Source: Dyella dinghuensis
GTDB taxonomy: Bacteria > Pseudomonadota > Gammaproteobacteria > Xanthomonadales > Rhodanobacteraceae
Reading direction: 5' to 3'
DNA length: 64,000 nt
NCBI RefSeq assembly: GCF_003977615.1
Contig: NZ_RYZR01000003.1
Span: forward strand, 62,001 to 126,000
Shown here: piece by piece, positions 1-64,000 of the stretch
How the letters are laid out: every line of letters begins with the position of its first letter
Numbering within the stretch: the first letter of the stretch is position 1
Made by a program: the position numbers and the translations under genes
Notes under the pieces: model-generated
The model's input: only the letters and a program-made list of their open reading frames with translations
Told to the model about the DNA's origin: nothing
The model's database searches: none

Positions 1-2
1 AC

Positions 3-524
3 GATGTCGATTGCTATATCAGCAATTTCTCTTTCGACAAGGTGCGCAAGCAGATCGCCGCCTCGGAACTTGAGTTTGTCAGCAAAATACAATCTATCAT
101 GGGTGACAGCGCCGCAAAAATACTCGGCCTCCCTTTGTCATTCGCAGCTGTGATCGGCATCTATCATGCTTCAACCTTGATTGAAAGCGAGCTTTTGGTA
201 TTAGGATCGCTCGTCATCGCCGTCATTTTTTCCTTCGTGGTGGCAAATCAAGTACTTCAATTGAAACGCATTGATCACGGATTCCGAGTCGTTTTCGAAC
301 CCTTGAAGAGCAAACGGGGCACGTTTTCCTTGGAGCTTGGAAATATTCTAGACGAGGCAATAAAGGGTTTTTCCGACCAATATCAGCTTTCGAATCGCGC
401 TTTGACGCTAGTGCGAGCTCTCGCGTGGCTACCTGTCTTTGTCGGCACGTCATTTGTGGCTTACCGATATAGCGCGGCCACACAAAAATTTATCCAGGAA
501 CTTGCATTGAACCTTTTGACGTAG
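3..524 (+). CDS. C-terminal part of a membrane protein of unknown function (5' end outside window)
   Basis: The frame is open from base 3 to a TAG at 522-524, so the gene begins before the window; a GTG at 42 lies inside it and is probably not the start. The visible 173 residues contain two adjacent hydrophobic helices (from about ILGLPLSFAAVIGIY and LLVLGSLVIAVIFSFVVA) and a third near the C-terminus (LAWLPVFVGTSFVAYRY). The segment before the helices looks soluble and helical. I do not recognise the family. About 225 bases without a gene follow before the convergent multicopper oxidase. Confidence 0.6.
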   Translation, partial: DVDCYISNFSFDKVRKQIAASELEFVSKIQSIMGDSAAKILGLPLSFAAVIGIYHASTLIESELLVLGSLVIAVIFSFVVANQVLQLKRIDHGFRVVFEPLKSKRGTFSLELGNILDEAIKGFSDQYQLSNRALTLVRALAWLPVFVGTSFVAYRYSAATQKFIQELALNLLT

Positions 525-749
525 AGAACGCCACAGATTCAAGCACAGCAAAGTGCACCCTCGACGGCCCATCGTCGCGCGTTATCCATCGCCCCTATGA
601 GGCGCACGCATGAAGCCGGGTAGGTGGGCGCCTTTACCGACACCATTCCAGGCCTGGCGGCACGATTGCTCATTTTCTTTTCTAGACGTCTAAATCAAAT
701 CGTGATGGTTGACAATTGATATCTCGGGTTGACGCAAACGACTCAAATT

Positions 750-2561
750 TCAGGGCACATCAACATCTTTGTGTGCCGGAGTGACACGAATCGTCCCCAT
801 CATGCCGCCGTCTTCATGCTCGAATAGATGGCAGTGATAGACGAAAGTACCCACGGCATTCGGGTCACGAAAATCCATGCGCAAGCGTACGCTCGGATAG
901 TGCGACATGCCGGGTTTGAAATACGGCACGGTAATCGTATCGCGCAGATAGCGGTCTGCTACAGGTACACCGGACGCGTCCATGAGCAAGAAATGAACTT
1001 GGTGGATGTGGAAAGCATGTAGCTCATCCGAGCGATTCTCGATAATCCAATCTTCGACGGTTCCTTGTTGAGCGACGATATTGGGGATGTTGGATGTAGG
1101 ATCGAAACGTGAAGGTGTTTGTCCGTCCACGGTGAGATAGAACTCCGTGGCGTTTCCCGGGTTTTTCGGGTCAGTACTTTTCTCTGAAAAGTACAGTTTG
1201 CGTGTGCGCACTGGCGTGACGTCGCCCAGCCAGGGCAATGTGGACGGTGACAACGGCACGGGCGAGGCCGATAGACGCGACGATGGTTCGGAAGCATCGT
1301 TATCGGCGACAAGCCAGGCGAGTGGACGATTGGGATCGTTTTCACCGCTCGGACCCGTGTCGACGGTTCGTGTTATCAGGGCCCCTTTGACACCTGGCGG
1401 AGGTCCTATAACGACGAATTCTGCGCGCGACCCAGGCGCCAAGACGATATGTGTTCGCCAATCGATAGCATGTTTGGTGGGATCGCGATCGACGCGCGGT
1501 ATACCGTCCACCGCAATGATGCCAAGCAACTGGGGATCGTCGCCGACAAACATCCATAAATTGAGGTAAGTCACAGAGCTGGCATTCACCACGCGCCAAA
1601 GTTGGTGCTCTCGAGGCTTTATACTGATCGAGGGGCGAAGGTAATCCGGATACGGAATCGGTACATAGTTGATCGACAGATCCTTGGCCGGAGTTCCAAA
1701 ACCCGTGCCGTTGTTGGCGGCATCGCCATCGGTATCTTTTCTTTTGAAAAGAAGGACGGGATCGCCTTTTGCGGGTGATGCATTCGGTTTCAACAGATCC
1801 TGATCGCGGATAACCAGCACGCGTTCCGGCAAACCGGCCACAGATGGGTTTGCGCGTTCGATACCTTCGATGATGAGTGCTCCGGAAGCACCGCCCACCA
1901 CTTGCGGAGTGCTGAATCCGTGGATATGTGGGTGATACCAATACAGGCCAGGCGGTTGATTTAGGGGTATGCGAAACCTGTATTCAAAGGAGGGGGAGCC
2001 GGTTTGAATCACCGTTTTCAGCACATCATCCTGATGGCAGATCGGCTGAATCGTAAGACCATGAAAGTGCACATTGGTGGACGTGAGTGACATCACGTTA
2101 CTGTTGCAGGGATCCGTCAAGGACGAAGCGTGCATGTGATTGTGGTTGAGAGGTATCGCACCAGAATCGAGCGAAGTTAGCTCGTTCTTGATGTGTAACA
2201 CCAGAAAATCTCCGGGATGCAAGCGCAAGGTCGGCGCCTGCGTGCCATCGGCAAGCACGTAGCAAAAACGCAAGAAACCATCACGCGAGCGGTCATTGCG
2301 AATCGTCATGTCAACTTGCAGGATGCCGTGTTCGCTGCGTAGATCCTTTGCTTCCGGGACGCTTCCTCCTGGAAGCGGGCGTGGGCAGTTTTCATGAAGT
2401 ACTGCTTGCGATAGGGGCGATGTTACTTCTTGCGTCGCGGTTGCCGCTAACGCTTCCAATGCGATGGCTGGCGCGCATGCTACCAGCACAGTCAGCACAT
2501 ATCGAACGATCCCCAACCACTGAATAGTCTTACGCAACGCCCCATCCACCCTTGACGTCAT
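750..2561 (-). CDS. Multicopper oxidase (laccase/CueO-like), exported
   Basis: A 603-residue multicopper oxidase with an N-terminal hydrophobic segment that should export it to the periplasm. The four copper-binding signatures appear in order: a HNHMH segment followed by VHFHG, then HPHIHG, then FHIHQVHF, and the C-terminal HCHLFEHEDGGMM that supplies type 1 and type 3 copper ligands. Such enzymes couple one-electron oxidation of phenols or Cu(I) to reduction of O2 to water. No copper exporter or copper chaperone gene is adjacent, so the physiological substrate is open. GAGG lies just before the ATG. Family assignment is secure; a role in copper tolerance is inference. Confidence 0.93.
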   Translation of the reverse strand: MTSRVDGALRKTIQWLGIVRYVLTVLVACAPAIALEALAATATQEVTSPLSQAVLHENCPRPLPGGSVPEAKDLRSEHGILQVDMTIRNDRSRDGFLRFCYVLADGTQAPTLRLHPGDFLVLHIKNELTSLDSGAIPLNHNHMHASSLTDPCNSNVMSLTSTNVHFHGLTIQPICHQDDVLKTVIQTGSPSFEYRFRIPLNQPPGLYWYHPHIHGFSTPQVVGGASGALIIEGIERANPSVAGLPERVLVIRDQDLLKPNASPAKGDPVLLFKRKDTDGDAANNGTGFGTPAKDLSINYVPIPYPDYLRPSISIKPREHQLWRVVNASSVTYLNLWMFVGDDPQLLGIIAVDGIPRVDRDPTKHAIDWRTHIVLAPGSRAEFVVIGPPPGVKGALITRTVDTGPSGENDPNRPLAWLVADNDASEPSSRLSASPVPLSPSTLPWLGDVTPVRTRKLYFSEKSTDPKNPGNATEFYLTVDGQTPSRFDPTSNIPNIVAQQGTVEDWIIENRSDELHAFHIHQVHFLLMDASGVPVADRYLRDTITVPYFKPGMSHYPSVRLRMDFRDPNAVGTFVYHCHLFEHEDGGMMGTIRVTPAHKDVDVP

Positions 2562-3258
2562 GCCTCTTGAGCTCCGACCTTAGAAATATCTACAACAGCA
2601 TCTCATGCATTCACTGTGATTTCGACGCTCAAAGCCAGGAGGGCATCTCTCGATAAGCTCGACTCTGTCTAAGTCTTCCACATCGGAATTTAAAAGCTGA
2701 CATGTCGTTAACGAATCCGCTCGATTCTCTCTGAGACAGCACGATCGTTTTCAGGACTGAATACGGAAAAGATTGATTGAATTTCATCAACGGTGCGCCT
2801 TTGAACTCAACTGAGCTGACGTATTTACATCATGATGTAATTTCATCATTGACTTATCTGATTTGGCCCGTCTAATTAAATCATTCGTCGTCAAAGATTG
2901 GTTTGCCGAAGCAGTTATCGCGAATCGTTCATGAGCCGATGGCTGTCGAGCTGATTGTCGTGTGTAACAGGGGAAGCAAATGGGTCTTGTCGGATATTTA
3001 CGGCGGGTGCCTTGTGCCGACCTTTCTTCTGTTGGGACGGCGGCAGTTAGAAGTCGCACAACATGTCCGACCCAACACGCTTTCGGCATAGGCAACGCAT
3101 GAGGTTGCTTGCGATATGTCTGCTGTTCGTATACCGCAGCCGTGCGCCACATGCTTACTGATTCGACGCGAGCGGTAACTACAGGCAGTCTGGTTTGACG
3201 TGATCGTCCGTGCGATCTCGCAGGGACGAAACCATTCAACGCAGGGAAGGGGCGAGTG
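2562..3258. other. Intergenic region between the divergent oxidase and Rhs genes
   Basis: About 700 bases with no convincing gene. Long frames exist on both strands but are shadows with no family resemblance. It must hold the promoters of both flanking genes and contains one perfect 16-bp palindrome at 2825-2840. Confidence 0.5.
2825..2840. promoter_or_regulatory. Perfect 16-bp palindrome, possible operator
   Basis: TTACATCATGATGTAA is identical to its reverse complement. It lies about 260 bases upstream of the multicopper oxidase start and 420 bases upstream of the Rhs gene. The size and symmetry suit a dimeric repressor site, but no cognate regulator is encoded next to it. Confidence 0.3.
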
Positions 3259-6200
3259 ATGCGTAGCGTAGTGATGGGCACCGACTTTCTGGCGCGGCCC
3301 GCCCGGGCAACTTGGTCGTTGGGCTCGTTGATCCTCTCTTTCCTGTTGGCGTTCGGCTCGGTGATGGCGGTGCCCGTCACTTGGTTGGGTGTAGCAACGT
3401 TGACGGCGCTACCGACTGTCGTCCATGCGCAGGCCGAGCCGCCGTGCGACCCAGCGGATGCGGGTGCCAACGATGACGACGGGGACGAATTCTGTAACGC
3501 GGCCTCCGCCGGCAAGAACCTGGGTAACCCCAAAAATCCGGGCTGTGACTGTACATACCCTCAAGGTACATCCGGCGATCCGATCGATAATGCGACCGGC
3601 AATATCTACATCGAGGAAGATGACCAACAAGGCGGCGGCGCGTTCCCGTTGCGATTGACGCGCAGCTACAACTCCTCAACCGCTTCTATGCTGTACATGA
3701 GCACCGTAAGCACCCCCTTGGGTGCGTCCGTGACGAACGCTCGCCCCGTGATCAGTGAGGCATCGGAGATTGCAAAGCGCAGTGCAATCGAAAATGTCGT
3801 CTATCCCGTAGGCGATGCGACACCCGGGATTGGGATAGCTAGTTACGTTTACCCGTTCGGCATCGGCTGGAGCTTCAACTACGGTTCCCGGCTGGTCTTC
3901 GATAACGAGCAACCCGTCACCAGCCTGGAAGCTTTGCGTGGCGATGGGCAAGTGCTGACATTTATTTTGACAAATGGGGTGTGGACGCCAGATGCGGACG
4001 TTAATGATCAGTTGACGGAACAAACCGACGGCTCGGGTAACGCAACCGGCTGGACGCTGATCGATGGCGATCTTAACACTGAGCAGTACGATGCGACGGG
4101 GCATTTGCAAACGCTAACCAATCGCGCGGGCCTAACACAAACCTTTGGGTACAACACGGCGGGGCAGCTAGCGAGCGTCACCGATCCAAGCGGACGCAGT
4201 CTTCAGTTCGCATATAACGCGCAAAACCAGGTGACTAAAGTCACTGACTCAGCCGGTGGCGCTTACATCTATGCCTACGATACCAATGGCAATTTGCATT
4301 CGGTGACCTACCCCGACAGCCGCGTTAAAACGTATGCCTACACCGCCACTTCCGTTTCCCCATACACGTACTACCTGCTCGATAGCGTGGTCGACGAAAC
4401 GAATACCACCTATGCGAGCTACACATACACCGGGTACCAAAGTGGCGCTTCAACATCGTTAGCGGGTGGCGTCAATAGCATCCAGTTGACGGTGGGTGGC
4501 AACTCCAACACCAGTACAACGACGGATGCGTTAGGCGCGGTGCGTACCTACACGAGCCAGTTCCTCGTCAATGGATTCCGCCACACGCAGGTACAGACCC
4601 CGTGTTTGGGTTGCGCGACCTCGGTCAATACAGCCACCTACACCTATAACGCCAATGGCTATATCGCGAGCGAGACGAATGTGCTTGGCGATGGCAGTAC
4701 ACCCCGCAACCTGACCTACACGTGGGATACCAGCCATAACTTGCTGCAGACCTTCGTTGATGGTGCCGGCTCGCCCCAGCAACGTACCACGACCATGACC
4801 TGGAACACGGCCCTGCGCGTGCCGCTAACCCGCACCGTATCCAATGCCAACAACATCATCGTTCGTAGCGAAGGGTGGTTTTACAACGCTGCAGGCCAAA
4901 CACTGGCGCACTGCCTCATCGATCCGACGAACAGTGCCGATAGTGGCTACGTGTGTTCCAACACGGGCAGCGCCCCTTCGGGCGTGCGGCGTTGGACCTA
5001 TGTGTATTGCACGATGGTGGGCGGTAACTGTCCGTTGGTGGGGCTGTTGCAATCGGTGACTGGCCCGCGCACCGATCTCACGCAGACCACCACCTACAGC
5101 TATTACACCAGCGCCAGCGCCGTGAGCTGCGGCACGCCGGGCGCCGCGTGCTATCAGCCGGGCGACCTTTACCAAGTGACTGATCCACTGGGTCACACTA
5201 CGACATACCTCAGTTATGACGCCGACGGTCGCGTCATCACCATGCAAGACAGTAACGGTGTCTATACGAACTTGGCCTATACTCCACGCGGCTGGTTGGC
5301 TAGTCGGACGATACGAGTAACGCCCGCCAATACCCCGAATAGCTCTGACGCGATTACGACACTGAGCTATACGCCGTACGGTGCTGTGGCTGGTATCACC
5401 GATCCTGATGGTGTTGTGGTCACATTCACCTATGACGCCGCCCATCGTCTGACCGCCATTACCGATGCCCTGGGCAAACACATTCAGTACACACTGGATG
5501 CTGCGGGCAATCGAACCAAAGAGCAGTACTTCAACGCAGCAGGCACGGTCGTCCACAGCGTATCGCGAAACTACAATGTGCTGAGTCAGTTGACCACCGT
5601 TATGGATGGTCTCAACAACACCGTTTTCAGCGCGACTTACAGTGATAGTTACGACGGCAATGGCAATCTTGTGCATAGCGTGGATGCGCGAGGGTTCCAG
5701 CATCACCAGGGCTTCGATGCCCTCGATCGACTCATTAGTACGATTCAGAACTACAACGGCAGCGACCCATCGACGACCAACACGACGACAGCCTACGGCC
5801 GGGATGCTCTAGATCGTTTGACCGCCGTGACCGATCCCAGCGGCCTCAGTACCAGCTATATTTATGATGGGCTGAATGATCGAACCAGCCTGCAAAGTCC
5901 CGATACGGGCGCCAGTAGCGACACGTATGATGCCGCCGGCAATCGCCTCACGCACACCGATGCGAAAGGCATCACCAGCACGTCGACTTACGATGCGGAT
6001 AATCGCCTTATCGGCATCAGCTATCCTGATAGCACGCAGAACGTCACCTACTACTACGATGAGGCCGACTCGGTCACCGGTTGCAGTAGCTCGCGTCCGA
6101 CAGATCGCCTCACACGCATCGTGGAGAACGGACTGACTACGATCTTCTGCTACGGCGGTCACGGCAATATCGGTACTCTAAGGCGGGCGGCATCGAGCTA

Positions 6201-7800
6201 TACTGATACGACAACGTACGGCTACACGTTGGCCGATCGGTTGAGTAGTGTGACGAACGCCGATGGCACGCTGACGCAGTACACCTACAACTCCAACGGC
6301 TTGTTCGAGAGTGTGCAGGTAACGCCCAGTGGAGCGACCAGCCCAACCACGGTGGTCAGCAGTGTCACGTGGATGCCGTTTGGTCCCATCAGTGGCTACG
6401 TGTTGGGGAATGGTCAGACGGTGACGCGTAGTTATGATGCCAACTATCAGCTCACTGATTTAACGAGTCCGGCGTTCAACTTGCACGTTGCACGCGATGC
6501 GATGGGCGACATCACGGCCATCGGCAATGCGTCGGGTGCAAACCCCGCCACGGAGACCTATGTCTACGATTCATTGTATCGATTGCTGAGTGTCACCGAG
6601 GCAAACGGTTCAGTTCTCGAAAGCGTCACCTATAACCAAACAGGTGATCGACTGACGAAGACGGGCTTTGGCTTGGACGCGGGTACGTACACGTACAACG
6701 CGGGCACGCATCAGCTTAATGCCGTGGGGAATAGTGCATTTACTGCCGATGCCGATGGCAACACGACGGGAATGACACAAGCGGGCAGCACCTACGGTTT
6801 CGGGTACAGCGACCGCAATCGCATGACAGTGGCTCAGTTGGGTGGCAGCACGATTGCGAACTACACCTACGATGCTGTCGGGGAACGTATCCAGAAGGTC
6901 ACCGGCACCGCGACCGAACGCTACGACTACAACACATCCAGTCAGCTGCTGGGTGAGTACGGAACGACGAACCGGGACTACATCTGGATGGGCAACATCC
7001 CGGTCGCGAACGTTGATACCGCGGGCCAAACGAGCACGATTGCCTACGTGACGGCGGATCAGCTTGGTACACCTCGTGCGATTACAAATAGCAGCGGCAC
7101 GACCGAATGGCAGAACCCTTATCAGGGCAATCCTTGGAATGAGGTGGCACCCACTACTACGGGCTACACCTATAACGCGCGGTTCCCGGGGCAATACTTT
7201 GATCAAGAAACGGGCCTGAATTACAACGGGCATCGCGACTATGACTCATCAACAGGGCGATACATCGAAAGCGATCCGCTTGGCATGTTCGGTGGTCAAG
7301 CGAGCACTTATGCCTATGCTGGGAGCGATCCGTTGAGTCATATCGACCCCTTCGGTTTGGCTACGACGATCATTGTCACTTATGACGGCGGCATTGGAAC
7401 GCACGCGGCTCTCTATACTGATCACGGCTTCGAAAATGGACCATTTATCTATGATCCCGCTGGGGCATATCCGGGAGTTACACCCGGGCAAGATGTGCGA
7501 GGATCGGGCGATCTATTCACAGGTGATGATGCCAATCTCGGAAGTTATTTAGCGTTTCAACGCGGCACGGGGAGCAATGTCACGACTTACACTTTTAACA
7601 CTACCCCTCAAGAGGAGGCAGCAATTGACGCCAATGCTGAGGCTGAAGGTGGCGCTTTTCCGGGCTTTTGCGCGGATCATGTATCAAATGCAATACGAGG
7701 CATAGGGCCGTTTAGTAATCTACCTCACTACTATCGACCAGGCGGTCTGGGAACCGCGCTATCTGACCTTCCTGGGGTAACGACGAAGCAGGTGCCATGA
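3259..7800 (+). CDS. Rhs/YD-repeat polymorphic toxin with predicted permuted papain-like C-terminal domain
   Basis: A 1513-residue Rhs-family protein. The ATG at 3259 is preceded by AAGGGG; a GTG directly before it is an alternative. The N-terminus has a long hydrophobic signal ending near VVHAQA, so it is probably exported. A GDPIDNATGN segment marks the start of the Rhs shell, followed by many YD repeats (YDAxGN, YTYNxxG). The conserved core end, DPLGMFGGQ...YAYAGSDPLSHIDPFGL, falls near residue 1368. The last 146 residues are the variable tip: THAALYT (His near 1382) precedes FCADHVSNAI (Cys near 1472). This His-before-Cys order fits circularly permuted NlpC/P60 or LRAT-like hydrolases. 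The target is unknown. Confidence 0.9.
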   Translation: MRSVVMGTDFLARPARATWSLGSLILSFLLAFGSVMAVPVTWLGVATLTALPTVVHAQAEPPCDPADAGANDDDGDEFCNAASAGKNLGNPKNPGCDCTYPQGTSGDPIDNATGNIYIEEDDQQGGGAFPLRLTRSYNSSTASMLYMSTVSTPLGASVTNARPVISEASEIAKRSAIENVVYPVGDATPGIGIASYVYPFGIGWSFNYGSRLVFDNEQPVTSLEALRGDGQVLTFILTNGVWTPDADVNDQLTEQTDGSGNATGWTLIDGDLNTEQYDATGHLQTLTNRAGLTQTFGYNTAGQLASVTDPSGRSLQFAYNAQNQVTKVTDSAGGAYIYAYDTNGNLHSVTYPDSRVKTYAYTATSVSPYTYYLLDSVVDETNTTYASYTYTGYQSGASTSLAGGVNSIQLTVGGNSNTSTTTDALGAVRTYTSQFLVNGFRHTQVQTPCLGCATSVNTATYTYNANGYIASETNVLGDGSTPRNLTYTWDTSHNLLQTFVDGAGSPQQRTTTMTWNTALRVPLTRTVSNANNIIVRSEGWFYNAAGQTLAHCLIDPTNSADSGYVCSNTGSAPSGVRRWTYVYCTMVGGNCPLVGLLQSVTGPRTDLTQTTTYSYYTSASAVSCGTPGAACYQPGDLYQVTDPLGHTTTYLSYDADGRVITMQDSNGVYTNLAYTPRGWLASRTIRVTPANTPNSSDAITTLSYTPYGAVAGITDPDGVVVTFTYDAAHRLTAITDALGKHIQYTLDAAGNRTKEQYFNAAGTVVHSVSRNYNVLSQLTTVMDGLNNTVFSATYSDSYDGNGNLVHSVDARGFQHHQGFDALDRLISTIQNYNGSDPSTTNTTTAYGRDALDRLTAVTDPSGLSTSYIYDGLNDRTSLQSPDTGASSDTYDAAGNRLTHTDAKGITSTSTYDADNRLIGISYPDSTQNVTYYYDEADSVTGCSSSRPTDRLTRIVENGLTTIFCYGGHGNIGTLRRAASSYTDTTTYGYTLADRLSSVTNADGTLTQYTYNSNGLFESVQVTPSGATSPTTVVSSVTWMPFGPISGYVLGNGQTVTRSYDANYQLTDLTSPAFNLHVARDAMGDITAIGNASGANPATETYVYDSLYRLLSVTEANGSVLESVTYNQTGDRLTKTGFGLDAGTYTYNAGTHQLNAVGNSAFTADADGNTTGMTQAGSTYGFGYSDRNRMTVAQLGGSTIANYTYDAVGERIQKVTGTATERYDYNTSSQLLGEYGTTNRDYIWMGNIPVANVDTAGQTSTIAYVTADQLGTPRAITNSSGTTEWQNPYQGNPWNEVAPTTTGYTYNARFPGQYFDQETGLNYNGHRDYDSSTGRYIESDPLGMFGGQASTYAYAGSDPLSHIDPFGLATTIIVTYDGGIGTHAALYTDHGFENGPFIYDPAGAYPGVTPGQDVRGSGDLFTGDDANLGSYLAFQRGTGSNVTTYTFNTTPQEEAAIDANAEAEGGAFPGFCADHVSNAIRGIGPFSNLPHYYRPGGLGTALSDLPGVTTKQVP

Positions 7801-8225
7801 ATCAGTCGCTCAGTTCAGCAATTAGATATGGCGTTGTTTGCATGACATTACTAGCGATTGCGCAGTTTTCCCCGTTGCGCTTTACGGATAGATTTTACCA
7901 GTTTGATCGAGTACACGTATTCGTTCCAACGTTTTATGTCGCTCTGTTAATAGTCGGGTTCTTCGTTCGTCCATACGCCACAACTGTATTAAAGGTTGTT
8001 TTATTCAAGGGCAGTATAAGTGGCGTGCTAGCGGGAATCTTTGCATATTTTGTAACTATATTGGCAAACAGGCACGGGCTAGATCTATTCCATGCTTCGG
8101 CCGTGTTTGAGGTCGTTGCATCATTGCTATTTACGCTAATTGTGTTTTTTACTCCCCTTTTGGGCATCGTCTCCGCGTTGATTACCCGCTTTCTCATTTT
8201 AAAAAAAGTACGGGATAGCACCTAG
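7797..8225 (+). CDS. Four-helix membrane protein, candidate immunity protein for the Rhs tip
   Basis: This 142-residue protein starts at an ATG that overlaps the Rhs stop codon (ATGA), indicating translational coupling. It has about four hydrophobic helices and little soluble sequence, and its codons are more AT-rich than those of the Rhs core, as is usual for tip/immunity cassettes. The position immediately behind a variable Rhs tip is the classic place for a cognate immunity gene. A membrane immunity protein suggests the toxin acts in the envelope or periplasm. The role is inferred from context only; no family was recognised. Confidence 0.6.
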   Translation: MNQSLSSAIRYGVVCMTLLAIAQFSPLRFTDRFYQFDRVHVFVPTFYVALLIVGFFVRPYATTVLKVVLFKGSISGVLAGIFAYFVTILANRHGLDLFHASAVFEVVASLLFTLIVFFTPLLGIVSALITRFLILKKVRDST

Positions 8226-8732
8226 AGGCTTTATGCCTATGTGAGAGGCAACCCGTTGCTCTATATCGATCCTTATGGGCTAGCCGTCCAGGCTGTTCTC
8301 GGACTGGGTGGTACGCTCAACGTTCCCGGAACCGGCGGTGGCGTGAGTCTTAACCTTGGCGTCAATTTCGATTGGTGGAATTCGTCTGTATATTTACAGG
8401 CCCAGGGAAATTTGGGTGCTCCTGCTGCTGGAGGATATTTTGTGGGCGCGGGCGGTAACTTTGAATTTGCCGACACTGCCGCCCCCTCAACTGGATTGGA
8501 TTCAGCGCCCTACTGGGAAGCTGATGTCGGCGTGCTAGGAGGATTGGGTGCTTTTGGTAGTCCCGATGATTGCGGCAATCTCAACCTTGGCGCGATGAGA
8601 GGAACGAAAGGCGGATTTGCCGTGGGTGGCGGTATTTACTCAGGTGCAACCAACACGGCAACGACCGTGTCGCCGACATTGGGGCAAATGATGTCCGCCT
8701 TCAACAGCTTTGCACCCGATGGGGGAATCTAG
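8226..8732 (+). pseudogene. Orphan Rhs C-terminal tip (core end plus alternative toxin domain)
   Basis: Immediately after the TAG of the upstream immunity gene, the frame reads RLYAYVRGNPLLYIDPYGLA, the conserved terminal motif of Rhs cores, then about 150 residues of a different glycine-rich tip. It lacks the rest of the Rhs shell and has no proper start; a GTG at 8241 could allow some translation. This is the organisation of a displaced orphan tip, kept behind the active tip and able to replace it by recombination in the core. The tip's alternating Gly/aromatic pattern suggests beta structure; its activity is not recognisable. Confidence 0.75.
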
Positions 8733-8843
8733 GGTCGCGCGAATTCGAACAATAAGTTGTGGTGAGAATTGCTATTGTGGATTCGCATTTCACACGCTGA
8801 TCGATTTCATAACAAGCAATGCAATGAGAAAGGGGATGCCGAA

Positions 8844-9182
8844 ATGCTTACGTATACTTTGTTGAACTTTTTCGGTGCATTTCTTATGGGGATCGTCATC
8901 ATAATTTGGTTCGTTGCATTGCGGCTTTCAAAGGCTGATCCTAGGCACTTTCGGACTTCCGACGGCTCGCTACATTGGTGGATTCCTAACTCGATCAACC
9001 AGGTCGTAAGGATGATTTTCGACACGAGCTTGCCTCATTTGGATTATGGACGCGGTGTACGAAACGGAATATACATTGCCCGTGTTCTTTACGCGCTTGG
9101 CGTCATTGGCATGGGAATGTTTATTTATCTTTTTTTTGAGCATCCTACACTTATGTTTCCGTACGTGAGGACTCATCAATAA
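8844..9182 (+). CDS. Small membrane protein, candidate immunity for the orphan Rhs tip
   Basis: The ATG at 8844 follows AAAGGGG at suitable spacing; longer in-frame starts at 8769 are less likely. The 112-residue product has one N-terminal and one C-terminal hydrophobic helix around a soluble middle (HFRTSDGSLHWW). It sits about 110 bases behind the orphan tip, the position expected for that tip's immunity gene. No family was recognised, so the role is a context inference. Confidence 0.5.
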   Translation: MLTYTLLNFFGAFLMGIVIIIWFVALRLSKADPRHFRTSDGSLHWWIPNSINQVVRMIFDTSLPHLDYGRGVRNGIYIARVLYALGVIGMGMFIYLFFEHPTLMFPYVRTHQ

Positions 9183-9274
9183 TACGCGGCAATGACAACT
9201 CAAAGCGTCGGTCTCTGAACTCGGCGGTTCCGGGAAGAGTTGTGTGTTGGACTGCCTTTTAATCAACTTAAAAA

Positions 9275-9616
9275 ATGACTAATTCAAGACGAGAGTCGCA
9301 AAAGTACGCGGATGTGTGGCGCAGGTTACGGTTTATCGAAAATGCTTTTTGGAGTGTTTTCATTGCCGGCATATTGATCCTGTTTGTATTGTCGTTCCCT
9401 GAATTTCGTGGTGCCGAAAAGATCTTCGGACTTTGTCTATTTATTGCACTCATTGGACTCAATGCGATTGCGTCATCGTTCCGCTGTCCTCGATGTGGGA
9501 AAAAATTTTACAAGCCAAATTTTTTGGCAGTGAACTCTGCTTCAAAGGTCTGTATGCATTGTGGGCTCCCTAAGTGGTACGTCGCCGACTCCGTAAGGGC
9601 ACGACCAAATGAGTAA
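9275..9616 (+). CDS. Membrane protein with C-terminal zinc ribbon
   Basis: A 113-residue protein with two adjacent hydrophobic helices in the middle and a C-terminal CPRCGKKFY...CMHCGLP motif, a CxxC-CxxC zinc ribbon on the cytoplasmic side. Comparable small membrane zinc-ribbon proteins are common near Rhs loci but have no known function. Its stop overlaps the start of the following antitoxin-like remnant (ATGAGTAA). Function unknown. Confidence 0.6.
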   Translation: MTNSRRESQKYADVWRRLRFIENAFWSVFIAGILILFVLSFPEFRGAEKIFGLCLFIALIGLNAIASSFRCPRCGKKFYKPNFLAVNSASKVCMHCGLPKWYVADSVRARPNE

Positions 9617-9779
9617 CCAGACTGCTGAAAAAACGACTGCCTTCACTCTCGAAGCCAACACACCGCTGAGTGCGGACAAGCAGTCCATGCTCGTCCGCTT
9701 GGCGGCGGTGCCCGACAGCGACATCGATCGGCATCGCACCCCGTTCGCCCGATGCCACAAGGGTATCCGTGCTCGCTGA
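9609..9779 (+). pseudogene. BrnA-like antitoxin remnant
   Basis: A 56-codon frame starts with ATG at 9609. Residues 20-40 read LSADKQSMLVRLAAVPDSDID, which resembles the BrnA-type antitoxin pattern in which 'LT.eQ...L..LaalPD..ID' precedes a short DNA-binding region. After DID the expected TSDIPP continuation is lost and the frame runs into unrelated sequence, so the DNA-binding part is absent. No BrnT toxin gene is adjacent. It looks like a leftover of a toxin-antitoxin locus truncated by the insertion of the downstream membrane gene. Confidence 0.45.
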
Positions 9780-11283
9780 TAAGAGGCGCCAGATTGTCCG
9801 CCTATTTGCATGGGCTGTATTCGTCCTATCGTTTACCAATGCACTCTATTTTGTCTTGCGCACGACAAACCCGGTGATCAGCTCGGATGCCTGGTACTTT
9901 CTCGACGTGTTTGTTCGTAAAGCACTCAATGGGACGCTGACTTTTGCTGATTTTTTTGTTAGGCGAAGAGGCCTCGATCATGCGCAGCCCATGTTTAAGG
10001 CAATTTTGTGGGCTGAGCTACGCTATTTTGACTTAGATTTCTCGCTCGAGGCCATCGTGGGGGTGCTTGCGGCTGCACTATGTGCGTTGATGATTCGCTT
10101 TTTCTTGATGCCGAAATCGGGTGCCGGGCCAACACATGCTTACAACGAACTTGCTTGGGCATCTATCTGCGCGGTCATTTTTTCGTTGAATGCAACGGAA
10201 ATATGGACGTGGTCGTTGGTAACGATGGAGTATTTAACCTTAGTCCCGATACTTGTCTTCTGGGGGGTTCTCTGGCACGCCTTAAACCACAAGCGCTATG
10301 TGCTTTTGGGAGGAGTAACACTCTGGCTAGGTGCTGTCGATGACGATAGTGCAGTGATTACGGTGGTCGCGGGACTGATGGCGTTGGGGATACTGCTGCT
10401 CGTTGACCATCGACGGCGCGACCGGGGTGTCTGGACACTACTTCTAGTCGTGGTTTTATCCATGGTCGTGATACGAACGTGTTATATGTTTGCCCCATTG
10501 GTCCGTGGCATACCGAAGTTTCCACTGCCTCATTATTTAGGTTTATTGGTCGATCATTTGCATGCGGGCGACGTATGGTCATGGTTTGCGACACCGTTGG
10601 TGCAATCCATGGTGATGTCCAGTCATTTCAAGATGCTGGTTGATGCATCGTGGACGGGAATGGAAGTGACCATTGCTCTGGCTCTAGTGGCCGCACACGG
10701 ATGGTTTTGGTGGAAGGCGGCGAGAGCCCCTTACAACTTGCCAATATTCATCTCCGTCTGTCTCATGCTTCTCTATTACGGGTGGCTCGGCGGCATTCTC
10801 GTTTTTCGCGTAACCACCTATGGTGACCATTACCTAGAACAGGGCCGATACGTTCTTCGATATCAACTCAATTTGTTCGCGCTTTTAATGATGATGGCTG
10901 GAGTTTGTCAGCGAAAAGATCGGCCAAAGTTAGAGCGCAACTCCATTCGACGCTGGGTGCCAGCGTGCGGCTGCGTTACGCTCTTACTACTCCAGATTCC
11001 ACTCTCTACGGAGGCGTGGCGTTCAAGGCCTTATATCCTGGCGTATTACCACCGTGCCGCTGTTCAATTAAGGCAACTAGCAAAGGATCCCGAGGAAACG
11101 GCCGGGTGCCCTCCAGATCTGGATGTATGTGCTGAACCGCTGGCATTGCGAAAGCAATCTTTAGCACTTTTGGGCGATCATCATTTGAATGTTTTTTCTC
11201 AACGCGTGCAGCATTGGCACTCTTTTTTGCCAAAGGGGAACGAAAGCGCTGAGTTTGACTCAACAGGAGTGCATATCCGTTAG
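9769..11283 (+). CDS. Polytopic membrane protein, GT-C glycosyltransferase-like
   Basis: I place the start at GTG 9769, preceded by AAGGG, rather than at an ATG 99 bases upstream that reads through the antitoxin remnant. The 504 residues carry about ten hydrophobic helices, with an early extracytoplasmic loop (ISSDAWYFLDVF) and a soluble C-terminal tail of about 90 residues. An acidic loop after the first helix is the layout of GT-C enzymes that use lipid-linked sugars, but no diagnostic motif is certain. Function therefore stays open. Confidence 0.6.
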   Translation: MLADKRRQIVRLFAWAVFVLSFTNALYFVLRTTNPVISSDAWYFLDVFVRKALNGTLTFADFFVRRRGLDHAQPMFKAILWAELRYFDLDFSLEAIVGVLAAALCALMIRFFLMPKSGAGPTHAYNELAWASICAVIFSLNATEIWTWSLVTMEYLTLVPILVFWGVLWHALNHKRYVLLGGVTLWLGAVDDDSAVITVVAGLMALGILLLVDHRRRDRGVWTLLLVVVLSMVVIRTCYMFAPLVRGIPKFPLPHYLGLLVDHLHAGDVWSWFATPLVQSMVMSSHFKMLVDASWTGMEVTIALALVAAHGWFWWKAARAPYNLPIFISVCLMLLYYGWLGGILVFRVTTYGDHYLEQGRYVLRYQLNLFALLMMMAGVCQRKDRPKLERNSIRRWVPACGCVTLLLLQIPLSTEAWRSRPYILAYYHRAAVQLRQLAKDPEETAGCPPDLDVCAEPLALRKQSLALLGDHHLNVFSQRVQHWHSFLPKGNESAEFDSTGVHIR

Positions 11284-11861
11284 TCCGTCAATATGAAGCT
11301 GTGGGCGCTTGTCCGATTGGGCCGTCGTTCTTATTCACTGAGCATTGGGAAGCGTCCGCCGCTGGTTCGGCAACGCGTTTGTGCTCGAAAAGGTGCGTGG
11401 GCGCTTGAGCGGCGGCTCATTACTCCGAGACTTTTCACATTGCAAAACCATTCGGGTGACACAACCTAGATCTGGTCTGCATGGTAGGTCGTACCCGAAC
11501 AAGGGGCGAGCAACGTCGATTTCTTAGCTGACGTTCCTGATCTCATCTTTGAAAATGATTGGCCGAGATCGGCGGTGAAAATCATCAGCCGGGCTTCACC
11601 CCGGCTGATGCCATTCATCACTAGAGGATATTCGCATGCTTGTGCTGAACTCGGTAATCGAACAGCAAAGTCCGCGTGATCTGGTGCGTTTGGTTAGTGC
11701 TTATCGCTGTCGTGCGAGGAACTGCGTGGTCGTGGTAGTGAATTGGAATTCCAGTGCAAGCGTCCAACGCTAATTCGACGCACAGCCAGTCCGACTCACA
11801 ACGACAGTTTAACGTGGTTAGAAAGGTATCCCAGGCATCGACGATAGTACCCGTAGGGCCT
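11284..11861. other. Gene-poor stretch
   Basis: Nearly 600 bases with no frame I can defend. A 44-codon frame from ATG 11637 has no recognisable product. The only structural element seen is the hairpin at 11583-11610. Confidence 0.4.
11583..11610 (-). terminator. Hairpin terminator candidate
   Basis: Perfect 11-bp stem CATCAGCCGGG / CCCGGCTGATG with a 6-nt loop. Read on the minus strand it is followed by ATTTTC, so it probably ends transcription from the small minus-strand gene at 11862-12113. Confidence 0.55.
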
Positions 11862-12113
11862 TCACGAAGGCGCGCGAGGAGCAGTCGACGTCCACCGCCA
11901 GATTCGCACGGCTTGGAAGGCGAAAATTCCCATGCTCGCCAAAACGATCACCAACGCGACGAGCCAAGGAATATCCACGGACGAAGACGATGCCCCAAGT
12001 CGAGGGAAAGCATCGGAAAATCCGGAAAGCCCCATCGCAATTGGGATTGCGATGATTCCTGGGACCAAGCACCGGGCCAGAAGCCGCAGGCAAATTTTGT
12101 CAACGTTGGACAT
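11862..12113 (-). CDS. Small two-helix membrane protein
   Basis: An 83-residue frame with two clear hydrophobic helices (LVPGIIAIPIAMGLSGF and IPWLVALVIVLASMGIFAFQ) separated by a short loop, and a basic C-terminus. The ATG at 12113 follows GGGG at 8 bases. Overlapping frames on the other strand are rich in Arg, Ser and Pro and look like shadows. Function unknown. Confidence 0.45.
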   Translation of the reverse strand: MSNVDKICLRLLARCLVPGIIAIPIAMGLSGFSDAFPRLGASSSSVDIPWLVALVIVLASMGIFAFQAVRIWRWTSTAPRAPS

Positions 12114-12366
12114 ACAAACCCCATGGCGCACACCGGATCACCGTCCCCGACCATCCGTGGTGGAGACGGTCGCTCACACGATAAGAATTAGTGGTCTCAC
12201 TTTTTGAGACCGAACGGGAGAACCCTCCATGAAAAAAGGGTAAGCCTTTCGATATCGCCGCTCCAGCCCAATTCAAGGTTGCCTGGAAGGCGTCGATAGA
12301 ACTCGAAGACGACAGGCGACGCCACCGACCGACGGAATGCGTTGCGCCAACGCCAAGGAGCCTCTG

Positions 12367-13188
12367 ATGTCGCACACGGGATCGCATCAACTTACCCATC
12401 AGCCGCCAATGCTAATTCCGTCAACGCGCCTTCAACGGACTGTTCAGATATTTACCGCGGTGACGCTCTTCTTCGCGATGATGACACCGGTGACTTATTT
12501 TATCGGTCGCGCTTATCACGATGGTTGGTATGACTACCTCCATCTCGACCAGGGGATGTTTCCCTTGGACACGTCCGGCATGCTGATCGATGGTATAGAG
12601 GCATGGGGTGACACGGTGGGGTTGCTCGCAAACGCCGTCGGCAAAATGCTTAGGGTCCATTGGCTCTGGTTGATTTTTCTGATGGCAAGCGGGGGACTGA
12701 TCTGGTCAGCGTTTGCATACTTTTTCGAACGGTTAGGAAACAAACGCGCTAAGCAGAAAGTCGAACCCACGGGACATGTGGAGAGTCAACGACGGAGACC
12801 GCTCGCCGCGGTGTTTTTAAGGCTCCTAGTGATTTTTCTAATCTTTTGTTTCGTCTACGAGCTGATCTTTGGATTGACACTCGCGTTTGCTCTGTTGACG
12901 GTGCCCTTTTTTCGGTTGGGAGCACATGAGGCAAGAATTGCGGCCGACAACAACTTCAAGAACGCGCCAGTAGTTACTGTGAAGCTGCCCAACGGCGATC
13001 TCTCCGAGCAAAGAGAGATCGGTTGTGGCCCACAGTTCTGTGCACTATGGGGAAGCGGCTACGCGAGCACTGTTCCGTTGTCGGCAATCACGTGGGTGGA
13101 GTCATCTCCTCCTGGTAATCCCTTGGCAATCATGGCCCAGAATAAATCTGACGGGCTTGCTACTCCTGCGGCGGGCTCTTCGCGATAG
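12367..13188 (+). CDS. Membrane protein of unknown function
   Basis: The ATG at 12367 follows AAGGAG at good spacing, so I prefer it to an in-frame start 30 bases upstream. The 273-residue product has three to four hydrophobic helices (near residues 22-45, 95-120 and 150-185) and a C-terminal soluble domain containing GCGPQFCALWGSGYAS and a low-complexity tail. The two cysteines could form a disulfide if the domain is periplasmic. No family was recognised. It lies 50 bases upstream of the HNH-type gene in the same direction. Confidence 0.6.
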   Translation: MSHTGSHQLTHQPPMLIPSTRLQRTVQIFTAVTLFFAMMTPVTYFIGRAYHDGWYDYLHLDQGMFPLDTSGMLIDGIEAWGDTVGLLANAVGKMLRVHWLWLIFLMASGGLIWSAFAYFFERLGNKRAKQKVEPTGHVESQRRRPLAAVFLRLLVIFLIFCFVYELIFGLTLAFALLTVPFFRLGAHEARIAADNNFKNAPVVTVKLPNGDLSEQREIGCGPQFCALWGSGYASTVPLSAITWVESSPPGNPLAIMAQNKSDGLATPAAGSSR

Positions 13189-13238
13189 CCACCCACGGGG
13201 CTGCGGTATAAACCCAACTTCCACAGCGAGATTCCACG

Positions 13239-14228
13239 ATGAATTTTTCCGCAGAAGAGCTTCAAAGTCTGGCCTTCTATCAGAACACTTATGAACAAAT
13301 AGGATTCTGGTGGATGAGGAAAGGTTACAGTGAACGTCTGGGTGAAAAAGACGTACGTGTTTGTCGGTTTTGCAGCAAGATGAAACCTGAGGTTTCTTTC
13401 AGCAAGAAGGCACACGTCGTCCCTCAGTCTTTAGGCAATAGAGGTCTGATCAGCTACTACGAGTGCGACACATGCAACGAGATATTTGGTGGTGGAATTG
13501 AAAACGATCTTGGCAACTGGACGAAGCCGGCCCGCACGATGTTGCGTGTTCACGGTCAAAACGGCATTCCCAAGTTAGTCGGGAAGGGGCAATCAGGCTG
13601 GCGGATAGAGGGAGGAGCAAAGGGAGGTCTAGCGATCTCCGCGCATCAAGACCATATGCCGCATACGGTGGATGAGGAAAAGAAAGCAATTACATTCGAT
13701 TTGCCACGTGACCCCTACACCCCGGCTGCTGTCATGAAAGCATTCGTCCGGATCGGACTAACCATGATGCCCGCGCCCGAACTTGCGAACTTCGACGACC
13801 TCATGCAGTGGATAAAGAATCCCGATCACAGCGTCCGAACAATTGGAGGGAGCACGATTTATCAAACCATGCATCCCGGACCGTTGCCAAACGATCAAGT
13901 ACAGGCGAGTCTGCTACGGCGGGCGAAGGAAGAGGCACCTTTTCCATACATGTTTTTGGTTCTATCGTTTGCAAACCAGGCCTATCAGATACCGCTAACC
14001 TCACGTGATCACGACGCCCATCTGCAAGGGTTGAACATTACGATGCCCCTTTTTCCCACTAGCACGCCGCTGGATCGCAATACGTATGGACATCCCAGAA
14101 CGACACCCATCGATCTCTCCACGACTACAGAAGTGCGCGACGAAAAGATGAAAATTGTCATGCGCTATGACCATGTGGAAGATATGCAATCGACCAAGGG
14201 CGACGTTGGAGAAAGCAACAATGGCTAA
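13239..14228 (+). CDS. HNH-endonuclease-like protein
   Basis: A 329-residue protein with a zinc-dependent HNH-type core near the N-terminus: CRFC (C42, C45), then KKAHVVPQSLGN (H59, N67), then ECDTCN (C76, C79, N80). This spacing matches HNH/treble-clef nucleases that read 'CxxC...aHvipeslGN...CxxCN'. The C-terminal 240 residues are unrecognised. Its stop codon overlaps the start of the next gene, a four-repeat protein, so the two are probably made together. A DNA-cleaving defence or toxin role is plausible but inferred. Confidence 0.6.
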   Translation: MNFSAEELQSLAFYQNTYEQIGFWWMRKGYSERLGEKDVRVCRFCSKMKPEVSFSKKAHVVPQSLGNRGLISYYECDTCNEIFGGGIENDLGNWTKPARTMLRVHGQNGIPKLVGKGQSGWRIEGGAKGGLAISAHQDHMPHTVDEEKKAITFDLPRDPYTPAAVMKAFVRIGLTMMPAPELANFDDLMQWIKNPDHSVRTIGGSTIYQTMHPGPLPNDQVQASLLRRAKEEAPFPYMFLVLSFANQAYQIPLTSRDHDAHLQGLNITMPLFPTSTPLDRNTYGHPRTTPIDLSTTTEVRDEKMKIVMRYDHVEDMQSTKGDVGESNNG

Positions 14229-14502
14229 TGAACTCTGCCCAGCACGTGGACATCCCGGAGGAAGTTCGTCCGTTCCACATTATTCAATCCGTGGCACAGA
14301 TGTCTGCCCGGCTCGTGGGCATGTTGAGGGAAGCTCATCGGTGCCGCATTACCAAATACGTGGCAATGAGCTTTGCCCGGCGCGCGGCCACTCAGCGGGG
14401 AGTTCCTCTATTCCACACTATGTCATTCGTGGCACGGACGTTTGTCCGGCTCGCGGACACCCGGGTGGCAGCTCATCGGTGCCGTGGTACACGTTGTGCT
14501 AG
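14221..14502 (+). CDS. Small protein of four 23-residue CPARGH repeats
   Basis: The ATG at 14221 overlaps the stop of the HNH-type gene. The 93-residue product is almost wholly four tandem units of 23 residues (the last shortened to 19), each beginning CPARGH and containing GSSS[VI]P[HW]Y, mostly followed by xIRG. Each unit offers one Cys and one or two His, and alternating residues suggest a beta hairpin per repeat. A closed four-bladed fold, as in 4-fold beta-flower proteins, or metal binding is possible. I do not recognise the family; partnership with the HNH protein is inferred from coupling. Confidence 0.65.
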   Translation: MANELCPARGHPGGSSSVPHYSIRGTDVCPARGHVEGSSSVPHYQIRGNELCPARGHSAGSSSIPHYVIRGTDVCPARGHPGGSSSVPWYTLC

Positions 14503-14781
14503 CGTGCACACACCTAGCTACTCATAAAGCGGACGCCGACGGCGCCGCATTAACTCAAGCGTTAGACAACAAGATGCGACCGCACGGAATTGAATGCATT
14601 GAGTTAGCAATAGCACCTCAGCCTGATCAAAGTGCATCACGCAGGATCAAATAAACCCGGTCGGGAGCCCCTGGTGACCACCGGCTTATCTCCATGGTGA
14701 GGAAGTACGCGTGGCGCTCGATACCTAGTCACGGCCCTCTAACACGTATATTGGACAAGTGCCTGCTCCCAGTCGGTCCGC

Positions 14782-15834
14782 TCATGCCGTGCTTTTAAAA
14801 GCCATCAAAGTCGGCCTGTAATGAGCCAGCTTGCTCGCTTCGATGACCAGTTGCTGCACACGTTCGGAATATCCGAGCAACGTTTCAAATGGGTCGGGCG
14901 TAAGTGAGAGATACTTCTCGTCATGCGGCGCGGGAGCCAGTCGAATCGTCTTAATAGTTCCTACCAAAGGAGCCGTCGCCTCTCTTAGTCGCAACATAGC
15001 TGCCGCAGGGTTGGCCGCCAACGGCTGACGGTGCACCATCTGATTGCGAACATCACTGAGCTTGCGTAGCCATTGGGGCAATTCTTTTGTGCCCCAGGCT
15101 GACGTTAATAATTTCGTGAGCGGCTCTGCAGCGTGGTGTTGGTTGGCTTCCTTCTTTAGCCACGCTTCCAGGCGAATCATATCGTCTAGGGATTCTTTAG
15201 CACCTACGTGCAGCGCTGCAATGCGAACCAGATGATCTCGAGCACTGCACAGCTCGGATGCCAGAGAGTGGAAGGCTACGTACAAATCCAACAGCGGCAC
15301 GTTTTTAAAACCGACCGTGACCTCCTTCTTGCGCAGCAAGGCCTCGATCAACTGAGCATGATGACACTTAGCCACGTCACGCAGACGCACACCCGCAGCT
15401 TGCATCGACACAGAGACATACCTTGCGGCATCCGCATAGGTATCGTTCTTGTCTAAATGCGCTCCAGTCGAAATAGCTGCCCACGTATCGGCACCGCTGA
15501 GTCCATTGGTCATCAGGCTATCACGAGGACGCCAGATTTCCGTGGATGCAATGCCATCATCAATGATCTGATTGGTGCCGACTGTTTGAACGCCAAGGTT
15601 TTTTGTCGCTTCAGCCAAGGCATGGTTGGATGGAAGAACTGTATGTTCAACTTTACCGTCGTTCCAGACAGGAGCCAGGCCAAATTTACCGCCATCTAAC
15701 GGGAACGAGATTAGACCGCCGGTACAATACGTAACAGACCTATATGCGGCGGCGCCATGAGAAACATCGGACACATCCACGGCATGATTTTGTTGTGACT
15801 CCATCCGGATCGATCTCCTAAGCAGATTTAGCAT
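14782..15834 (-). CDS. Protein of unknown function with HEPN-like RNxxxH motif
   Basis: A 350-residue soluble, mostly helical protein. Near residue 265 it has KLSDVRNQMVHRQP, close to the RxxxxH motif of HEPN domains (Cthe_2314-type proteins have similar D-R-N-H patterns). HEPN proteins are often RNases in conflict systems, but this is a motif-level match only. Start is uncertain: ATG 15834 has a G-run 15 bases upstream, while the internal ATG at 15804 has AGGAG 10 bases upstream. It is monocistronic as far as can be seen. Confidence 0.6.
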   Translation of the reverse strand: MLNLLRRSIRMESQQNHAVDVSDVSHGAAAYRSVTYCTGGLISFPLDGGKFGLAPVWNDGKVEHTVLPSNHALAEATKNLGVQTVGTNQIIDDGIASTEIWRPRDSLMTNGLSGADTWAAISTGAHLDKNDTYADAARYVSVSMQAAGVRLRDVAKCHHAQLIEALLRKKEVTVGFKNVPLLDLYVAFHSLASELCSARDHLVRIAALHVGAKESLDDMIRLEAWLKKEANQHHAAEPLTKLLTSAWGTKELPQWLRKLSDVRNQMVHRQPLAANPAAAMLRLREATAPLVGTIKTIRLAPAPHDEKYLSLTPDPFETLLGYSERVQQLVIEASKLAHYRPTLMAFKSTA

Positions 15835-15873
15835 GCCGGTTATTTTTCCCCCTTAGGCGACATCACCGGCATG
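15832..15873. promoter_or_regulatory. Spaced 9-bp inverted repeat at the start of the HEPN-like gene
   Basis: CATGCCGGT (15832-15840) and ACCGGCATG (15865-15873) are perfect inverted arms 24 bases apart, one covering the upstream ATG. It could be a repressor site or an mRNA hairpin that hides that start. Confidence 0.3.
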
Positions 15874-15981
15874 AGGCTCGCCGGACAATACCGCGCCGAC
15901 GAAGCCTTACAGGATGGATGACAAAGTTAGCCCGCTCTCACTAGTACCGTGGGCCAAATGGAGGGGTATGACCCGCTTAAA

Positions 15982-17607
15982 CTACCAATTGGAATCATTG
16001 GTGGATGGTGTTTCCTTTGATTTAGCAGTTGCGTGAGGTTTTGCGTGTTGCTCAGATCGCGCTGATGCCGTTGTGCTAGAGGGTGTATTCATGGCGATCT
16101 GTTTACGGAGCTCCATGCTTCCAGGAGTGAAGGATGCGTCCATATGAACATTGTCTTCCACGATATGTCCATACGAGAGGTTGGGGGTTACGCGATCGAT
16201 CTGCACACTGCAGCATGGTGTTTCCATGGGACCTAGCGATTGACCCGACTGCGGATCAACGATCGGCTTACCAAGGTTGACTGCCTGATAGGTAGCGCCT
16301 TCTTGAACTGCATCACCGCCCTGGTTGATGACGACGTTGCGGCCCTGAAGCTGCAATACCGAAAGTGGGTACGTGCTTTGCAAAATTGACGTGATGATGC
16401 TGCGGTCCATTGCGTCCATCATGTCAGAGGCTAGCTTGTTGCCATCCACCGAGACGCCCATGGTCGTGGGTTCTGTGGAAGGAAAGGCATAGTTGAACGA
16501 CTGCGACATGACCAATTGACCCGTTGCAGCATTGACCACGCGGAACGACACCTCGCCGCCGCCGGAATAACTCACCAGCGTGCGATTTGCCATACGCAAA
16601 GCTTGCTCGTGCCGCACATATTCAAACCGATTGATGGTCGGAATGACGATCAAATCGGTCGCTAATTGCTGACCCAGCCTTGCGGTATCGGAGGGCGTTG
16701 CGTTACCCGACTGGATGAGGCCGATTTCTTGATTAATCTGCGCATCCGCCGTGCGATCCAGGACCGTAAAACGATGGGTCTGGGTCAGTGCTTCGGCAAT
16801 CTTGGATTGAATGTCCGACGCAATGGAGTCGGCCGGGATGGTGTTATCGCCAACCTGGAACGTGGCGCCTTGGACTTGCGGTTGGGCCACGACCACGCGG
16901 GTCAATTTGGCGCTCGCAGCTTCACGGTAGGTGGCGACATCGGCACCAATGCGAACTTCCCATTGCGAGGCATATTCGGTGTGCTTCCCTTGATAGTCCA
17001 CCTGCGCCGCGCCTTGGTGTTGATCCCAGGAACCTTTAACGCCCTCGGCTACATTCGCCGACGCATCGCCTCCTGATGCATTAGCGCTAGCAGAGGCATC
17101 CACATTGCCCTTATTCCAGCTTGCCCCCTGGTTGGCTTTGAGGCTTTCTTCGTCCGTGCTGGTCGGTGTGTTGACTTGTTTCTGCGACAGCAACTGGAAA
17201 TGCGAGACAGCACCCGAGGTCGCACTGGCGACCCAATTGGCATAGGCCGATGAAGAGACATCCGCGCTTTGACCGCCGGATGAAGCGCTTACACCCGTCG
17301 CAAATTGGGCGGTGCCCCCACTGACTTGCTTACCGTTGACCTCTTCAATGGCCATCCGAATGGCGTTGTCGACTGCCGCTTCCAGGGTAGGGCCTGTCGC
17401 AGTCACTTCGACATGCTGTGTGGTCACGCCGCCAAAGTCTGGATTAGTGCGGATCGGTTTGGGCGTCTGCGCAACGGCTTGGCTTGCCGCCACGGATGGC
17501 GTCGCAGCCGCAGTGGTGGAGGGAGCCGCATGCTGCTGGCAAGCGGCCAATGACACGGTGGCCAAAAGGCCACCGTAGATGAGTTTCAACCTATAAGAGG
17601 GGGTCAT
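15982..17607 (-). CDS. Outer-membrane lipoprotein, CsgG/FlgT-like
   Basis: The ATG at 17607 opens a signal peptide with lipobox LAAC near residue 23, so this 541-residue protein should be a lipoprotein. Residues 50-80 (VEVTATGPTLEAAVDNAIRMAIEEVNG) match the FlgT_N/CsgG-associated pattern, and the centre (SIASDIQSKIAEALTQTHRFTVLDR, then DLIVIPTINRFEY) is CsgG-like, the nucleotide-independent outer-membrane assembly fold. A Ser/Ala/Gly-rich segment interrupts the two. It is last in a four-gene minus-strand operon of exported proteins. No curli subunit genes are present, so the secreted substrate is unknown. Confidence 0.65.
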   Translation of the reverse strand: MTPSYRLKLIYGGLLATVSLAACQQHAAPSTTAAATPSVAASQAVAQTPKPIRTNPDFGGVTTQHVEVTATGPTLEAAVDNAIRMAIEEVNGKQVSGGTAQFATGVSASSGGQSADVSSSAYANWVASATSGAVSHFQLLSQKQVNTPTSTDEESLKANQGASWNKGNVDASASANASGGDASANVAEGVKGSWDQHQGAAQVDYQGKHTEYASQWEVRIGADVATYREAASAKLTRVVVAQPQVQGATFQVGDNTIPADSIASDIQSKIAEALTQTHRFTVLDRTADAQINQEIGLIQSGNATPSDTARLGQQLATDLIVIPTINRFEYVRHEQALRMANRTLVSYSGGGEVSFRVVNAATGQLVMSQSFNYAFPSTEPTTMGVSVDGNKLASDMMDAMDRSIITSILQSTYPLSVLQLQGRNVVINQGGDAVQEGATYQAVNLGKPIVDPQSGQSLGPMETPCCSVQIDRVTPNLSYGHIVEDNVHMDASFTPGSMELRKQIAMNTPSSTTASARSEQHAKPHATAKSKETPSTNDSNW

Positions 17608-17617
17608 CGCGCTAGCC

Positions 17618-18286
17618 TTATTCGAGCCCGCCCAGTGCCTGGGTCGCATCGGAGGGCACCTTGACGCCGTTGTTCTGGCTGATGGTCATCGTTTTGCGGA
17701 ATACGTCAAACAAGTTCTTGGAATAGGAGGGCGTCGACTTCGCGACAAAAGCGCCGGCCTTCAACTTGGTCATACCGCTGGTCAGGCCCGACAAGCCACT
17801 CATCGACCCCTTTGCAGTCGTAGTGAACTTCTCCGCCTGGACGATGACGTCATGCGTGCCGAGCACACCTTTGGCAAAGTGGGGCAGGCTTTGCGCGTAA
17901 TACTCTTTTTCTTCGGCCGTCAGCGTGGCCTGTTTGGCCTGCTGCGCGGTGATCTCATCGTTAGCTTTGCTGGAGATGTCCACGGTCTTTTCAAGTGTCT
18001 CCGTATCGAGGCTCGTGCTCTGCAGTGCTTTTTGCTGGTCATCGCACAGTTTGGCTTGATCCTTCAGGCCATAGGCCTGGGCCAAGAGTGATTGAGCGGC
18101 CAGCACTTCGCTCTGCGATGCCACGAAAGATTTGACGAGCGCATCTTGTGCGGCCAGTGCGTCGGTCGATGAACCGGAAGAGGTGCTGCTCAGCGACGTC
18201 GGAAGATGAAACTGTGCGCTTGCGGAGGTGGCTGCAAAAAGACCGACAGTGATGCTCGCGGCGAGAAAAAGTTTGGATGATTTCAT
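17618..18286 (-). CDS. Exported protein of unknown function
   Basis: A 222-residue protein with a cleavable signal ending near SASAQ, then largely helical sequence with heptad-like spacing that may form coiled coils. GGGG lies 8 bases before the ATG. It is third of four genes in an exported operon with CsgG/FlgT-like partners, 10 bases upstream of the lipoprotein gene. No family was recognised; a periplasmic adaptor role is possible. Confidence 0.6.
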   Translation of the reverse strand: MKSSKLFLAASITVGLFAATSASAQFHLPTSLSSTSSGSSTDALAAQDALVKSFVASQSEVLAAQSLLAQAYGLKDQAKLCDDQQKALQSTSLDTETLEKTVDISSKANDEITAQQAKQATLTAEEKEYYAQSLPHFAKGVLGTHDVIVQAEKFTTTAKGSMSGLSGLTSGMTKLKAGAFVAKSTPSYSKNLFDVFRKTMTISQNNGVKVPSDATQALGGLE

Positions 18287-18333
18287 GATGTGTCCCCTGT
18301 GATAGTGATTGGTTTACGCAACCTTGCGTGGAA

Positions 18334-19446
18334 TCAATGGATGCCTTTGTTGCTCAGCTCATCCACCATCTGATGGGCGGCTTGGCTGGCGGCTTCTTTG
18401 AGCGCGTTGGTGCGGGCAACGGATGCATCCGGACCCAACCCGGCGTATTGCACCGGCCCAATCGAGGCGAGCGTGCGCGCGAAGCGTCCTTGAACGTTGA
18501 ACACCTTGCCGGTGACGGTGACAAAGACGCGCATGTTGCCGCTGACGGGGTCGCGATCGGGCATGCCGACGTCTAACGTGCCCAGAGCGAAGTAACCGAT
18601 GCCTGCCCGCTGCACGCCTTGCGTGGTGTTGTACATCACCGTGGAGGGCAGGTCGTTGCCATGGCTGTATGCATCGCGAATGTTGGCGATGTTGACGAGG
18701 CCACCGCTTGCACCTTCAACTTGATCCGCTTCAACCACGTCGTAGCCAGCGTCCGAGAAGACACCTGTCATGGCAGTGTCAACCTCGCCGGCGTTAGTGA
18801 CGCTCCAATCCACCTTGTCGGCCTTACGGGTCACGCTGCCACCGGTAGTGGTCGCATCGCTCGTGTGCTGCTGCATGCTGTCGGTAGTGCTGACGTCGTG
18901 GGCCTGGACGGACTCGCCTTCATTGGTAGAGCGCGACATGCTGTTGTCGACGTCTGTACGCTTGTAGACCTTGTCGTCGAAGCTCTGCACACTGGACTGG
19001 TTACGTGCCAGGAATAGGAACGTCATGGTTCCACGGCCCGAAGCAGCGATATCGGATGCGGAAGCCGAGCCAGTGCCAAGGTCATTCATCAGTCGCGTGC
19101 TGTTGATGTCGGCACGGATCACGACACTATACGTCTTGGCTTGTTTGTCTTGGTTTTCGGTCAGGACGGTGGTGCCCAGGATGTAATCATCGATATGGGC
19201 AGTAATGCGATCGCGCTGTGCTTCAAAGATACGAGACTTCGCCGCATTGCTATCGGCGATATAGCGCTCCAAGGCATTGGCTTCGGCTTTCCTCAAGGCG
19301 TTTTGGCGCTCGGGGGCGCCCAACGACCAGCCCGTATACTCCACGTTGGCCATCCCCTTTTCGGAAACAGTTTGCGCGTGCACAGGAACGACCAGCGCGG
19401 CAACGCTGAAAGCCAGCGCGCCGATAAGCCACGGCTTCATCGACAT
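18334..19446 (-). CDS. Exported FlgT_N-like protein
   Basis: A 370-residue protein with a signal peptide ending near VHAQ. Residues 35-120 (NALRKAEANALERYIADSN ... ILGTTVL ... TYSVVIRADIN) match the FlgT_N/SHOCT-type pattern seen in flagellar T-ring proteins and CsgG-linked proteins. A Ser/Thr-rich linker follows, then a globular domain with repeated TLDVGMP and VFVTVTGKVF strands. The start overlaps the end of the preceding gene by 10 bases, so the operon is tightly coupled. The exact role is unknown. Confidence 0.6.
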   Translation of the reverse strand: MSMKPWLIGALAFSVAALVVPVHAQTVSEKGMANVEYTGWSLGAPERQNALRKAEANALERYIADSNAAKSRIFEAQRDRITAHIDDYILGTTVLTENQDKQAKTYSVVIRADINSTRLMNDLGTGSASASDIAASGRGTMTFLFLARNQSSVQSFDDKVYKRTDVDNSMSRSTNEGESVQAHDVSTTDSMQQHTSDATTTGGSVTRKADKVDWSVTNAGEVDTAMTGVFSDAGYDVVEADQVEGASGGLVNIANIRDAYSHGNDLPSTVMYNTTQGVQRAGIGYFALGTLDVGMPDRDPVSGNMRVFVTVTGKVFNVQGRFARTLASIGPVQYAGLGPDASVARTNALKEAASQAAHQMVDELSNKGIH

Positions 19447-20651
19447 GATTGGATTAACTCCCCTAGAGATGAAAACTGATCACGGGCTTGCTTGTCGTCT
19501 GACAAGCCTGACTTCAACCATGGGTTGTTGGAGTCAGAAAGTGAGCGCGTGAAATTGTCAAAAAGGCTAAGCAGGGTGTCGTGCGTTGCCGGCCAGTCGT
19601 CCACGGAGGTCTGCGTGATAGGCACCGTCTTGGACTCGCCCTGCTTGACGCGTTGCGAGAAATAGACGTTGCCCGACAGCGGTTCGAGGACGCTGATGTC
19701 AACAAACGCTCCATAGAGGAACAGAGCATCGACACTGGTCTGAGACTGGGCAATTTTCTTGAAGCCCGCGACGTTCAAGTGAATGTCGTAATCGGCTTCG
19801 GGGATCTTTAAATCGTAGACTTCTCCTTCGATGAACCGCGCGGCCATCGAGGAGCCCAGTGCTTGATTGCTGCTGTAGGGCAGCACTGAAAGGTGTTGGT
19901 TGGTGCCCAAGTAGGTACCAAATGCTTCGGCGACTTCTTGGGGAAGTGTGGAGGCGTCAACTTGAGGTGCGTATTGGTGCAGGTAATCAAGCGCTTTCGG
20001 CCCCAAGGTGGAAGAAGTCACTCGAAGATGTTTGTTCGACGCCAACGGTACGGAAGCACGGGCCAGTGTTTTGGCAAACTCACTGGCCAAATCGTGTTGC
20101 CCCGGCGCACCAAAGAGAAGGTTGTGATACGCAGCTTGTATTTGTTCATCGCTCGGCAGGGTCGGGCTTACGTCGATGAAATCGATGATGAAAGGAAAGC
20201 CGCCGAGCACTTGCTTCTCTTTGAAGTCAAAGAAGAGCGCTTGGGCCGACACTTCGATGCGCAACTTGTAGACGCTGCCGATGTGTTCGACCGAGGTGGT
20301 TTCACGATCCACGCCAAGCGCCAATGCTGTGGAATTGGCGGCGTCCTTGATGGAACCCAGTGAATCAAAGGCAATCGTTTCAGGAAGCGTTTGACTTTGG
20401 AGGAACGTTCGAACGCGCTGGTTAAGTGCCGCATCACCGCCGCTGGCCAGTGCGGTCGAAACGTGCGGAAAAGCTTGGCCGATGGCGGCGGCGTTGCTCG
20501 TATACGCGACCCCAGCAAAGTAGACCTTGCTGTCCGGAGACGTGGCCATGCTGGGCAGAGCCAACAATAAACAGCCTAGGAAGGCCGTTCCGCTCATTAA
20601 TCGGCGGAGAAATAGCGCGGCTCGGTCGCGACGCCAAAGTGCTGGAAGCAT
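19437..20651 (-). CDS. Exported protein, first gene of the CsgG/FlgT-like operon
   Basis: A 404-residue protein starting at an ATG with AAGGAG 8 bases upstream. The N-terminus has a basic stretch and then a hydrophobic signal (GTAFLGCLLLALPSMAT), so the mature protein is periplasmic or surface-exposed. No conserved motif was recognised. As the first gene of a four-gene minus-strand operon, it probably marks the promoter region just above 20651. Presence of four exported proteins with CsgG/FlgT features suggests one envelope machine. Confidence 0.6.
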   Translation of the reverse strand: MLPALWRRDRAALFLRRLMSGTAFLGCLLLALPSMATSPDSKVYFAGVAYTSNAAAIGQAFPHVSTALASGGDAALNQRVRTFLQSQTLPETIAFDSLGSIKDAANSTALALGVDRETTSVEHIGSVYKLRIEVSAQALFFDFKEKQVLGGFPFIIDFIDVSPTLPSDEQIQAAYHNLLFGAPGQHDLASEFAKTLARASVPLASNKHLRVTSSTLGPKALDYLHQYAPQVDASTLPQEVAEAFGTYLGTNQHLSVLPYSSNQALGSSMAARFIEGEVYDLKIPEADYDIHLNVAGFKKIAQSQTSVDALFLYGAFVDISVLEPLSGNVYFSQRVKQGESKTVPITQTSVDDWPATHDTLLSLFDNFTRSLSDSNNPWLKSGLSDDKQARDQFSSLGELIQSCR

Positions 20652-21182
20652 TCCACTTGCTCCTTGCTAGTTTCCATGCGCGGATCGGCGCAACTTCAAT
20701 AAGCCCTCGGTTCCGCGGGCATCTGATGCCGCGAAATCCGTCCCTGTCGGTGCGTAAAGCTTCCAACGCACTGGCGGGGTTCCACGAAGCAGGAAGCGTG
20801 CCGCTAAAGCGTGGTGTTCACGCAGTGCGGCCATCGGCAATTGTTGCGAGTTTAGGTCTGAGCGAAATTTGCTCGCTTAGACAGATACCTACCGCAGAGG
20901 GTCGACGTGAGCATGGCTAAGTCGGGAGCGGCCGTCAGATGCGTTTTGACTGTGCTGGCCCCCGGCGGGAGATGCCGGAAATGTGACGCGTTTGGTCATC
21001 GGATCGTGCTTCGCGTCAAGCTTCTCACTGGTGTTCGAATGTTCTTTCGACAGGTGTTGAGGTTTGCGTGGCTTCAAGGTGCCGCTACCGATCACTGCCT
21101 GTGCGTAACGTGTATCGCGAGGCGAAGGGCTAAAGGTTGTTTGAAACAGAGCAGAACATTCATGAGGCGCATCAACGGTCAG
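20652..21182. other. Intergenic region between the exported operon and the reverse transcriptase
   Basis: About 530 bases with no supportable gene. It should contain the promoter of the exported operon (near 20652) and the end of the reverse-transcriptase transcript. It is also a candidate for the left boundary of the defence island, but no repeat matching the integrase side was found by eye. Confidence 0.4.
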
Positions 21183-22490
21183 CTATTCGTCCGCCTCGGG
21201 GCCTTTGATGGCGTCGTCGAGCGCACGCGTGCGCCGTGCAATTTGCTGTTGGATGGCGTCGCTTTTTGTAAGCCGCGCAGCGCGCGTCGCATAAGAGACG
21301 TAGTTTCGTGGACCAGCGTATAAATAAGAACGATTGAGTTTGCCGCGCTTGATGGCCACTGATGAAAGAGATACACCTTTTACACGGGCTGCCTTTGCTC
21401 TCGCACGCTTCGCTTGTCGCACACCTTTTCGAATTCGGTTGTAGAACCTGGCGACTCCTCCGCTTCGAAGACGCACTTTGCGTCCGTCGTAGGTCAGCCC
21501 GAGGTATTGCAACGCTGGCTTGGTGGTTGTTCCGGGAGCGCCAAAGGCGCATTCCTCGAGCTTCTCCGGTTGCACTTCCAATTTGATGGACGTCACGAGC
21601 GCTTCAATGAACGCCTTAGCCTCAACCGCGTGTTCCGGTGGAACGATGCAGAGAACGTCATCGCAGTATCGACGATAAAGTCCACCCCAGGCCGCAATCT
21701 GTTCCGCGACCTTGCGGTCAAAGTCCAGCATGTAGATGTTGGAAAGCGTTGCACTTATGGGCGTCCCTTGGGGAATGCCTTTATCCAGCTGGTGCACCTC
21801 GATGTGACCCGCATCGGCAATACGCGTCCGGAACGCATTGGGGGTGCACACGCGGGTGCGGCCTGAGGCTTTTGGGGAATGAATGCTGATTCCAAACGTC
21901 GCAAAAAGCGTGGTCTGCTGGACGGCGGAATAGCGGGTGAGTGATCGGTAAATCGCGTAATGATCCGCGGGCAGCGATCGCTCCTTGATGATGTCGGCCC
22001 ACTTGTCTCGCAATATCCGATGATTGAGGTTGTCGAAGAAGCCGCTGATGTCGTAGGCGAGTGCAACGCAGGGGCGGTGCGTTTTGATCCACTCAAATGC
22101 TTCGCGTGCGAAATGAATGTTGCATCGACCGTCACCGGTTCGAAATGCGGTCACTACCTCACTCAGGCCGAGCGTATGCAAGCGTTGCTCGTATTGCTTG
22201 GTCAGCTTTGCCGAGTAATAAGCGTATAACGCCGCGTCATGATGGGACGCGTAGCTGATGGGGCGAAGTTTCGGCTTGGGCGTGAATACCGTCCCTTGGC
22301 GTTTGATCTTGCGAATTACCTTGATCTGCGTAATCAAGGGCAAGAATTCCCACCTGGCTACGTGCGCAGGGTCGGCGACTGCCGCAGCGATCACGCTTCG
22401 GCGTGGCGGCTCATCGAAGTGAAGGTAGGGACGAGTGCGTAGTGGGTCGTTGCCCATAGTTAGCTGAGGGAGAGGGATGCGGCTACCCAT
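21183..22490 (-). CDS. Defence-associated reverse transcriptase, DRT2 (UG2)-like
   Basis: A 435-residue stand-alone reverse transcriptase with no integrase, maturase or retron partner. Visible motifs are RPISYASHHD (residues 76-85), YDISGFFDNLNH with catalytic D147, GIPQGTPISATLSNIYM (238-254), and the YCDD active site (275-278), followed by a basic thumb. The PYLHFD start and the 'RPI.YASH.D' segment resemble DRT2-type antiphage enzymes, which copy a structured upstream RNA by rolling circle into a concatemeric gene. ATG 22490 has GAGGGG 6 bases upstream; M12 is an alternative. RT family certain, DRT2 subtype likely. Confidence 0.8.
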   Translation of the reverse strand: MGSRIPLPQLTMGNDPLRTRPYLHFDEPPRRSVIAAAVADPAHVARWEFLPLITQIKVIRKIKRQGTVFTPKPKLRPISYASHHDAALYAYYSAKLTKQYEQRLHTLGLSEVVTAFRTGDGRCNIHFAREAFEWIKTHRPCVALAYDISGFFDNLNHRILRDKWADIIKERSLPADHYAIYRSLTRYSAVQQTTLFATFGISIHSPKASGRTRVCTPNAFRTRIADAGHIEVHQLDKGIPQGTPISATLSNIYMLDFDRKVAEQIAAWGGLYRRYCDDVLCIVPPEHAVEAKAFIEALVTSIKLEVQPEKLEECAFGAPGTTTKPALQYLGLTYDGRKVRLRSGGVARFYNRIRKGVRQAKRARAKAARVKGVSLSSVAIKRGKLNRSYLYAGPRNYVSYATRAARLTKSDAIQQQIARRTRALDDAIKGPEADE

Positions 22491-22800
22491 GCTACCCCCC
22501 TCAGCTTCCGGAATCCCGAAGGATTCTCGATAGGGCGTCGCCCCATCGCCGCTGGTGCAATCACACTGATATTAAACTGCTCACTGAGGATTACTCGCGT
22601 GGACATCTCTGCCCAGCTCATCGTTGCTCAGCTACTCGGAACAATGTGGTTCGGTGGCCGGGAGTCCCGGACGCCGATTGACATTGCAATGAGCGCCCAC
22701 ACCGCTCACGCCTGGTGTGGTGGGTATTGATTGGGGATGGCTTTGGTCCATTTCAAGGGGTGCCCTGAACAGGGCAATCACCCTACCTGAACGCACCGAT
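22491..22800 (-). ncRNA. Candidate structured RNA template upstream of the DRT2-like RT
   Basis: Gene-free DNA directly upstream of the RT contains several strong hairpins. Plus-strand positions are: GAATCC/GGATTC with a TTCG loop in the minus-strand RNA (22511-22526); a 9-bp stem at 22528-22548; CCGGG/CCCGG (22658-22670); CCACACC/GGTGTGG (22697-22720); and TGCCCT/AGGGCA (22761-22776). DRT2 systems encode their template RNA in exactly this place and orientation. The ends are guesses, and no promoter was identified. Confidence 0.45.
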
Positions 22801-22934
22801 CGGCGCGCGCATTTGCAATAGAGCGTCCCATCTAAAAACGCTTTCGCATGCGACGCCTCGGTGAACACGTTCACGAAGAAAAAGATGGCGCGTCGCCCCC
22901 ATTGCTCGCCGTCCGCGTTGATCTCTTCCCGCAA
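22632..22934 (-). pseudogene. Fragment of a 'FVNVFTE..HA.AFL.G.LY' protein gene
   Basis: A TTG-initiated frame encodes FFFVNVFTEASHAKAFLDGTLYC near its N-terminus, which resembles the opening of a common hypothetical family found in accessory regions. After this the frame is low-complexity and ends at 22632, with none of the family's remaining length. I read it as a truncated leftover. It overlaps the proposed structured RNA, so part of that region may be relic coding sequence. Confidence 0.3.
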
Positions 22935-22935
22935 A

Positions 22936-22961
22936 GGGTGGGCGCGTCACGCGCGCCACCC
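22936..22961 (-). terminator. GC-rich hairpin between the 191-residue membrane gene and the RT region
   Basis: GGGTGG-CGCG pairs with CGCG-CCACCC around a 5-nt loop with one bulged G. It lies 30 bases beyond the stop of the minus-strand membrane gene and is followed by TTTG on that strand, a weak U-tract. Confidence 0.45.
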
Positions 22962-22991
22962 TGTTTCTTACTTTTGTCGTAATGCGTTTAC

Positions 22992-23567
22992 CTACAACTG
23001 CGCCAATAACCAAGGATTGTCTTTCTCGGCTTCACGGAATGCCCAGGGGAGCATGGCGCGCGTCTGCCGGTAGGCGTTGATGCATTCTTCCGGTGACGGT
23101 GGGTTCCGCGGTCCGATGGCCCGGTCTGCCATGCTCATTCCGGGTGTTTCATAAACCGCCTTCATTGCATCCGTCGTCGTGGTCAACGCATCCTTGTTCG
23201 GTTCCATGGAGCAGGCAATCACCCCGGCCATCGCTTCGTCCTGCGCCGCTTTAGGTAGGCCCATGGTCGTCGACACGGTCATGAAGGAACCGGTGAGGGA
23301 GAGCAGAGCCTGCTGACGATTCCCATTGGTGAGCGGACTTTCAAAAAAGAAATGACCCATCCCACCCAAACCAAAGGCAGCAATCGCCACGACATAGACC
23401 CATGGGACATCGCCTTCTCCGATACGCAATGACCTGAGGGTCACGATCGTGCCGGCTGACACGGTGGCGAGCGCCTGCCACCACAGTCCGTGCCACACGT
23501 CCATGACCGTCCACACGAGGGTCACGGCTGCGATCACGCTGATCGCACCGAGTTTCAATTTCCACAT
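22992..23567 (-). CDS. Membrane protein divergent from the CBASS operon
   Basis: ATG 23567 has GGAG at good spacing. The 191-residue product has three N-terminal hydrophobic helices in the first 80 residues and a soluble C-terminal part of about 110 residues (PPSPEECINAYRQTR ... AFREAEKDNPW). No family was recognised. It is read away from CapV with about 270 bases between them, and sits between two defence modules. It may be an accessory defence gene or unrelated cargo. Confidence 0.55.
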   Translation of the reverse strand: MWKLKLGAISVIAAVTLVWTVMDVWHGLWWQALATVSAGTIVTLRSLRIGEGDVPWVYVVAIAAFGLGGMGHFFFESPLTNGNRQQALLSLTGSFMTVSTTMGLPKAAQDEAMAGVIACSMEPNKDALTTTTDAMKAVYETPGMSMADRAIGPRNPPSPEECINAYRQTRAMLPWAFREAEKDNPWLLAQL

Positions 23568-23838
23568 GAGGTTCTCCAAGGGGCGGCCAGGGGATTGGCC
23601 GAGAGGCTATCGACCCGCCGGCGCGAAACTTGAGGGCTGCTGGCTCAGACAGTTGTCCTCCGGGAGCGGTTTGAATCGATCCAAAACCACTACTAATGGG
23701 TGTCAGTACGCCTGGACCACACAAAGTGTTGGGTTCGATCTTGAAAAATGTGACGCGCGTCCACATGCGTCCGATTGAGGCCCGGCGAGGGACCTGGCAG
23801 CGACCGGGGTCCGGGCTCACCGTTTGTGGGGTATTGAT

Positions 23839-24861
23839 ATGGCTGAATCTATGGCCTGCCAGGGCCAAATTCTTGCGTTGTCCGGTGGCGGCTTCCGGGG
23901 GTTGTATAGCGCCAAACTGCTGGCGTCCCTAGAAGAGGCGGCCGGTCAGCCCATCGCGCGCCATTTTGACCTACTGGGCGGCACATCCATCGGCGGCATC
24001 CTCGCGCTGGCTCTTGCCTGCGAAATCCCTACATCACGGTTGGTCGGCCTGTTCGAAGAACACGGCGACAGCATCTTCAAGCGTCGCTCGTGGTCCGGCA
24101 TCTTCCAGTCGCTGTATTCGCCGACGGGGTTGGCGAATCTTCTGGCGAGCGAGGATATCTTCGGCAAGCGCAAGCTGGGTGACTGCGTCCATCGTGTGAT
24201 CGTGCCTGCGATCAATTACGGCACCGGCAATCCCACCGTTTTTAAAACGCCCCATGATCCTTCGTTCCGGAATGACTACAAACTGCGGCTGGTCGATGTC
24301 GCGTTGGCCACCAGTGCAGCGCCTCGGTATTTCCCACGTCACGTCGTCGATGATAGGCAGTTTGTGGATGGTGGGCTCTTCGCCAATTCGCCCGGATTGC
24401 TCGCCCTTCATGAAATGGAGCACTTCATGGACGTGCCTGCTTCGGCGGTGCGACTACTTTCGATCGGAACGATGTCGGTAAAGGTCAACGCCGGGCCTGC
24501 CGAAAGTGGAAGCGGTGGCATGTTCGATTGGGGAACGCTCAACCCATTGAACATGCCCAAGCGGCTTTTCGGTTTGGCCATCTCATCCAGTGAGACCACG
24601 ACGGATTACATGTTGCGCCATCGCCTCACAGAGGAGCGTTATTTCCGCGCGGACGATAATGTTGATGGCACGTTGGAAAAATCGGTGGAGTTGGATTGCA
24701 CCAATGAGAAAGCGCGGCGCATTTTGCGCAGGTTTGCCGATGATCGCGCTCGCAAGATGTTGAACGAACCACTCATTCGGAAGTTGTTGGCGTATTCGGC
24801 TGCTACGAACACCTTCCATTACGGCGCCCGCGCGGTGCGAGGAGAACAAGCCTATGCGTAA
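23839..24861 (+). CDS. capV: CBASS effector CapV, patatin-like phospholipase (system 1)
   Basis: A 340-residue patatin-fold enzyme. The oxyanion loop SGGGFRG is at residues 15-21, the nucleophile Ser50 sits in GTSIG (48-52), and the catalytic Asp177 is in DGG. In CBASS, CapV is switched on by the cyclic dinucleotide from its partner CD-NTase and degrades inner-membrane phospholipids, killing or arresting the infected cell. I choose ATG 23839 over a TTG 15 bases earlier. The stop overlaps the CD-NTase start by 8 bases, so this is the first gene of a four-gene operon of V. cholerae-like order. Confidence 0.93.
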   Translation: MAESMACQGQILALSGGGFRGLYSAKLLASLEEAAGQPIARHFDLLGGTSIGGILALALACEIPTSRLVGLFEEHGDSIFKRRSWSGIFQSLYSPTGLANLLASEDIFGKRKLGDCVHRVIVPAINYGTGNPTVFKTPHDPSFRNDYKLRLVDVALATSAAPRYFPRHVVDDRQFVDGGLFANSPGLLALHEMEHFMDVPASAVRLLSIGTMSVKVNAGPAESGSGGMFDWGTLNPLNMPKRLFGLAISSSETTTDYMLRHRLTEERYFRADDNVDGTLEKSVELDCTNEKARRILRRFADDRARKMLNEPLIRKLLAYSAATNTFHYGARAVRGEQAYA

Positions 24862-26014
24862 GTTTCATGCCCTGTTCGCCGGTAGTGGCGGCCTTTATGA
24901 CGCCATCGTCCCCACGAGCACTCAAGAAAGTGCATTACGAGCAGCAAAGAATAAAATTCGCGATCATCTGCTGCGTGGCATCGAAGCCGCGTCTATGGAT
25001 ATCTTGGGTTTACCGCAAAAAGTGTCACCGCGTTTTAAAACGCAGGGTTCGTGGGCTTATCGGGCATGCGTTCAACCTGCACAACCAACCCAGGAGATGG
25101 ATTGGGATTACGGTGTTTATTTGCCCGTCGACGCCTGGGAGGACGCCGCCACTCCCCGCGTGGCGGCGTCCGCTTACTTCGACCTAGTGGAACGCCTGTT
25201 GAAAGAGCTCTGTGAACAAGAAGGGTGGCACCCTGGTAAAAACAAGCCGCGATGTATCCGCGTGCACGTGGGGCAAGGCGCGCACATCGATGTTGCGCTG
25301 TACGCCGCCCCCAAAGAAAAATTTCTGCAGGTCAATGATCGCCATGTGGAATACGCAGATATGCAAAAGGCCATGGATGGCGCGTTGAACCGACAGTTGC
25401 TCGCCGAAGCGTATGAATTCGAACCCGAGCAGGACTGGGACGACTTTGACGACTTCATGGTCGCCACCCGTGATGGAACGTGGGAACGGTCAGACGCGGA
25501 AGCGATTGCGCGTTGGTTTCGCGATCAGGCCGATACTCAGGGTGATCAGTTGCGTCGCTGCTGGCGCTATCTAAAAGCATGGCGCGATATGCAATGGGAG
25601 ACGAACGGTCCGAGTTCAGTGTTGTTGATGCTCGCTGCGACGCGCCACTTTGCAAAATGGCCTGCCCGGGATGATCGCACTTTGGCCGACGTCGCATATG
25701 CCATTGCCGAGGCTGTACTGCACGATTACCACGAAGAGGGTATTGATGCCGATCACAACTTCAATCGCATGGACCCGAAGGGTCGACTGGATGCGCATCA
25801 GCGTCTGACGCAACTGGCCACAACCTTACGCCAGGCCATGACTGAGCCAGGCTTGGACAAGCTTGCCGTGCTGGCGGCACTGCGTGGACATTTCGGTGCG
25901 CGCTTGCCACATCGCGAAGCTGACATCGTAGACGACCATCCGGCTGACCGTATTCGTGCGACGCCAGCCCGCGAGGTGATCGCACCCAAGGTCAATTCGT
26001 CTTATGCGGGGTGA
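24854..26014 (+). CDS. CBASS CD-NTase, DncV-like cyclic dinucleotide synthase (system 1)
   Basis: A 386-residue CD-NTase. The nucleotidyltransferase signature is complete: TQGSWAYRACVQP with G65-S66, EMDWDYGVYLP with metal ligands D83 and D85, and HIDVALY with D146. The overall pattern matches clade A enzymes such as V. cholerae DncV, which makes 3'3'-cGAMP; the actual product is not readable from sequence. The C-terminus ends SSYAG. In type II CBASS a C-terminal Gly/Ala is attached by Cap2 to targets, which primes cyclase activity, so this terminus fits the adjacent Cap2 and Cap3. Confidence 0.93.
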   Translation: MRKFHALFAGSGGLYDAIVPTSTQESALRAAKNKIRDHLLRGIEAASMDILGLPQKVSPRFKTQGSWAYRACVQPAQPTQEMDWDYGVYLPVDAWEDAATPRVAASAYFDLVERLLKELCEQEGWHPGKNKPRCIRVHVGQGAHIDVALYAAPKEKFLQVNDRHVEYADMQKAMDGALNRQLLAEAYEFEPEQDWDDFDDFMVATRDGTWERSDAEAIARWFRDQADTQGDQLRRCWRYLKAWRDMQWETNGPSSVLLMLAATRHFAKWPARDDRTLADVAYAIAEAVLHDYHEEGIDADHNFNRMDPKGRLDAHQRLTQLATTLRQAMTEPGLDKLAVLAALRGHFGARLPHREADIVDDHPADRIRATPAREVIAPKVNSSYAG

Positions 26015-26017
26015 GCA

Positions 26018-27736
26018 ATGATGACACCGGCACAAATCGCGGTGTCCCAATACCTGGTTGAGCGAGGTTTGGCCTATGTCAACCGGCGCAGGGAGACGCT
26101 GCGGTTTCGGGGCAACCTGATGTGTCTATTCGGGGATGTCCCGGTCGAGATCACGATTAGTGACTGGGACTTCATTCGTTATCCACACATTCGGGTGATC
26201 GAACGCCCTGCGTGTCTGGACGGTGTCCAGGCACATTTGAGCGCATTGAATGGACTTTGCTATTTCACGCCCGGATCGGTACTGCTCAACCGCCACGATC
26301 CGGTGGCGGCCGTCGGGCAATGCCTCGCTCAGGCTACCGTAGTATTGAACGAGTTAGCTCGTGATTCCACCTATCGCCAAGGAGAATTCATCCGCGAGTA
26401 TCTGGCGAACTGGGACGCCGGCCAGCAGCCGCCACCAATCCCCGTAGTGAAGGGCTCGATTGCTGACAAGACCACCCACATGAACGTCACCTTCGCGGAA
26501 GGTGGCGAATTCCCCTTTGCGATGTTTGGAGATGACGTTGATCAGCTCCGCTCAATCGTAGTCTCAACGGGCCGCACGCTTCGTGATCGTGGGAACAATT
26601 CGGGATGGGTGTTTCACACCGACCGATGGCCCCCTATGAGTGAGGCATTTCCAAGAACGGTGTATGACCTTTTTACCTGGGCGAAGGCGTGGGATCCCAA
26701 CATGTATCAAGCGCTGCAGGATCGTTTGGGATACGACCGCGCATATCTGAACATGCCTATCCTCTTCCTGATGATCCGAAGCCCAGCTGGCTGGTTGGGT
26801 CTCACTTTCGACCTGGGGGACAGGTCGCAGCGGATCTTGGGGATGCGCAAAGCGACCAATTATCGACAGCGGCTTCATCGGCACAGTCGGGAGATTACCG
26901 TGACGCGTCTTTCCGTCTTGGATTGGAGTCCAGAGTTCGTCTATGCCCGCAACCTAGGGCTCGAGCAAAAGAATTTGTTTGGCAAACGCATTACGCTGAT
27001 CGGTGGCGGAGCCATCGGCAGTCATGTCGCCAAAGCGCTTGTTCAAATGGGCGCAGGCCAAGGAAAGCATGGGCGACTTCGCATCGTGGATCACGACACG
27101 ATGGAAGGTGGCAACGTTAGTCGGAACCTCTTGGGTTATCCCTCCCTGTTCAAATTCAAGGCGACCGAATTGGTCGCTGAGTTGCGACGCTTGCATCCCA
27201 CCGCAAATGTTGAAGAGGAGGTAGGGGATGTGCTGAAGGTGGATGCTTTGTTTCGCGATGACCTAGTGATCGACGCCACGGGTGAAGAAGCGCTGAGTGA
27301 AGCGATCAATGTTCGTCACCTCACGGCAGGAGTGTCGGCGTGTCCGGTCTTATACGTGCGGATCTACGGGCAGGGCGATGCTGTGCAAGCACTGTGGGTC
27401 GACTCCGGACGCAAAGGCGCCTGCTTCGCTTGTTTGCGCAAGAACGATCCGCAAAGCCAACGCGAGCCACGCTTTCGCATCGGCAAGACGGATGAGCCGC
27501 AGTGGGTGATGCGGGGTTGCCAGGCCGTTACGCCTTACGCCGTCTCGGCGCCCATGCACGCTGCTGCGATGGCCAGTGAAATGGTCGCCGATTGGTTGCA
27601 GGGCAACGTGTCGCCGCGTCTTCGTTTCCTGGAACGCCCGAACGCGGATGTCATCCACAACAAGAATCAGAACCCAGAACCATTACCGCATTGCCCGGTG
27701 TGTAGCTCGCCTATCCAAGCGTCAAAGGTGGGGTAA
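26018..27736 (+). CDS. cap2: CBASS Cap2, fused E2-E1 ubiquitin-transfer enzyme
   Basis: A 572-residue E2-E1 fusion. The N-terminal E2-like part contains ALNGLCYFTPG, where C81 is the likely transfer cysteine. The E1 part has the ATP-binding GGGAIGSHVAKAL near residue 330, an NVSRN motif, and a later GCQAVTPYAVSAP segment carrying the probable E1 cysteine. Two CxxC pairs (CFAC and CPVC) form the structural zinc site. Cap2 conjugates the C-terminal residue of the CD-NTase to cellular proteins, raising cyclic nucleotide output. It begins 3 bases after the CD-NTase stop. Confidence 0.93.
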   Translation: MMTPAQIAVSQYLVERGLAYVNRRRETLRFRGNLMCLFGDVPVEITISDWDFIRYPHIRVIERPACLDGVQAHLSALNGLCYFTPGSVLLNRHDPVAAVGQCLAQATVVLNELARDSTYRQGEFIREYLANWDAGQQPPPIPVVKGSIADKTTHMNVTFAEGGEFPFAMFGDDVDQLRSIVVSTGRTLRDRGNNSGWVFHTDRWPPMSEAFPRTVYDLFTWAKAWDPNMYQALQDRLGYDRAYLNMPILFLMIRSPAGWLGLTFDLGDRSQRILGMRKATNYRQRLHRHSREITVTRLSVLDWSPEFVYARNLGLEQKNLFGKRITLIGGGAIGSHVAKALVQMGAGQGKHGRLRIVDHDTMEGGNVSRNLLGYPSLFKFKATELVAELRRLHPTANVEEEVGDVLKVDALFRDDLVIDATGEEALSEAINVRHLTAGVSACPVLYVRIYGQGDAVQALWVDSGRKGACFACLRKNDPQSQREPRFRIGKTDEPQWVMRGCQAVTPYAVSAPMHAAAMASEMVADWLQGNVSPRLRFLERPNADVIHNKNQNPEPLPHCPVCSSPIQASKVG

Positions 27737-28240
27737 GTGGTTTTCGCGAAGCCAATTGGCCAAGACGTCGTACTAGTGAACCCCGTTAATACAGGAGGAT
27801 TAATCCTGCTTGAAGGTGAGGTGTTGGGCGCCATTGCGCGACACCGTCAACGCAGCAAGATCGCTCCAGAACAAGGTGGCGTGTTACTCGGTTATCGCCG
27901 AGATCCCCACTTACACGTTGTATCGGCTAGCTTTCCAGCACGTGGGGACCACGCTACACGCATCTCCTTTAAACGCGAAGACCCCTCGCATGCAGCGAAG
28001 GCTCTTCGAATGTGGAAGAACACCGATCGTAAGATCGACTATCTTGGCGAATGGCACACGCATCCCGAGATGCACCCGAATCCGTCTTCGATAGATAAGC
28101 ACGCGTGGGCGGCCATTCGAGCGGTGACCCATGAAGTAATGTTGTTTGTGATCGCAGGGACCGACGAGGACTGGTGGATCGGATGTGGCGATCACAACGG
28201 TATTGCCCAGGTTGATCCCAAACTCGTCACCGCACCCTAA
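27737..28240 (+). CDS. cap3: CBASS Cap3, JAMM/MPN isopeptidase
   Basis: A 167-residue JAMM-fold zinc peptidase beginning with GTG directly after the Cap2 stop. The active-site set is visible: Glu in PEQGGVLLG (about residue 45), then EWHTHPEMHPNPSSIDKHAW, the H-x-H-P-x(n)-S-x-x-D motif. Cap3 removes the CD-NTase from Cap2-made conjugates and keeps signalling in check. It ends the first CBASS operon. The length and motif are typical for type II CBASS. Confidence 0.92.
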   Translation: MVFAKPIGQDVVLVNPVNTGGLILLEGEVLGAIARHRQRSKIAPEQGGVLLGYRRDPHLHVVSASFPARGDHATRISFKREDPSHAAKALRMWKNTDRKIDYLGEWHTHPEMHPNPSSIDKHAWAAIRAVTHEVMLFVIAGTDEDWWIGCGDHNGIAQVDPKLVTAP

Positions 28241-28270
28241 ATGTGCACAATCCTCATTGAGTCTATGACG

Positions 28271-28289
28271 GGCCGCTACGAAAGCGGCC
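28271..28289. terminator. Hairpin between the two CBASS operons
   Basis: GGCCGCT / AGCGGCC with a 5-nt loop lies 30 bases after the Cap3 stop. No long U-tract follows, so it may only partly stop transcription. The 190-base gap also holds the ribosome site (GAAAGGGG) of the second CapV. Confidence 0.4.
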
Positions 28290-28430
28290 GGAGTTTGAAC
28301 TCAGAGGAGCTCGGCCGCAATTCACACTATTGCGTTTCGGACGCATCTTCGGTGCGTGTTTAATCAGGTAGGGTCGCATTCGCCATTGGCCATGTGTTGT
28401 TCGACAGGTAAATGAAAGGGGTTCAAGCGC

Positions 28431-29423
28431 ATGACTCTCGATAATGATGTGAATCGTGTCGACGACTCGGATTTCCACATACTTGCGCTGTCCGGTGGTG
28501 GTTATCGTGGACTTTATACGGCGCATGTTCTGGAGCGCCTGGAAGAAGAAACAGGGCGACCGATCGGTCAGTGTTTTGATTTGATCGCGGGCACTTCGAT
28601 TGGCGGCATCATCGCGTTAGCCATCGCCTTTGAGGTGCCGATGCGCCGAGTCGTTGAGACTTTCAAGGAGGATGGCCAGACAATCTTTCCGCCCAAGTCG
28701 AAGTTAGCCGGACTTTTCGCCAGCCGATTTCGTACGGAGCCACTAAAAAACGTGATCGCTGGCCTGATTGATCATCAAGCGTTGCTAAGCGATGCGCGGC
28801 ACGCTCTTCTCATCCCGACGCTCAATCTAACCACCGGCAAGCAACAAATCCTAAAGACCCGCCATCATCCTGACTGGGTGCGTGACCATAAATATGCGGC
28901 TATCGACGTGGCGTTGGCAACTGCAGCTGCACCGATTTATTTTCCTGTTGCCGAAATCGACAATCAGCTCTTTGCGGATGGCGGGTTATTTGCCAACGCA
29001 CCCGATTTGGTGGCGTTGCACGAAGCGTCGAAATTCTTTGGCAAACCGGACAATCGTGTGCGCATGCTAAGCATTGGTACGCTCTCTTCAAGATACTCCA
29101 TGCCCCACGGGCGGCGGCGTGATATGGGCGTCGCTCACTGGCTCAAGCCATCGGGCTTTCCATTGCTTCGCACGATCCTCTCTGCCCAACAGCAGTTCTC
29201 TAATCAATTAGTCCAGCATCGATTGGGCGATCAATACCTTCGGATCGACAACACACCTATGGATGATGTGATGCGAAACCTCAACTTGGATAACGCAAGC
29301 TACGCGGCACGGGATGCACTCTTGGGTTGGGCCGCCAAAGATGTAAGCGATGTAATGGGAACAGCGCCGATCAAACAGTTCCTTGCGCACACGCCGGGCC
29401 AATGGATCATCAAGGAATCGTAA
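28431..29423 (+). CDS. Second CBASS CapV-like patatin phospholipase (system 2)
   Basis: A 330-residue patatin with all catalytic elements: SGGGYRG (21-27), GTSIG with Ser56, and DGG with Asp183. It aligns along its length with the first CapV (the segment LALSGGG[FY]RGLY and the DVALAT.AAP.YFP and DGGLFAN.P motifs recur) but is clearly diverged, so it is not a recent duplication. It should also attack membrane phospholipids after nucleotide binding. GAAAGGGG precedes the ATG. One base separates its stop from the second CD-NTase start. Confidence 0.9.
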   Translation: MTLDNDVNRVDDSDFHILALSGGGYRGLYTAHVLERLEEETGRPIGQCFDLIAGTSIGGIIALAIAFEVPMRRVVETFKEDGQTIFPPKSKLAGLFASRFRTEPLKNVIAGLIDHQALLSDARHALLIPTLNLTTGKQQILKTRHHPDWVRDHKYAAIDVALATAAAPIYFPVAEIDNQLFADGGLFANAPDLVALHEASKFFGKPDNRVRMLSIGTLSSRYSMPHGRRRDMGVAHWLKPSGFPLLRTILSAQQQFSNQLVQHRLGDQYLRIDNTPMDDVMRNLNLDNASYAARDALLGWAAKDVSDVMGTAPIKQFLAHTPGQWIIKES

Positions 29424-29424
29424 A

Positions 29425-30828
29425 ATGGGTGCCGCTTCCTCATTATTCTTTAGTTCGACTGCCGATCAGGACTCGCTCAACAAACGCGTACGCCCGAGCG
29501 ACGATCAGATGAACTACCTGCGTGAAAGGAAGGACGATCTAGAGTCTTACCTGCGCCAAGATATCGCACGACGAACGGGTTGTGAGGTATCCACTTGGTT
29601 GCAGGGCTCTTACAAATTGCACACGTTGATTCGCCCCATCCATACCAAAGACGAATACGACGTGGACCTGGGGGTCTACGTAGAATGGGACGCCTTCGAC
29701 CGAGAGAAGTGGACGCACGTACAATTGCGAACGCTGTTGCAAGCCTCGCTGATGGACTACCGCGATAACGTTGATGAAGTCAAAGATATCTCGGAACCAG
29801 CAAAACAGCGGTGCTCCCGAGTCATGTTCGACCAGCAGTTTCACATTGACGTGCCGATTTATCACTTTGAAACCACCACAAAGAATACTCAGTTAGCTAC
29901 TTTGAACAAGGGATGGGAGCAAAGCGATCCCGAGCAGATGTTGAAGTGGTTCCAGGCACGATTGGGCGGCCCAGAACGAGCCCGGGTGAGACGCGTCGTG
30001 CGATACGTCAAGGCTTGGGCCTCGCTCACTTTCGCCGAGCAGCCTAAAATGCGGCCGAGCTCGTTGTTTCTAACTGTCTTGTGCGTAGATGCCTTCGTGG
30101 CGCATATCGGTGACCGCGAACTGCAGGACGATGACCTGCTGCAGGAGATCGTGGTGGCTATCGAGGAACGGCTGCGCGCCGACCCGCGTGTAGAAAACCC
30201 CGTAGCAACTGATCATGATCGGAATATCAATCGTTTGGACGACAATGCGTTCCGTACCTTCATGACGAAGCTACGCGCATTCGCCAGTACGGCTACGCGT
30301 GCTTGCGAATGCGAAGAAGAGGGCGATGCGGCAATAGTTTGGGCCGAAGCTTTTGACTTTCTTTTTCCATTGCCCGATGTTGAGGGTCTAGCCAAGGCCA
30401 TGCCGGGTACGGGATTGATGGTGTCGACACCCGTCATCGCCATCGACATTCACGGCAAGGACGGGCACTTTGCCCGACGCTATACAGGTGAAGTCGAATT
30501 CGTTCGTCTCGGTGAAACGCTGGATTTTCACATTACCAATCCCGGCGTTTTGCCGCCACTTGCGCGCGTCAGGTGGGTAGTGCGCAATGTCGGCGATGAG
30601 GCCTTTCGCAAGAACGATCTCGGACATAGCGCATACGACACGGGCGGTTTATCACGGAACGAGCGTGCCGCGTATCTAGGTCGACATTTCATGGATTGCG
30701 AAGTCTACCAGGGGGATACAATCCATTCGGTCACACGCGTGCCCGTCAACATCATTGGTATGCAAATGCCAAATCGCCATCCGCCGCGACCGGCCTATCG
30801 GCTATTGGCAGGTCGACGTCGGCGCTAA
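29425..30828 (+). CDS. Second CBASS CD-NTase with C-terminal AGS-C-like sensor domain (system 2)
   Basis: A 467-residue CD-NTase starting at ATG 29425, just after CapV2. The catalytic core is intact: LQGSYKLHTLIRP (G61-S62), EYDVDLGVYVEWD (D79, D81) and FHIDVPIYH (D142). The C-terminal 130 residues (from about DIHGKDGHFARRYTG, with FRKNDLGHSAYDTGG) resemble the adenylyl/guanylyl and SMODS C-terminal sensor domain (AGS-C). Unlike the first enzyme it ends in GRRRR, not Gly or Ala, and no Cap2 or Cap3 follows. It therefore fits a two-gene type I CBASS. Product unknown. Confidence 0.88.
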   Translation: MGAASSLFFSSTADQDSLNKRVRPSDDQMNYLRERKDDLESYLRQDIARRTGCEVSTWLQGSYKLHTLIRPIHTKDEYDVDLGVYVEWDAFDREKWTHVQLRTLLQASLMDYRDNVDEVKDISEPAKQRCSRVMFDQQFHIDVPIYHFETTTKNTQLATLNKGWEQSDPEQMLKWFQARLGGPERARVRRVVRYVKAWASLTFAEQPKMRPSSLFLTVLCVDAFVAHIGDRELQDDDLLQEIVVAIEERLRADPRVENPVATDHDRNINRLDDNAFRTFMTKLRAFASTATRACECEEEGDAAIVWAEAFDFLFPLPDVEGLAKAMPGTGLMVSTPVIAIDIHGKDGHFARRYTGEVEFVRLGETLDFHITNPGVLPPLARVRWVVRNVGDEAFRKNDLGHSAYDTGGLSRNERAAYLGRHFMDCEVYQGDTIHSVTRVPVNIIGMQMPNRHPPRPAYRLLAGRRRR

Positions 30829-31427
30829 GTGCTCGTCGATATCCGGGACAGCTCAAAGTGACCTGCCGTAGAGGCACTTGTGAAGTAATTTCCACTCAAT
30901 TCGATGTGATCCACGAAGGGATAAAACTTCAGGATAGCCGATCCCAAATATGGTGACTGAGTTTCGCCTCTTCTTAGCTTCGGTGTGACGCGATAGACGT
31001 AGTAAAGAATGGGTGTACCCGACTCGGCATCTCGCTTAGGCTGGGCAATTAACGTCTCTGAATTCGAGTCATCAGCTAAAACCTCCATGCTAATAGCGAG
31101 GAGCGTCTGCTTGATAATTGCTTTCGCGCTCACCTCACCACTCTCATTGTTCCGTTGCCAGTGAATCGTCATACTCCACTCGCCATCTAGGAGCGGAAAG
31201 AGCCGTTGATTGAGACTGGGAAAGAATCTCCATAGAAGCTTCCAGCCGAATGACGCTAAGGCCCCCAGAAGCGCCGATAGCACCGTGCCGTATGTGATGG
31301 CTTGATGCACCGTATGCCAACCGAGCGGTGTTTGTGTCGACGAAGCGATGCCCACGACGATGATGACAACGGCATACGCCATCGCAATCCAACTAATCAC
31401 ACGCGTGATAGGTAAGAGGCTGATCAT
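30825..31427 (-). CDS. Cap15-like effector: two membrane helices plus beta domain
   Basis: A 200-residue protein. Residues 10-30 and 44-62 form two membrane helices, followed by FPLLDGEWSMTIHW (77-90) and repeated beta strands ending LSGNYFTSASTAGHFELSR. This layout is that of Cap15 and related 2TM-beta effectors, whose beta-barrel binds cyclic nucleotides and whose helices disrupt the inner membrane. The start overlaps the stop of the DAC-like gene (ATGA), so the two are made as a pair. Its stop interlocks tail-to-tail with that of the second CD-NTase. Fold assignment is by pattern only. Confidence 0.7.
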   Translation of the reverse strand: MISLLPITRVISWIAMAYAVVIIVVGIASSTQTPLGWHTVHQAITYGTVLSALLGALASFGWKLLWRFFPSLNQRLFPLLDGEWSMTIHWQRNNESGEVSAKAIIKQTLLAISMEVLADDSNSETLIAQPKRDAESGTPILYYVYRVTPKLRRGETQSPYLGSAILKFYPFVDHIELSGNYFTSASTAGHFELSRISTST

Positions 31428-32062
31428 GCGGTGTCCTCAAAATGGACTTCAATACCGTCTCGAAAGAGGGCAATTCCAAAACCATGACTCGCAATGCCAG
31501 CCATACTAACCGGCGAGAGTGCCGATCCAAATAACGCGGCAAGGTAACGCCCTCCAAACCTTCTTCTGTAGTCAATAGTGGCGCTTGAAACGATTGGCGG
31601 CGAAAAGTATTGCGCGACCTTCAGCAATTGTCCTTGCGTGGATATCACATGAAAGCCATCGTGAAACTCGCTACTGAGCGTGCTGATCTCGGCGAGATAA
31701 TCATCCAGTGCTGTATGCGCCCTAGGTACCGATAATGGTCGAAGGGGATAGATCGGAATATTCTCGGGCTCATCGCAAACCAAGACTCCGACACCGGAAA
31801 AGTCTGGGCCTGCTTTAGACTGCACACTATAAAGTAACTCTCGCAAGCCCTGCATTCTTCCTCCTCTTGAAGGCTCCTTCAGATCAGAATGGCATCTGGT
31901 AGGTTCGGTTTTATCGTTTTTCTGCCAAGCGTATAACTTTCGCATGCGGGAAGAAAACGAGCCCGTCAAGGTACGATCATCGACATAACTACAAGCATGA
32001 TCATCCCAGCTTTTTTGTATGATCGCGACAACACAGCCATCTATGCTAGGCCCTCTCACCAT
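31424..32062 (-). CDS. Protein with degenerate diadenylate cyclase (DisA_N/DAC-like) domain
   Basis: From ATG 32062 the product is 212 residues. The C-terminal 80 residues follow the DAC fold order: EFHDGFHVISTQG (135-145) at the DGA motif, P155-P156, then RRFGGRYLAALFG (167-179) at the G-T-R-H-R-A-A motif, and IASHGFGIALFRDG (190-203). The catalytic DGA reads DGF and RHR reads RYL, so diadenylate cyclase activity is doubtful. A nucleotide-sensing role, as proposed for DACNV-type domains, is more likely. It overlaps the recombinase end by 17 bases and is coupled to the Cap15-like gene. An earlier in-frame start lies within the recombinase. Confidence 0.6.
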   Translation of the reverse strand: MVRGPSIDGCVVAIIQKSWDDHACSYVDDRTLTGSFSSRMRKLYAWQKNDKTEPTRCHSDLKEPSRGGRMQGLRELLYSVQSKAGPDFSGVGVLVCDEPENIPIYPLRPLSVPRAHTALDDYLAEISTLSSEFHDGFHVISTQGQLLKVAQYFSPPIVSSATIDYRRRFGGRYLAALFGSALSPVSMAGIASHGFGIALFRDGIEVHFEDTA

Positions 32063-33167
32063 CTGCAACCGCAGAAATATTCGCTTCGGTATCGGGTGTT
32101 GACCGCGCTTCACGCAATTGTGCCATTGCGTTGGTTCCTGCTTGAGATCGTCGGGTGTAATAGATGACCATGCGATCGGTCTTCCATCCGCCAGCAAGCT
32201 GAATCTGCGTTCCCGTTGCACCATGTTCGGCTAAATCATTCGCCGAACCAATGCGTGTCGAATGCCCACTTATCTTCATTGCGTGTTCTAAACCTGCAGC
32301 TTTCGCCCGTCGCCGAAAAATCCGCGCCACTTCCTGGGGCAATAACGCATGGTTTTCTCCCGCCTCATTCGCTTTAGGCCGACCGCCAAGAGGTCGAAAG
32401 AGCACGCCTTCTTTGATACTGGCAATTGCTTGCCAAGCACGGACGCGCTCAATCGTTTGGGCGCTCACAAAACGATAGTCAGGTGTAGTGCCATCTTGGT
32501 TTGTCTTGGAGAAGGGCACATGCAATGACCAAGTATTGCGCCTCCGGTTGTGATGCAGATCTTCCACGCGAATGGCCACCAATTCCGATTCGCGACATAG
32601 GGTGTCGGACGCGATCGATAGCAATGCAGCATCGCGTAAATCACGCGGTGTATCGCCGAGCGAGGCCAAGATGGTTTCGATGCCGGCCATATCCAATTCG
32701 CCAGCTTGTTTGCGCGTATGGCCGCCCATGGTCTTCAGTCGGCGAATCAATTTCTTCCATTTCACGGGCCAATCCGGATCCTTCGACGGGCTCGGTAAGC
32801 CCGCCGCTATGTGCACCAAACCGACCGTGTAGAGATAACGGTCAACCGTCGCACGCTTGCGTCCCTTGTCGATCGTCGAGGAAAGAAACGCTTCCAGTTG
32901 TCCTACGGAAGCGGGAAGGGGAGTTGCCCTATTCGCTTCGCACCACGCCAAGTACTGCGTCCAGTCGGAGCGCACGGCTTTCACCGTTGCTGGCGCGCTG
33001 CCTTCGGCAAAGTCCGCGGACCAGGTGCCGAGTCGTTCGAGTACCGCTTCGACCGACGCGGCTAACGCAGGGCGCGGCGCGTGAATGTCGGGCGACACCG
33101 CCGGCACGGACGCGAGCTCTTGCAAGGCGTCGACCACGCGTAGGGGGAGGGTGATTGGATTGGTCAT
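32046..33167 (-). CDS. Tyrosine recombinase/integrase
   Basis: A 373-residue site-specific recombinase. The N-terminal SAM-like arm (SDWTQYLAWCEANRATPLP) binds DNA. The catalytic tetrad is visible: Arg in CRESELVAIRVEDL, then GHSTRIGSANDLAEHG (H-x-x-R), the GGWK segment, and the Tyr nucleophile in MVIYYTR. Enzymes of this kind insert mobile islands. It lies at the right end of the defence cluster and overlaps the DAC-like gene, so it is probably co-transcribed with it. No flanking direct repeat was found by eye. Confidence 0.92.
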   Translation of the reverse strand: MTNPITLPLRVVDALQELASVPAVSPDIHAPRPALAASVEAVLERLGTWSADFAEGSAPATVKAVRSDWTQYLAWCEANRATPLPASVGQLEAFLSSTIDKGRKRATVDRYLYTVGLVHIAAGLPSPSKDPDWPVKWKKLIRRLKTMGGHTRKQAGELDMAGIETILASLGDTPRDLRDAALLSIASDTLCRESELVAIRVEDLHHNRRRNTWSLHVPFSKTNQDGTTPDYRFVSAQTIERVRAWQAIASIKEGVLFRPLGGRPKANEAGENHALLPQEVARIFRRRAKAAGLEHAMKISGHSTRIGSANDLAEHGATGTQIQLAGGWKTDRMVIYYTRRSQAGTNAMAQLREARSTPDTEANISAVADGERA

Positions 33168-33206
33168 CGCTGCCGTCTCGGCGGCGCCAAGATGACGCCG
33201 TTAACC

Positions 33207-33242
33207 TAAGATAGCAAATAAGTGCCATTATTCGCTATCTTA
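33207..33242. promoter_or_regulatory. Long inverted repeat upstream of the integrase
   Basis: TAAGATAGC-x-AATAA and TTATT-x-GCTATCTTA face each other around a 6-nt centre, giving 14 paired positions with one mismatch. It starts 40 bases upstream of the integrase ATG. An operator or a recombination core site are both possible. Confidence 0.45.
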
Positions 33243-33336
33243 AAATGACAATAATATGTTTTATTTTCAGTGTAATAGATAAATTATAGGCCGATAGAGT
33301 AGGGCAATTAACTGGCTATAGAGACTTCCCCTCCCC

Positions 33337-33365
33337 GGGTCACCCAGTGACCCAATTCGGGTCAC
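33337..33365. repeat. Three alternating GGGTCAC half-sites
   Basis: GGGTCAC (33337-33343), GTGACCC (33347-33353) and GGGTCAC (33359-33365) alternate in orientation at 3- and 5-nt spacing. A matching pair (TGACCC-GATTC-GGGTCAC) recurs at 33687-33704, so the sites flank the small gene between them. They look like operator half-sites. Confidence 0.5.
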
Positions 33366-33418
33366 TCCCTCGAGTGTGGCCCGGCCCGGGTCAGCACGTC
33401 ACGGATCACGGGAAGGCG

Positions 33419-33664
33419 TTATCCGATGAACCCCTTGAGCACGGTGGCCAGATAACGCGCCACATCGTTTTCGCGCCCGTCCTGCACCAACTGTCGTGCG
33501 GTCAAACCGCCAAAGCTCGACAGGCGCTCATGGTCAAACCAACGAATAAATCGAGGCATGGCCTCTAGGTCAAGGCGCGTTTCCTCGTCCAACGTGCGTA
33601 ATAGCCGTTGCAACGGGACCAGTTCGTAGGGTCGTTGGTCTTCCACCCGTTTCTCCTGCCTCAC
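33419..33664 (-). CDS. Small protein with MbcA/ParS/Xre-type (DUF2384-like) C-terminal segment
   Basis: An 81-residue protein. The C-terminal segment FGGLTARQLVQDGRENDVARYLATVLKG resembles the toxin-binding domain of MbcA/ParS/Xre antitoxins ('GG.tp.eLl..G....V..yL'), preceded by RFIRWFDHE. The N-terminal helix-turn-helix expected of a full antitoxin is short or absent, and no RES-domain toxin is adjacent. It is bracketed by GGGTCAC half-sites, which may be its operators. Role uncertain. Confidence 0.5.
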   Translation of the reverse strand: MRQEKRVEDQRPYELVPLQRLLRTLDEETRLDLEAMPRFIRWFDHERLSSFGGLTARQLVQDGRENDVARYLATVLKGFIG

Positions 33665-33686
33665 GACTTCACTAATTATTATCGTA

Positions 33687-33704
33687 TGACCCGATTCGGG
33701 TCAC
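33687..33704. repeat. Second GGGTCAC inverted pair
   Basis: TGACCC-GATTC-GGGTCAC repeats the motif seen at 33337-33365. It lies between the small MbcA-like gene and the divergent DUF2726 gene, in the position of a shared operator. Confidence 0.5.
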
Positions 33705-33764
33705 GCCTCCGCATCGCGTGTTGCACGACGATCACACAACAACTTCTCGGGGTATCACGTTCCC

Positions 33765-34298
33765 ATGCACAGCTACCTCATCGTTTTTTCCATCGCCTTG
33801 TTTGGGGTGGTGCTACTCCTCACCACGCGCTTTCAGCGCAAGGGAACGATTAATTTTCCCTACGTGCGTGCGAAGGCGCTGTTCTCGCCCGCGGAACGAA
33901 GCTTTCTTGCCGGGTTGACCACGGCCGTGGGTTCGAACTACCGCGTGTTTGGAAAAGTCCGCGTGGCCGACATCGCCCACGTCAAACCGGGGCTGCGTCG
34001 TCCCTTGCATCAGGCCGCGCTCAACCGCATTGCGGCGAAACATTTTGACTACGTCATTTGCCGTGCGACCGACTTAACGGTGATATGCGTGGTGGAACTT
34101 AACGACCGCTCGCATCAGACAAAACGTGCACAACAACGTGATGCATTTATCGCGCAGGTCTGTCGCACCATCGATATACCGCTGTGGACCGTCTCTGCCG
34201 CGATGTCGTACGACATTTCAACGTTGCGCAACCAATTTGATGCACTCATCATCACGCCATGCCTGCCCGCAGATGCAGATGGCGGCGCCATCAGCTGA
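33765..34298 (+). CDS. DUF2726 protein with N-terminal membrane anchor
   Basis: A 177-residue protein with one N-terminal membrane helix and a DUF2726 domain: ALFSPAERSFLAGL, then KVRVADI, then IAAKHFDYVICRATDLTVICVVELNDRSH and QRDAFI. The domain has a restriction-endonuclease-like arrangement (D...E-L-x-D), typical of topoisomerase- or nuclease-related accessory proteins, though activity is unproven. It is divergent from the MbcA-like gene with the operator-like repeat between. Function unknown. Confidence 0.75.
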   Translation: MHSYLIVFSIALFGVVLLLTTRFQRKGTINFPYVRAKALFSPAERSFLAGLTTAVGSNYRVFGKVRVADIAHVKPGLRRPLHQAALNRIAAKHFDYVICRATDLTVICVVELNDRSHQTKRAQQRDAFIAQVCRTIDIPLWTVSAAMSYDISTLRNQFDALIITPCLPADADGGAIS

Positions 34299-34342
34299 CG
34301 GACTCCCCCATGTTCCTTAGGTCACCGAAACGGAGCGACGTG

Positions 34343-34669
34343 ATGGACGACGATCAAGAAGATGCCGATAGCGTCACCCAAGTCGAGTTACACATCGCAC
34401 AAGTGGTGTATGCGGCGACCAGTAAAGGTTATCGTCTGGCGTTGGCCGTGGCAGTAGACGCCGCCTATGCGCAAGATATTCTCAAGGAGAAGCTTCCTGA
34501 TTATTTGCATGCGAGCATTGAAACGTTTGTGCTGCCGCCTCGCGAAAGCCTTCAGGGCGAACGCGAGACGTTTGCAGCATGGGTACCGAATAATGTACGA
34601 GAGAGCCTGGTAAAAACGGGGGAATACGGCGGATATTACTTTTCGGAGTACTACTACAGCCTTTCCTAA
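34343..34669 (+). CDS. Protein of unknown function
   Basis: ATG 34343 follows GGAGCG at 8 bases; in-frame starts at 34259 and 34310 are possible but lack good ribosome sites. The 108-residue product is acidic at its N-terminus and ends with an unusual tyrosine-rich tail (EYGGYYFSEYYYSLS). No family was recognised. It lies 44 bases after the DUF2726 gene and may share its transcript. Confidence 0.45.
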   Translation: MDDDQEDADSVTQVELHIAQVVYAATSKGYRLALAVAVDAAYAQDILKEKLPDYLHASIETFVLPPRESLQGERETFAAWVPNNVRESLVKTGEYGGYYFSEYYYSLS

Positions 34670-34932
34670 GAACTACGAGGCGCCCCTCGTTGCAGAAGTG
34701 AAGTCCAATAAAACGGATGCGGTTAGTCGCTACTTCAAGAAAAATGGTAGTGGCCTGCGGACGCAGTTCAACTGTTGCGCCATTGTCCGGAAGCATTTGA
34801 GGATTACTTAGCCGCTTGTCAAGCGATGGCAGCCCCTAAGTTGATCCTCAAGCCGATGTTTTGGCATTCGCAAACCTACCAAATCCACGATGACATCGAA
34901 CTGCATTGTTGACGTATGTCGCGCGACAGCAC

Positions 34933-35208
34933 TTAAACCCGATGATCGAACCTGGAGTCGCGGATCACTTGTTCATACGTCAACGCGAGACAAAGGGTTT
35001 TCAGCTCGACGACGCCACCATTGAAAGTACTGACCTGACTCTGGCGTGGAAACACCAGATAACCACTCAGTTTGTCAGTGGTCAGCGTCTCTCGCCGTAC
35101 TCTGAAAATAAACTGTGCGCCCTGCGCATCGCCGGCGCACAGATCAACCATATCAGCCGGATCTCTAGTTCCCGTTTTGAAAAGTGGGTGCTGCCAGAAT
35201 TCATTCAT
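34933..35208 (-). CDS. Small protein of unknown function
   Basis: A 91-residue frame (MNEFWQHPLFKTGTRDPAD at its start) with GAGG 5 bases before the ATG. A plus-strand frame covers the same DNA, but the minus strand has the better ribosome site and more protein-like composition. The 260 bases before it (34670-34932) hold nothing I can identify. Confidence 0.45.
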   Translation of the reverse strand: MNEFWQHPLFKTGTRDPADMVDLCAGDAQGAQFIFRVRRETLTTDKLSGYLVFPRQSQVSTFNGGVVELKTLCLALTYEQVIRDSRFDHRV

Positions 35209-35249
35209 ACCTCAAACCTCTCTCAATTTGTCTGATGCACGCGATACAG

Positions 35250-35273
35250 CGTCCTCTCCTTAAGGAGAGGACG
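35250..35273 (-). terminator. Terminator hairpin of the RND efflux operon
   Basis: Perfect 10-bp stem CGTCCTCTCC / GGAGAGGACG with a TTAA loop, 10 bases past the end of the outer-membrane factor gene. No U-tract follows, but position and stem strength fit a transcription end. Confidence 0.6.
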
Positions 35274-35282
35274 TGACGGGCT

Positions 35283-36734
35283 TTACTCTTTGGTTGTACT
35301 TGCCACGTGTTGCGCCACGTCATGCTGCGGCCAGCCACCTGCCAATGACTGATACAACGCCACCGCAGCCGTTGCACTGCGCGTACGGCTATCGGCGAAC
35401 GCGTCCTGTGCAATGAGCACGTTACGCTCGGCATCCAACACTTCGTATAGATCGATTGCTCCCGCGCGGTAACGGGTACGCGCCAACGCGGCCGCTTGCT
35501 CGCTATCGCGTGCGGCGCGCTCGAGCTGCTCATCCTCATTACGTGTCTTGGCGTACCGTACCAGCGCGTTCTCCGTATCTTCCAGCGCGAGCAACACGGT
35601 CTGTTGGTATTGCGCAAGCATCCCCGCCGCATCGGCACGGCTGGCGGCGAGTCGAGCGCGCACGCGGCCGACATCAAGGAAGGACCAATCGATACCGAAT
35701 GCCGCCAAACTGGTCTGGCTTCCACTCTGAAACAAACCACCGGTCGTAATCGCCTGCGTGCCAAGTGCTCCAAGTAAGGTAACGCGCGGGAACAGATCCG
35801 CGGTCGCGACGCCTACTTGTGCTGTCGCGGCATGCAGGCGCGCTTCGGCTGCAGCGATATCGGGTCGTCTGCGCAGCAGATCGGCCGGTGTGCCGGGATC
35901 GACTTGCATAGGTACGGCGGGCAACGGCTTGGCTGGGTCGAGTTCCGCGATCAATGCCTCCGGCGGACGTCCGGTCAAGACGGCGAGACGATGTTCCGCC
36001 ACGGCAATCTGCGCCTCCAAAGAGGGGATCTGTGATGCCGTGGTCTCGCACTGTGCACGAGCTCTCGCCGTGTCGAACGTTGTGCCGCGGCCTGCGTCCA
36101 GACTCGCCTCGACCAATTGCAATGTTTCCGTTTGGTTGGCCAGATTTTCACGGGTAATGCGCAAGCGCTCCTGCAAGCCACGCAACTGGATATAGGTGCG
36201 TGCGGTTTCTCCCGCGATGGCCACCTGCAAGGCTGCAAGATCTTCGGCGCTCGCTGCCGTTTGCGCACGTTGTGCTTCGACACTGCGGCGCACGCGACCG
36301 AACAGATCGAGCTCCCAGCTCGCATTCGCACCCACACTGTAATCGTGATAGCTACGCGGATAACCGTAAGAGAGCGCCTGACTTACTTCCTCGTGGCCAC
36401 CCAGCGCGCTCGCGGTGATGGTGGGGACATAATCGAACTTCGCCTCACGCAGTAAGGCATTGGCACTGTCATAGTGCGCCAGCGATACACGTAGATCCTT
36501 GTTGGCGTCTAGCGCTTGGCTTACCAGCGCACTCAACTGTGGATCCCCGAAGCTTTGCCAGAACTCGGCATCGGCGGGATCCGGCAACATCGCGCTGGTG
36601 GATGAATCAGGCTCAGCCTGATGCGCATACTGCGCGGGGAGTGCCATCTTCGGTTGATGAAAATTCGGACCGACGGCGCACGCGGCCAAAGCCAGTGTGA
36701 TGGCCGCAGCGAGGGGACGGATCAGTTTAGTCAT
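35283..36734 (-). CDS. RND efflux outer-membrane factor, NodT/OprM family
   Basis: From ATG 36734 the product is 483 residues, with a lipoprotein signal (LALAACAVGPNF; lipobox LAAC). The body has the duplicated helical repeats of TolC-like channels, including SWELDLFGRVRRSVEAQRAQ and DWSFLDVGRVRARLAASRADA. It forms the outer-membrane exit duct of the tripartite pump encoded upstream. The start overlaps the end of the pump gene (CATGA), so the three genes are one operon. Family assignment is firm; the substrate is not known. Confidence 0.93.
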   Translation of the reverse strand: MTKLIRPLAAAITLALAACAVGPNFHQPKMALPAQYAHQAEPDSSTSAMLPDPADAEFWQSFGDPQLSALVSQALDANKDLRVSLAHYDSANALLREAKFDYVPTITASALGGHEEVSQALSYGYPRSYHDYSVGANASWELDLFGRVRRSVEAQRAQTAASAEDLAALQVAIAGETARTYIQLRGLQERLRITRENLANQTETLQLVEASLDAGRGTTFDTARARAQCETTASQIPSLEAQIAVAEHRLAVLTGRPPEALIAELDPAKPLPAVPMQVDPGTPADLLRRRPDIAAAEARLHAATAQVGVATADLFPRVTLLGALGTQAITTGGLFQSGSQTSLAAFGIDWSFLDVGRVRARLAASRADAAGMLAQYQQTVLLALEDTENALVRYAKTRNEDEQLERAARDSEQAAALARTRYRAGAIDLYEVLDAERNVLIAQDAFADSRTRSATAAVALYQSLAGGWPQHDVAQHVASTTKE

Positions 36735-39700
36735 GAGCGTTCTCCAGGACGGCGAGATCGCCTTCGAACGAGCTGTGCTCGCCTTTCCACGATGGATTGC
36801 CCGGCGCGAGTTTGCGCAGGGTGACGTAGAACACTGGGGTGAGGAACAGACCAAACAGCGTGACGCCGAGCATGCCGGAGAACACCGTCACTCCGGTCGC
36901 CGCGCGCACTTCGCTGCCTGCGCCATGTCCTAACAACAGCGGCACGGAGCCTGCAATGAAAGCCACGGATGTCATCACGATGGGACGCAGACGCAGACGG
37001 CATGCTTCCAGCGCTGCCTCCACCGTGCCCATGCCTTGCATTTCCAATTCACGCGCGAACTCGACGATCAAGATCGCGTTCTTGCACGCTAGGCCCATTA
37101 ATACCACCAGGCCAACTTGCACGAAAACGTTGTTGTCGCCGCCGGAGAGCCGCACGCCGAGCAACGCTGCACACATGCATACTGGCACGATCAGAATCAC
37201 CGCCAGCGGCAACGTCCAGCTTTCGTACAACGCGGACAACACTAGAAACGCCAGCATGACAGAGAGTGGAAACACGATCACTGCCGCGTTGCTTTGCGTA
37301 ACCTGCTGATAGCTCAGATCCGTCCATTCAAGCGTGATGCCGGGCGGGAGTACCTTGTTGGCAAGCTCCTGCAGTTTGGCAATCGTCTGGCCGGAGGACA
37401 TGACTTTCGGGTCAGCGTCACCGATCAGGTCCGCAGCCGGATAGCCGTTGTAGCGCATTACCGGGTCGGGGCCGTAGCTGGGCACGACAGTGACCATCGA
37501 ACCGATCGGCACCATCTCGTTGCGATTATTACGTGTATACAATCGCGTGATGTCCTCAGCACGCTGGCGATGGGTGGTGTCGGCCTGTGCCATGACGCGG
37601 TAGACGCGTCCAAACACGTTGAAGTCGTTAACGTAGACCGAACCGAGGTAGGTTTGCAGTGTGTCGAAAAGATCGCTGAGAGCTACACCTTGCGCCTTAG
37701 CCTGCACGCGATCCACCTTCACCTCCAACTGTGGGATGTTCGCTTGATAGGAGCTGACCGGATAGCTCATACCCGGCGTTTTCGCGATCGCGGCTTGGAA
37801 CTTGTTCAGGGCATCCTGCAGCGCGCCATAACCCAGGCCTCCACGATCTTCCAGGTACAGCGAATAGCCGGAGCCGCTGCCGAGTCCTTGGATCGGCGGC
37901 GGTAATAGTGCGTAGGCAAAGCCGCCCTTGATGCTCGCGAACTTCGCGTTAATTTCCGTATTGATCTGCGCGGCCGTGAGATGGCGCTCGTCGAACGGCT
38001 TGAGGATGATGTACGACGCCGTGAGATTGGGTGTGTTGACGTACTGCAGTGCGTTAAAGCCGGAATAGGCGACTACTGTATCTACACCATCCACCGTATG
38101 CGCGATCTGGACCATCTGATGCGTGATCGCATCGGTGCGGGCGAGCGATGCGCCCGGCGGCAATTTCGCACCTGCGAACAGAAAGAGCTTGTCCTGGGTG
38201 GGGACGAATCCGCTCGGTACAATGTGGAACAAGAAGCCCGTTGCGATCAATAAGCCCACATAGACGGCAAAGATTCCGCCGCGCCGACTCAGCGTATGTG
38301 CGACTGTGCCGTGGTAGCGATCCGAGCTGCGCTGGAAGAAGCGGTTAAACGGACCGAACAACCAGCCGAATGCGCGCTCGATCCAAAGCGCCAGTCTGTC
38401 TTTCGGCGCATGATGACTCGTCAGCAATTTCGCTGCCAACGCAGGCGACAATGTCAACGAGTTGACCGCCGAGATGACGGTGGAGATCGCAATGGTCACT
38501 GCGAACTGCTTGTAGAACTGTCCGGTCACGCCGGAGAGAAAGGCCATCGGCACGAATACCGCGCACAGCACCAGCGCGATCGCCACGATCGGTCCAGACA
38601 CCTCTTTCATCGCCTGGTGCGCTGCCGCACGAGGATCTAGCCCCTGTTCGATATTGCGCTCGACGTTCTCCACCACCACGATGGCATCGTCGACCACGAT
38701 ACCGATCGCTAGTACCAGGCCGAACAGGGTCAACGTGTTAATCGAGTAACCCAGCAAGCACAACCAGGCGAAGGTACCCACGATGGAAACTGGTACCGCA
38801 ACCAGTGGGATGATTGACGCGCGCCACGTCTGAAGAAACAGGATCACGACCACCACGACCAGAATCACCGCCTCGAACAGCGTGTGCTGGACGGCGCGAA
38901 TCGACTCACGCACAAATACGGTTGGATCCCATTGGGCACGATAAGCCACGCCTGGCGGAAAACTGCGTGACAGCTCGTCCATTTTCGCGTACACCGCGTT
39001 GGCGACGCCAATCGCGTTAGCACCTGGCGAGAGGAAGATGCCGACTGTCGCAGTGTTTTTGGTGTCGATCATGGCGTGTAAGGTGTAGTCGCTTGCGCCG
39101 AGTTCCACACGGGCGACGTCCGACAGACGCGTAATCTGGCCGTTCGCGCCATTTTTTACCACGATATTGGCAAACTCCTGCTCCGTACGCAGGCGCCCGC
39201 GCACATTGATGGAGATCAGATAATCCGTGTTTTTTGGCGAGGGTTCGGCGCCGAGCTGACCGGCCGAGACTTCCACGTTCTGTTCGCGTATCGCACTGAT
39301 CGCGTCACCGGCGGTCAGTCCGCGCGAAGCAAGCTTGTCCGGATCGAGCCAGACACGCATGGCGTAATCGCCTGCACCATATAGCTCTACGTCGCCGATG
39401 CCTGGGATGCGAGACAGCTCATCCTTGACGTGCAGCGTAAGGTAATTGCGCAGATACAGGGTGTCATAACGACTATCCGGCGAATACAGTCCCATGTACA
39501 TCAGCGGCGTGGGCGACTGTTTCTGAGTGGTCACACCATACTGGCGCACCGCATCCGGTAAGCGCGAGAGTGCCTGACTGACGCGGTTCTGGACGCGTAC
39601 GGCAGCCGTGTCTGGATCCACGCCGGGCAGGAACGTGACGACGACCTGCAAGCTACCATCGGAGCCAGCGACCGACTTCATATACATGATGCCTTCGACG

Positions 39701-39918
39701 CCGTTAATTGCCTCTTCCAACGGTTCCGCTACGGAGTCGGCGATTTCTTTGGGGTTAGCGCCAGGATACGTCGCGTGCACAATGACGCTTGGGGGCACCA
39801 CTTCCGGATATTCGCTGACCGGTAGTATGGGAATGGCAATCAATCCGACCGCAAAGATGATGATGGACAGCACGATCGCAAAGATCGGCCGTTCAATGAA
39901 AAATTTTGAAAAGTCCAT
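36727..39918 (-). CDS. RND efflux pump, HAE1 (AcrB/MexB-like)
   Basis: A 1063-residue inner-membrane proton antiporter. The N-terminus FFIERPIFAIVLSIIIFAVGLIAI is typical of HAE1 pumps. The proton-relay motif VLAIGIVVDDAIVVVENVER (TM4, tandem Asp) and the second-half TM10-TM12 motifs (GLACKNAILIVEFA) are intact, and the two halves show the expected internal duplication. It exports hydrophobic drugs, dyes or solvents, taking them from the periplasm. Length is normal. It is the second gene of the operon, 14 bases after the adaptor gene. Confidence 0.96.
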   Translation of the reverse strand: MDFSKFFIERPIFAIVLSIIIFAVGLIAIPILPVSEYPEVVPPSVIVHATYPGANPKEIADSVAEPLEEAINGVEGIMYMKSVAGSDGSLQVVVTFLPGVDPDTAAVRVQNRVSQALSRLPDAVRQYGVTTQKQSPTPLMYMGLYSPDSRYDTLYLRNYLTLHVKDELSRIPGIGDVELYGAGDYAMRVWLDPDKLASRGLTAGDAISAIREQNVEVSAGQLGAEPSPKNTDYLISINVRGRLRTEQEFANIVVKNGANGQITRLSDVARVELGASDYTLHAMIDTKNTATVGIFLSPGANAIGVANAVYAKMDELSRSFPPGVAYRAQWDPTVFVRESIRAVQHTLFEAVILVVVVVILFLQTWRASIIPLVAVPVSIVGTFAWLCLLGYSINTLTLFGLVLAIGIVVDDAIVVVENVERNIEQGLDPRAAAHQAMKEVSGPIVAIALVLCAVFVPMAFLSGVTGQFYKQFAVTIAISTVISAVNSLTLSPALAAKLLTSHHAPKDRLALWIERAFGWLFGPFNRFFQRSSDRYHGTVAHTLSRRGGIFAVYVGLLIATGFLFHIVPSGFVPTQDKLFLFAGAKLPPGASLARTDAITHQMVQIAHTVDGVDTVVAYSGFNALQYVNTPNLTASYIILKPFDERHLTAAQINTEINAKFASIKGGFAYALLPPPIQGLGSGSGYSLYLEDRGGLGYGALQDALNKFQAAIAKTPGMSYPVSSYQANIPQLEVKVDRVQAKAQGVALSDLFDTLQTYLGSVYVNDFNVFGRVYRVMAQADTTHRQRAEDITRLYTRNNRNEMVPIGSMVTVVPSYGPDPVMRYNGYPAADLIGDADPKVMSSGQTIAKLQELANKVLPPGITLEWTDLSYQQVTQSNAAVIVFPLSVMLAFLVLSALYESWTLPLAVILIVPVCMCAALLGVRLSGGDNNVFVQVGLVVLMGLACKNAILIVEFARELEMQGMGTVEAALEACRLRLRPIVMTSVAFIAGSVPLLLGHGAGSEVRAATGVTVFSGMLGVTLFGLFLTPVFYVTLRKLAPGNPSWKGEHSSFEGDLAVLENAHD

Positions 39919-39932
39919 GGGTGAGGCCCTCG

Positions 39933-41132
39933 TCAGTTCATCGCCGTCTGTGTATCCGACAGGGCGGCATCCATAGTGACGTCATGTGGTTGGACCGACG
40001 CACCGGGGAAGAAGATTTTTTGTGTGCCGTCGACAACGACCTTGTCACCCTCGGCCAATCCCGACTCCACCACGCGTAAACCGTTTACGATGCGGCCAAG
40101 TTGCACGTCTTTGCGCATCGCCGTGTTATTCGGGCCGAGCACGTAGACGTATTTGCGATCCTGGTCGGTAAGCACAGCCCGGTCGCTGATCAAAAGCGCC
40201 TTGTACTGTCCGCGGTCATCCAGCTCTACGCGCGCGAACAGACCCGGCGTAAATTGATGTGTGGGATTGGGGAGAATGGCGCGTGCGCGCAACGTGCCCG
40301 TAGTCGGATCGACCTGATTGTCCAGGAAGTCGACCGTGCCCAGGTGCGGATACTCCGCTTCATTGGCCAAGCCCACCCGCACCGGGCTGCCTTGCGCTGT
40401 TCGCCCTTGTTGACGCATCAGGGAGCTGTAGCGCAAAAAACTTTGTTCATCGCAGTCGAAATACACATATACCGGATCCTGCGACACCAACATGGTGAGC
40501 AACGTCTGATCGGCTTGGGCGAGGTTGCCTGCAGTGAGCATGGCGCGGCTGGTGCGGCCGCTGATGGGCGCGCGTATTTCGGTGAAGCTCAGATTGAGCT
40601 TGGCCGTAGCCACCGCAGCCAGTGCTGTTTGCACGTCGGCGCTGCCCTGATCGTAGTCGGCACGGCGAGCCTCGAACTCCTCATGGGAAATAGCCGCAGA
40701 CTGCATGAGAATTTGCGCACGCTTGTACTGCAACTGCGCAAGCTGTGCAGTCGCTTTGGCGTGCGCGAGCTGCGCCGTAGCGCTGTCCAATGCGTCTTGA
40801 TAAGGACGTGGATCGATCACGAACAAGATATCGCCCTGTTTGACCTCATCGCCCTCCGTATAGGCCACGCGTTGAACGTAACCGCTCACACGAGGGCGAA
40901 TTTCCACTGTGCCGATCGCGGAGACCCTGCCATTAAATTCATCCCATTCGTGTACTTGGGTGGATTTCACCGTGGCCACACTGACGTCCGGCGCTGCCGT
41001 CGCGGCTGCCGTAGTAGATGCGCCACCGCCGCGGCATCCACTGAGTAACAGGGCAAGAGCACTCGTGGTGCCCAGCACGTAGGAAATCTTACTGAGACGC
41101 CTACGTGTCCCAGATATCTGCATGGTGAACAT
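39933..41132 (-). CDS. RND efflux periplasmic adaptor (membrane fusion protein)
   Basis: A roughly 399-residue lipoprotein (LLLSGCRGG lipobox) that links pump and outer-membrane channel. Visible parts are VEIRPRVSGYVQRVAYTEGDEVKQGDILFVIDPRPY (lipoyl/barrel-sandwich half), a coiled-coil hairpin, then LSFTEIRAPISGRTSRAMLTAGNLAQAD, and a beta-barrel. GTG 41138 is an alternative start. It is first in the operon, so the promoter lies in the 100 bases shared with the divergent regulator gene. Confidence 0.94.
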   Translation of the reverse strand: MFTMQISGTRRRLSKISYVLGTTSALALLLSGCRGGGASTTAAATAAPDVSVATVKSTQVHEWDEFNGRVSAIGTVEIRPRVSGYVQRVAYTEGDEVKQGDILFVIDPRPYQDALDSATAQLAHAKATAQLAQLQYKRAQILMQSAAISHEEFEARRADYDQGSADVQTALAAVATAKLNLSFTEIRAPISGRTSRAMLTAGNLAQADQTLLTMLVSQDPVYVYFDCDEQSFLRYSSLMRQQGRTAQGSPVRVGLANEAEYPHLGTVDFLDNQVDPTTGTLRARAILPNPTHQFTPGLFARVELDDRGQYKALLISDRAVLTDQDRKYVYVLGPNNTAMRKDVQLGRIVNGLRVVESGLAEGDKVVVDGTQKIFFPGASVQPHDVTMDAALSDTQTAMN

Positions 41133-41214
41133 GAGCACTACCTGCGAGGTTTGTATTGGAGTAGGCTACTCTCCGCCTCGACGTTATCCGGGTAAAGTAG
41201 TGACGTTACACAGG

Positions 41215-41220
41215 TATAAT
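41215..41220 (+). promoter_or_regulatory. Consensus -10 box for the XRE/MmyB-type regulator
   Basis: A perfect TATAAT lies 17 bases before ATG 41237, so an ATG overlapping the box at 41219 cannot be the start. A matching -35 is poor. The leader would be very short. Confidence 0.4.
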
Positions 41221-41236
41221 GACTAATAGGTTCTAT

Positions 41237-42091
41237 ATGATGTCCACCACGACTGACAATTCGCTTGGCACCTATCTCAAGGACCGTCGCACCAAACTCG
41301 ATCCCGCAGCCTTTGGTCTTGTCGGGACTCGCCGGCGAACGCCCGGTCTGCGACGCGAAGAAGTGGCTCAACGCGCGAACGTAAGCGCCACGTGGTACAC
41401 GTGGCTTGAGCAAGGGCGGGGCGGGGCGCCGTCAGCCGATGTAGTCGATCGCATTGCACACGCTTTAATGCTGACCGATGTCGAGCGCGAACACGTCTTT
41501 CTTCTCGCGCTTGGCCGTCCACCCAAAGTTCGCTACCAGGCACCTGAAGGTGTTACGCCTCGACTACAACGCATACTTGACGCATTAGAACTCAGCCCGG
41601 CGATCATAAAGACGAGCACCTGGGACATCGTTGCGTGGAATCGTGCTGCCACGGTGGTGCTCGCCGACTATGCTGCGCTTCCGGTTGAGCAGCGAAATGT
41701 ACTTCGCCTCCTGTTTGGCAATCCCCATATTCGAGAGCGGCAACTTCATTGGGAAAGCATCGCGCGATTTGTCGTGGCCGCGTTCCGGGCCGATGCGGCG
41801 CGAGCGGGAGCCTCAAAAGAAGTTGAGGCACTCATCGATGAAATGAGTCGCAACAGCCCTGAATTCGCGAAGATGTGGAGTGACCACGATGTTTGCCATT
41901 ATGGAGAGGGCATCAAGCAGCTTAGGCACCCTGAAGTTGGAATGATCGCAATGGAATTTTCATCCTTTGTGGTGGACGGACGATCCGATCTCAGTATGGT
42001 GGTCCACAACCCGGTGACACCTGAAGATGCGGACAAGGTACGTCAGCTGATCGAATCGCAAGTCCCGGCATCCTACGAAAAGGTTGATTGA
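41237..42091 (+). CDS. XRE-family regulator with MmyB-like C-terminal domain
   Basis: About 284 residues starting MMSTTTDN; the second Met (41240) is an alternative. The N-terminal helix-turn-helix (LGTYLKDRRTKLDP...TPGLRREEVAQRANVSATWYTWLEQGR) is typical of XRE regulators, and the C-terminal part (WDIVAWNRAATVVLADY ... FGNPHIRER) is the MmyB-like ligand-binding domain. It is divergent from the RND operon, the usual place for its local regulator, so it probably responds to a pump substrate and represses or activates the pump genes. Confidence 0.88.
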   Translation: MMSTTTDNSLGTYLKDRRTKLDPAAFGLVGTRRRTPGLRREEVAQRANVSATWYTWLEQGRGGAPSADVVDRIAHALMLTDVEREHVFLLALGRPPKVRYQAPEGVTPRLQRILDALELSPAIIKTSTWDIVAWNRAATVVLADYAALPVEQRNVLRLLFGNPHIRERQLHWESIARFVVAAFRADAARAGASKEVEALIDEMSRNSPEFAKMWSDHDVCHYGEGIKQLRHPEVGMIAMEFSSFVVDGRSDLSMVVHNPVTPEDADKVRQLIESQVPASYEKVD

Positions 42092-42692
42092 ACCGGTCGA
42101 GGGGCGCGCAGCAACACGAGTGGTTCAGTCCTTCGGAATTACCTCGTGGAATGTATGCGAGAGGCAAGCGTACAAGGCCCGGAAAAGTTACGTTTAATTG
42201 GCCTAGTTATTGCGATTAACTGGCCGGAAGATTGCGGTTAACTGGCAGGTATTACGAAAAACTGGCCCACATCCAGAGCCAGCCTTTTTCAGGCTCTTTC
42301 CAATATTTGACATAATATACATTATGCGCAATTTGCGATGTGGTGCCACTCCAGCAGCGCTGCATCTTGAACTTCAGACAAGCCACGTAAATTGGCCTCA
42401 ATTACAACTAATGAAGCTCAAGACTCTCCTCGCTATGTGGCAGTCCTGCTCGACGATCCGAGTCATGTCGAAGCTCGCTGTCCAATGCACATATCGGATG
42501 GCATCGATGATCGCCGTTTTTTCCAGTCGAGTCTTGGCTCTTGTCTCCAAAGCCGATCTTCACTATACCCCCGGTAACACGGGCTAATCACTCTGCCCCG
42601 GCGATCACAATCCTGGTCCGACCTGGGGCACCTTGCTCAAGAGCGGCAGCTGCGTTGCATTGCGCGATGCTTCTGTTCTCTGAGTTTCAGCA
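42092..42692. other. Gene-free stretch with IS21-like end repeats
   Basis: About 600 bases with no gene I can defend. The first half carries the repeats listed at 42194-42267. A 125-codon frame over the second half has no recognisable domain. Confidence 0.5.
42194..42267. mobile_element. Series of TTAACTGGCC direct repeats, IS21-like terminal remnant
   Basis: Four near-identical decamers occur at 42194 (TTAATTGGCC), 42216 (TTAACTGGCC), 42238 (TTAACTGGCA) and 42258 (AAAACTGGCC), spaced by 20-22 bases. Multiple short repeats at the ends are characteristic of IS21-family elements. No IstA or IstB gene is present, so this would be a solo end left after deletion. The family link is inferred. Confidence 0.4.
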
Positions 42693-45629
42693 ATGACGCG
42701 TCGAGGACTACTTGGCCGCATGAAAAGTCTTCTTCCAATTCGTGCCTGTGTTGTCGTCCGTCATCTTGCACGCTGGTGCTTGCTGATCTGCCTGGTTGCC
42801 GCTGCCGCGGTGCACGCGGGTGCTGTGCCTGCCAAACCGGCATTTCTGCAGCTGCCACAGCTGCAACGCACCTTGTTCACGGTCAAGGATGGTCTGCCGT
42901 CAACGATCTACGCTATCACCGAGGACAAGGATGGCTATTTATGGCTCGGCGCCCCCACCGGACTGTTTCGTTTCGACGGTCTAAACGTTGTGCCTATGCT
43001 GAAAGGCCAGCTTCCACCCGAGGTGATTACAGCGCTGTACGGCGACAAGGATGGAAATCTGTGGATCGGCGGCTTGCACGGGACGGTAACGCGCGTCCAT
43101 AACGGCATCGCGGAACAAATGGACCGCGGCTTGAGCGGAAGTACCGTCATGTCGTTCAAGCAGATGGCCGATGGTTCGCTTTGGCTTGTGACAGCAACCA
43201 AAGTCTATCGGCTCGTCGACGGCGCCTGGCGTCCTGTCGGCCCATCCGATGGCATCGATGCGAAATTCGTATGGGTGACAGGCACGGGGGTGGATGGTTC
43301 TTATTGGATATTCACCGCAAGCGGTGCGTATCGACTCCGCCCCGGCGCGCAGCGCTTTGAGCACGACACCGTGGACAACGGCATTGCGGCTATGGCCAAC
43401 CTGCCAACCGCCGCTGTCTACCCGAGTGGTGGCGTAAGCGCCGATCTGATCGTCGATCGGACTGGCGCACTCTGGATACCCACCAACGGCAAGTTGGCGA
43501 GGCTGCACACAGACAATCAATCTGGCCAGCAACAACTTGTCACGGAAAACATCGAGGCTTCCGACAGTCACTCTGATATTCAGGTGACGGCTGACTTTAG
43601 CGACAGCCAAGGCAACGTGTGGATTGCCACACCCGAAGGGCTGGAGCAGTTTCGTGCCACGCGTTTTATACCGCTGGTGCTTCCCTTGCCTGTCTATTGG
43701 CCAGCGCTAATTGAAGACAGCGATCATGCGCTATGGGTTGTCAGTTCTTCAGCCACGCCACCGCTCCACATTGGCGAGACAGTCACGGTGCATCCAGAGA
43801 TTGACGGTTTCGCACCTTGCATTACAAGCGGCCCGGATGGCAGCGTCTGGTTCAGTGGCGACAAAGGTATCGAGCACTACATCAATGGCCGGGTTAGCGA
43901 GGTCCCTATTCCTCCCGTACCGGGACAAAAAGCGTCGTCCGCAAACCCGAGGCCATACTGGCTGGACATGCAGTTGGCCAGCGACGGTTCGCTGTGGGTC
44001 TCGATGCGATTCAGCGGCATCACCCGATGGGACGGTCACATCTGGACCACCATCGACCCACACGCGGCCACGAGCATCCAGTTCGAAGGCACGCGGACAT
44101 GGCTTGCCTACACCTCAGGCAAGTTGAAATCGATCGATCAGGGAAAAACAACCGTCTACACAGCGCAAAGCGGACTCGATCTAGGTGCGCTCACGAAACT
44201 GCGTCAAGGTATCTCCGGCCTCTGGATCGCGGGTGATGGCGGTATCGTGGTCAAAACCGGCGCGCATTTTCATCGACTTGTTGGTACGCATGGCGAGCGC
44301 TTTGAAAACGCAACCGACGTCATTCAGCTGACTAACGGCGACGTCTGGATAGCATCTCCCCGTGGCCTGTACCGCGTAACTGGCGCGGAAGTCCTGTCGG
44401 CCTTGGCGGTGGCGGATCACGCCGTCGCGTACACCTTGTTCGATCAAGCTGATGGCGTGGAAAGCCCCAGAAATCTCGTCGCTTCCGACAATGGTCGTCT
44501 GTGGGTTTCATTGCGGCAAGGTGTGGCCTCGATCGACGCACTGCACATGCCACCCATCCCTGCAGCGCCGCACGTATCGATCGAATCAATCAATGATCAC
44601 GACGTGCGTTTTTCGGGCGCATCGATTCCTGCGCTGGAAAAAGGTACCCGAAGCGTTACGATTGGGTACGCGGCTCCCACGCTCTCGACGCCTTCCGAGT
44701 CGCATTTTCGCTACCTCCTCAAAGGTATCGACGATGACTGGCAGGTGGCCAGCGATCGGCGCGAAGCCCACTACGCAAATCTGGGGTATGGCCATTACCT
44801 GTTTCAGGTCGAGGCATCCAATGCCGACGGGGTTTGGGCGCAGCAGCCCACCGTCCTTGCTTTTCAGATACTGCCTGAGTTCTACCAGACCTGGTGGTTC
44901 AAGGTCCTGTGCTTCGCACTTGCTATCGCAGGACTATCGTTGTTGTATCTGATGCATCTAAGGCACATCTATGCGCAACTCGACGCGCGCGCACGCGAAC
45001 GAGAGAACATGGCGCGGGACTTCCACGACACCATTCTGCAGAACTTTCAAAGCCTGCTAATGCATGTGGAGGTCGCCGCGCGCAGCGTGACCGAGGACAC
45101 CGCCAGGCAGAAACTCGACAAGGCGCTTTCCGTTACCGAGAACGCGTTGAACGAAGGTCGTGACAAGATCGGTGAACTGCGTTCGCTGGCTGAGCCACTG
45201 GAAGATCTACCGACCGATATCGCCCACTTGGCAAATCGTCTTAGCGAAGTCTACCCCACAGCATTTTCAATGCATGTGGAGGGTAAGCCCCGATCTCTGA
45301 ACGCAACGGCTGCCGGCGACGTCCATGCCATTGTTGGCGAACTGGTCACCAACGCATTCCGTCACTCAGGAGCGAGCGACTTGCATGTCGAACTGCACTA
45401 TGGCCGACGCGAGTTGAACATCACGGTCGTCGACAATGGCCGGGGTATGGACCCTTCTGCGTTGGTCCGCGGGAAATCGGGGCACTGGGGTTTGCAGGGC
45501 ATACGTGAAAGGGCGCGCCGAATCGGTGGCCGATTCACCATCGGTACGGCGCCGTCCGGAAAAGGAACACGCGCCGCCCTCAGGATTTCTGCACGTTTTG
45601 TCTATGCAGGCAGGCAGTGGCTTCGCTAG
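42693..45629 (+). CDS. Two-component sensor kinase with periplasmic propeller, Y_Y_Y and HisKA_3 domains
   Basis: A 978-residue hybrid receptor. After a signal/anchor segment come many two-component propeller repeats ([DN]KDGYLWLGAPTGLFRFDG, DGNLWIGG and similar). Then comes a Y_Y_Y domain (about residues 650-725), a membrane helix (VLCFALAIAGLSLLYLMHL), HisKA_3 with phosphoacceptor His in DFHDTILQNFQ, and a HATPase with ELVTNAFRHSG and DNGRGM. It should sense a periplasmic ligand and phosphorylate a NarL-type regulator. No regulator gene is adjacent; one lies at 53 kb. ATG 42720 is an alternative start. Confidence 0.9.
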   Translation: MTRRGLLGRMKSLLPIRACVVVRHLARWCLLICLVAAAAVHAGAVPAKPAFLQLPQLQRTLFTVKDGLPSTIYAITEDKDGYLWLGAPTGLFRFDGLNVVPMLKGQLPPEVITALYGDKDGNLWIGGLHGTVTRVHNGIAEQMDRGLSGSTVMSFKQMADGSLWLVTATKVYRLVDGAWRPVGPSDGIDAKFVWVTGTGVDGSYWIFTASGAYRLRPGAQRFEHDTVDNGIAAMANLPTAAVYPSGGVSADLIVDRTGALWIPTNGKLARLHTDNQSGQQQLVTENIEASDSHSDIQVTADFSDSQGNVWIATPEGLEQFRATRFIPLVLPLPVYWPALIEDSDHALWVVSSSATPPLHIGETVTVHPEIDGFAPCITSGPDGSVWFSGDKGIEHYINGRVSEVPIPPVPGQKASSANPRPYWLDMQLASDGSLWVSMRFSGITRWDGHIWTTIDPHAATSIQFEGTRTWLAYTSGKLKSIDQGKTTVYTAQSGLDLGALTKLRQGISGLWIAGDGGIVVKTGAHFHRLVGTHGERFENATDVIQLTNGDVWIASPRGLYRVTGAEVLSALAVADHAVAYTLFDQADGVESPRNLVASDNGRLWVSLRQGVASIDALHMPPIPAAPHVSIESINDHDVRFSGASIPALEKGTRSVTIGYAAPTLSTPSESHFRYLLKGIDDDWQVASDRREAHYANLGYGHYLFQVEASNADGVWAQQPTVLAFQILPEFYQTWWFKVLCFALAIAGLSLLYLMHLRHIYAQLDARARERENMARDFHDTILQNFQSLLMHVEVAARSVTEDTARQKLDKALSVTENALNEGRDKIGELRSLAEPLEDLPTDIAHLANRLSEVYPTAFSMHVEGKPRSLNATAAGDVHAIVGELVTNAFRHSGASDLHVELHYGRRELNITVVDNGRGMDPSALVRGKSGHWGLQGIRERARRIGGRFTIGTAPSGKGTRAALRISARFVYAGRQWLR

Positions 45630-45839
45630 CGACTCTCGGTCACTGAGGCAGCCGTTTCACGTGAAGTGCTGAGGCCTTGCAGTTGCTGATGGCTTGCGAC
45701 TCTGAAAGTCACCTGCCTCTGCGAATGAATGCCGCTGCGTGGTCAGACACGTCAAATCTGCTGAAAAAACACAAGCAAAATAATAAGTGAAACCTCTATT
45801 TTTTAAAGGCCGTCCTCGCTTCCCTAGAGGTGACTTGTC

Positions 45840-46142
45840 ATGGCCTTTCGTATTCAGCTCCTCAGAAAGACCGCATCATCGGTGACTACCAGCAATCAAG
45901 CATTGCATTTTCACGGGGGCCAAGGCGCTGCCATCAATATTGCTGTCGCGGAGGTGTTGTCCGTTTTACGCACCGCGCAGGAAATCGAGCCGAATCCGAA
46001 TGCGGTGATTTTTTGGTACCAGCACGTAAAAATCCGTGAGCTCGATTCCATGACAGCGGAACAACTGGTTCTCGAAGGGCGCGCCACGGATGTCGTCCGG
46101 TTTTTGCGCGCGATCCAATCCGGTGTGAGGCACGAGCAATGA
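45840..46142 (+). CDS. Small protein with MbcA/ParS-like segment
   Basis: A 100-residue protein. The C-terminal part IRELDSMTAEQLVLEGRATDVVRFLRAIQSG matches the 'tp.eLv..G....V..fL..i..G' pattern of DUF2384-like toxin-binding domains, preceded by FWYQHVK. There is no clear DNA-binding domain. Its stop overlaps the next gene (ATGA). No partner toxin was found nearby. Similar in layout to the small gene at 33419-33664. Confidence 0.5.
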   Translation: MAFRIQLLRKTASSVTTSNQALHFHGGQGAAINIAVAEVLSVLRTAQEIEPNPNAVIFWYQHVKIRELDSMTAEQLVLEGRATDVVRFLRAIQSGVRHEQ

Positions 46143-46477
46143 GAACTCCCGTTGAATCGGCAATCGCTACGGATTCAAGTCGTTCGCGCACACTGGATCG
46201 GCGCAGGCACGAAAAATCCGATATGGATTTCTCTAGCGTTTCGCCAGATATCGCGAAGCTTATAGCCATGCGCGACAAGCTGATGCTGGATGCATTCTGT
46301 GCTCTGGAAAAATGTCATCCGCTACTTGCAGATATGCTTGTATATCGTACGGGCAGCCGTATCAACGCCGCCCGATGGATGTGCAAGCATCAGGGATCGT
46401 TTCGCGGCCTGACCGCTTACGACGTTATCGCCGATGGCGATATAGACACTATTTGGGATGAAGTTGTGTCGTCGTGA
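46139..46477 (+). CDS. Second small MbcA/ParS-like protein, coupled to the first
   Basis: A 112-residue product starting at the ATG overlapping the previous stop. The C-terminus AARWMCKHQGSFRGLTAYDVIADGDIDTIWDEV is a further DUF2384-like pattern ('AArWl...F.G.tayd.i..Gd.d.v'). It has a helical N-terminal half with LMLDAFCALEKCHP. Together with the preceding gene it looks like a split or paired antitoxin-type unit, without any RES toxin in view. Confidence 0.5.
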   Translation: MRTPVESAIATDSSRSRTLDRRRHEKSDMDFSSVSPDIAKLIAMRDKLMLDAFCALEKCHPLLADMLVYRTGSRINAARWMCKHQGSFRGLTAYDVIADGDIDTIWDEVVSS

Positions 46478-46668
46478 CCACACGCAGAGGAAAAGGGTTT
46501 GGGAAATTGCTGTCTTGCTAGCAATTCCGTCGGAATATCCGTTGTCATGCCCTTCGACTGGTCCCAATCTCGAGAAAAAATATAAGCGTGAAGTCCCTGC
46601 CCGGCGTAACCGAAAAATGCGTGCGATGCCATCAAAGGGTGTCGACGATACGGTTTGTACCGCATGAA

Positions 46669-47253
46669 TCATGACAATGCACGCACCCTTAGATCGTCGC
46701 TGACGTTGCGTACAATCCAAATTTCGAAGTGACGCATAAAGCTTTCCAGGAAACTTTTCGTTTCCCGCTTAACGAGGCGCCCTTCCGCATCGAGCAAATC
46801 AAAGGCGCCGCCGATATACGCTTCGGGCTGTTGCATAGCGGGCATATTGAGAAATACGAGCGATTGACGCAGGACGTGATTTGCACCGAAGCCGCCGATG
46901 CCACCCGGGGATGCTGTCGCGATCGCAGCAGGTTTTCCGTTCCAGACACTACGGCCCATCGGCCGTGAGCCAACATCCAGCGCGTTCTTCAAACCACCAG
47001 GTATCGAACGGTTGTACTCGGGCGTCACGAACAACACCGCATCCACGGCACGAATGCGCGCGCGAAACTGGCCCCACGCAACCGGTGCATCCGGGCCATC
47101 CAGATCGGGGTTATAGAGAGGAAGATCGGCAATCGGGATGAAATCAAACATCATCCCGTGACCCAAACTGGCCAGCACATTCGCCAGTTTCAAGTTCACC
47201 GAATCCTTTCGCAGGCTTCCGACTAAAACACCCACAGTGAACGGCTGGCTCAT
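46669..47253 (-). CDS. NADPH-dependent FMN reductase
   Basis: A 194-residue flavodoxin-fold protein, from ATG 47253. GSLRKDSVN near the N-terminus binds the FMN phosphate, and PEYNRSIPGGLKNALD is the signature of the ArsH/ChrR/YieF-type reductases, followed by ATASPGGIGGFGAN. Such enzymes reduce quinones, chromate or azo compounds and limit oxidative stress. Length is typical. It is read convergently with the small antitoxin-like genes. Confidence 0.92.
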   Translation of the reverse strand: MSQPFTVGVLVGSLRKDSVNLKLANVLASLGHGMMFDFIPIADLPLYNPDLDGPDAPVAWGQFRARIRAVDAVLFVTPEYNRSIPGGLKNALDVGSRPMGRSVWNGKPAAIATASPGGIGGFGANHVLRQSLVFLNMPAMQQPEAYIGGAFDLLDAEGRLVKRETKSFLESFMRHFEIWIVRNVSDDLRVRALS

Positions 47254-47322
47254 TGCTTTCTCCATCTCAATTAGGTTGACGGGCCCACGGCGACATTGAC
47301 ATCGCTGAGATTGAAAAGGCGC

Positions 47323-47970
47323 CTAAGGGTTTGCGCCAATCTGCTGCATGAGCGTGGCGTTGTCCCAGAACAGATATTCCTCGTCCATCACGCCCTCCTT
47401 GTTCCAGTGGCCGAGCGTGGCCATCGCGAGATGGTAGGCCTTCCCTGTCGGCTGGATGACTTTGCCGTTACCCAGCACCATGGGCTTGGTAAAAGTGCCA
47501 TCCAGGAAACCCATGATGGCCGTCCATTGCCCGTCGGCGGTGCCGAAACGTATCGGATGCTCGGTGATGCGGTTATCCGGCGCGAACGTCCACATGAAAT
47601 TCAGCTCCTTGATGTGAGCTGGAATGCCCTTGGTGGTATGACCGTCCGGATAATGCACGATGACGTCCTTGCCATGGCTCTTATGCAGGTTCTCCCACTG
47701 CTGTCCGCTGTAGACGTGGAAATCCAGGTCGTCGAAGTTCGCCAGATTCTTGGCGAGAATCGCCGGCATTCCGGGCACATTCGGTGTGGGTTCGTTGAGC
47801 TTGGTGGAAGGCCATGAGTTCTGCTGAGCCAAGGCGAGGCCACTTGCGCTCGCCACGCAAACACCGATCGCCATGACGCGCATGATCCTGACAGAAATGC
47901 GCTTCGCCATCGCGTGCTTTTCTTCGCTCAAAAAGGCGCTATCTACGCGCGTTACGTTGACAGACGACAT
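47323..47970 (-). CDS. Exported SnoaL-like (ester cyclase family) protein
   Basis: ATG 47970 follows AAGGAAA and begins a 215-residue protein. After an early basic segment there is a signal peptide (VMAIGVCVASASGLALAQQ). The mature part has a SnoaL-like fold pattern: DGHTTKGIPAHIKELNFMWTFAPDNRITEHPIRFGTADGQWTAIMGFLDGTF, with conserved Asp/His typical of the NTF2-like ester cyclase family. The reaction is not predictable. It lies 49 bases after the DsrE-like gene in the same direction. Confidence 0.75.
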   Translation of the reverse strand: MSSVNVTRVDSAFLSEEKHAMAKRISVRIMRVMAIGVCVASASGLALAQQNSWPSTKLNEPTPNVPGMPAILAKNLANFDDLDFHVYSGQQWENLHKSHGKDVIVHYPDGHTTKGIPAHIKELNFMWTFAPDNRITEHPIRFGTADGQWTAIMGFLDGTFTKPMVLGNGKVIQPTGKAYHLAMATLGHWNKEGVMDEEYLFWDNATLMQQIGANP

Positions 47971-48019
47971 AATGATTTCCTTTGGCGTGATCGTTGAAGT
48001 CGCTGAAAATGGAACTACG

Positions 48020-48820
48020 TCAAGCACCTTTTGCGTAGGTGAACCCGGCGCGTTGTAGCTGGGCCAAAAACGCGACCACGCTCGGCACCAATACAGCACC
48101 AGGGATCAAGTTATTCGTCAGATCCGCCGCGATCACGTCTGGATCTTTCATGGCTTTCGCCTGCAGACCTCGTGCGATCGCATGAATCGAATCGTGGCAG
48201 GCCACAAAAACCGCACCGCGTCGTTGGAGCGAAATGATGTTGTTATTCATCGCACCGTAGAAGCCGGCGACATTTTCATGATCATCGCTGGGAGACACGC
48301 CACGCTTTTCGATGATGAAGATGTTGCGCGTTGCAACGCCACCAGTTTTCCCGGCAAGGTCATATTTGTCCCACATATCCTGATTAAAAAGTGCGAGGTG
48401 AGCAGAACCATGAGTCGCCGATACCGAGAGGAAGTCGGGATTGTGGTGAGCGAAAACCTGCCCATTCAACGATTCACGCATCAAGCCTGGCCATGCGGCA
48501 GCGATATCGCTGTTCTCCCAGGCTTGGCTCGGCCGCCCGCGATAGCTGAGAATTTCCGCGGCCGCTTCATGGTCCCAATACTCTGGTTCGCTGACCATAA
48601 ACGGTACGCTTTTGAATTCACGACGTCGCGGCGCGGCAGCGAGCCTTTGCGTCAAAGAAGCAAGTGTCTGAGCGCCACTCGGTAGCGCGCTGTCTGGCGA
48701 ATCGCCAAGTAGGCTGCTCGCGCTGGCCGGTGCAACTTTCAGGGCCACCATCGCACCGGCTGCTACACCCAGAAAGCGGAGTGCGCTGCGACGGCTTAGG
48801 GTATTGGAAGTCTCTGACAT
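48020..48820 (-). CDS. Tat-exported DsrE-like protein
   Basis: A 266-residue protein with a twin-arginine signal (SRRSALRFLGVAAGAM). The C-terminal domain (FVACHDSIHAIARGLQ ... IPGAVLVPSVVAFLAQLQRAGFTYAKG) matches the exported DsrE/DsrF-like family, in which a Cys precedes a helix and 'VPAGV..i..LQ..Gy.Y' closes the fold. These proteins are linked to sulfur or redox chemistry, but the substrate is unknown. It forms a probable operon with the SnoaL-like gene and the serine-hydrolase-like gene. Confidence 0.75.
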   Translation of the reverse strand: MSETSNTLSRRSALRFLGVAAGAMVALKVAPASASSLLGDSPDSALPSGAQTLASLTQRLAAAPRRREFKSVPFMVSEPEYWDHEAAAEILSYRGRPSQAWENSDIAAAWPGLMRESLNGQVFAHHNPDFLSVSATHGSAHLALFNQDMWDKYDLAGKTGGVATRNIFIIEKRGVSPSDDHENVAGFYGAMNNNIISLQRRGAVFVACHDSIHAIARGLQAKAMKDPDVIAADLTNNLIPGAVLVPSVVAFLAQLQRAGFTYAKGA

Positions 48821-48840
48821 GGCATCGGTTCCTTTTTATC

Positions 48841-50454
48841 TCAGTACGCGTAGACGTTGGCGGCTTGTGTGACCAAGTGATCCATAAAGCCAGTCATGGC
48901 GGCGACAGTGGCGGGATCCTTGATGTCGTAGCGATCAGCGAGTTCGTCCAGTCGCGGATAGCCAATCCAGATGCGCCCACGCTCGTCCTGCCAAACCAGC
49001 AGGTGCAGAGGGAGATCTAGCCCAATAGCCTGGTTCTGCAGCATTAGTTTTGTGCCGACCTTTGGATTGCCGAAGGAAAGCACGGTGGTAGGACGAAGGT
49101 GTAGCCCGGCGCGCGTTGCGTTATCGCTATGGTCGACCACGGAGAACAGCGGTACCTTTTCTTGCACCAACAGCGCCTTGATTCGCGCGACTGTCTCCGC
49201 CGTATCAAACTTGCTTTCCTGCGCGACGATGTGATGCTGATCGATGTCCGGACCCAGCTCTGACTTGTACGCGGCAGCGATTTCGCGCGCGAGGACAGTC
49301 AGATCGACACCTTCCTTGTTCGTCAGCAATGTCACGCAGACAAGCTCATCAGCGGATGTAAAACGGCTCAGATAAGAGCTGAAGCCCGGCGAATTCCCCT
49401 TGACCTCCATGAAACCGGGATGATGCGTGAACTCCCATCCAATCATCGCCGGCACAACTTTTCCGTTGTCCAGTTTGGTCGGCGCATAGACGAACTCGTG
49501 ATCTTCCATGCTCTTGATCAGCGTCGTTCCTGCCAGACCAATGTCCCACTTGCTGATGTCTTCGGCCGATGACCACACGTCACCAAAGCCGAAAAGGTTT
49601 TCCGATGCCTCGGGAGCCACCGCGGTCAGCCTGTCACCCATAGCGACATAACCCGTCGCGGGTTCGACTGGGTTGATGAACGGCACTTCCGACTTGAACT
49701 TCGAATGCTGATTGTCGTTCGGGTGCGAGGCCGGCCGATCGATCTTTGCCAGCTGCGGCATGTCGCTGGCGAACATGGTGCTCGGCAGCTGTTCGGCATC
49801 GATCTGGTACTTCCAGATGAAGTCGTGATAACTCATCCCGCTTGCGCGCTCGATCGCGAGTGCGAGCAACGTTGCGTCCGTCGCGCTCAGGCGTACATCG
49901 GTTCCGCTGCGAAATTCAAGAGGCTTGTTCTGAACAAGCGCCAGTAACTCATGCGGCGTGTAACGCTTGCTGTTGTCGATCGCGCCGCGATAGTCCGGGA
50001 TGCCGGAGCTGTGCTGCATCAACTGCTTGATCGTGACGCGTTGCCAAGCCGACGGCAGACCGTCGACATATTTGCCGATCGGATCGGCCGTGCTTAGCTT
50101 GCCCTGCTCTTTCAACTGCATGATCGCCACCGCCGTAAAGGCCTGGGTAATCGGGCCTACGTTCCACAATGTCTTGGTGGAAGCCAGTTCGTCGAGATCG
50201 ATATTCGTCTTTCCATAACCCGCAGAGCGCGGAACATAGGGCGCTTGAACGATCGCCATTGTCAAACCCGGCAAATGATGTTCTGCCATGAAATCGGCCA
50301 CTAGCTCATCGATAAACTCCCCGTGCGTCTGCAAGGCAGGATCACCACGCACAATGGGAAGCTTCGGCACGTAGGCCTGCTGTGACATGGCCGATGACGT
50401 GAACAGCACCAATGACCCGACAAACGCTAACGTCTTGATACGAAGAGTGTGCAT
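48841..50454 (-). CDS. Beta-lactamase-fold pseudoenzyme fused to DUF302
   Basis: A 537-residue exported protein. Residues 25-380 have the class C beta-lactamase/serine-hydrolase fold (HHLPGLTMAIVQ, LMQHSSGIPDYRG), but the catalytic S-x-x-K position reads GPITQAFTA, so Ser is Pro and Lys is Gln. The Tyr-x-Asn position reads LSA. It is therefore probably not a hydrolase. The C-terminal 140 residues are a DUF302 domain (AGLHLRPTTVLSFGNPKVGTKLM). The coding region has no frameshift, so this looks like a maintained binding protein. Confidence 0.8.
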   Translation of the reverse strand: MHTLRIKTLAFVGSLVLFTSSAMSQQAYVPKLPIVRGDPALQTHGEFIDELVADFMAEHHLPGLTMAIVQAPYVPRSAGYGKTNIDLDELASTKTLWNVGPITQAFTAVAIMQLKEQGKLSTADPIGKYVDGLPSAWQRVTIKQLMQHSSGIPDYRGAIDNSKRYTPHELLALVQNKPLEFRSGTDVRLSATDATLLALAIERASGMSYHDFIWKYQIDAEQLPSTMFASDMPQLAKIDRPASHPNDNQHSKFKSEVPFINPVEPATGYVAMGDRLTAVAPEASENLFGFGDVWSSAEDISKWDIGLAGTTLIKSMEDHEFVYAPTKLDNGKVVPAMIGWEFTHHPGFMEVKGNSPGFSSYLSRFTSADELVCVTLLTNKEGVDLTVLAREIAAAYKSELGPDIDQHHIVAQESKFDTAETVARIKALLVQEKVPLFSVVDHSDNATRAGLHLRPTTVLSFGNPKVGTKLMLQNQAIGLDLPLHLLVWQDERGRIWIGYPRLDELADRYDIKDPATVAAMTGFMDHLVTQAANVYAY

Positions 50455-50584
50455 GGACCCATCTCCTTAAGGCGTGACATCGAAAAACTTTTGGATGCCA
50501 GCCTAGAGAACGGCCACGCAGACGTATTGGAGAGAACGGTCATTCTTGACTTCTTGCGTGCCAAGACACGCGCCGTCATGGCAC

Positions 50585-51793
50585 CTACATGAAAAGTTCC
50601 AGGCGCATTTCGAATGTCGCCGGATCAAGGAACAGGTGTCGACGGTCCGCTTGGGTACGCGTGTAGTTGGCCTGCAGCCGCAGATGTCTGCCGTAGTACC
50701 AGTTCACGCCCGCTGTCCAATCGCGCTCCCATCCACCCGGCACCGGCCAGTCGTTGAGGTTGACGGAGCTGTAACGAAGTACCAGTTCGACTGCGCCTGA
50801 GGCGTGCTCGGGAATGACGTTCTGCACCACGCCGTCGTCGTAGCGGCGTGATTCGCCGGTGAGTACCCAGCTTGCAAAAGCGTAGCGGCCATGAATGTCG
50901 TAATTCGGGTTGCTCGTGCTGAATGCTGTTCGTGCACCAAGATATTCGGCCTGGCAGGAAACGGGACCATCGATCCAAAGACCCTCCAGACTTGTTCGCT
51001 GGATACTCTTGACGTTTTCGAGCGTGCCGGAACTCTCAAGGCTGACGTCCTCGAGCATGACGGATGGCGCTGCCTTGAAAGAGGCAGTTGCCGGCCCTGC
51101 AACACCTGATTCATCCGTGCGACCTTCCGGGTATTCCACCGAGCGCGCCAACCCTAGATGCAGAACATCGCCAGGCAAATTGATCGGAACCCATGCTCCA
51201 TGCAGTGCCCACGTGTGCCCTGGATTGCTGCCCTCCAGGTTGTCGCCGTAGTAGCCCGCATCGATCAGAGCATGTTCGCGGTGCCACGACCATTGAACAC
51301 CGATGCGATAGCTTTCGAAGACCGCTTGCGACGCCGTGGAGTACTCGATGAACGACGTCTGCGTCGAGCTGGTGTTCTTTTCGAAATCCAGGGGAATCTT
51401 CCCTTCACCCAAACGCAGCGAACCAAAGTCGTAAGACGTATATGCCGACGTCTGCATTTTGACAAACGCATCGCGCCATTGCCTGTTCAATAGCGAATAG
51501 TAGATCGATATCTCATAGGTGCCAGGCTTGGATACGTACAAGCCCACATGATTGAACGTCCCCTTCTCGGCGTTGGCCAACCTTCCGTGTTCACCCGAGA
51601 AATTCGTCCTAATGAGGTCATAACTCAAGATGGGCGCTAGCGTTGCTCCATCACCGAAGGTCCACTGCGGTGTCGGCTCGCTTAGAACGTTGGGTTCATC
51701 CGCGCTGGAATTCATGGATGCGAAAAAAACGAGGAGTGTTACCAAGCCTCCGAATATCTCGAATGGACGACGGCTTTTCCTGAAGGCACTCAT
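50585..51793 (-). CDS. Porin, phosphate-selective OprO/OprP-like
   Basis: A 402-residue outer-membrane beta-barrel protein from ATG 51793, with a signal peptide and alternating strands (FRxxYxxSL pattern) to the terminus ...MRLELFM. Repeats such as NWYYGRHLRLQANYTRTQ are typical of the OprO/OprP porin family. It should form a trimeric pore for phosphate or polyphosphate, though the basic ladder cannot be verified by eye. It ends the cluster behind the serine-hydrolase-like gene. Confidence 0.8.
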   Translation of the reverse strand: MSAFRKSRRPFEIFGGLVTLLVFFASMNSSADEPNVLSEPTPQWTFGDGATLAPILSYDLIRTNFSGEHGRLANAEKGTFNHVGLYVSKPGTYEISIYYSLLNRQWRDAFVKMQTSAYTSYDFGSLRLGEGKIPLDFEKNTSSTQTSFIEYSTASQAVFESYRIGVQWSWHREHALIDAGYYGDNLEGSNPGHTWALHGAWVPINLPGDVLHLGLARSVEYPEGRTDESGVAGPATASFKAAPSVMLEDVSLESSGTLENVKSIQRTSLEGLWIDGPVSCQAEYLGARTAFSTSNPNYDIHGRYAFASWVLTGESRRYDDGVVQNVIPEHASGAVELVLRYSSVNLNDWPVPGGWERDWTAGVNWYYGRHLRLQANYTRTQADRRHLFLDPATFEMRLELFM

Positions 51794-51811
51794 CGTGGCG
51801 GCGCAGATCAT

Positions 51812-52133
51812 CCCGAGAATCGGAACGCCATAAGAGTGTCCGCAAGCTATTGCCGCAGCTCTTGTTGAAAAGCAAGAAGATTGTCATCTGCAGATATAAC
51901 GATGACTCGACAAACCAAGCGCCCCAGCAGTTACCTAGCACACTTGATTTCCCGGCGAAACGGCGCCTCATTTTCGCTATCCATCCATGCCTACTCCTTT
52001 GGGATGAATCTTCATCACTCGCCATGCCCTAAGATTCAGCCGAAATTGCGAGGATCGCTCTGGCGAAATGATTTCACCTGCCCATGGAAAGGCTTTAATC
52101 TGCGTAATGAAAAGCGTTGAGTGAGGATTTGCC
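51812..52133. other. Divergent intergenic region
   Basis: About 320 bases between the porin gene (minus) and the CPBP gene (plus). No supportable gene. Likely holds both promoters. Confidence 0.4.
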
Positions 52134-52997
52134 GTGGCGAGCCGTGCGTTGTGGAATTTTGAATTGGGAAATGCCGGCTTGCTATCACCTGGAAAGACGC
52201 TGGCCATTCGGTGTTTTATATGGGCGGCGATTCTTTACGCGATTATGTTCGGTTTGCTGTTTGCTTCCGTATTCGCCGGTCAATGGCTGCATCTTTCTTC
52301 AGCGGCAGGTTACGTCACGGCGATCGTGATGCCTATTCTTGGTTTTCTTCTCTATGCGCTGATCGTGCGCCTAGGCGAGCGGCGTGCACCGAGTGAAATA
52401 TTCTTTCAAGCGTCGTCCTTGATCGACCTCGTCGTGGGTGCGGTGATCGGCATTGTCATCCTCTCGTTGATGCTTTTATTGCTTACGTCGCTGGGCTTGT
52501 ACAGCGTGCGTCTCGGGCAGGGAAAAGGTTTTCTTGATAGCTTCGTTTTCGACAGCTATATCTCCGGCATGCTGGAGGAATTGGCATTTCGAGCGGTGTT
52601 ATTGCGCCTCTTTGCGCGCATGTTCAACCCTCTCGCAGGCCTTCTTATTTCTTCCGCGCTATTTGGCATTGCGCATCTCACCCATGCCACACCTTTCCAG
52701 GCGGTCGAGGTTGCCTTCAATGCGGGTCTAACCCTGGGGCTGCCATACATGTTGACCGGACGTCTTTGGATGTCCGTCGGCTTGCACATTGCTTGGGATT
52801 TTTGGGAAGAATCTCTGCTGGGTGTGAACACCACCAACGGTGTCTTAATCAGCGTTCCGGATCTAAGCAAACCGGTCTATCTCACAGGTGGCGCTTACGG
52901 TCCAGATGGATCGTTGTTGGCGTCCCTCATCGCTGCGCTCGCCATCGTTGCCATGCTTTATGCCGGTAAGAAGGGTTGGCTGCGTCCACACGCGTAG
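52134..52997 (+). CDS. CPBP-family intramembrane metalloprotease
   Basis: A 287-residue protein starting with GTG after GAGG. It has about seven hydrophobic helices. The Abi/CPBP motifs are complete: EELAFRAVLLR (E-E-x-x-x-R), FGIAHLTHA, and HIAWDF. These enzymes cleave within membranes and process peptides or prenylated proteins; in some hosts they act in bacteriocin self-immunity. No bacteriocin gene is nearby. Confidence 0.9.
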   Translation: MASRALWNFELGNAGLLSPGKTLAIRCFIWAAILYAIMFGLLFASVFAGQWLHLSSAAGYVTAIVMPILGFLLYALIVRLGERRAPSEIFFQASSLIDLVVGAVIGIVILSLMLLLLTSLGLYSVRLGQGKGFLDSFVFDSYISGMLEELAFRAVLLRLFARMFNPLAGLLISSALFGIAHLTHATPFQAVEVAFNAGLTLGLPYMLTGRLWMSVGLHIAWDFWEESLLGVNTTNGVLISVPDLSKPVYLTGGAYGPDGSLLASLIAALAIVAMLYAGKKGWLRPHA

Positions 52998-53078
52998 TTC
53001 GGGCCCTAAAACGCCGTTTGCGCGACGACTATTCGCCTTCACAGGCTCGGGCTTTTGATTACCAACGTCGCAAAAAGC

Positions 53079-53711
53079 TCAGCGTTCGATAATTCCGCGC
53101 TTGTGCGCAATCTGCACGGCCTGTGTTCGTGACGCCGCGCCTAATTTTCCAAGGATGTTCTTCACGTGCACTTTGACGGTGGCCTCCGAGATGCACAGCA
53201 TGTCGGCCACGATCCGGTTTGAATGTCCATTTGCCACATACTTGAGCACGATTACTTCGCGCGAAGTAAGTCGTTCGTCGATCGCGTGACCGGCGATTTC
53301 AGCAGCGATTTCATGAGGGATCACCTTCTTGCCCTCATGCAGAGCTCGAATCGTATCGATAAGATCGTGACGCACCGAGCTCTTCAGCAAGTAACCGCGT
53401 GCGCCGGCCTGCAACGCGCGTAGCGCCTGCGCATCCCCCTTGAAGGTCGTCAGCACGAGAATCACTGCCGCCGAATGCTCGTTGTGGATGATACGTATGG
53501 CTTCTTCCCCCGATATCCCGGGAAGCTCGAGATCCATCAACGTGACGTCCGGACGATGTTTACGGTATTGCAGGATGGCCTCTTCACCGGTACTCGCCAT
53601 GGCGACCAATTCCATACTCGGCTCGGTTCCGATCACGGCAGCCAGCCCATCCAGCATGATCGGATGGTCATCCACGGCGAGGATACGAATCACATCAGGA
53701 TTAGCATTCAT
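53079..53711 (-). CDS. NarL/FixJ-family response regulator
   Basis: A 210-residue regulator. The receiver domain has the acidic pocket (VDDHP) and phospho-Asp in TLMDLELPG; the C-terminus is a LuxR-type helix-turn-helix (LTSREVIVLKYVANGHSNRIVADMLCISEATVKVHVKNILGKLG). It pairs with HisKA_3 kinases of the kind encoded at 42.7 kb. The adjacent upstream gene is only a kinase stump. Target genes are unknown. Confidence 0.92.
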   Translation of the reverse strand: MNANPDVIRILAVDDHPIMLDGLAAVIGTEPSMELVAMASTGEEAILQYRKHRPDVTLMDLELPGISGEEAIRIIHNEHSAAVILVLTTFKGDAQALRALQAGARGYLLKSSVRHDLIDTIRALHEGKKVIPHEIAAEIAGHAIDERLTSREVIVLKYVANGHSNRIVADMLCISEATVKVHVKNILGKLGAASRTQAVQIAHKRGIIER

Positions 53712-53735
53712 GGCGCGCTTTACTCGTATCGGTGT

Positions 53736-54113
53736 TCAGGAGGAGTCCGAATTCTCAGGCGGTGAAGGAGTTGCTCCGATATCACGCCGATGCTGCGCCC
53801 GATCCAAGCCTTTTTCCAGTACGTATTCGGCGCGATCGAGCGCCTCGACGATATCGCGCCGAACGGGGTGATCGGGCGGGAGTCGCCGAGCAATCGCCTC
53901 GAATCGAAGAATCAGCCCCTGTCCGGACTGAAGCATCGACTCCTCAAGTGCCTGGGCGGCCGATTCCATCGCTCGCTGTGCGGCTTTGGAACGGGCCTGC
54001 TGTCTGACATGTCGGCGGCGCCAATGCCAAAGAATGGCCAGCATCAAAAGGACAGCCACAACACTGGCGACGATCAACCAGAAGCTGGGACATGTCCAAG
54101 GGATGGCGTGCAT
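53736..54113 (-). CDS. Truncated HisKA_3-type kinase fragment (membrane stump)
   Basis: A 125-residue product with one N-terminal membrane helix (FWLIVASVVAVLLMLAILW) and a cytoplasmic helical region. LQSGQGLILRFEAIARRLPPDHPVRRDIVEALDRAEYVLEKGLDR matches the dimerisation domain of propeller-type sensor kinases, where 'FHDTLLQ..QGLmLRFqa' is usual. Here the His-containing part reads LEESM, so the phosphoacceptor is missing, and no ATPase domain follows. It could dimerise with a full kinase. Confidence 0.55.
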   Translation of the reverse strand: MHAIPWTCPSFWLIVASVVAVLLMLAILWHWRRRHVRQQARSKAAQRAMESAAQALEESMLQSGQGLILRFEAIARRLPPDHPVRRDIVEALDRAEYVLEKGLDRAQHRRDIGATPSPPENSDSS

Positions 54114-54226
54114 GCGGTTATTCCCTGCCGGTTTGCGTATTCAATAGCCCGCTTCCGTCGGCCTGGGATCACCCGAAAGGAGTAGCCATGGCGACACATT
54201 GAGAAACCCGGCACTTCATCACGATT

Positions 54227-55081
54227 TCAGGGGATATCAGCGATCAACGGAGCCGCGTCGCGGCGCAATCGATGCTGATGACGCCACGCTCCCGGGCTCT
54301 GTCCAAAGCGCCGTGAAAAGGCATGGCTCAAATGGCTTTGATCGAAAAAGCCGCATTCGTAAGCGATATCGGTCATGGTCTGCTCGGGTTCCATGAGCAG
54401 CGCCTTGGCCTTTTCCAGCCGCTGAATCAACAGCCAGCGATGCGGGGAGACACCGTAAGACTTGGTAAATGCACGGCCAAAATGTGGTGTGGAGAGTCCA
54501 CATGCATGTGCCACATCGGACAATGGCTTGCCTGACAGGTTATCGCTTCCAAGCATTCTCTCAGCCACTTCTTTTTGCCATGGCTTAAGGCCGCCCGCTT
54601 TGGTTTCCTCGGATGAGGCCGCCTGCCCTTTCCTGCCGCCGTCTTGGATAGCGCACAAAGCGATCGTCAGATGCCGGACAAAAGGATCTTGATCGGTACA
54701 ACCGTGAGTCAGTGCTTTCACCAAAAGCAGTGTCACTACATGACGAATACTTTCAACGCTATCCGGTTTCTCGTGACGGTGAAACACCGGCTTTGAAGTA
54801 GATAATCCTTGGTTCGACTCGCCGATTTGCAGAGAGAAAGGCGTGTAAATGCTCCGGCTATGGCGTGTATCCCTCACAGCACAAACCACCGCAAATTCAT
54901 CGGACATGCGCGCGATGTTGACCAGCACGCGATGGCCCGGGGACACGGTCGCTGAAAAATCGTTATCTAACATAGATACCCCGAGCCAGACTGCAGCATC
55001 ACTGCCCAATGACCATTGCGAACGGAATCGTTCCAATGCATTCAGCGATAGGGTAAGAAATGTCGAGCGCCGGCAAAACAT
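54227..55081 (-). CDS. AraC-family transcriptional regulator
   Basis: A 284-residue regulator with a C-terminal pair of helix-turn-helix motifs (PLSDVAHACGLSTPHFGRAFTKSYGVSPHRWL and TMTDIAYECGFFDQSHLSHAFSRRFGQSPGAWR). The N-terminal 160 residues are a variable sensing part. The start is uncertain: ATG 55081, or the internal ATG at 54970 with GGGG 6 bases before it. It is divergent from another AraC-family gene. Confidence 0.9.
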   Translation of the reverse strand: MFCRRSTFLTLSLNALERFRSQWSLGSDAAVWLGVSMLDNDFSATVSPGHRVLVNIARMSDEFAVVCAVRDTRHSRSIYTPFSLQIGESNQGLSTSKPVFHRHEKPDSVESIRHVVTLLLVKALTHGCTDQDPFVRHLTIALCAIQDGGRKGQAASSEETKAGGLKPWQKEVAERMLGSDNLSGKPLSDVAHACGLSTPHFGRAFTKSYGVSPHRWLLIQRLEKAKALLMEPEQTMTDIAYECGFFDQSHLSHAFSRRFGQSPGAWRHQHRLRRDAAPLIADIP

Positions 55082-55258
55082 AACTTCTGCCCAGAAAAAA
55101 ATACCCCTTAGGCATTAGTCCATCATTCGGTGGTATCCGGTAACCCTAAAGGATTACGCCGACCACCGCGATATGGGCGATGTAAGAGCGTCTTCGCTCG
55201 ACTACGCTGCACGTACCGCTGCTTTACTCGACAACAAGCATGTACGGTGGGATATGTC

Positions 55259-55798
55259 ATGAGCGAGGTCAGTGATTTTTACACGTCCAGCATTACGGAT
55301 GATGTCGTAGCAGCCATTCGGTCGACGATTCAAAAAGTAACGTCTGACTGGGACATTGACGACCTTGTCCTGCGCCATCTCACGCTGGCGTCCGACGCGC
55401 TGGAAAGCGAAAAAGCAAAAAGGACAACGTCATCTTTCCGTCAGCACCACGGCACATTGAATCCGGTTCAACTCGATAAAGCCAAGTCGCTTCTATCCGA
55501 AAAAGCATTTGCCGCCAACGCCTTGATATTCGCAGCGACCGCTTGTTCGATGTCTATCGGCCATTTTGAGCGGTGCTTCAAAGTATCGGCAGGCATGTCA
55601 CCGCACCGCTGGATTACTCATGTCAGAATGAAAACCGCAAAACACATTCTGATGAGCACCACCAAGCCCATTGCCGATGTGGCTGCGCAGTGCGGCTATA
55701 CAGAACAATGCCACTTCACCCGAATCTTCACCCGTGAGGTAGGTATGAGCCCGGGCGCCTGGCGACGGCTCCTCAATAACCTTTTGCGCTCTCCTTGA
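55259..55798 (+). CDS. AraC-family transcriptional regulator, short form
   Basis: ATG 55259 follows GGTGGGA; a longer frame from 55130 lacks a good start. The 179-residue product keeps only a short N-terminal part and the AraC DNA-binding domain (ACSMSIGHFERCFKVSAGMSPHRWITHVRM and PIADVAAQCGYTEQCHFTRIFTREVGMSPGAWR). It lacks a large ligand domain and could modulate the neighbouring AraC protein. Confidence 0.85.
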   Translation: MSEVSDFYTSSITDDVVAAIRSTIQKVTSDWDIDDLVLRHLTLASDALESEKAKRTTSSFRQHHGTLNPVQLDKAKSLLSEKAFAANALIFAATACSMSIGHFERCFKVSAGMSPHRWITHVRMKTAKHILMSTTKPIADVAAQCGYTEQCHFTRIFTREVGMSPGAWRRLLNNLLRSP

Positions 55799-56022
55799 AA
55801 TACAAAAAGATTAACCGCTCCTCACCGAGAACTTTCTCAGCGGCTTAAAAATTACGCGATGGCATCGTCTGAAATAGCATCCACCTAAGTGATAGATGGA
55901 TCAAATGTAGTGAAGCATGCGCTTTTTTGCTTGTACGTTATCAGTGGCATTGATATTTAAAAGCTTATTTAATGCGATTCGAATTGGCCTTCGCAGATGT
56001 ATGAAGGTACCGCAGTCATTCG

Positions 56023-57039
56023 TCATGTGGGACGGCGCATCCAGTGCAAACAGACAACCTGCCATAGGCGGAATGAAATCGTAAGTATCATCGTGCTGGC
56101 GAGCACTAAGACGACGAATGAGTAAGTGGGACGAGTCATGATCGTTGGTAACAGGCCGATCGCAAGCACGGGCGGTGCGTGAAGATCGATCACTCGCAAG
56201 ATGAGTATTCCCATCATCATGCTGACAACTGCCCCTAATCCGGGGCCTAAAAGGCTCACGGCGCCGACACCCGCAAGGGCACCCAACGTGCACGCCAGTG
56301 GCAAATGCCACGGTCGTACCGCCCAGGGACAGACCAGAGGATGAGCAAACATTTCAAAGCCGATCACGACGATCGGCGGGAACAGCAATAAGCGCCATCC
56401 ATTGTGCTGCGCCAGGAACGCCAGTCCCACAAGCACAAATAAGAAGGGCAGCAGCCAGAGCGGATTGGAAGCCGCCTTCTCCATGACGTTGTCGACCTTG
56501 TCACGAATCGACGGTACAGGAGTTTTTGGATGGAATCGTCGACGAACAATGCTGATCAGCGCCAACGAAGCCGTTCCCGCCGTAATAGCGGGCGGATACC
56601 ACCAGCTATGTACGTCGAGCACAAGGGGCAACAGCCCGGCAGAGATCGCCGGCGCAATCGGCGATCGGATGGCTTCGATCACTCCTAAAGCGATAGCGAC
56701 ATCCAGAACTATAGCCGCAACACCGAAAGCCATGTGATTAGTGATCCACACCCCTACGATGGCGGTGACTAACGGAGTCAACACAAGCATTACCGGAGCG
56801 CTGGCCCATTTCCCATAAGGGCGCTTGATGATGTCGTTCGACAATGCTCCAAGTTCCGGAAACATCAGCAAATCAAAGCCCGTCAGTCGAGCGGCTAGCG
56901 CGATCGCGCCAATGAAAACTACGCTACCGAGTCGAATTAAGGTTGTGCGCAACAAGGCTGGTCTCATGGACCATCTTAAATAGCGAAAATCTCCGCCAAA
57001 GAGATCATCCAAAAGTGGTAACGAACAAAAAACGTTCAC
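56023..57039 (-). CDS. HPP-family integral membrane protein
   Basis: A 338-residue polytopic protein of the HPP family. Diagnostic segments are FPELGALSNDIIKRPYGKWASAPVM near the N-terminus and DLHAPPVLAIGLLP near the C-terminus. It has about eight to nine membrane helices and an internal hydrophilic loop. Some family members take part in nitrite uptake; otherwise function is unknown. GTG 57039 is the annotated start; ATG 56964 is possible. Confidence 0.85.
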   Translation of the reverse strand: MNVFCSLPLLDDLFGGDFRYLRWSMRPALLRTTLIRLGSVVFIGAIALAARLTGFDLLMFPELGALSNDIIKRPYGKWASAPVMLVLTPLVTAIVGVWITNHMAFGVAAIVLDVAIALGVIEAIRSPIAPAISAGLLPLVLDVHSWWYPPAITAGTASLALISIVRRRFHPKTPVPSIRDKVDNVMEKAASNPLWLLPFLFVLVGLAFLAQHNGWRLLLFPPIVVIGFEMFAHPLVCPWAVRPWHLPLACTLGALAGVGAVSLLGPGLGAVVSMMMGILILRVIDLHAPPVLAIGLLPTIMTRPTYSFVVLVLASTMILTISFRLWQVVCLHWMRRPT

Positions 57040-57165
57040 AGCAAAGATTTGAAAATCCCCGATCGGCAGTTACCTGATAAGTCACTCCACATGACCTTTA
57101 TATATGATTGAATTCAAATGACTTTAAGATCGAGACAAATTTAATAGGCCTACGACAATGAACTG

Positions 57166-57594
57166 TTAGGGTTGTGTCTGTTCCACCCCATATCGCATTG
57201 CATCTACAAGAATATCGACGTCTATATTTTTTAGTGTCCGAAACTTGATGCAATACCCTGTTACGCTCGCCCGGCCGATCTTTTTTCCATATTTCTCGGC
57301 CAAGCACTTTTTGTCTTTTATCCCCATGATGTAGACGGATATGCCTGTTGTGTTCGCACTGATGCCAATTTGATAGAACTCCCTGTTTTTTCCATCGGCA
57401 TAGTTCATGGTCTGCACCCCATACCCTATGTTCGGATTAGAAACCACGTGACCGCTTTCATCTCTGCCATCGAGAAACCATAATTTACAGTCCGGCATGA
57501 TTCCAAGAATGATGCCATGAAGCTCTTGCATATCACTTCGTTTTGGCTCTGGCTGAGCTGCGATATAGCCTTTGATTTGGTTGCGTACGTTCAT
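57166..57594 (-). CDS. DUF1801 protein
   Basis: A 142-residue protein (start at ATG 57594). The order PEPKRSDMQELHGIILGI ... WFLDGRDE ... GYGVQTMNYADGKNREFYQIGISANTTGISVYIMGI ... RASVTGYCIKFRTLKNID fits DUF1801 (YdhG-like) proteins, small cytoplasmic folds related to frataxin. Function unknown. Confidence 0.85.
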   Translation of the reverse strand: MNVRNQIKGYIAAQPEPKRSDMQELHGIILGIMPDCKLWFLDGRDESGHVVSNPNIGYGVQTMNYADGKNREFYQIGISANTTGISVYIMGIKDKKCLAEKYGKKIGRASVTGYCIKFRTLKNIDVDILVDAMRYGVEQTQP

Positions 57595-57707
57595 ATAAAA
57601 ATCTCTGCCCGGGGTCTGCCTAACCAATCCTACCCCCGATAACTTGCCCTGATCGCGACAAGGAAGGCTTATCGAGGCTGCATTGAGAACTTACGCGGCT
57701 CCAAACG

Positions 57708-58439
57708 CTAATAGGGTGTTTCTTCCACAGACGCACCTAAAATCCGCCCTCCCCTTTGCATCTGAACAAGGGCCGCGGTCTTTAGCCCATGTGACGAAGA
57801 CGTCGGAAGCGGAAAAGTCACGCTGTCACCATTCCATGTACCCAAATGAACGAGATCGCGAACAACATTGCGTTGCGCCAATGTACGACCGCCATTCTCG
57901 CCTCCACCAATAGGTACACGTAACGTGTGTGGGTCGTATCGCACCAGCCATACATCCGCTACACCGTCCGATGGCGTCGAAGCCCCAATAGTTATGCTTT
58001 GAGCGGACCAATCAATCGTTGGTCCGTTCGTTTGGGCGCGTCCAATGGCTTCAAGCAATTCACTGCGATTCGTACCGACAAGATCAGTCTGACCGTTTAT
58101 GTATATCTGCGGTGTCCAAACCGTGTCTCGCCGTCGGTGATGCGCATAGTCCCATTGACGTTGGGTGTAAGCATCGGTGGCAAATGTATCTTTCCAACCA
58201 AGTTGATCCCAATAAGTCACACTAAACGATAAGGCGAGTACGCCAGGTTCGCCGGCGATCGCATTAAGGTTGGCCTCCGCCGGCGGGCACGAAGAACATC
58301 CCTGGCTTTGAAAAAGTTCGACGACGACAAGGTGTTGCCGAGCAGCCGCGGCATTGTCTTCAGCGTGCACTGCAGGTTGTCGCAATAGCAGCGCAAGCGT
58401 TGCCGCCACCGCGCGTAAATAAAACATCTTATTGGCCAT
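57708..58439 (-). CDS. DUF1223 exported thioredoxin-like protein
   Basis: A 243-residue protein with a signal peptide ending near AVHAE. VVELFQSQGCSSCPPAEANL is the DUF1223 signature, with a CSSC thioredoxin-like redox pair, and TPQIYINGQ is the cis-Pro loop. It probably handles thiol-disulfide exchange in the periplasm. Start at ATG 58439. Confidence 0.88.
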   Translation of the reverse strand: MANKMFYLRAVAATLALLLRQPAVHAEDNAAAARQHLVVVELFQSQGCSSCPPAEANLNAIAGEPGVLALSFSVTYWDQLGWKDTFATDAYTQRQWDYAHHRRRDTVWTPQIYINGQTDLVGTNRSELLEAIGRAQTNGPTIDWSAQSITIGASTPSDGVADVWLVRYDPHTLRVPIGGGENGGRTLAQRNVVRDLVHLGTWNGDSVTFPLPTSSSHGLKTAALVQMQRGGRILGASVEETPY

Positions 58440-58749
58440 AGTACCCCGCAGGTTTAAGCAAGAAATGGTGTGCAGCATAGTCAGGCCGCCTCACCATTGC
58501 TTCGTTTAACTGTTGCGGTTTGTTACATCGTTTCTGGACTTCATAGCCGCTCGTCACATTTGAATGTGAAATGTCATCGTTTTGTGACGATGGGAAGCGA
58601 ATCAGAGTTTGCGCGATTTAGCGTTTGCGATGTAACCCAGACGCTTCTTCCTCGAAGTAATGAGAAGTCGGTGCGCACGGCTGTCGGGAGTAACCAGTCG
58701 CAACAACGCAGGTTGTTGCAATTACCTACGCTCTAATCGAGGAAGGACC
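58440..58749. other. Divergent promoter region of the secreted propeller gene
   Basis: About 310 bases without a gene. It holds the palindrome at 58554-58569 and a second short inverted repeat (CATCGT-x6-ACGATG) just downstream. Confidence 0.45.
58554..58569. promoter_or_regulatory. Palindrome, candidate operator
   Basis: TCACATTTGAATGTGA has perfect 7-bp arms around a 2-base centre. It lies about 180 bases upstream of the secreted propeller ATG. The arms are arranged opposite to a CRP site, so another regulator is likelier. Confidence 0.4.
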
Positions 58750-59799
58750 ATGAAAAAGGTAATCTACGGATCAGCGCTACTCGCGCTGATGGTGGCAAGT
58801 GCTGCCAATGCGCAGTCAAATACTGGCTGGAACAACGGGGATCTTATCGTTACGGCCTCCAATACGGCCAGTAACGAGCTACTCGTTTACAACACCGGCG
58901 GAGCATTGGTAGAACAGATCAAGACCGAGGGTGCTGGGGGCGTCACCGGTAACGCTGGAGGCATTGCGCAGAATCACGACCTTCTAGCAGTGGTCAATTT
59001 CGGATCGGGAAACGTGTCGGTCTTCAGAAAACCCCAGGATCATGGTTTGTTGCAGCTGGAAAAAGTAGTGCCCGCCATCACCAATCCAGTGAGCATCGCC
59101 TTTGGCCGTGATCATTTATATATCCTCACTGCTACGCATATCGAATCCCATCCGATCGACCGTTTCGGCGTAAGCTCTACTGCTGATGGCGAAGCCCAGC
59201 TGGTGATTGCCGATGGCTCGGCCGCGCAAGTGGGTGTGTTGCAGGGCCAACTTGTCATTACCGAAAAGAGCAATGTGATCGAAACGATCAACCTAACCGG
59301 TCAAGGTGCCGTGACGGGCTCCACCAAGCGCGTGGCCAACATTCCTTCCAACGTCAACGCGCCATTCGGACTTGCCACACGTGGCGCCGATGCTTATGTG
59401 ACGATCGCTCATGCTAACGAGATTAGCCTGGTGCGCGATGATGCCGTACTAACAGTTACTGGCTCCGGTACGCAGATGGCCCCTTGCTGGGTCACCCTTG
59501 ATGGACCGTTCCTCTTCTCCGCCAACTCGCCCAGTCGATCGGTATCGCGTTATGCGGTTTACGGTCAGAAAATCATTCAAGATGCTGCTGTTGTCGCCCA
59601 ATTTTCTGGCAATCCGACTGACATTACCTACCGCGATGGCCTAGCTGCCGTTATTGACGCAAATGGTTCCGTATCCCATGTCTCTATTTTCAATGTTGAC
59701 GGCGATGGGAACTTCAATCTCAAAAGCGCTGTTACGATCGACAATGCTTCCACAAACGGTGTCGCCATCATCCGAAGTGACGACAACTTCAATTATTGA
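58750..59799 (+). CDS. Secreted beta-propeller (lactonase-like) protein
   Basis: ATG 58750 with AGGAAGG at good spacing starts a 349-residue protein. A signal peptide ends near NAQS. The body shows propeller repeats (LIVTASNTASNELLVYN, LLAVVNFGSGNVSVF, YVTIAHANEISLV, LFSANSPSRSVSRYAV), similar to YncE- or 6-phosphogluconolactonase-type propellers. No catalytic residues can be assigned. It is probably periplasmic or extracellular. A hairpin follows its stop. Confidence 0.8.
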   Translation: MKKVIYGSALLALMVASAANAQSNTGWNNGDLIVTASNTASNELLVYNTGGALVEQIKTEGAGGVTGNAGGIAQNHDLLAVVNFGSGNVSVFRKPQDHGLLQLEKVVPAITNPVSIAFGRDHLYILTATHIESHPIDRFGVSSTADGEAQLVIADGSAAQVGVLQGQLVITEKSNVIETINLTGQGAVTGSTKRVANIPSNVNAPFGLATRGADAYVTIAHANEISLVRDDAVLTVTGSGTQMAPCWVTLDGPFLFSANSPSRSVSRYAVYGQKIIQDAAVVAQFSGNPTDITYRDGLAAVIDANGSVSHVSIFNVDGDGNFNLKSAVTIDNASTNGVAIIRSDDNFNY

Positions 59800-59818
59800 A
59801 GAAAGTCAGGTCTAAGCG

Positions 59819-59842
59819 CCGGGGAGTGGCGACACTCCCCGG
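59819..59842 (+). terminator. Hairpin terminator after the propeller gene
   Basis: CCGGGGAGTG / CACTCCCCGG, a 10-bp perfect stem with a GCGA tetraloop, lies 20 bases past the stop codon. No U-run follows, but the stem is strong. Confidence 0.65.
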
Positions 59843-60030
59843 TACCCAGTATCCACCCCGGTAAGAAGCTGCAAAATTCAGATGGCGTTATCTGACCTAC
59901 GCAGGATTCCACCTCACCGCAAAAAAAATGGTCATGTCGATTTGTTGCAAACTGGTCATTTCATGGAGCGGCGTTTTTCCGTAGTTTCTCTCCTTAGCGA
60001 CCGCATTGCCGGTCACACGAGGAAACGACA

Positions 60031-60429
60031 ATGGCCTGGATACACAAGGAAATCCGGATTGAAGCCGATCCCCGGGATGTTTGGTCAGCTGTTTCGGACG
60101 TTGGCGCGGCCCATCGGCGACTCACTCCAGGCATCCTGACTGACGCTCGCCTGGATGGTGACAACGCTCGAATCGTTACGTTTGCCGACGGAACGGTCGC
60201 ACGTGAATTGATTGTCGCGCTGGATAACCAGGCGAGGCGATTCGCATACGCGTCAGTCGGTGGTCGAGCCATTCATCACAATGCATCGTTCCAGGTCTTC
60301 GATGATGGCGATGGGTGCACGCGTCTAGTTTGGATAACGGATGTGTTGCCGGATGAGCTGGCTTCGTTTGTCGGACAACGTATAGAGCTGGGTTCGGCCG
60401 TTATAAAGCAAACGCTCGAACAGCGTTAA
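60031..60429 (+). CDS. SRPBCC-family protein
   Basis: A 132-residue START/Bet v1-like protein. WIHKEIRIEADPRDVWSAVSDVGAAHRR opens the fold, with a typical beta strand series (DGDNARIVTFADGTVARELIVALD) and a final helix (SFVGQRIELGSAVIKQTLEQ). Such proteins bind hydrophobic ligands. Substrate unknown. Confidence 0.88.
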   Translation: MAWIHKEIRIEADPRDVWSAVSDVGAAHRRLTPGILTDARLDGDNARIVTFADGTVARELIVALDNQARRFAYASVGGRAIHHNASFQVFDDGDGCTRLVWITDVLPDELASFVGQRIELGSAVIKQTLEQR

Positions 60430-60503
60430 CATTGAAGCCATGCGGTGCGAATATACGCAGTACTACGCGCCATGACGCTTCATTGTTATAGCTGGAGGCC
60501 CCT

Positions 60504-60869
60504 ATGCTCACCGTACAAAACCTGCAGGCCGCGTTCGAACGCGTAACCGATTATTGGTCACCGAAAGTGATCGGCAAGGTCAATGATCAGTTGTTGAAGG
60601 CCGCAAAAATCAAAGGTCAGCTCGTCTGGCACGCGCACGACCAGGAAGACGAGCTGTTCCATATCGTCAAGGGCAGTATGCGCATCGAGTTGGAGGACGG
60701 CGTCGTTGAACTGCGCGAAGGCGACTTCCTCACTATTCCGATGGGTGTGCGACACAATCCGGTGGCGGATGAAGAATGCTGGATACTACTGATCGAATCG
60801 ACGTCGACGAAGCACACGGGTAATGAAGTGACGCCGCTGACGCGCAGTATCGAAGAGCAATTTTCCTGA
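60504..60869 (+). CDS. Cupin-domain protein
   Basis: A 121-residue single cupin. VWHAHDQEDELFHIVKG gives the first metal motif (H-x-H-x-x-x-E) and LREGDFLTIPMGVRHNPVADEEC the second (G-D-F...P-x-x-x-x-H). Function is not predictable from the fold. GGAGG precedes the ATG. It is separate from its neighbours. Confidence 0.9.
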   Translation: MLTVQNLQAAFERVTDYWSPKVIGKVNDQLLKAAKIKGQLVWHAHDQEDELFHIVKGSMRIELEDGVVELREGDFLTIPMGVRHNPVADEECWILLIESTSTKHTGNEVTPLTRSIEEQFS

Positions 60870-61012
60870 GTGCCATCGCGGTCCAGTAACTAGATGACGT
60901 TGGGGCCATGATGCGCGCTGGTTCGGTCTGACAATTCGATCCAAAGAACATTGGCTGTGCGAGAATGTGCGCGCAGATCTGTGACAAGCCCATCGCGAAA
61001 AGGAAGAACGTG

Positions 61013-62065
61013 ATGATGGAATTTGGCATTCGTCGCCTGCTCGGCAACCACGGCGTTTTCTGTCGGTTGCTTGTCATCGGCTTGCTGGTCTACGTCAGAT
61101 CCATCGCCCACGCGCAATCCGCACCTCAACCCGCTACCTCCGCGAATGCGGTTCCAACGCTCGCGCCGGTGGTCGTTACGGGTGAATTGCCAGGGCCCGC
61201 GTTGTGGAAGGTCAGTAAAGGCGACCACGTCATGTGGATACTCGGCCTGGTGACGCCGGTGCCCAGGGACATGCGCTGGAAATTCACGCCGCTGGAAAAA
61301 CGCATTGCCGCCTCGCAGGCAGTATTGAAGCCGCCGGGACTGGAAATTGGCGTTCTGGGCCCATCGGCGAACAGGGTGCTGACATCGTCGATGATGCGCT
61401 TGAAATACAACCCGGATGGCGAGCGACTGGAACAGGTGTTAGAGCCGGCGCTATATAAGCGATGGCGCATGCAAAAGAATCGCTATCTCTACGATAATCA
61501 GAGCATTGACGACATGCGTCCGATTTTCGCGGGTCGCAGACTCTACGATGCCGTGCTCAGGCACGCCGGTCTGGTCGAGCAAACCCGCATCGAGAAAACG
61601 GTCTACGATGCTGCCGATCGACACGGCGTGAAGATTATCGACCCCGCCTACCAGTTAGCGCTGGGCGATCCGCATGCGGCCATCGGCACGTTAGGGAAAT
61701 ACGACATGGATGACCAGCGCTGCCTCGGCATGGTGCTCAATGCCATCGAACACGATCTGGTGCAAACGACTTTGCGTGCCAATGCGTGGGCGACCGGCGA
61801 TCTCGATGGACTCAAAGCCACGTTGATGGAAACGCAGGAAGATGCTTGTCTGCCCGGCATCGATACGTCGCCGTTTGCAAAAGCGCTTGGTTTGTCGGAT
61901 ATGCAACAGCACATCGATCAATCATGGATCGAACATGCGGAGCAGGCACTGGCGCAAAATACGCAGACGGTGGCATTGCTGCCGATGGAGCAGCTTTTTA
62001 TGCCGAACGGCTATCTGAGTGCGCTGCGAGCGGATGGATATACTGTGCAAGCGCCGCCTGAATAA
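61013..62065 (+). CDS. TraB/GumN-family exported protein
   Basis: ATG 61013 follows AGGAAG. The 350-residue product has a signal peptide (LLVIGLLVYVRSIAHAQS) and the TraB/GumN segment PALWKVSKGDHVMWILGLVTPVPRDMRW, in which the usual LGT/H-x(n)-P elements are partly changed (LGLVTPVP). Late motifs RCLGMVLNAIEHDL and AWATGDLDGL support the family. Family members are metalloprotease-like; loss of the His may make this one inactive. Confidence 0.85.
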   Translation: MMEFGIRRLLGNHGVFCRLLVIGLLVYVRSIAHAQSAPQPATSANAVPTLAPVVVTGELPGPALWKVSKGDHVMWILGLVTPVPRDMRWKFTPLEKRIAASQAVLKPPGLEIGVLGPSANRVLTSSMMRLKYNPDGERLEQVLEPALYKRWRMQKNRYLYDNQSIDDMRPIFAGRRLYDAVLRHAGLVEQTRIEKTVYDAADRHGVKIIDPAYQLALGDPHAAIGTLGKYDMDDQRCLGMVLNAIEHDLVQTTLRANAWATGDLDGLKATLMETQEDACLPGIDTSPFAKALGLSDMQQHIDQSWIEHAEQALAQNTQTVALLPMEQLFMPNGYLSALRADGYTVQAPPE

Positions 62066-62172
62066 ATGGTTTGGAGAGTAATGGAACGAAAGGTAGTTAG
62101 GTGGGATAAGCAGGGTACTCCCCTCCTCTTGCCCAACGCGGCCTCGAACACCAGCGAAATATTGGAGCATTC

Positions 62173-62865
62173 ATGCTAACGCTCTATTCGTACCCCGGAC
62201 TCTGCGGCGTCGCTGACAACAATCCCTTTGGCCTGAAGGTTTATGCGTTCATGCGCTTGTGCGGGCTTTCGTTTACGCAGGCGCACATCCTCGATACGCA
62301 GCTAGCACCACGTGGGCAGTTGCCCTACCTCACCGATGGCGATCACTCTGTCGGCGATAGCGATTCGATCATTGCCTACCTTGCGAGCCGGTATGACATA
62401 CGACTGGACGGACGCCTTTCTCCTGAGCAGAAAACTGTCAGCCTGTTAATTCGCAGGACACTCGATGACCTGTATTGGTGCATGAGTTATTCGCGCTGGA
62501 AGGACGAACACTTCTGGCCCCAGTTCCGGAAGATCATGCTTTCCGAACACCCAGAAATAACGGAGAGCGCCATGGAGGCTGGTCACGATTACAACGAAAA
62601 GCGATATTACTTCCAGGGTATCGGCCGATACGAACCCGATGCCGTCTATGCGCGTGGCATCGCCAACTTAGAGGCCATCGCAAACCTTCTAGGCGAACAC
62701 ACTTTCATGTTTGGCGATGCGCCAGGATCTATTGACGCGGCGATCTACGGTTTCGTCGCAAACATCTATTTTTATGACATTGCCACGCCGCTTAAAGCAT
62801 ACGTTCTAAGCCGTGACAATCTTGTTCGACACTGTGAACGGGTGCATGCATCCGTTCAACGCTGA
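62173..62865 (+). CDS. Glutathione S-transferase family protein
   Basis: A 230-residue protein. The N-terminal thioredoxin-like half has NNPFGLKVYAFMRLCGLSF and QLPYLTDGDHSVGDSDSIIAYLASR, with the cis-Pro and the Asp/Ser glutathione-binding pair. The C-terminal half is helical and fits the Tom37/metaxin-like GST C domain. It probably conjugates or reduces electrophiles. It ends in a shared terminator. Confidence 0.88.
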   Translation: MLTLYSYPGLCGVADNNPFGLKVYAFMRLCGLSFTQAHILDTQLAPRGQLPYLTDGDHSVGDSDSIIAYLASRYDIRLDGRLSPEQKTVSLLIRRTLDDLYWCMSYSRWKDEHFWPQFRKIMLSEHPEITESAMEAGHDYNEKRYYFQGIGRYEPDAVYARGIANLEAIANLLGEHTFMFGDAPGSIDAAIYGFVANIYFYDIATPLKAYVLSRDNLVRHCERVHASVQR

Positions 62866-62889
62866 TCCTCGCGCTCAGCGAGGATCAGC
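62861..62889. terminator. Bidirectional hairpin between convergent genes
   Basis: Perfect 12-bp stem GCTGATCCTCGC / GCGAGGATCAGC with a 5-nt loop overlaps the GST stop codon and lies 19 bases past the end of the minus-strand gene. It probably ends both transcripts. Confidence 0.65.
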
Positions 62890-62907
62890 ATGACGTGCCA
62901 TCTGCTG

Positions 62908-63369
62908 TTACGGCTTAGCATTCATGATCGGGTCTTTTAGCCAGTCAGCAATGTCATCGCCTAGCTCCTTGGCGAGGTGATCGAGCGCGCCGCACGTGGT
63001 CAAGCCCACCGAAGAGTTCTGATGTGCATCAAAAGAGCCCACCAGCTTACCGTTGTCACGGAGCTCGCCATGAATCGCGGCCCACTTAGGGCCTGTGAAT
63101 CCACCGCCGCCAATGGCGTGTACGTTGACAATTCTCATGAAGAGAACCTTCCCGCTTAACTGCGAGGTGTCTTTATCCGTTATGGACACGGGCGTTTCAG
63201 CATAGTGCGCAATCTCTTCGCTCAACTTTGCATTCCAGTCGCATTTTGTCCGCACCTCATCTGTTCCAACGCCATCCGCATATGGAGTGACTCGCGGAAT
63301 GGAAACCACGTCGGCGGCCGACGCCATGGAAGATATTCCGATCAATGCAAATGCCAATACTTTCATCAC
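62908..63369 (-). CDS. Exported protein of unknown function
   Basis: A 153-residue protein with a signal peptide ending near MASAAD. The mature part has two Cys (TKCDWN and LTTCGALD) that may form a disulfide, and a KVLFMRIVNVHAIGGGGF strand region similar to small periplasmic lipid- or metal-related DUF proteins. No family was named with confidence. Confidence 0.6.
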   Translation of the reverse strand: MMKVLAFALIGISSMASAADVVSIPRVTPYADGVGTDEVRTKCDWNAKLSEEIAHYAETPVSITDKDTSQLSGKVLFMRIVNVHAIGGGGFTGPKWAAIHGELRDNGKLVGSFDAHQNSSVGLTTCGALDHLAKELGDDIADWLKDPIMNAKP

Positions 63370-63633
63370 TGCCCTTTCCCCTGTATTTGGCCAAAGACGA
63401 ACTTTTACGGTAGCTCAAACCCTCACGTCGCCCGTGTCTACATTATCCATGCCAGTTCGAAGGATTCTAGAAATGGAACTTCCCTACCGCTTCTAAAGAC
63501 GGGTCGCCTGAACGTTCTTGCAGTGGGCGGTCGTTTTGCTGCAGCAAGCGGTGTGTGTCGATCTGGCCCGCACACATACACTCGTGTTCGCAATATCACG
63601 CAAGTTCGGCGACTGAACCTGAAGCGGGACATT

Positions 63634-64000
63634 ATGCGGGTCACATTTACGAAGCGCAGGAAGTTCTCCGTGGCCATCGCCGCTGTCATGACGCTGCAGG
63701 CGACCGTAGCCAGTGCACAGCACGCCTCAGACAATCCAATCTCTGCCGCCGATGATGCCTATGGATTGACGCTCGGATTGGAGTCGGTGGGTCTATATAG
63801 CCCTGGGCTGGTTCGTGGGTTCAACCCGCAATCGGCCGGCAATGTGCGGATCGACGGCCTTTACTTCGATCAACAAGGCGCGTTGTCCAACCGTGTCATC
63901 GAGGATTCGACCATCAAGGTCGGTGTGAGTGAAATAGGCTATGCCTTTCCCGCGCCGACCGGCATCGTGGATTACGACCTCCGCCACGCCGGAGGCGATG
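63634..64000 (+). CDS. TonB-dependent receptor, N-terminal part (cut by window end)
   Basis: ATG 63634 begins a signal peptide ending near VASAQ, then the start of a plug domain: SVGLYSPGLVRGFNPQSAGNVRIDGLYFDQQGALSNRVIEDSTIKVG, where an RGF...R-I-D-G-x-Y-F pattern is typical of TonB-dependent siderophore or nutrient receptors. The frame is open to the last base, so most of the receptor is outside the window. Confidence 0.8.
   Translation, partial: MRVTFTKRRKFSVAIAAVMTLQATVASAQHASDNPISAADDAYGLTLGLESVGLYSPGLVRGFNPQSAGNVRIDGLYFDQQGALSNRVIEDSTIKVGVSEIGYAFPAPTGIVDYDLRHAGGD

What the first reader, a model, noticed from the sequence alone, without database searches (positions are those of the whole stretch)
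21183..22800. DRT2-like reverse transcriptase with a hairpin-rich non-coding leader
The RT keeps the YCDD centre and has DRT2-like N-terminal motifs. Immediately upstream on the same strand are several strong hairpins, where DRT2 systems encode their rolling-circle template RNA. If true, concatemeric copying would create a hidden open reading frame (neo) absent from the linear genome.
Basis: partly seen in the sequence, partly recalled or inferred. Interest (0 to 1): 0.7.

Follow-up and report, generated by a model that had tools for sequence, protein, structure and literature searches.

The report
DRT2 phage-defence locus hiding a gene
A Dyella-type bacterium carries a known kind of anti-phage reverse transcriptase whose neighbouring RNA, if copied head to tail, would spell out a promoter and an endless protein-coding gene absent from the linear genome, and this copy uses a different joining signal from the studied example.

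Summary
Frame 22490..21183 (435 aa) is a Drt2 (UG2) reverse transcriptase: NCBIfam 470.5 bits, cut-off 390; PADLOC 470.9; solved Drt2 chains at about 1e-89. Its true start is probably 22457, because a conserved RNA hairpin covers the listed start. Upstream, 22458-22723 is an RNA conserved in three relatives, with covarying helices. Its template, 22561-22689, is 129 nt (3 x 43) and open in one antisense frame. Joined head to tail it creates TTGACA-18-TAAACT, GAGG and a GTG start. All four loci of this clade share this design. The full signature appears in 1 of 2000 shuffles.

Differences from Klebsiella-type DRT2: Rfam's RT-12 RNA model, which hits 6 of 24 other loci given, misses this clade. 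The ACA/ACA jump motif is replaced by TTG/TTG, and by TTA/TTA in one relative.

This is a divergent DRT2, not a new kind of system. No RNA, cDNA or Neo protein has been observed; the mechanism is inferred from published work on the Klebsiella system.

The parts
21183..22457 (-). Drt2 reverse transcriptase, from the likely true start ATG at 22457 (listed frame starts at 22490)
   Evidence: start
22458..22723 (-). DRT2-type non-coding RNA (5' end uncertain; no transcript data)
   Evidence: conservation in L003, L005, L006, covariation, fold z -4.02
22697..22720 (-). 5' hairpin (SL1 / 5' handle counterpart)
   Evidence: 3 of 9 pairs changed on both sides, no cell broken; coordinates
22561..22689 (-). 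predicted reverse-transcription template, 129 nt
22687..22689 (-). TTG-1, first base triplet of the template (at the place of ACA-1)
22558..22560 (-). TTG-2, just 3' of the template (counterpart of ACA-2)
22458..22557 (-). 3' scaffold with conserved hairpins
22462..22506 (-). last scaffold hairpin, covering the listed RT start codon
   Evidence: 11 outer pairs unbroken in 4 of 4; coordinates
22678..22683 (+). -35 element TTGACA of the neo promoter; usable only across a repeat junction
22573..22578 (+). -10 element TAAACT of the neo promoter; 18 nt from the -35 only across a repeat junction
22586..22589 (+). Shine-Dalgarno-like GAGG of neo
22599..22601 (+). proposed GTG start of neo; 43 codons per turn of the concatemer

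Best explanation
A DRT2 abortive-infection system of a divergent clade. Shown here by sequence: a Drt2 enzyme, a conserved structured RNA just upstream, a 129-nt template bounded by identical TTG triplets, and a promoter, ribosome site, start codon and stop-free frame that come together only across a head-to-tail junction. Inferred from the Klebsiella system: the RT holds the RNA scaffold and copies the template; the cDNA end, copied from TTG-1, re-pairs with TTG-2 and copying starts again; phage infection boosts this and gives a double-stranded concatemer; the junction promoter is transcribed and a repeating, hydrophobic 43-residue Neo protein is made from the GTG, arresting the cell before phage is released.
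For: Drt2 membership. Covarying RNA. 129 nt and the same open antisense frame in 4 of 4 clade loci, with TTGACA-18-TAAACT/TATACT/TAAAGT/TAAACT, SD and GTG. Full signature in 1 of 2000 shuffles and in none of at most 3000 random window stretches. Without demanding length or openness, 129 is still the top unit in 4 of 4. The same scan gives published-type units at RT-12 loci: 120, 129, 111, 111, 117. TTG/TTG and TTA/TTA change together. Hydrophobic frame, GRAVY 0.64; 35 of 3233 open shuffled frames reach it. The linear region has no sigma-70-type promoter. A GUG start partly preserved defence in Klebsiella mutants (PMC11100668 passage).
Against: No RNA, cDNA or protein data. No RT-12 hit. ACA is absent at the ends. 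The -10 matches 4 of 6 and no promoter for the RNA itself was found. The SL2 base stem was not confirmed. Codon-position counts show no third-position excess. The four loci are related, so not independent. Openness alone is common (1924 of 2000 shuffles hold some open unit).
Confidence: 0.87

Rival explanations
1. The RNA is a DRT2 template, but the repeat unit is the 78 nt between two ATGTC copies (window minus strand, starting at 22684 and 22606), giving a shorter hidden frame.
For: 78 nt and at least one open antisense frame in 4 of 4 clade loci; a 5-nt match at both ends.
Against: No -10 at 16-18 nt from TTGACA across that junction (best 2 or 3 of 6); the SD and the -10 lie outside this unit; it is far shorter than the published 111-129.
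Confidence: 0.05
2. A Drt2 RT that copies the RNA but acts through the cDNA itself or another product, without a translated neo, as PMC11100668 allows for divergent clades.
For: RT-12 does not match; ACA absent; no codon-position signal; weak -10.
Against: Junction promoter, SD, GTG and open frame kept together in 4 of 4; rare in shuffles.
Confidence: 0.06
3. A decayed or silent locus: the RT and RNA are remnants.
For: No recognisable promoter for the RNA by a simple scan.
Against: Intact frame with YCDD; compensatory changes kept in the RNA.
Confidence: 0.02

Closest known systems
DRT2 of Klebsiella pneumoniae (UG2 RT; PMC11100668, PMC12039810)
   Same: Drt2 RT of similar length with YCDD; upstream RNA of about 270-280 nt; central template copied antisense; -35 and -10 meet only at the junction; unit divisible by three and stop-free; start codon after an SD; 129-nt units are reported among its close homologues
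   Different: Published ends are ACA/ACA, here TTG/TTG; promoter spacer 18 instead of 17; GTG instead of ATG start; RNA scaffold not recognised by RT-12; RT on a separate branch
Rfam RF03016, RT-12 RNA
   Same: Lies directly upstream of drt2 in L013, L014, L016, L089, L091, L094, the place of the scaffold here
   Different: No hit in the window or in L003, L005, L006
Drt2 loci of Dyella sp. OK004 (L006/L008) and Dyella psychrodurans (L003/L009)
   Same: RT 76% and 61% identical; same 129-nt design
   Different: L006 carries TTA/TTA; L003 has only TTG in common at its ends and a better -10, TATACT

Membership tests
DRT2 (UG2) | RT of the Drt2/UG2 family with intact YCDD | tested here: met
DRT2 (UG2) | structured RNA directly upstream on the same strand | tested here: met
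DRT2 (UG2) | template unit divisible by three, stop-free antisense, spanning the junction | tested here: met
   129 nt, 4 of 4 loci
DRT2 (UG2) | sigma-70-type promoter formed only across the junction | tested here: met
   TTGACA-18-TAAACT across the junction, none in the linear region; the -10 matches 4 of 6
DRT2 (UG2) | matching short motifs at both template ends | tested here: met
   TTG/TTG within ATTGCA/ATTGCA
DRT2 (UG2) | phage-induced concatemeric cDNA, Neo protein and growth arrest | not testable with these tools
   needs experiment
Klebsiella-type DRT2 (RT-12 clade) | match to RF03016 RT-12 | tested here: not met
Klebsiella-type DRT2 (RT-12 clade) | ACA-1 and ACA-2 at the template ends | tested here: not met
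   TTG at both places
[quoted passage not shown]
   a stem is possible in the window and L006; own-partner pairing is weaker than cross-pairing in L003 and L005

The most novel reading that the evidence does not exclude
In DRT2 the joining signal is any short matched pair rather than ACA: this Dyella-group clade runs on TTG/TTG or TTA/TTA, other loci seem to use GCA, AGA or CGTT, and hidden neo genes extend to lineages that current RNA models do not recognise (this clade, perhaps Verrucomicrobiota too).
Probability: 0.6. Interest if true: 0.55.

Novelty: new variant of a known kind. Interest (0 to 1): 0.45.

Why it matters
Tang et al. write that Neo was harder to annotate in more divergent DRT2 clades and suggest that other mechanisms may act there (PMC11100668, section 10). 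Here one clade outside Rfam's RT-12 model keeps the whole logic once ACA is not required. The step from TTG/TTG to TTA/TTA is a natural compensatory test of template jumping by microhomology. A search rule built on matched ends plus a junction promoter could reveal genes that linear annotation cannot see.

Tried and rejected
A 78-nt unit between two ATGTC copies: also open in 4 of 4, but no -10 across its junction; kept as a rival only.

Codon-position test of neo: no third-position excess (differences at positions 1, 2, 3: window-L006 7, 2, 6; the other five pairs nearly even); the BLOSUM sum is highest in the neo frame in 4 of 6 pairs. Not used as support.

SL2: folding the 5' flank against the 3' part gave the strongest pairing for window (-13.5) and L006 (-11.6), but L003 and L005 pair better with each other's partner (-10.9, -9.7) than with their own (-5.8, -6.8). 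Not confirmed.

Model R1 (scaffold of four loci) over 52 sources: 4 seeds, L010 (E 0.087), L016 (E 0.12) and three plus-strand echoes of the last hairpin (E 0.59-2.4). The L016 place overlaps its RT-12 hit, a weak link. I gave it 52 sources, not all loci held.

Unconstrained scan, 14 loci: the open unit divisible by three came first in L004 (the window), L003, L005, L006, L011, L014, L089, L094; second in L013 and L091; L016's first is a doubtful 87; L010, L012, L015 gave none. In one search it came first in L098, second in L099; none of the five candidates shown for L100 was open. Units for L010, L012, L015 (129, 123, 117) come from the looser scan, which demands length and openness, so they are only suggestive. 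L007 gave none.

The RNA has only 2 short chance matches in plasmids. Drt2 was found in 5 of 233 family genomes, own genome included. Phage records hold 3 partial distant relatives, viral contigs 2. The search for DRT2 with Dyella, Rhodanobacter, Luteibacter or Verrucomicrobia showed 10 of 420 papers, none with DRT2; this does not prove absence.

A count was mended: RT-12 hits are 6 of 24 distinct loci (L092 was given twice), not 25.

Full report
What is there. The reverse transcriptase frame is 22490..21183 on the minus strand, 435 aa with Y-C-D-D. It is a Drt2: NCBIfam NF041746 470.5 bits, cut-off 390; PADLOC Drt2 470.9 and 460 bits, next family RT_UG17 at 86.4; solved Drt2 chains at 1.1e-89 to 4.6e-87, next RT at 8.8e-05. 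Pfam sees only RVT_1. The genome (G000, 4.2 Mb, 12 contigs) has two RVT_1 genes: this one and one resembling retron RTs. L003 comes from a genome of the same genus whose contig length equals that of D. psychrodurans NZ_QRBF01000001.1, so the host is a Dyella-group bacterium.

The RNA. I aligned 600 nt upstream of the RT from the window and four family loci. From 22723 to 22458 (minus) the window, L003, L005 and L006 align over 269 columns at 82% mean column identity; L007 aligns poorly. The window stretch folds with z -4.02. On the four sequences a 65-pair structure keeps 95.0% of cells paired (91.4 shuffled), has 14 cells changed on both sides (6.8 shuffled, 0 of 500 as high), and falls to 38-51% when slid; further pair types are not in excess (150 of 500). 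The structure was derived from these sequences. The 5' hairpin has 3 of 9 pairs changed on both sides and none broken. The last hairpin, 22506-22462, covers the listed start at 22490, so the RT most likely starts at 22457.

The hidden gene. In Klebsiella DRT2 the template is antisense to neo; TTGACA lies near one end and TATAAT near the other, and head-to-tail joining puts them 17 bp apart. Repeat lengths of 111, 117, 120 and 129 are reported, and the ends carry ACA. I read PMC12039810 sections 4, 10 and 23, and PMC11100668 section 5 part 1, section 10, section 18 part 1 and passages. In the window the unit from TTG at 22689 to the next TTG at 22560 is 129 nt. Its reverse complement, repeated, is open in one frame only and reads TLILNCSLRITRVDISAQLIVAQLLGTMWFGGRESRTPIDIAI per turn; TTGACA, 18 nt and TAAACT span the junction; GAGG and GTG follow. 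The same holds in L003 (TATACT), L005 (TAAAGT) and L006 (TAAACT): 4 of 4 have 129 nt and the same open frame. These four are related and not independent events.

Is it chance? A scan demanding a length divisible by three, an end match of at least 5, a perfect -35, a -10 of at least 4 of 6 at 16-18 nt and an open frame finds only this unit in the window's upstream region. It finds one in 1 of 2000 dinucleotide shuffles (2 of 2000 without openness), and none in at most 3000 random window stretches; draws starting at 21900-23300, about 2%, were skipped. Dropping the demands on length and openness, 129 is still first in 4 of 4. Shuffles reach the observed score in 4, 16, 1 and 0 of 400, and with openness in 1, 1, 0 and 0 of 400, for window, L003, L005 and L006. 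Openness alone is common: 3233 of 15000 frames of shuffled units. The frame is hydrophobic (GRAVY 0.64, 1.03, 1.15, 0.72; 35 of 3233 open shuffled frames reach the window's value), as is reported for Neo. Codon-position counts do not show selection on the protein.

Controls on known-type loci. Rfam RF03016 (RT-12) hits directly upstream of drt2 in 6 of 24 distinct loci given: L013, L014, L016, L089, L091, L094. There my scans give 120 (L013), 129 (L014), 111 (L089), 111 (L091) and 117 (L094); L016 stays unclear. In the scan without length demand the true-looking unit is second, not first, in L013 and L091. A second E. coli locus, L099, gives 117 with ACA, also in second place.

What differs. 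The window and L003, L005, L006 have no RT-12 hit. On an 87-row RT tree (85 of 95 loci with a hit, after dropping duplicates, fragments and two short rows, plus the window and the PDB row; quick method) the four form one branch (support 100). They group with L007 and Verrucomicrobiota L010, L011, L012, L015 (98), apart from the branch of the six RT-12 loci and the PDB row (98). The tool warns of unusual composition for the window and its kin and of a long branch for L007. At the ACA-1 place, three bases before TGTCAA, window, L003, L005 and L006 have TTG, TTG, TTG and TTA, and the 3' end has TTG, TTG, TTG and TTA. L094, L013 and L089 have ACA/ACA, L014 GCA/GCA; L091 shows AGA/AGA, placed closer to TGTCAA; L098 shows CGTT/CGTT. 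What seems to be kept is the match. L006 differs from the window at 15 of 129 template positions, yet this base changed alike at both ends. PMC11100668 reports that mutants breaking the ACA match lose defence, which fits.

How it probably works. By analogy, the RT holds the scaffold and copies the template from 22561 towards 22689; its cDNA end re-pairs at TTG-2 and rounds repeat; phage infection triggers more synthesis and a second strand; the junction promoter gives a stopless mRNA; Neo arrests the cell. Every step beyond the sequence anatomy is inference from the two Klebsiella papers. Loose ends: a -10 of 4 of 6, no promoter found for the RNA by a simple scan, SL2 not confirmed, and L007 without a unit.

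Surroundings. Beside it on the plus strand lie a patatin effector, a CD-NTase, an E1-E2 and a JAB gene (23824-28240), which I read, from recall of gene order, as a type II CBASS operon, and a second patatin and cyclase (28431-30828); a phage-type integrase gene follows (32046-33167, minus). This looks like a defence island. The searches (listings and starts of abstracts) showed no report on this clade. PMC12596737 was seen as passages only; the word Neo does not occur in its main text.

Noticed in passing
23824-30828 (+): Two neighbouring CBASS-like operons: patatin, CD-NTase, E1-E2, JAB, then a second patatin and a second CD-NTase (AGS_C/SMODS type); the two patatins are 39% identical over 312 aligned positions.
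   Followed up: partly
32046-33167 (-): Phage-type integrase gene at the edge of the defence cluster, suggesting a mobile island; no tRNA in the window.
   Followed up: no
L002 (G000:C10:44395-44940 and around): The genome's second RT resembles retron RTs (PADLOC RT_VI 231.8 bits, RT_V 224.8).
   Followed up: no
L007:2776-3048 (-): Divergent Drt2 of the same family: a long open antisense frame with GAGGA and GTG but no TTGACA or clear jump pair.
   Followed up: partly
L010, L011, L012, L015 upstream of drt2: Verrucomicrobiota loci show possible units of 129, 126, 123 and 117 nt with TATAAT/TATAGT/TACAGT-type -10s and an ATG downstream; suggestive only, since the scan demands openness.
   Followed up: partly
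14782-20651 (-): Five minus-strand genes; one (15982-17649) has a CsgG-like domain, four had no Pfam match.
   Followed up: no
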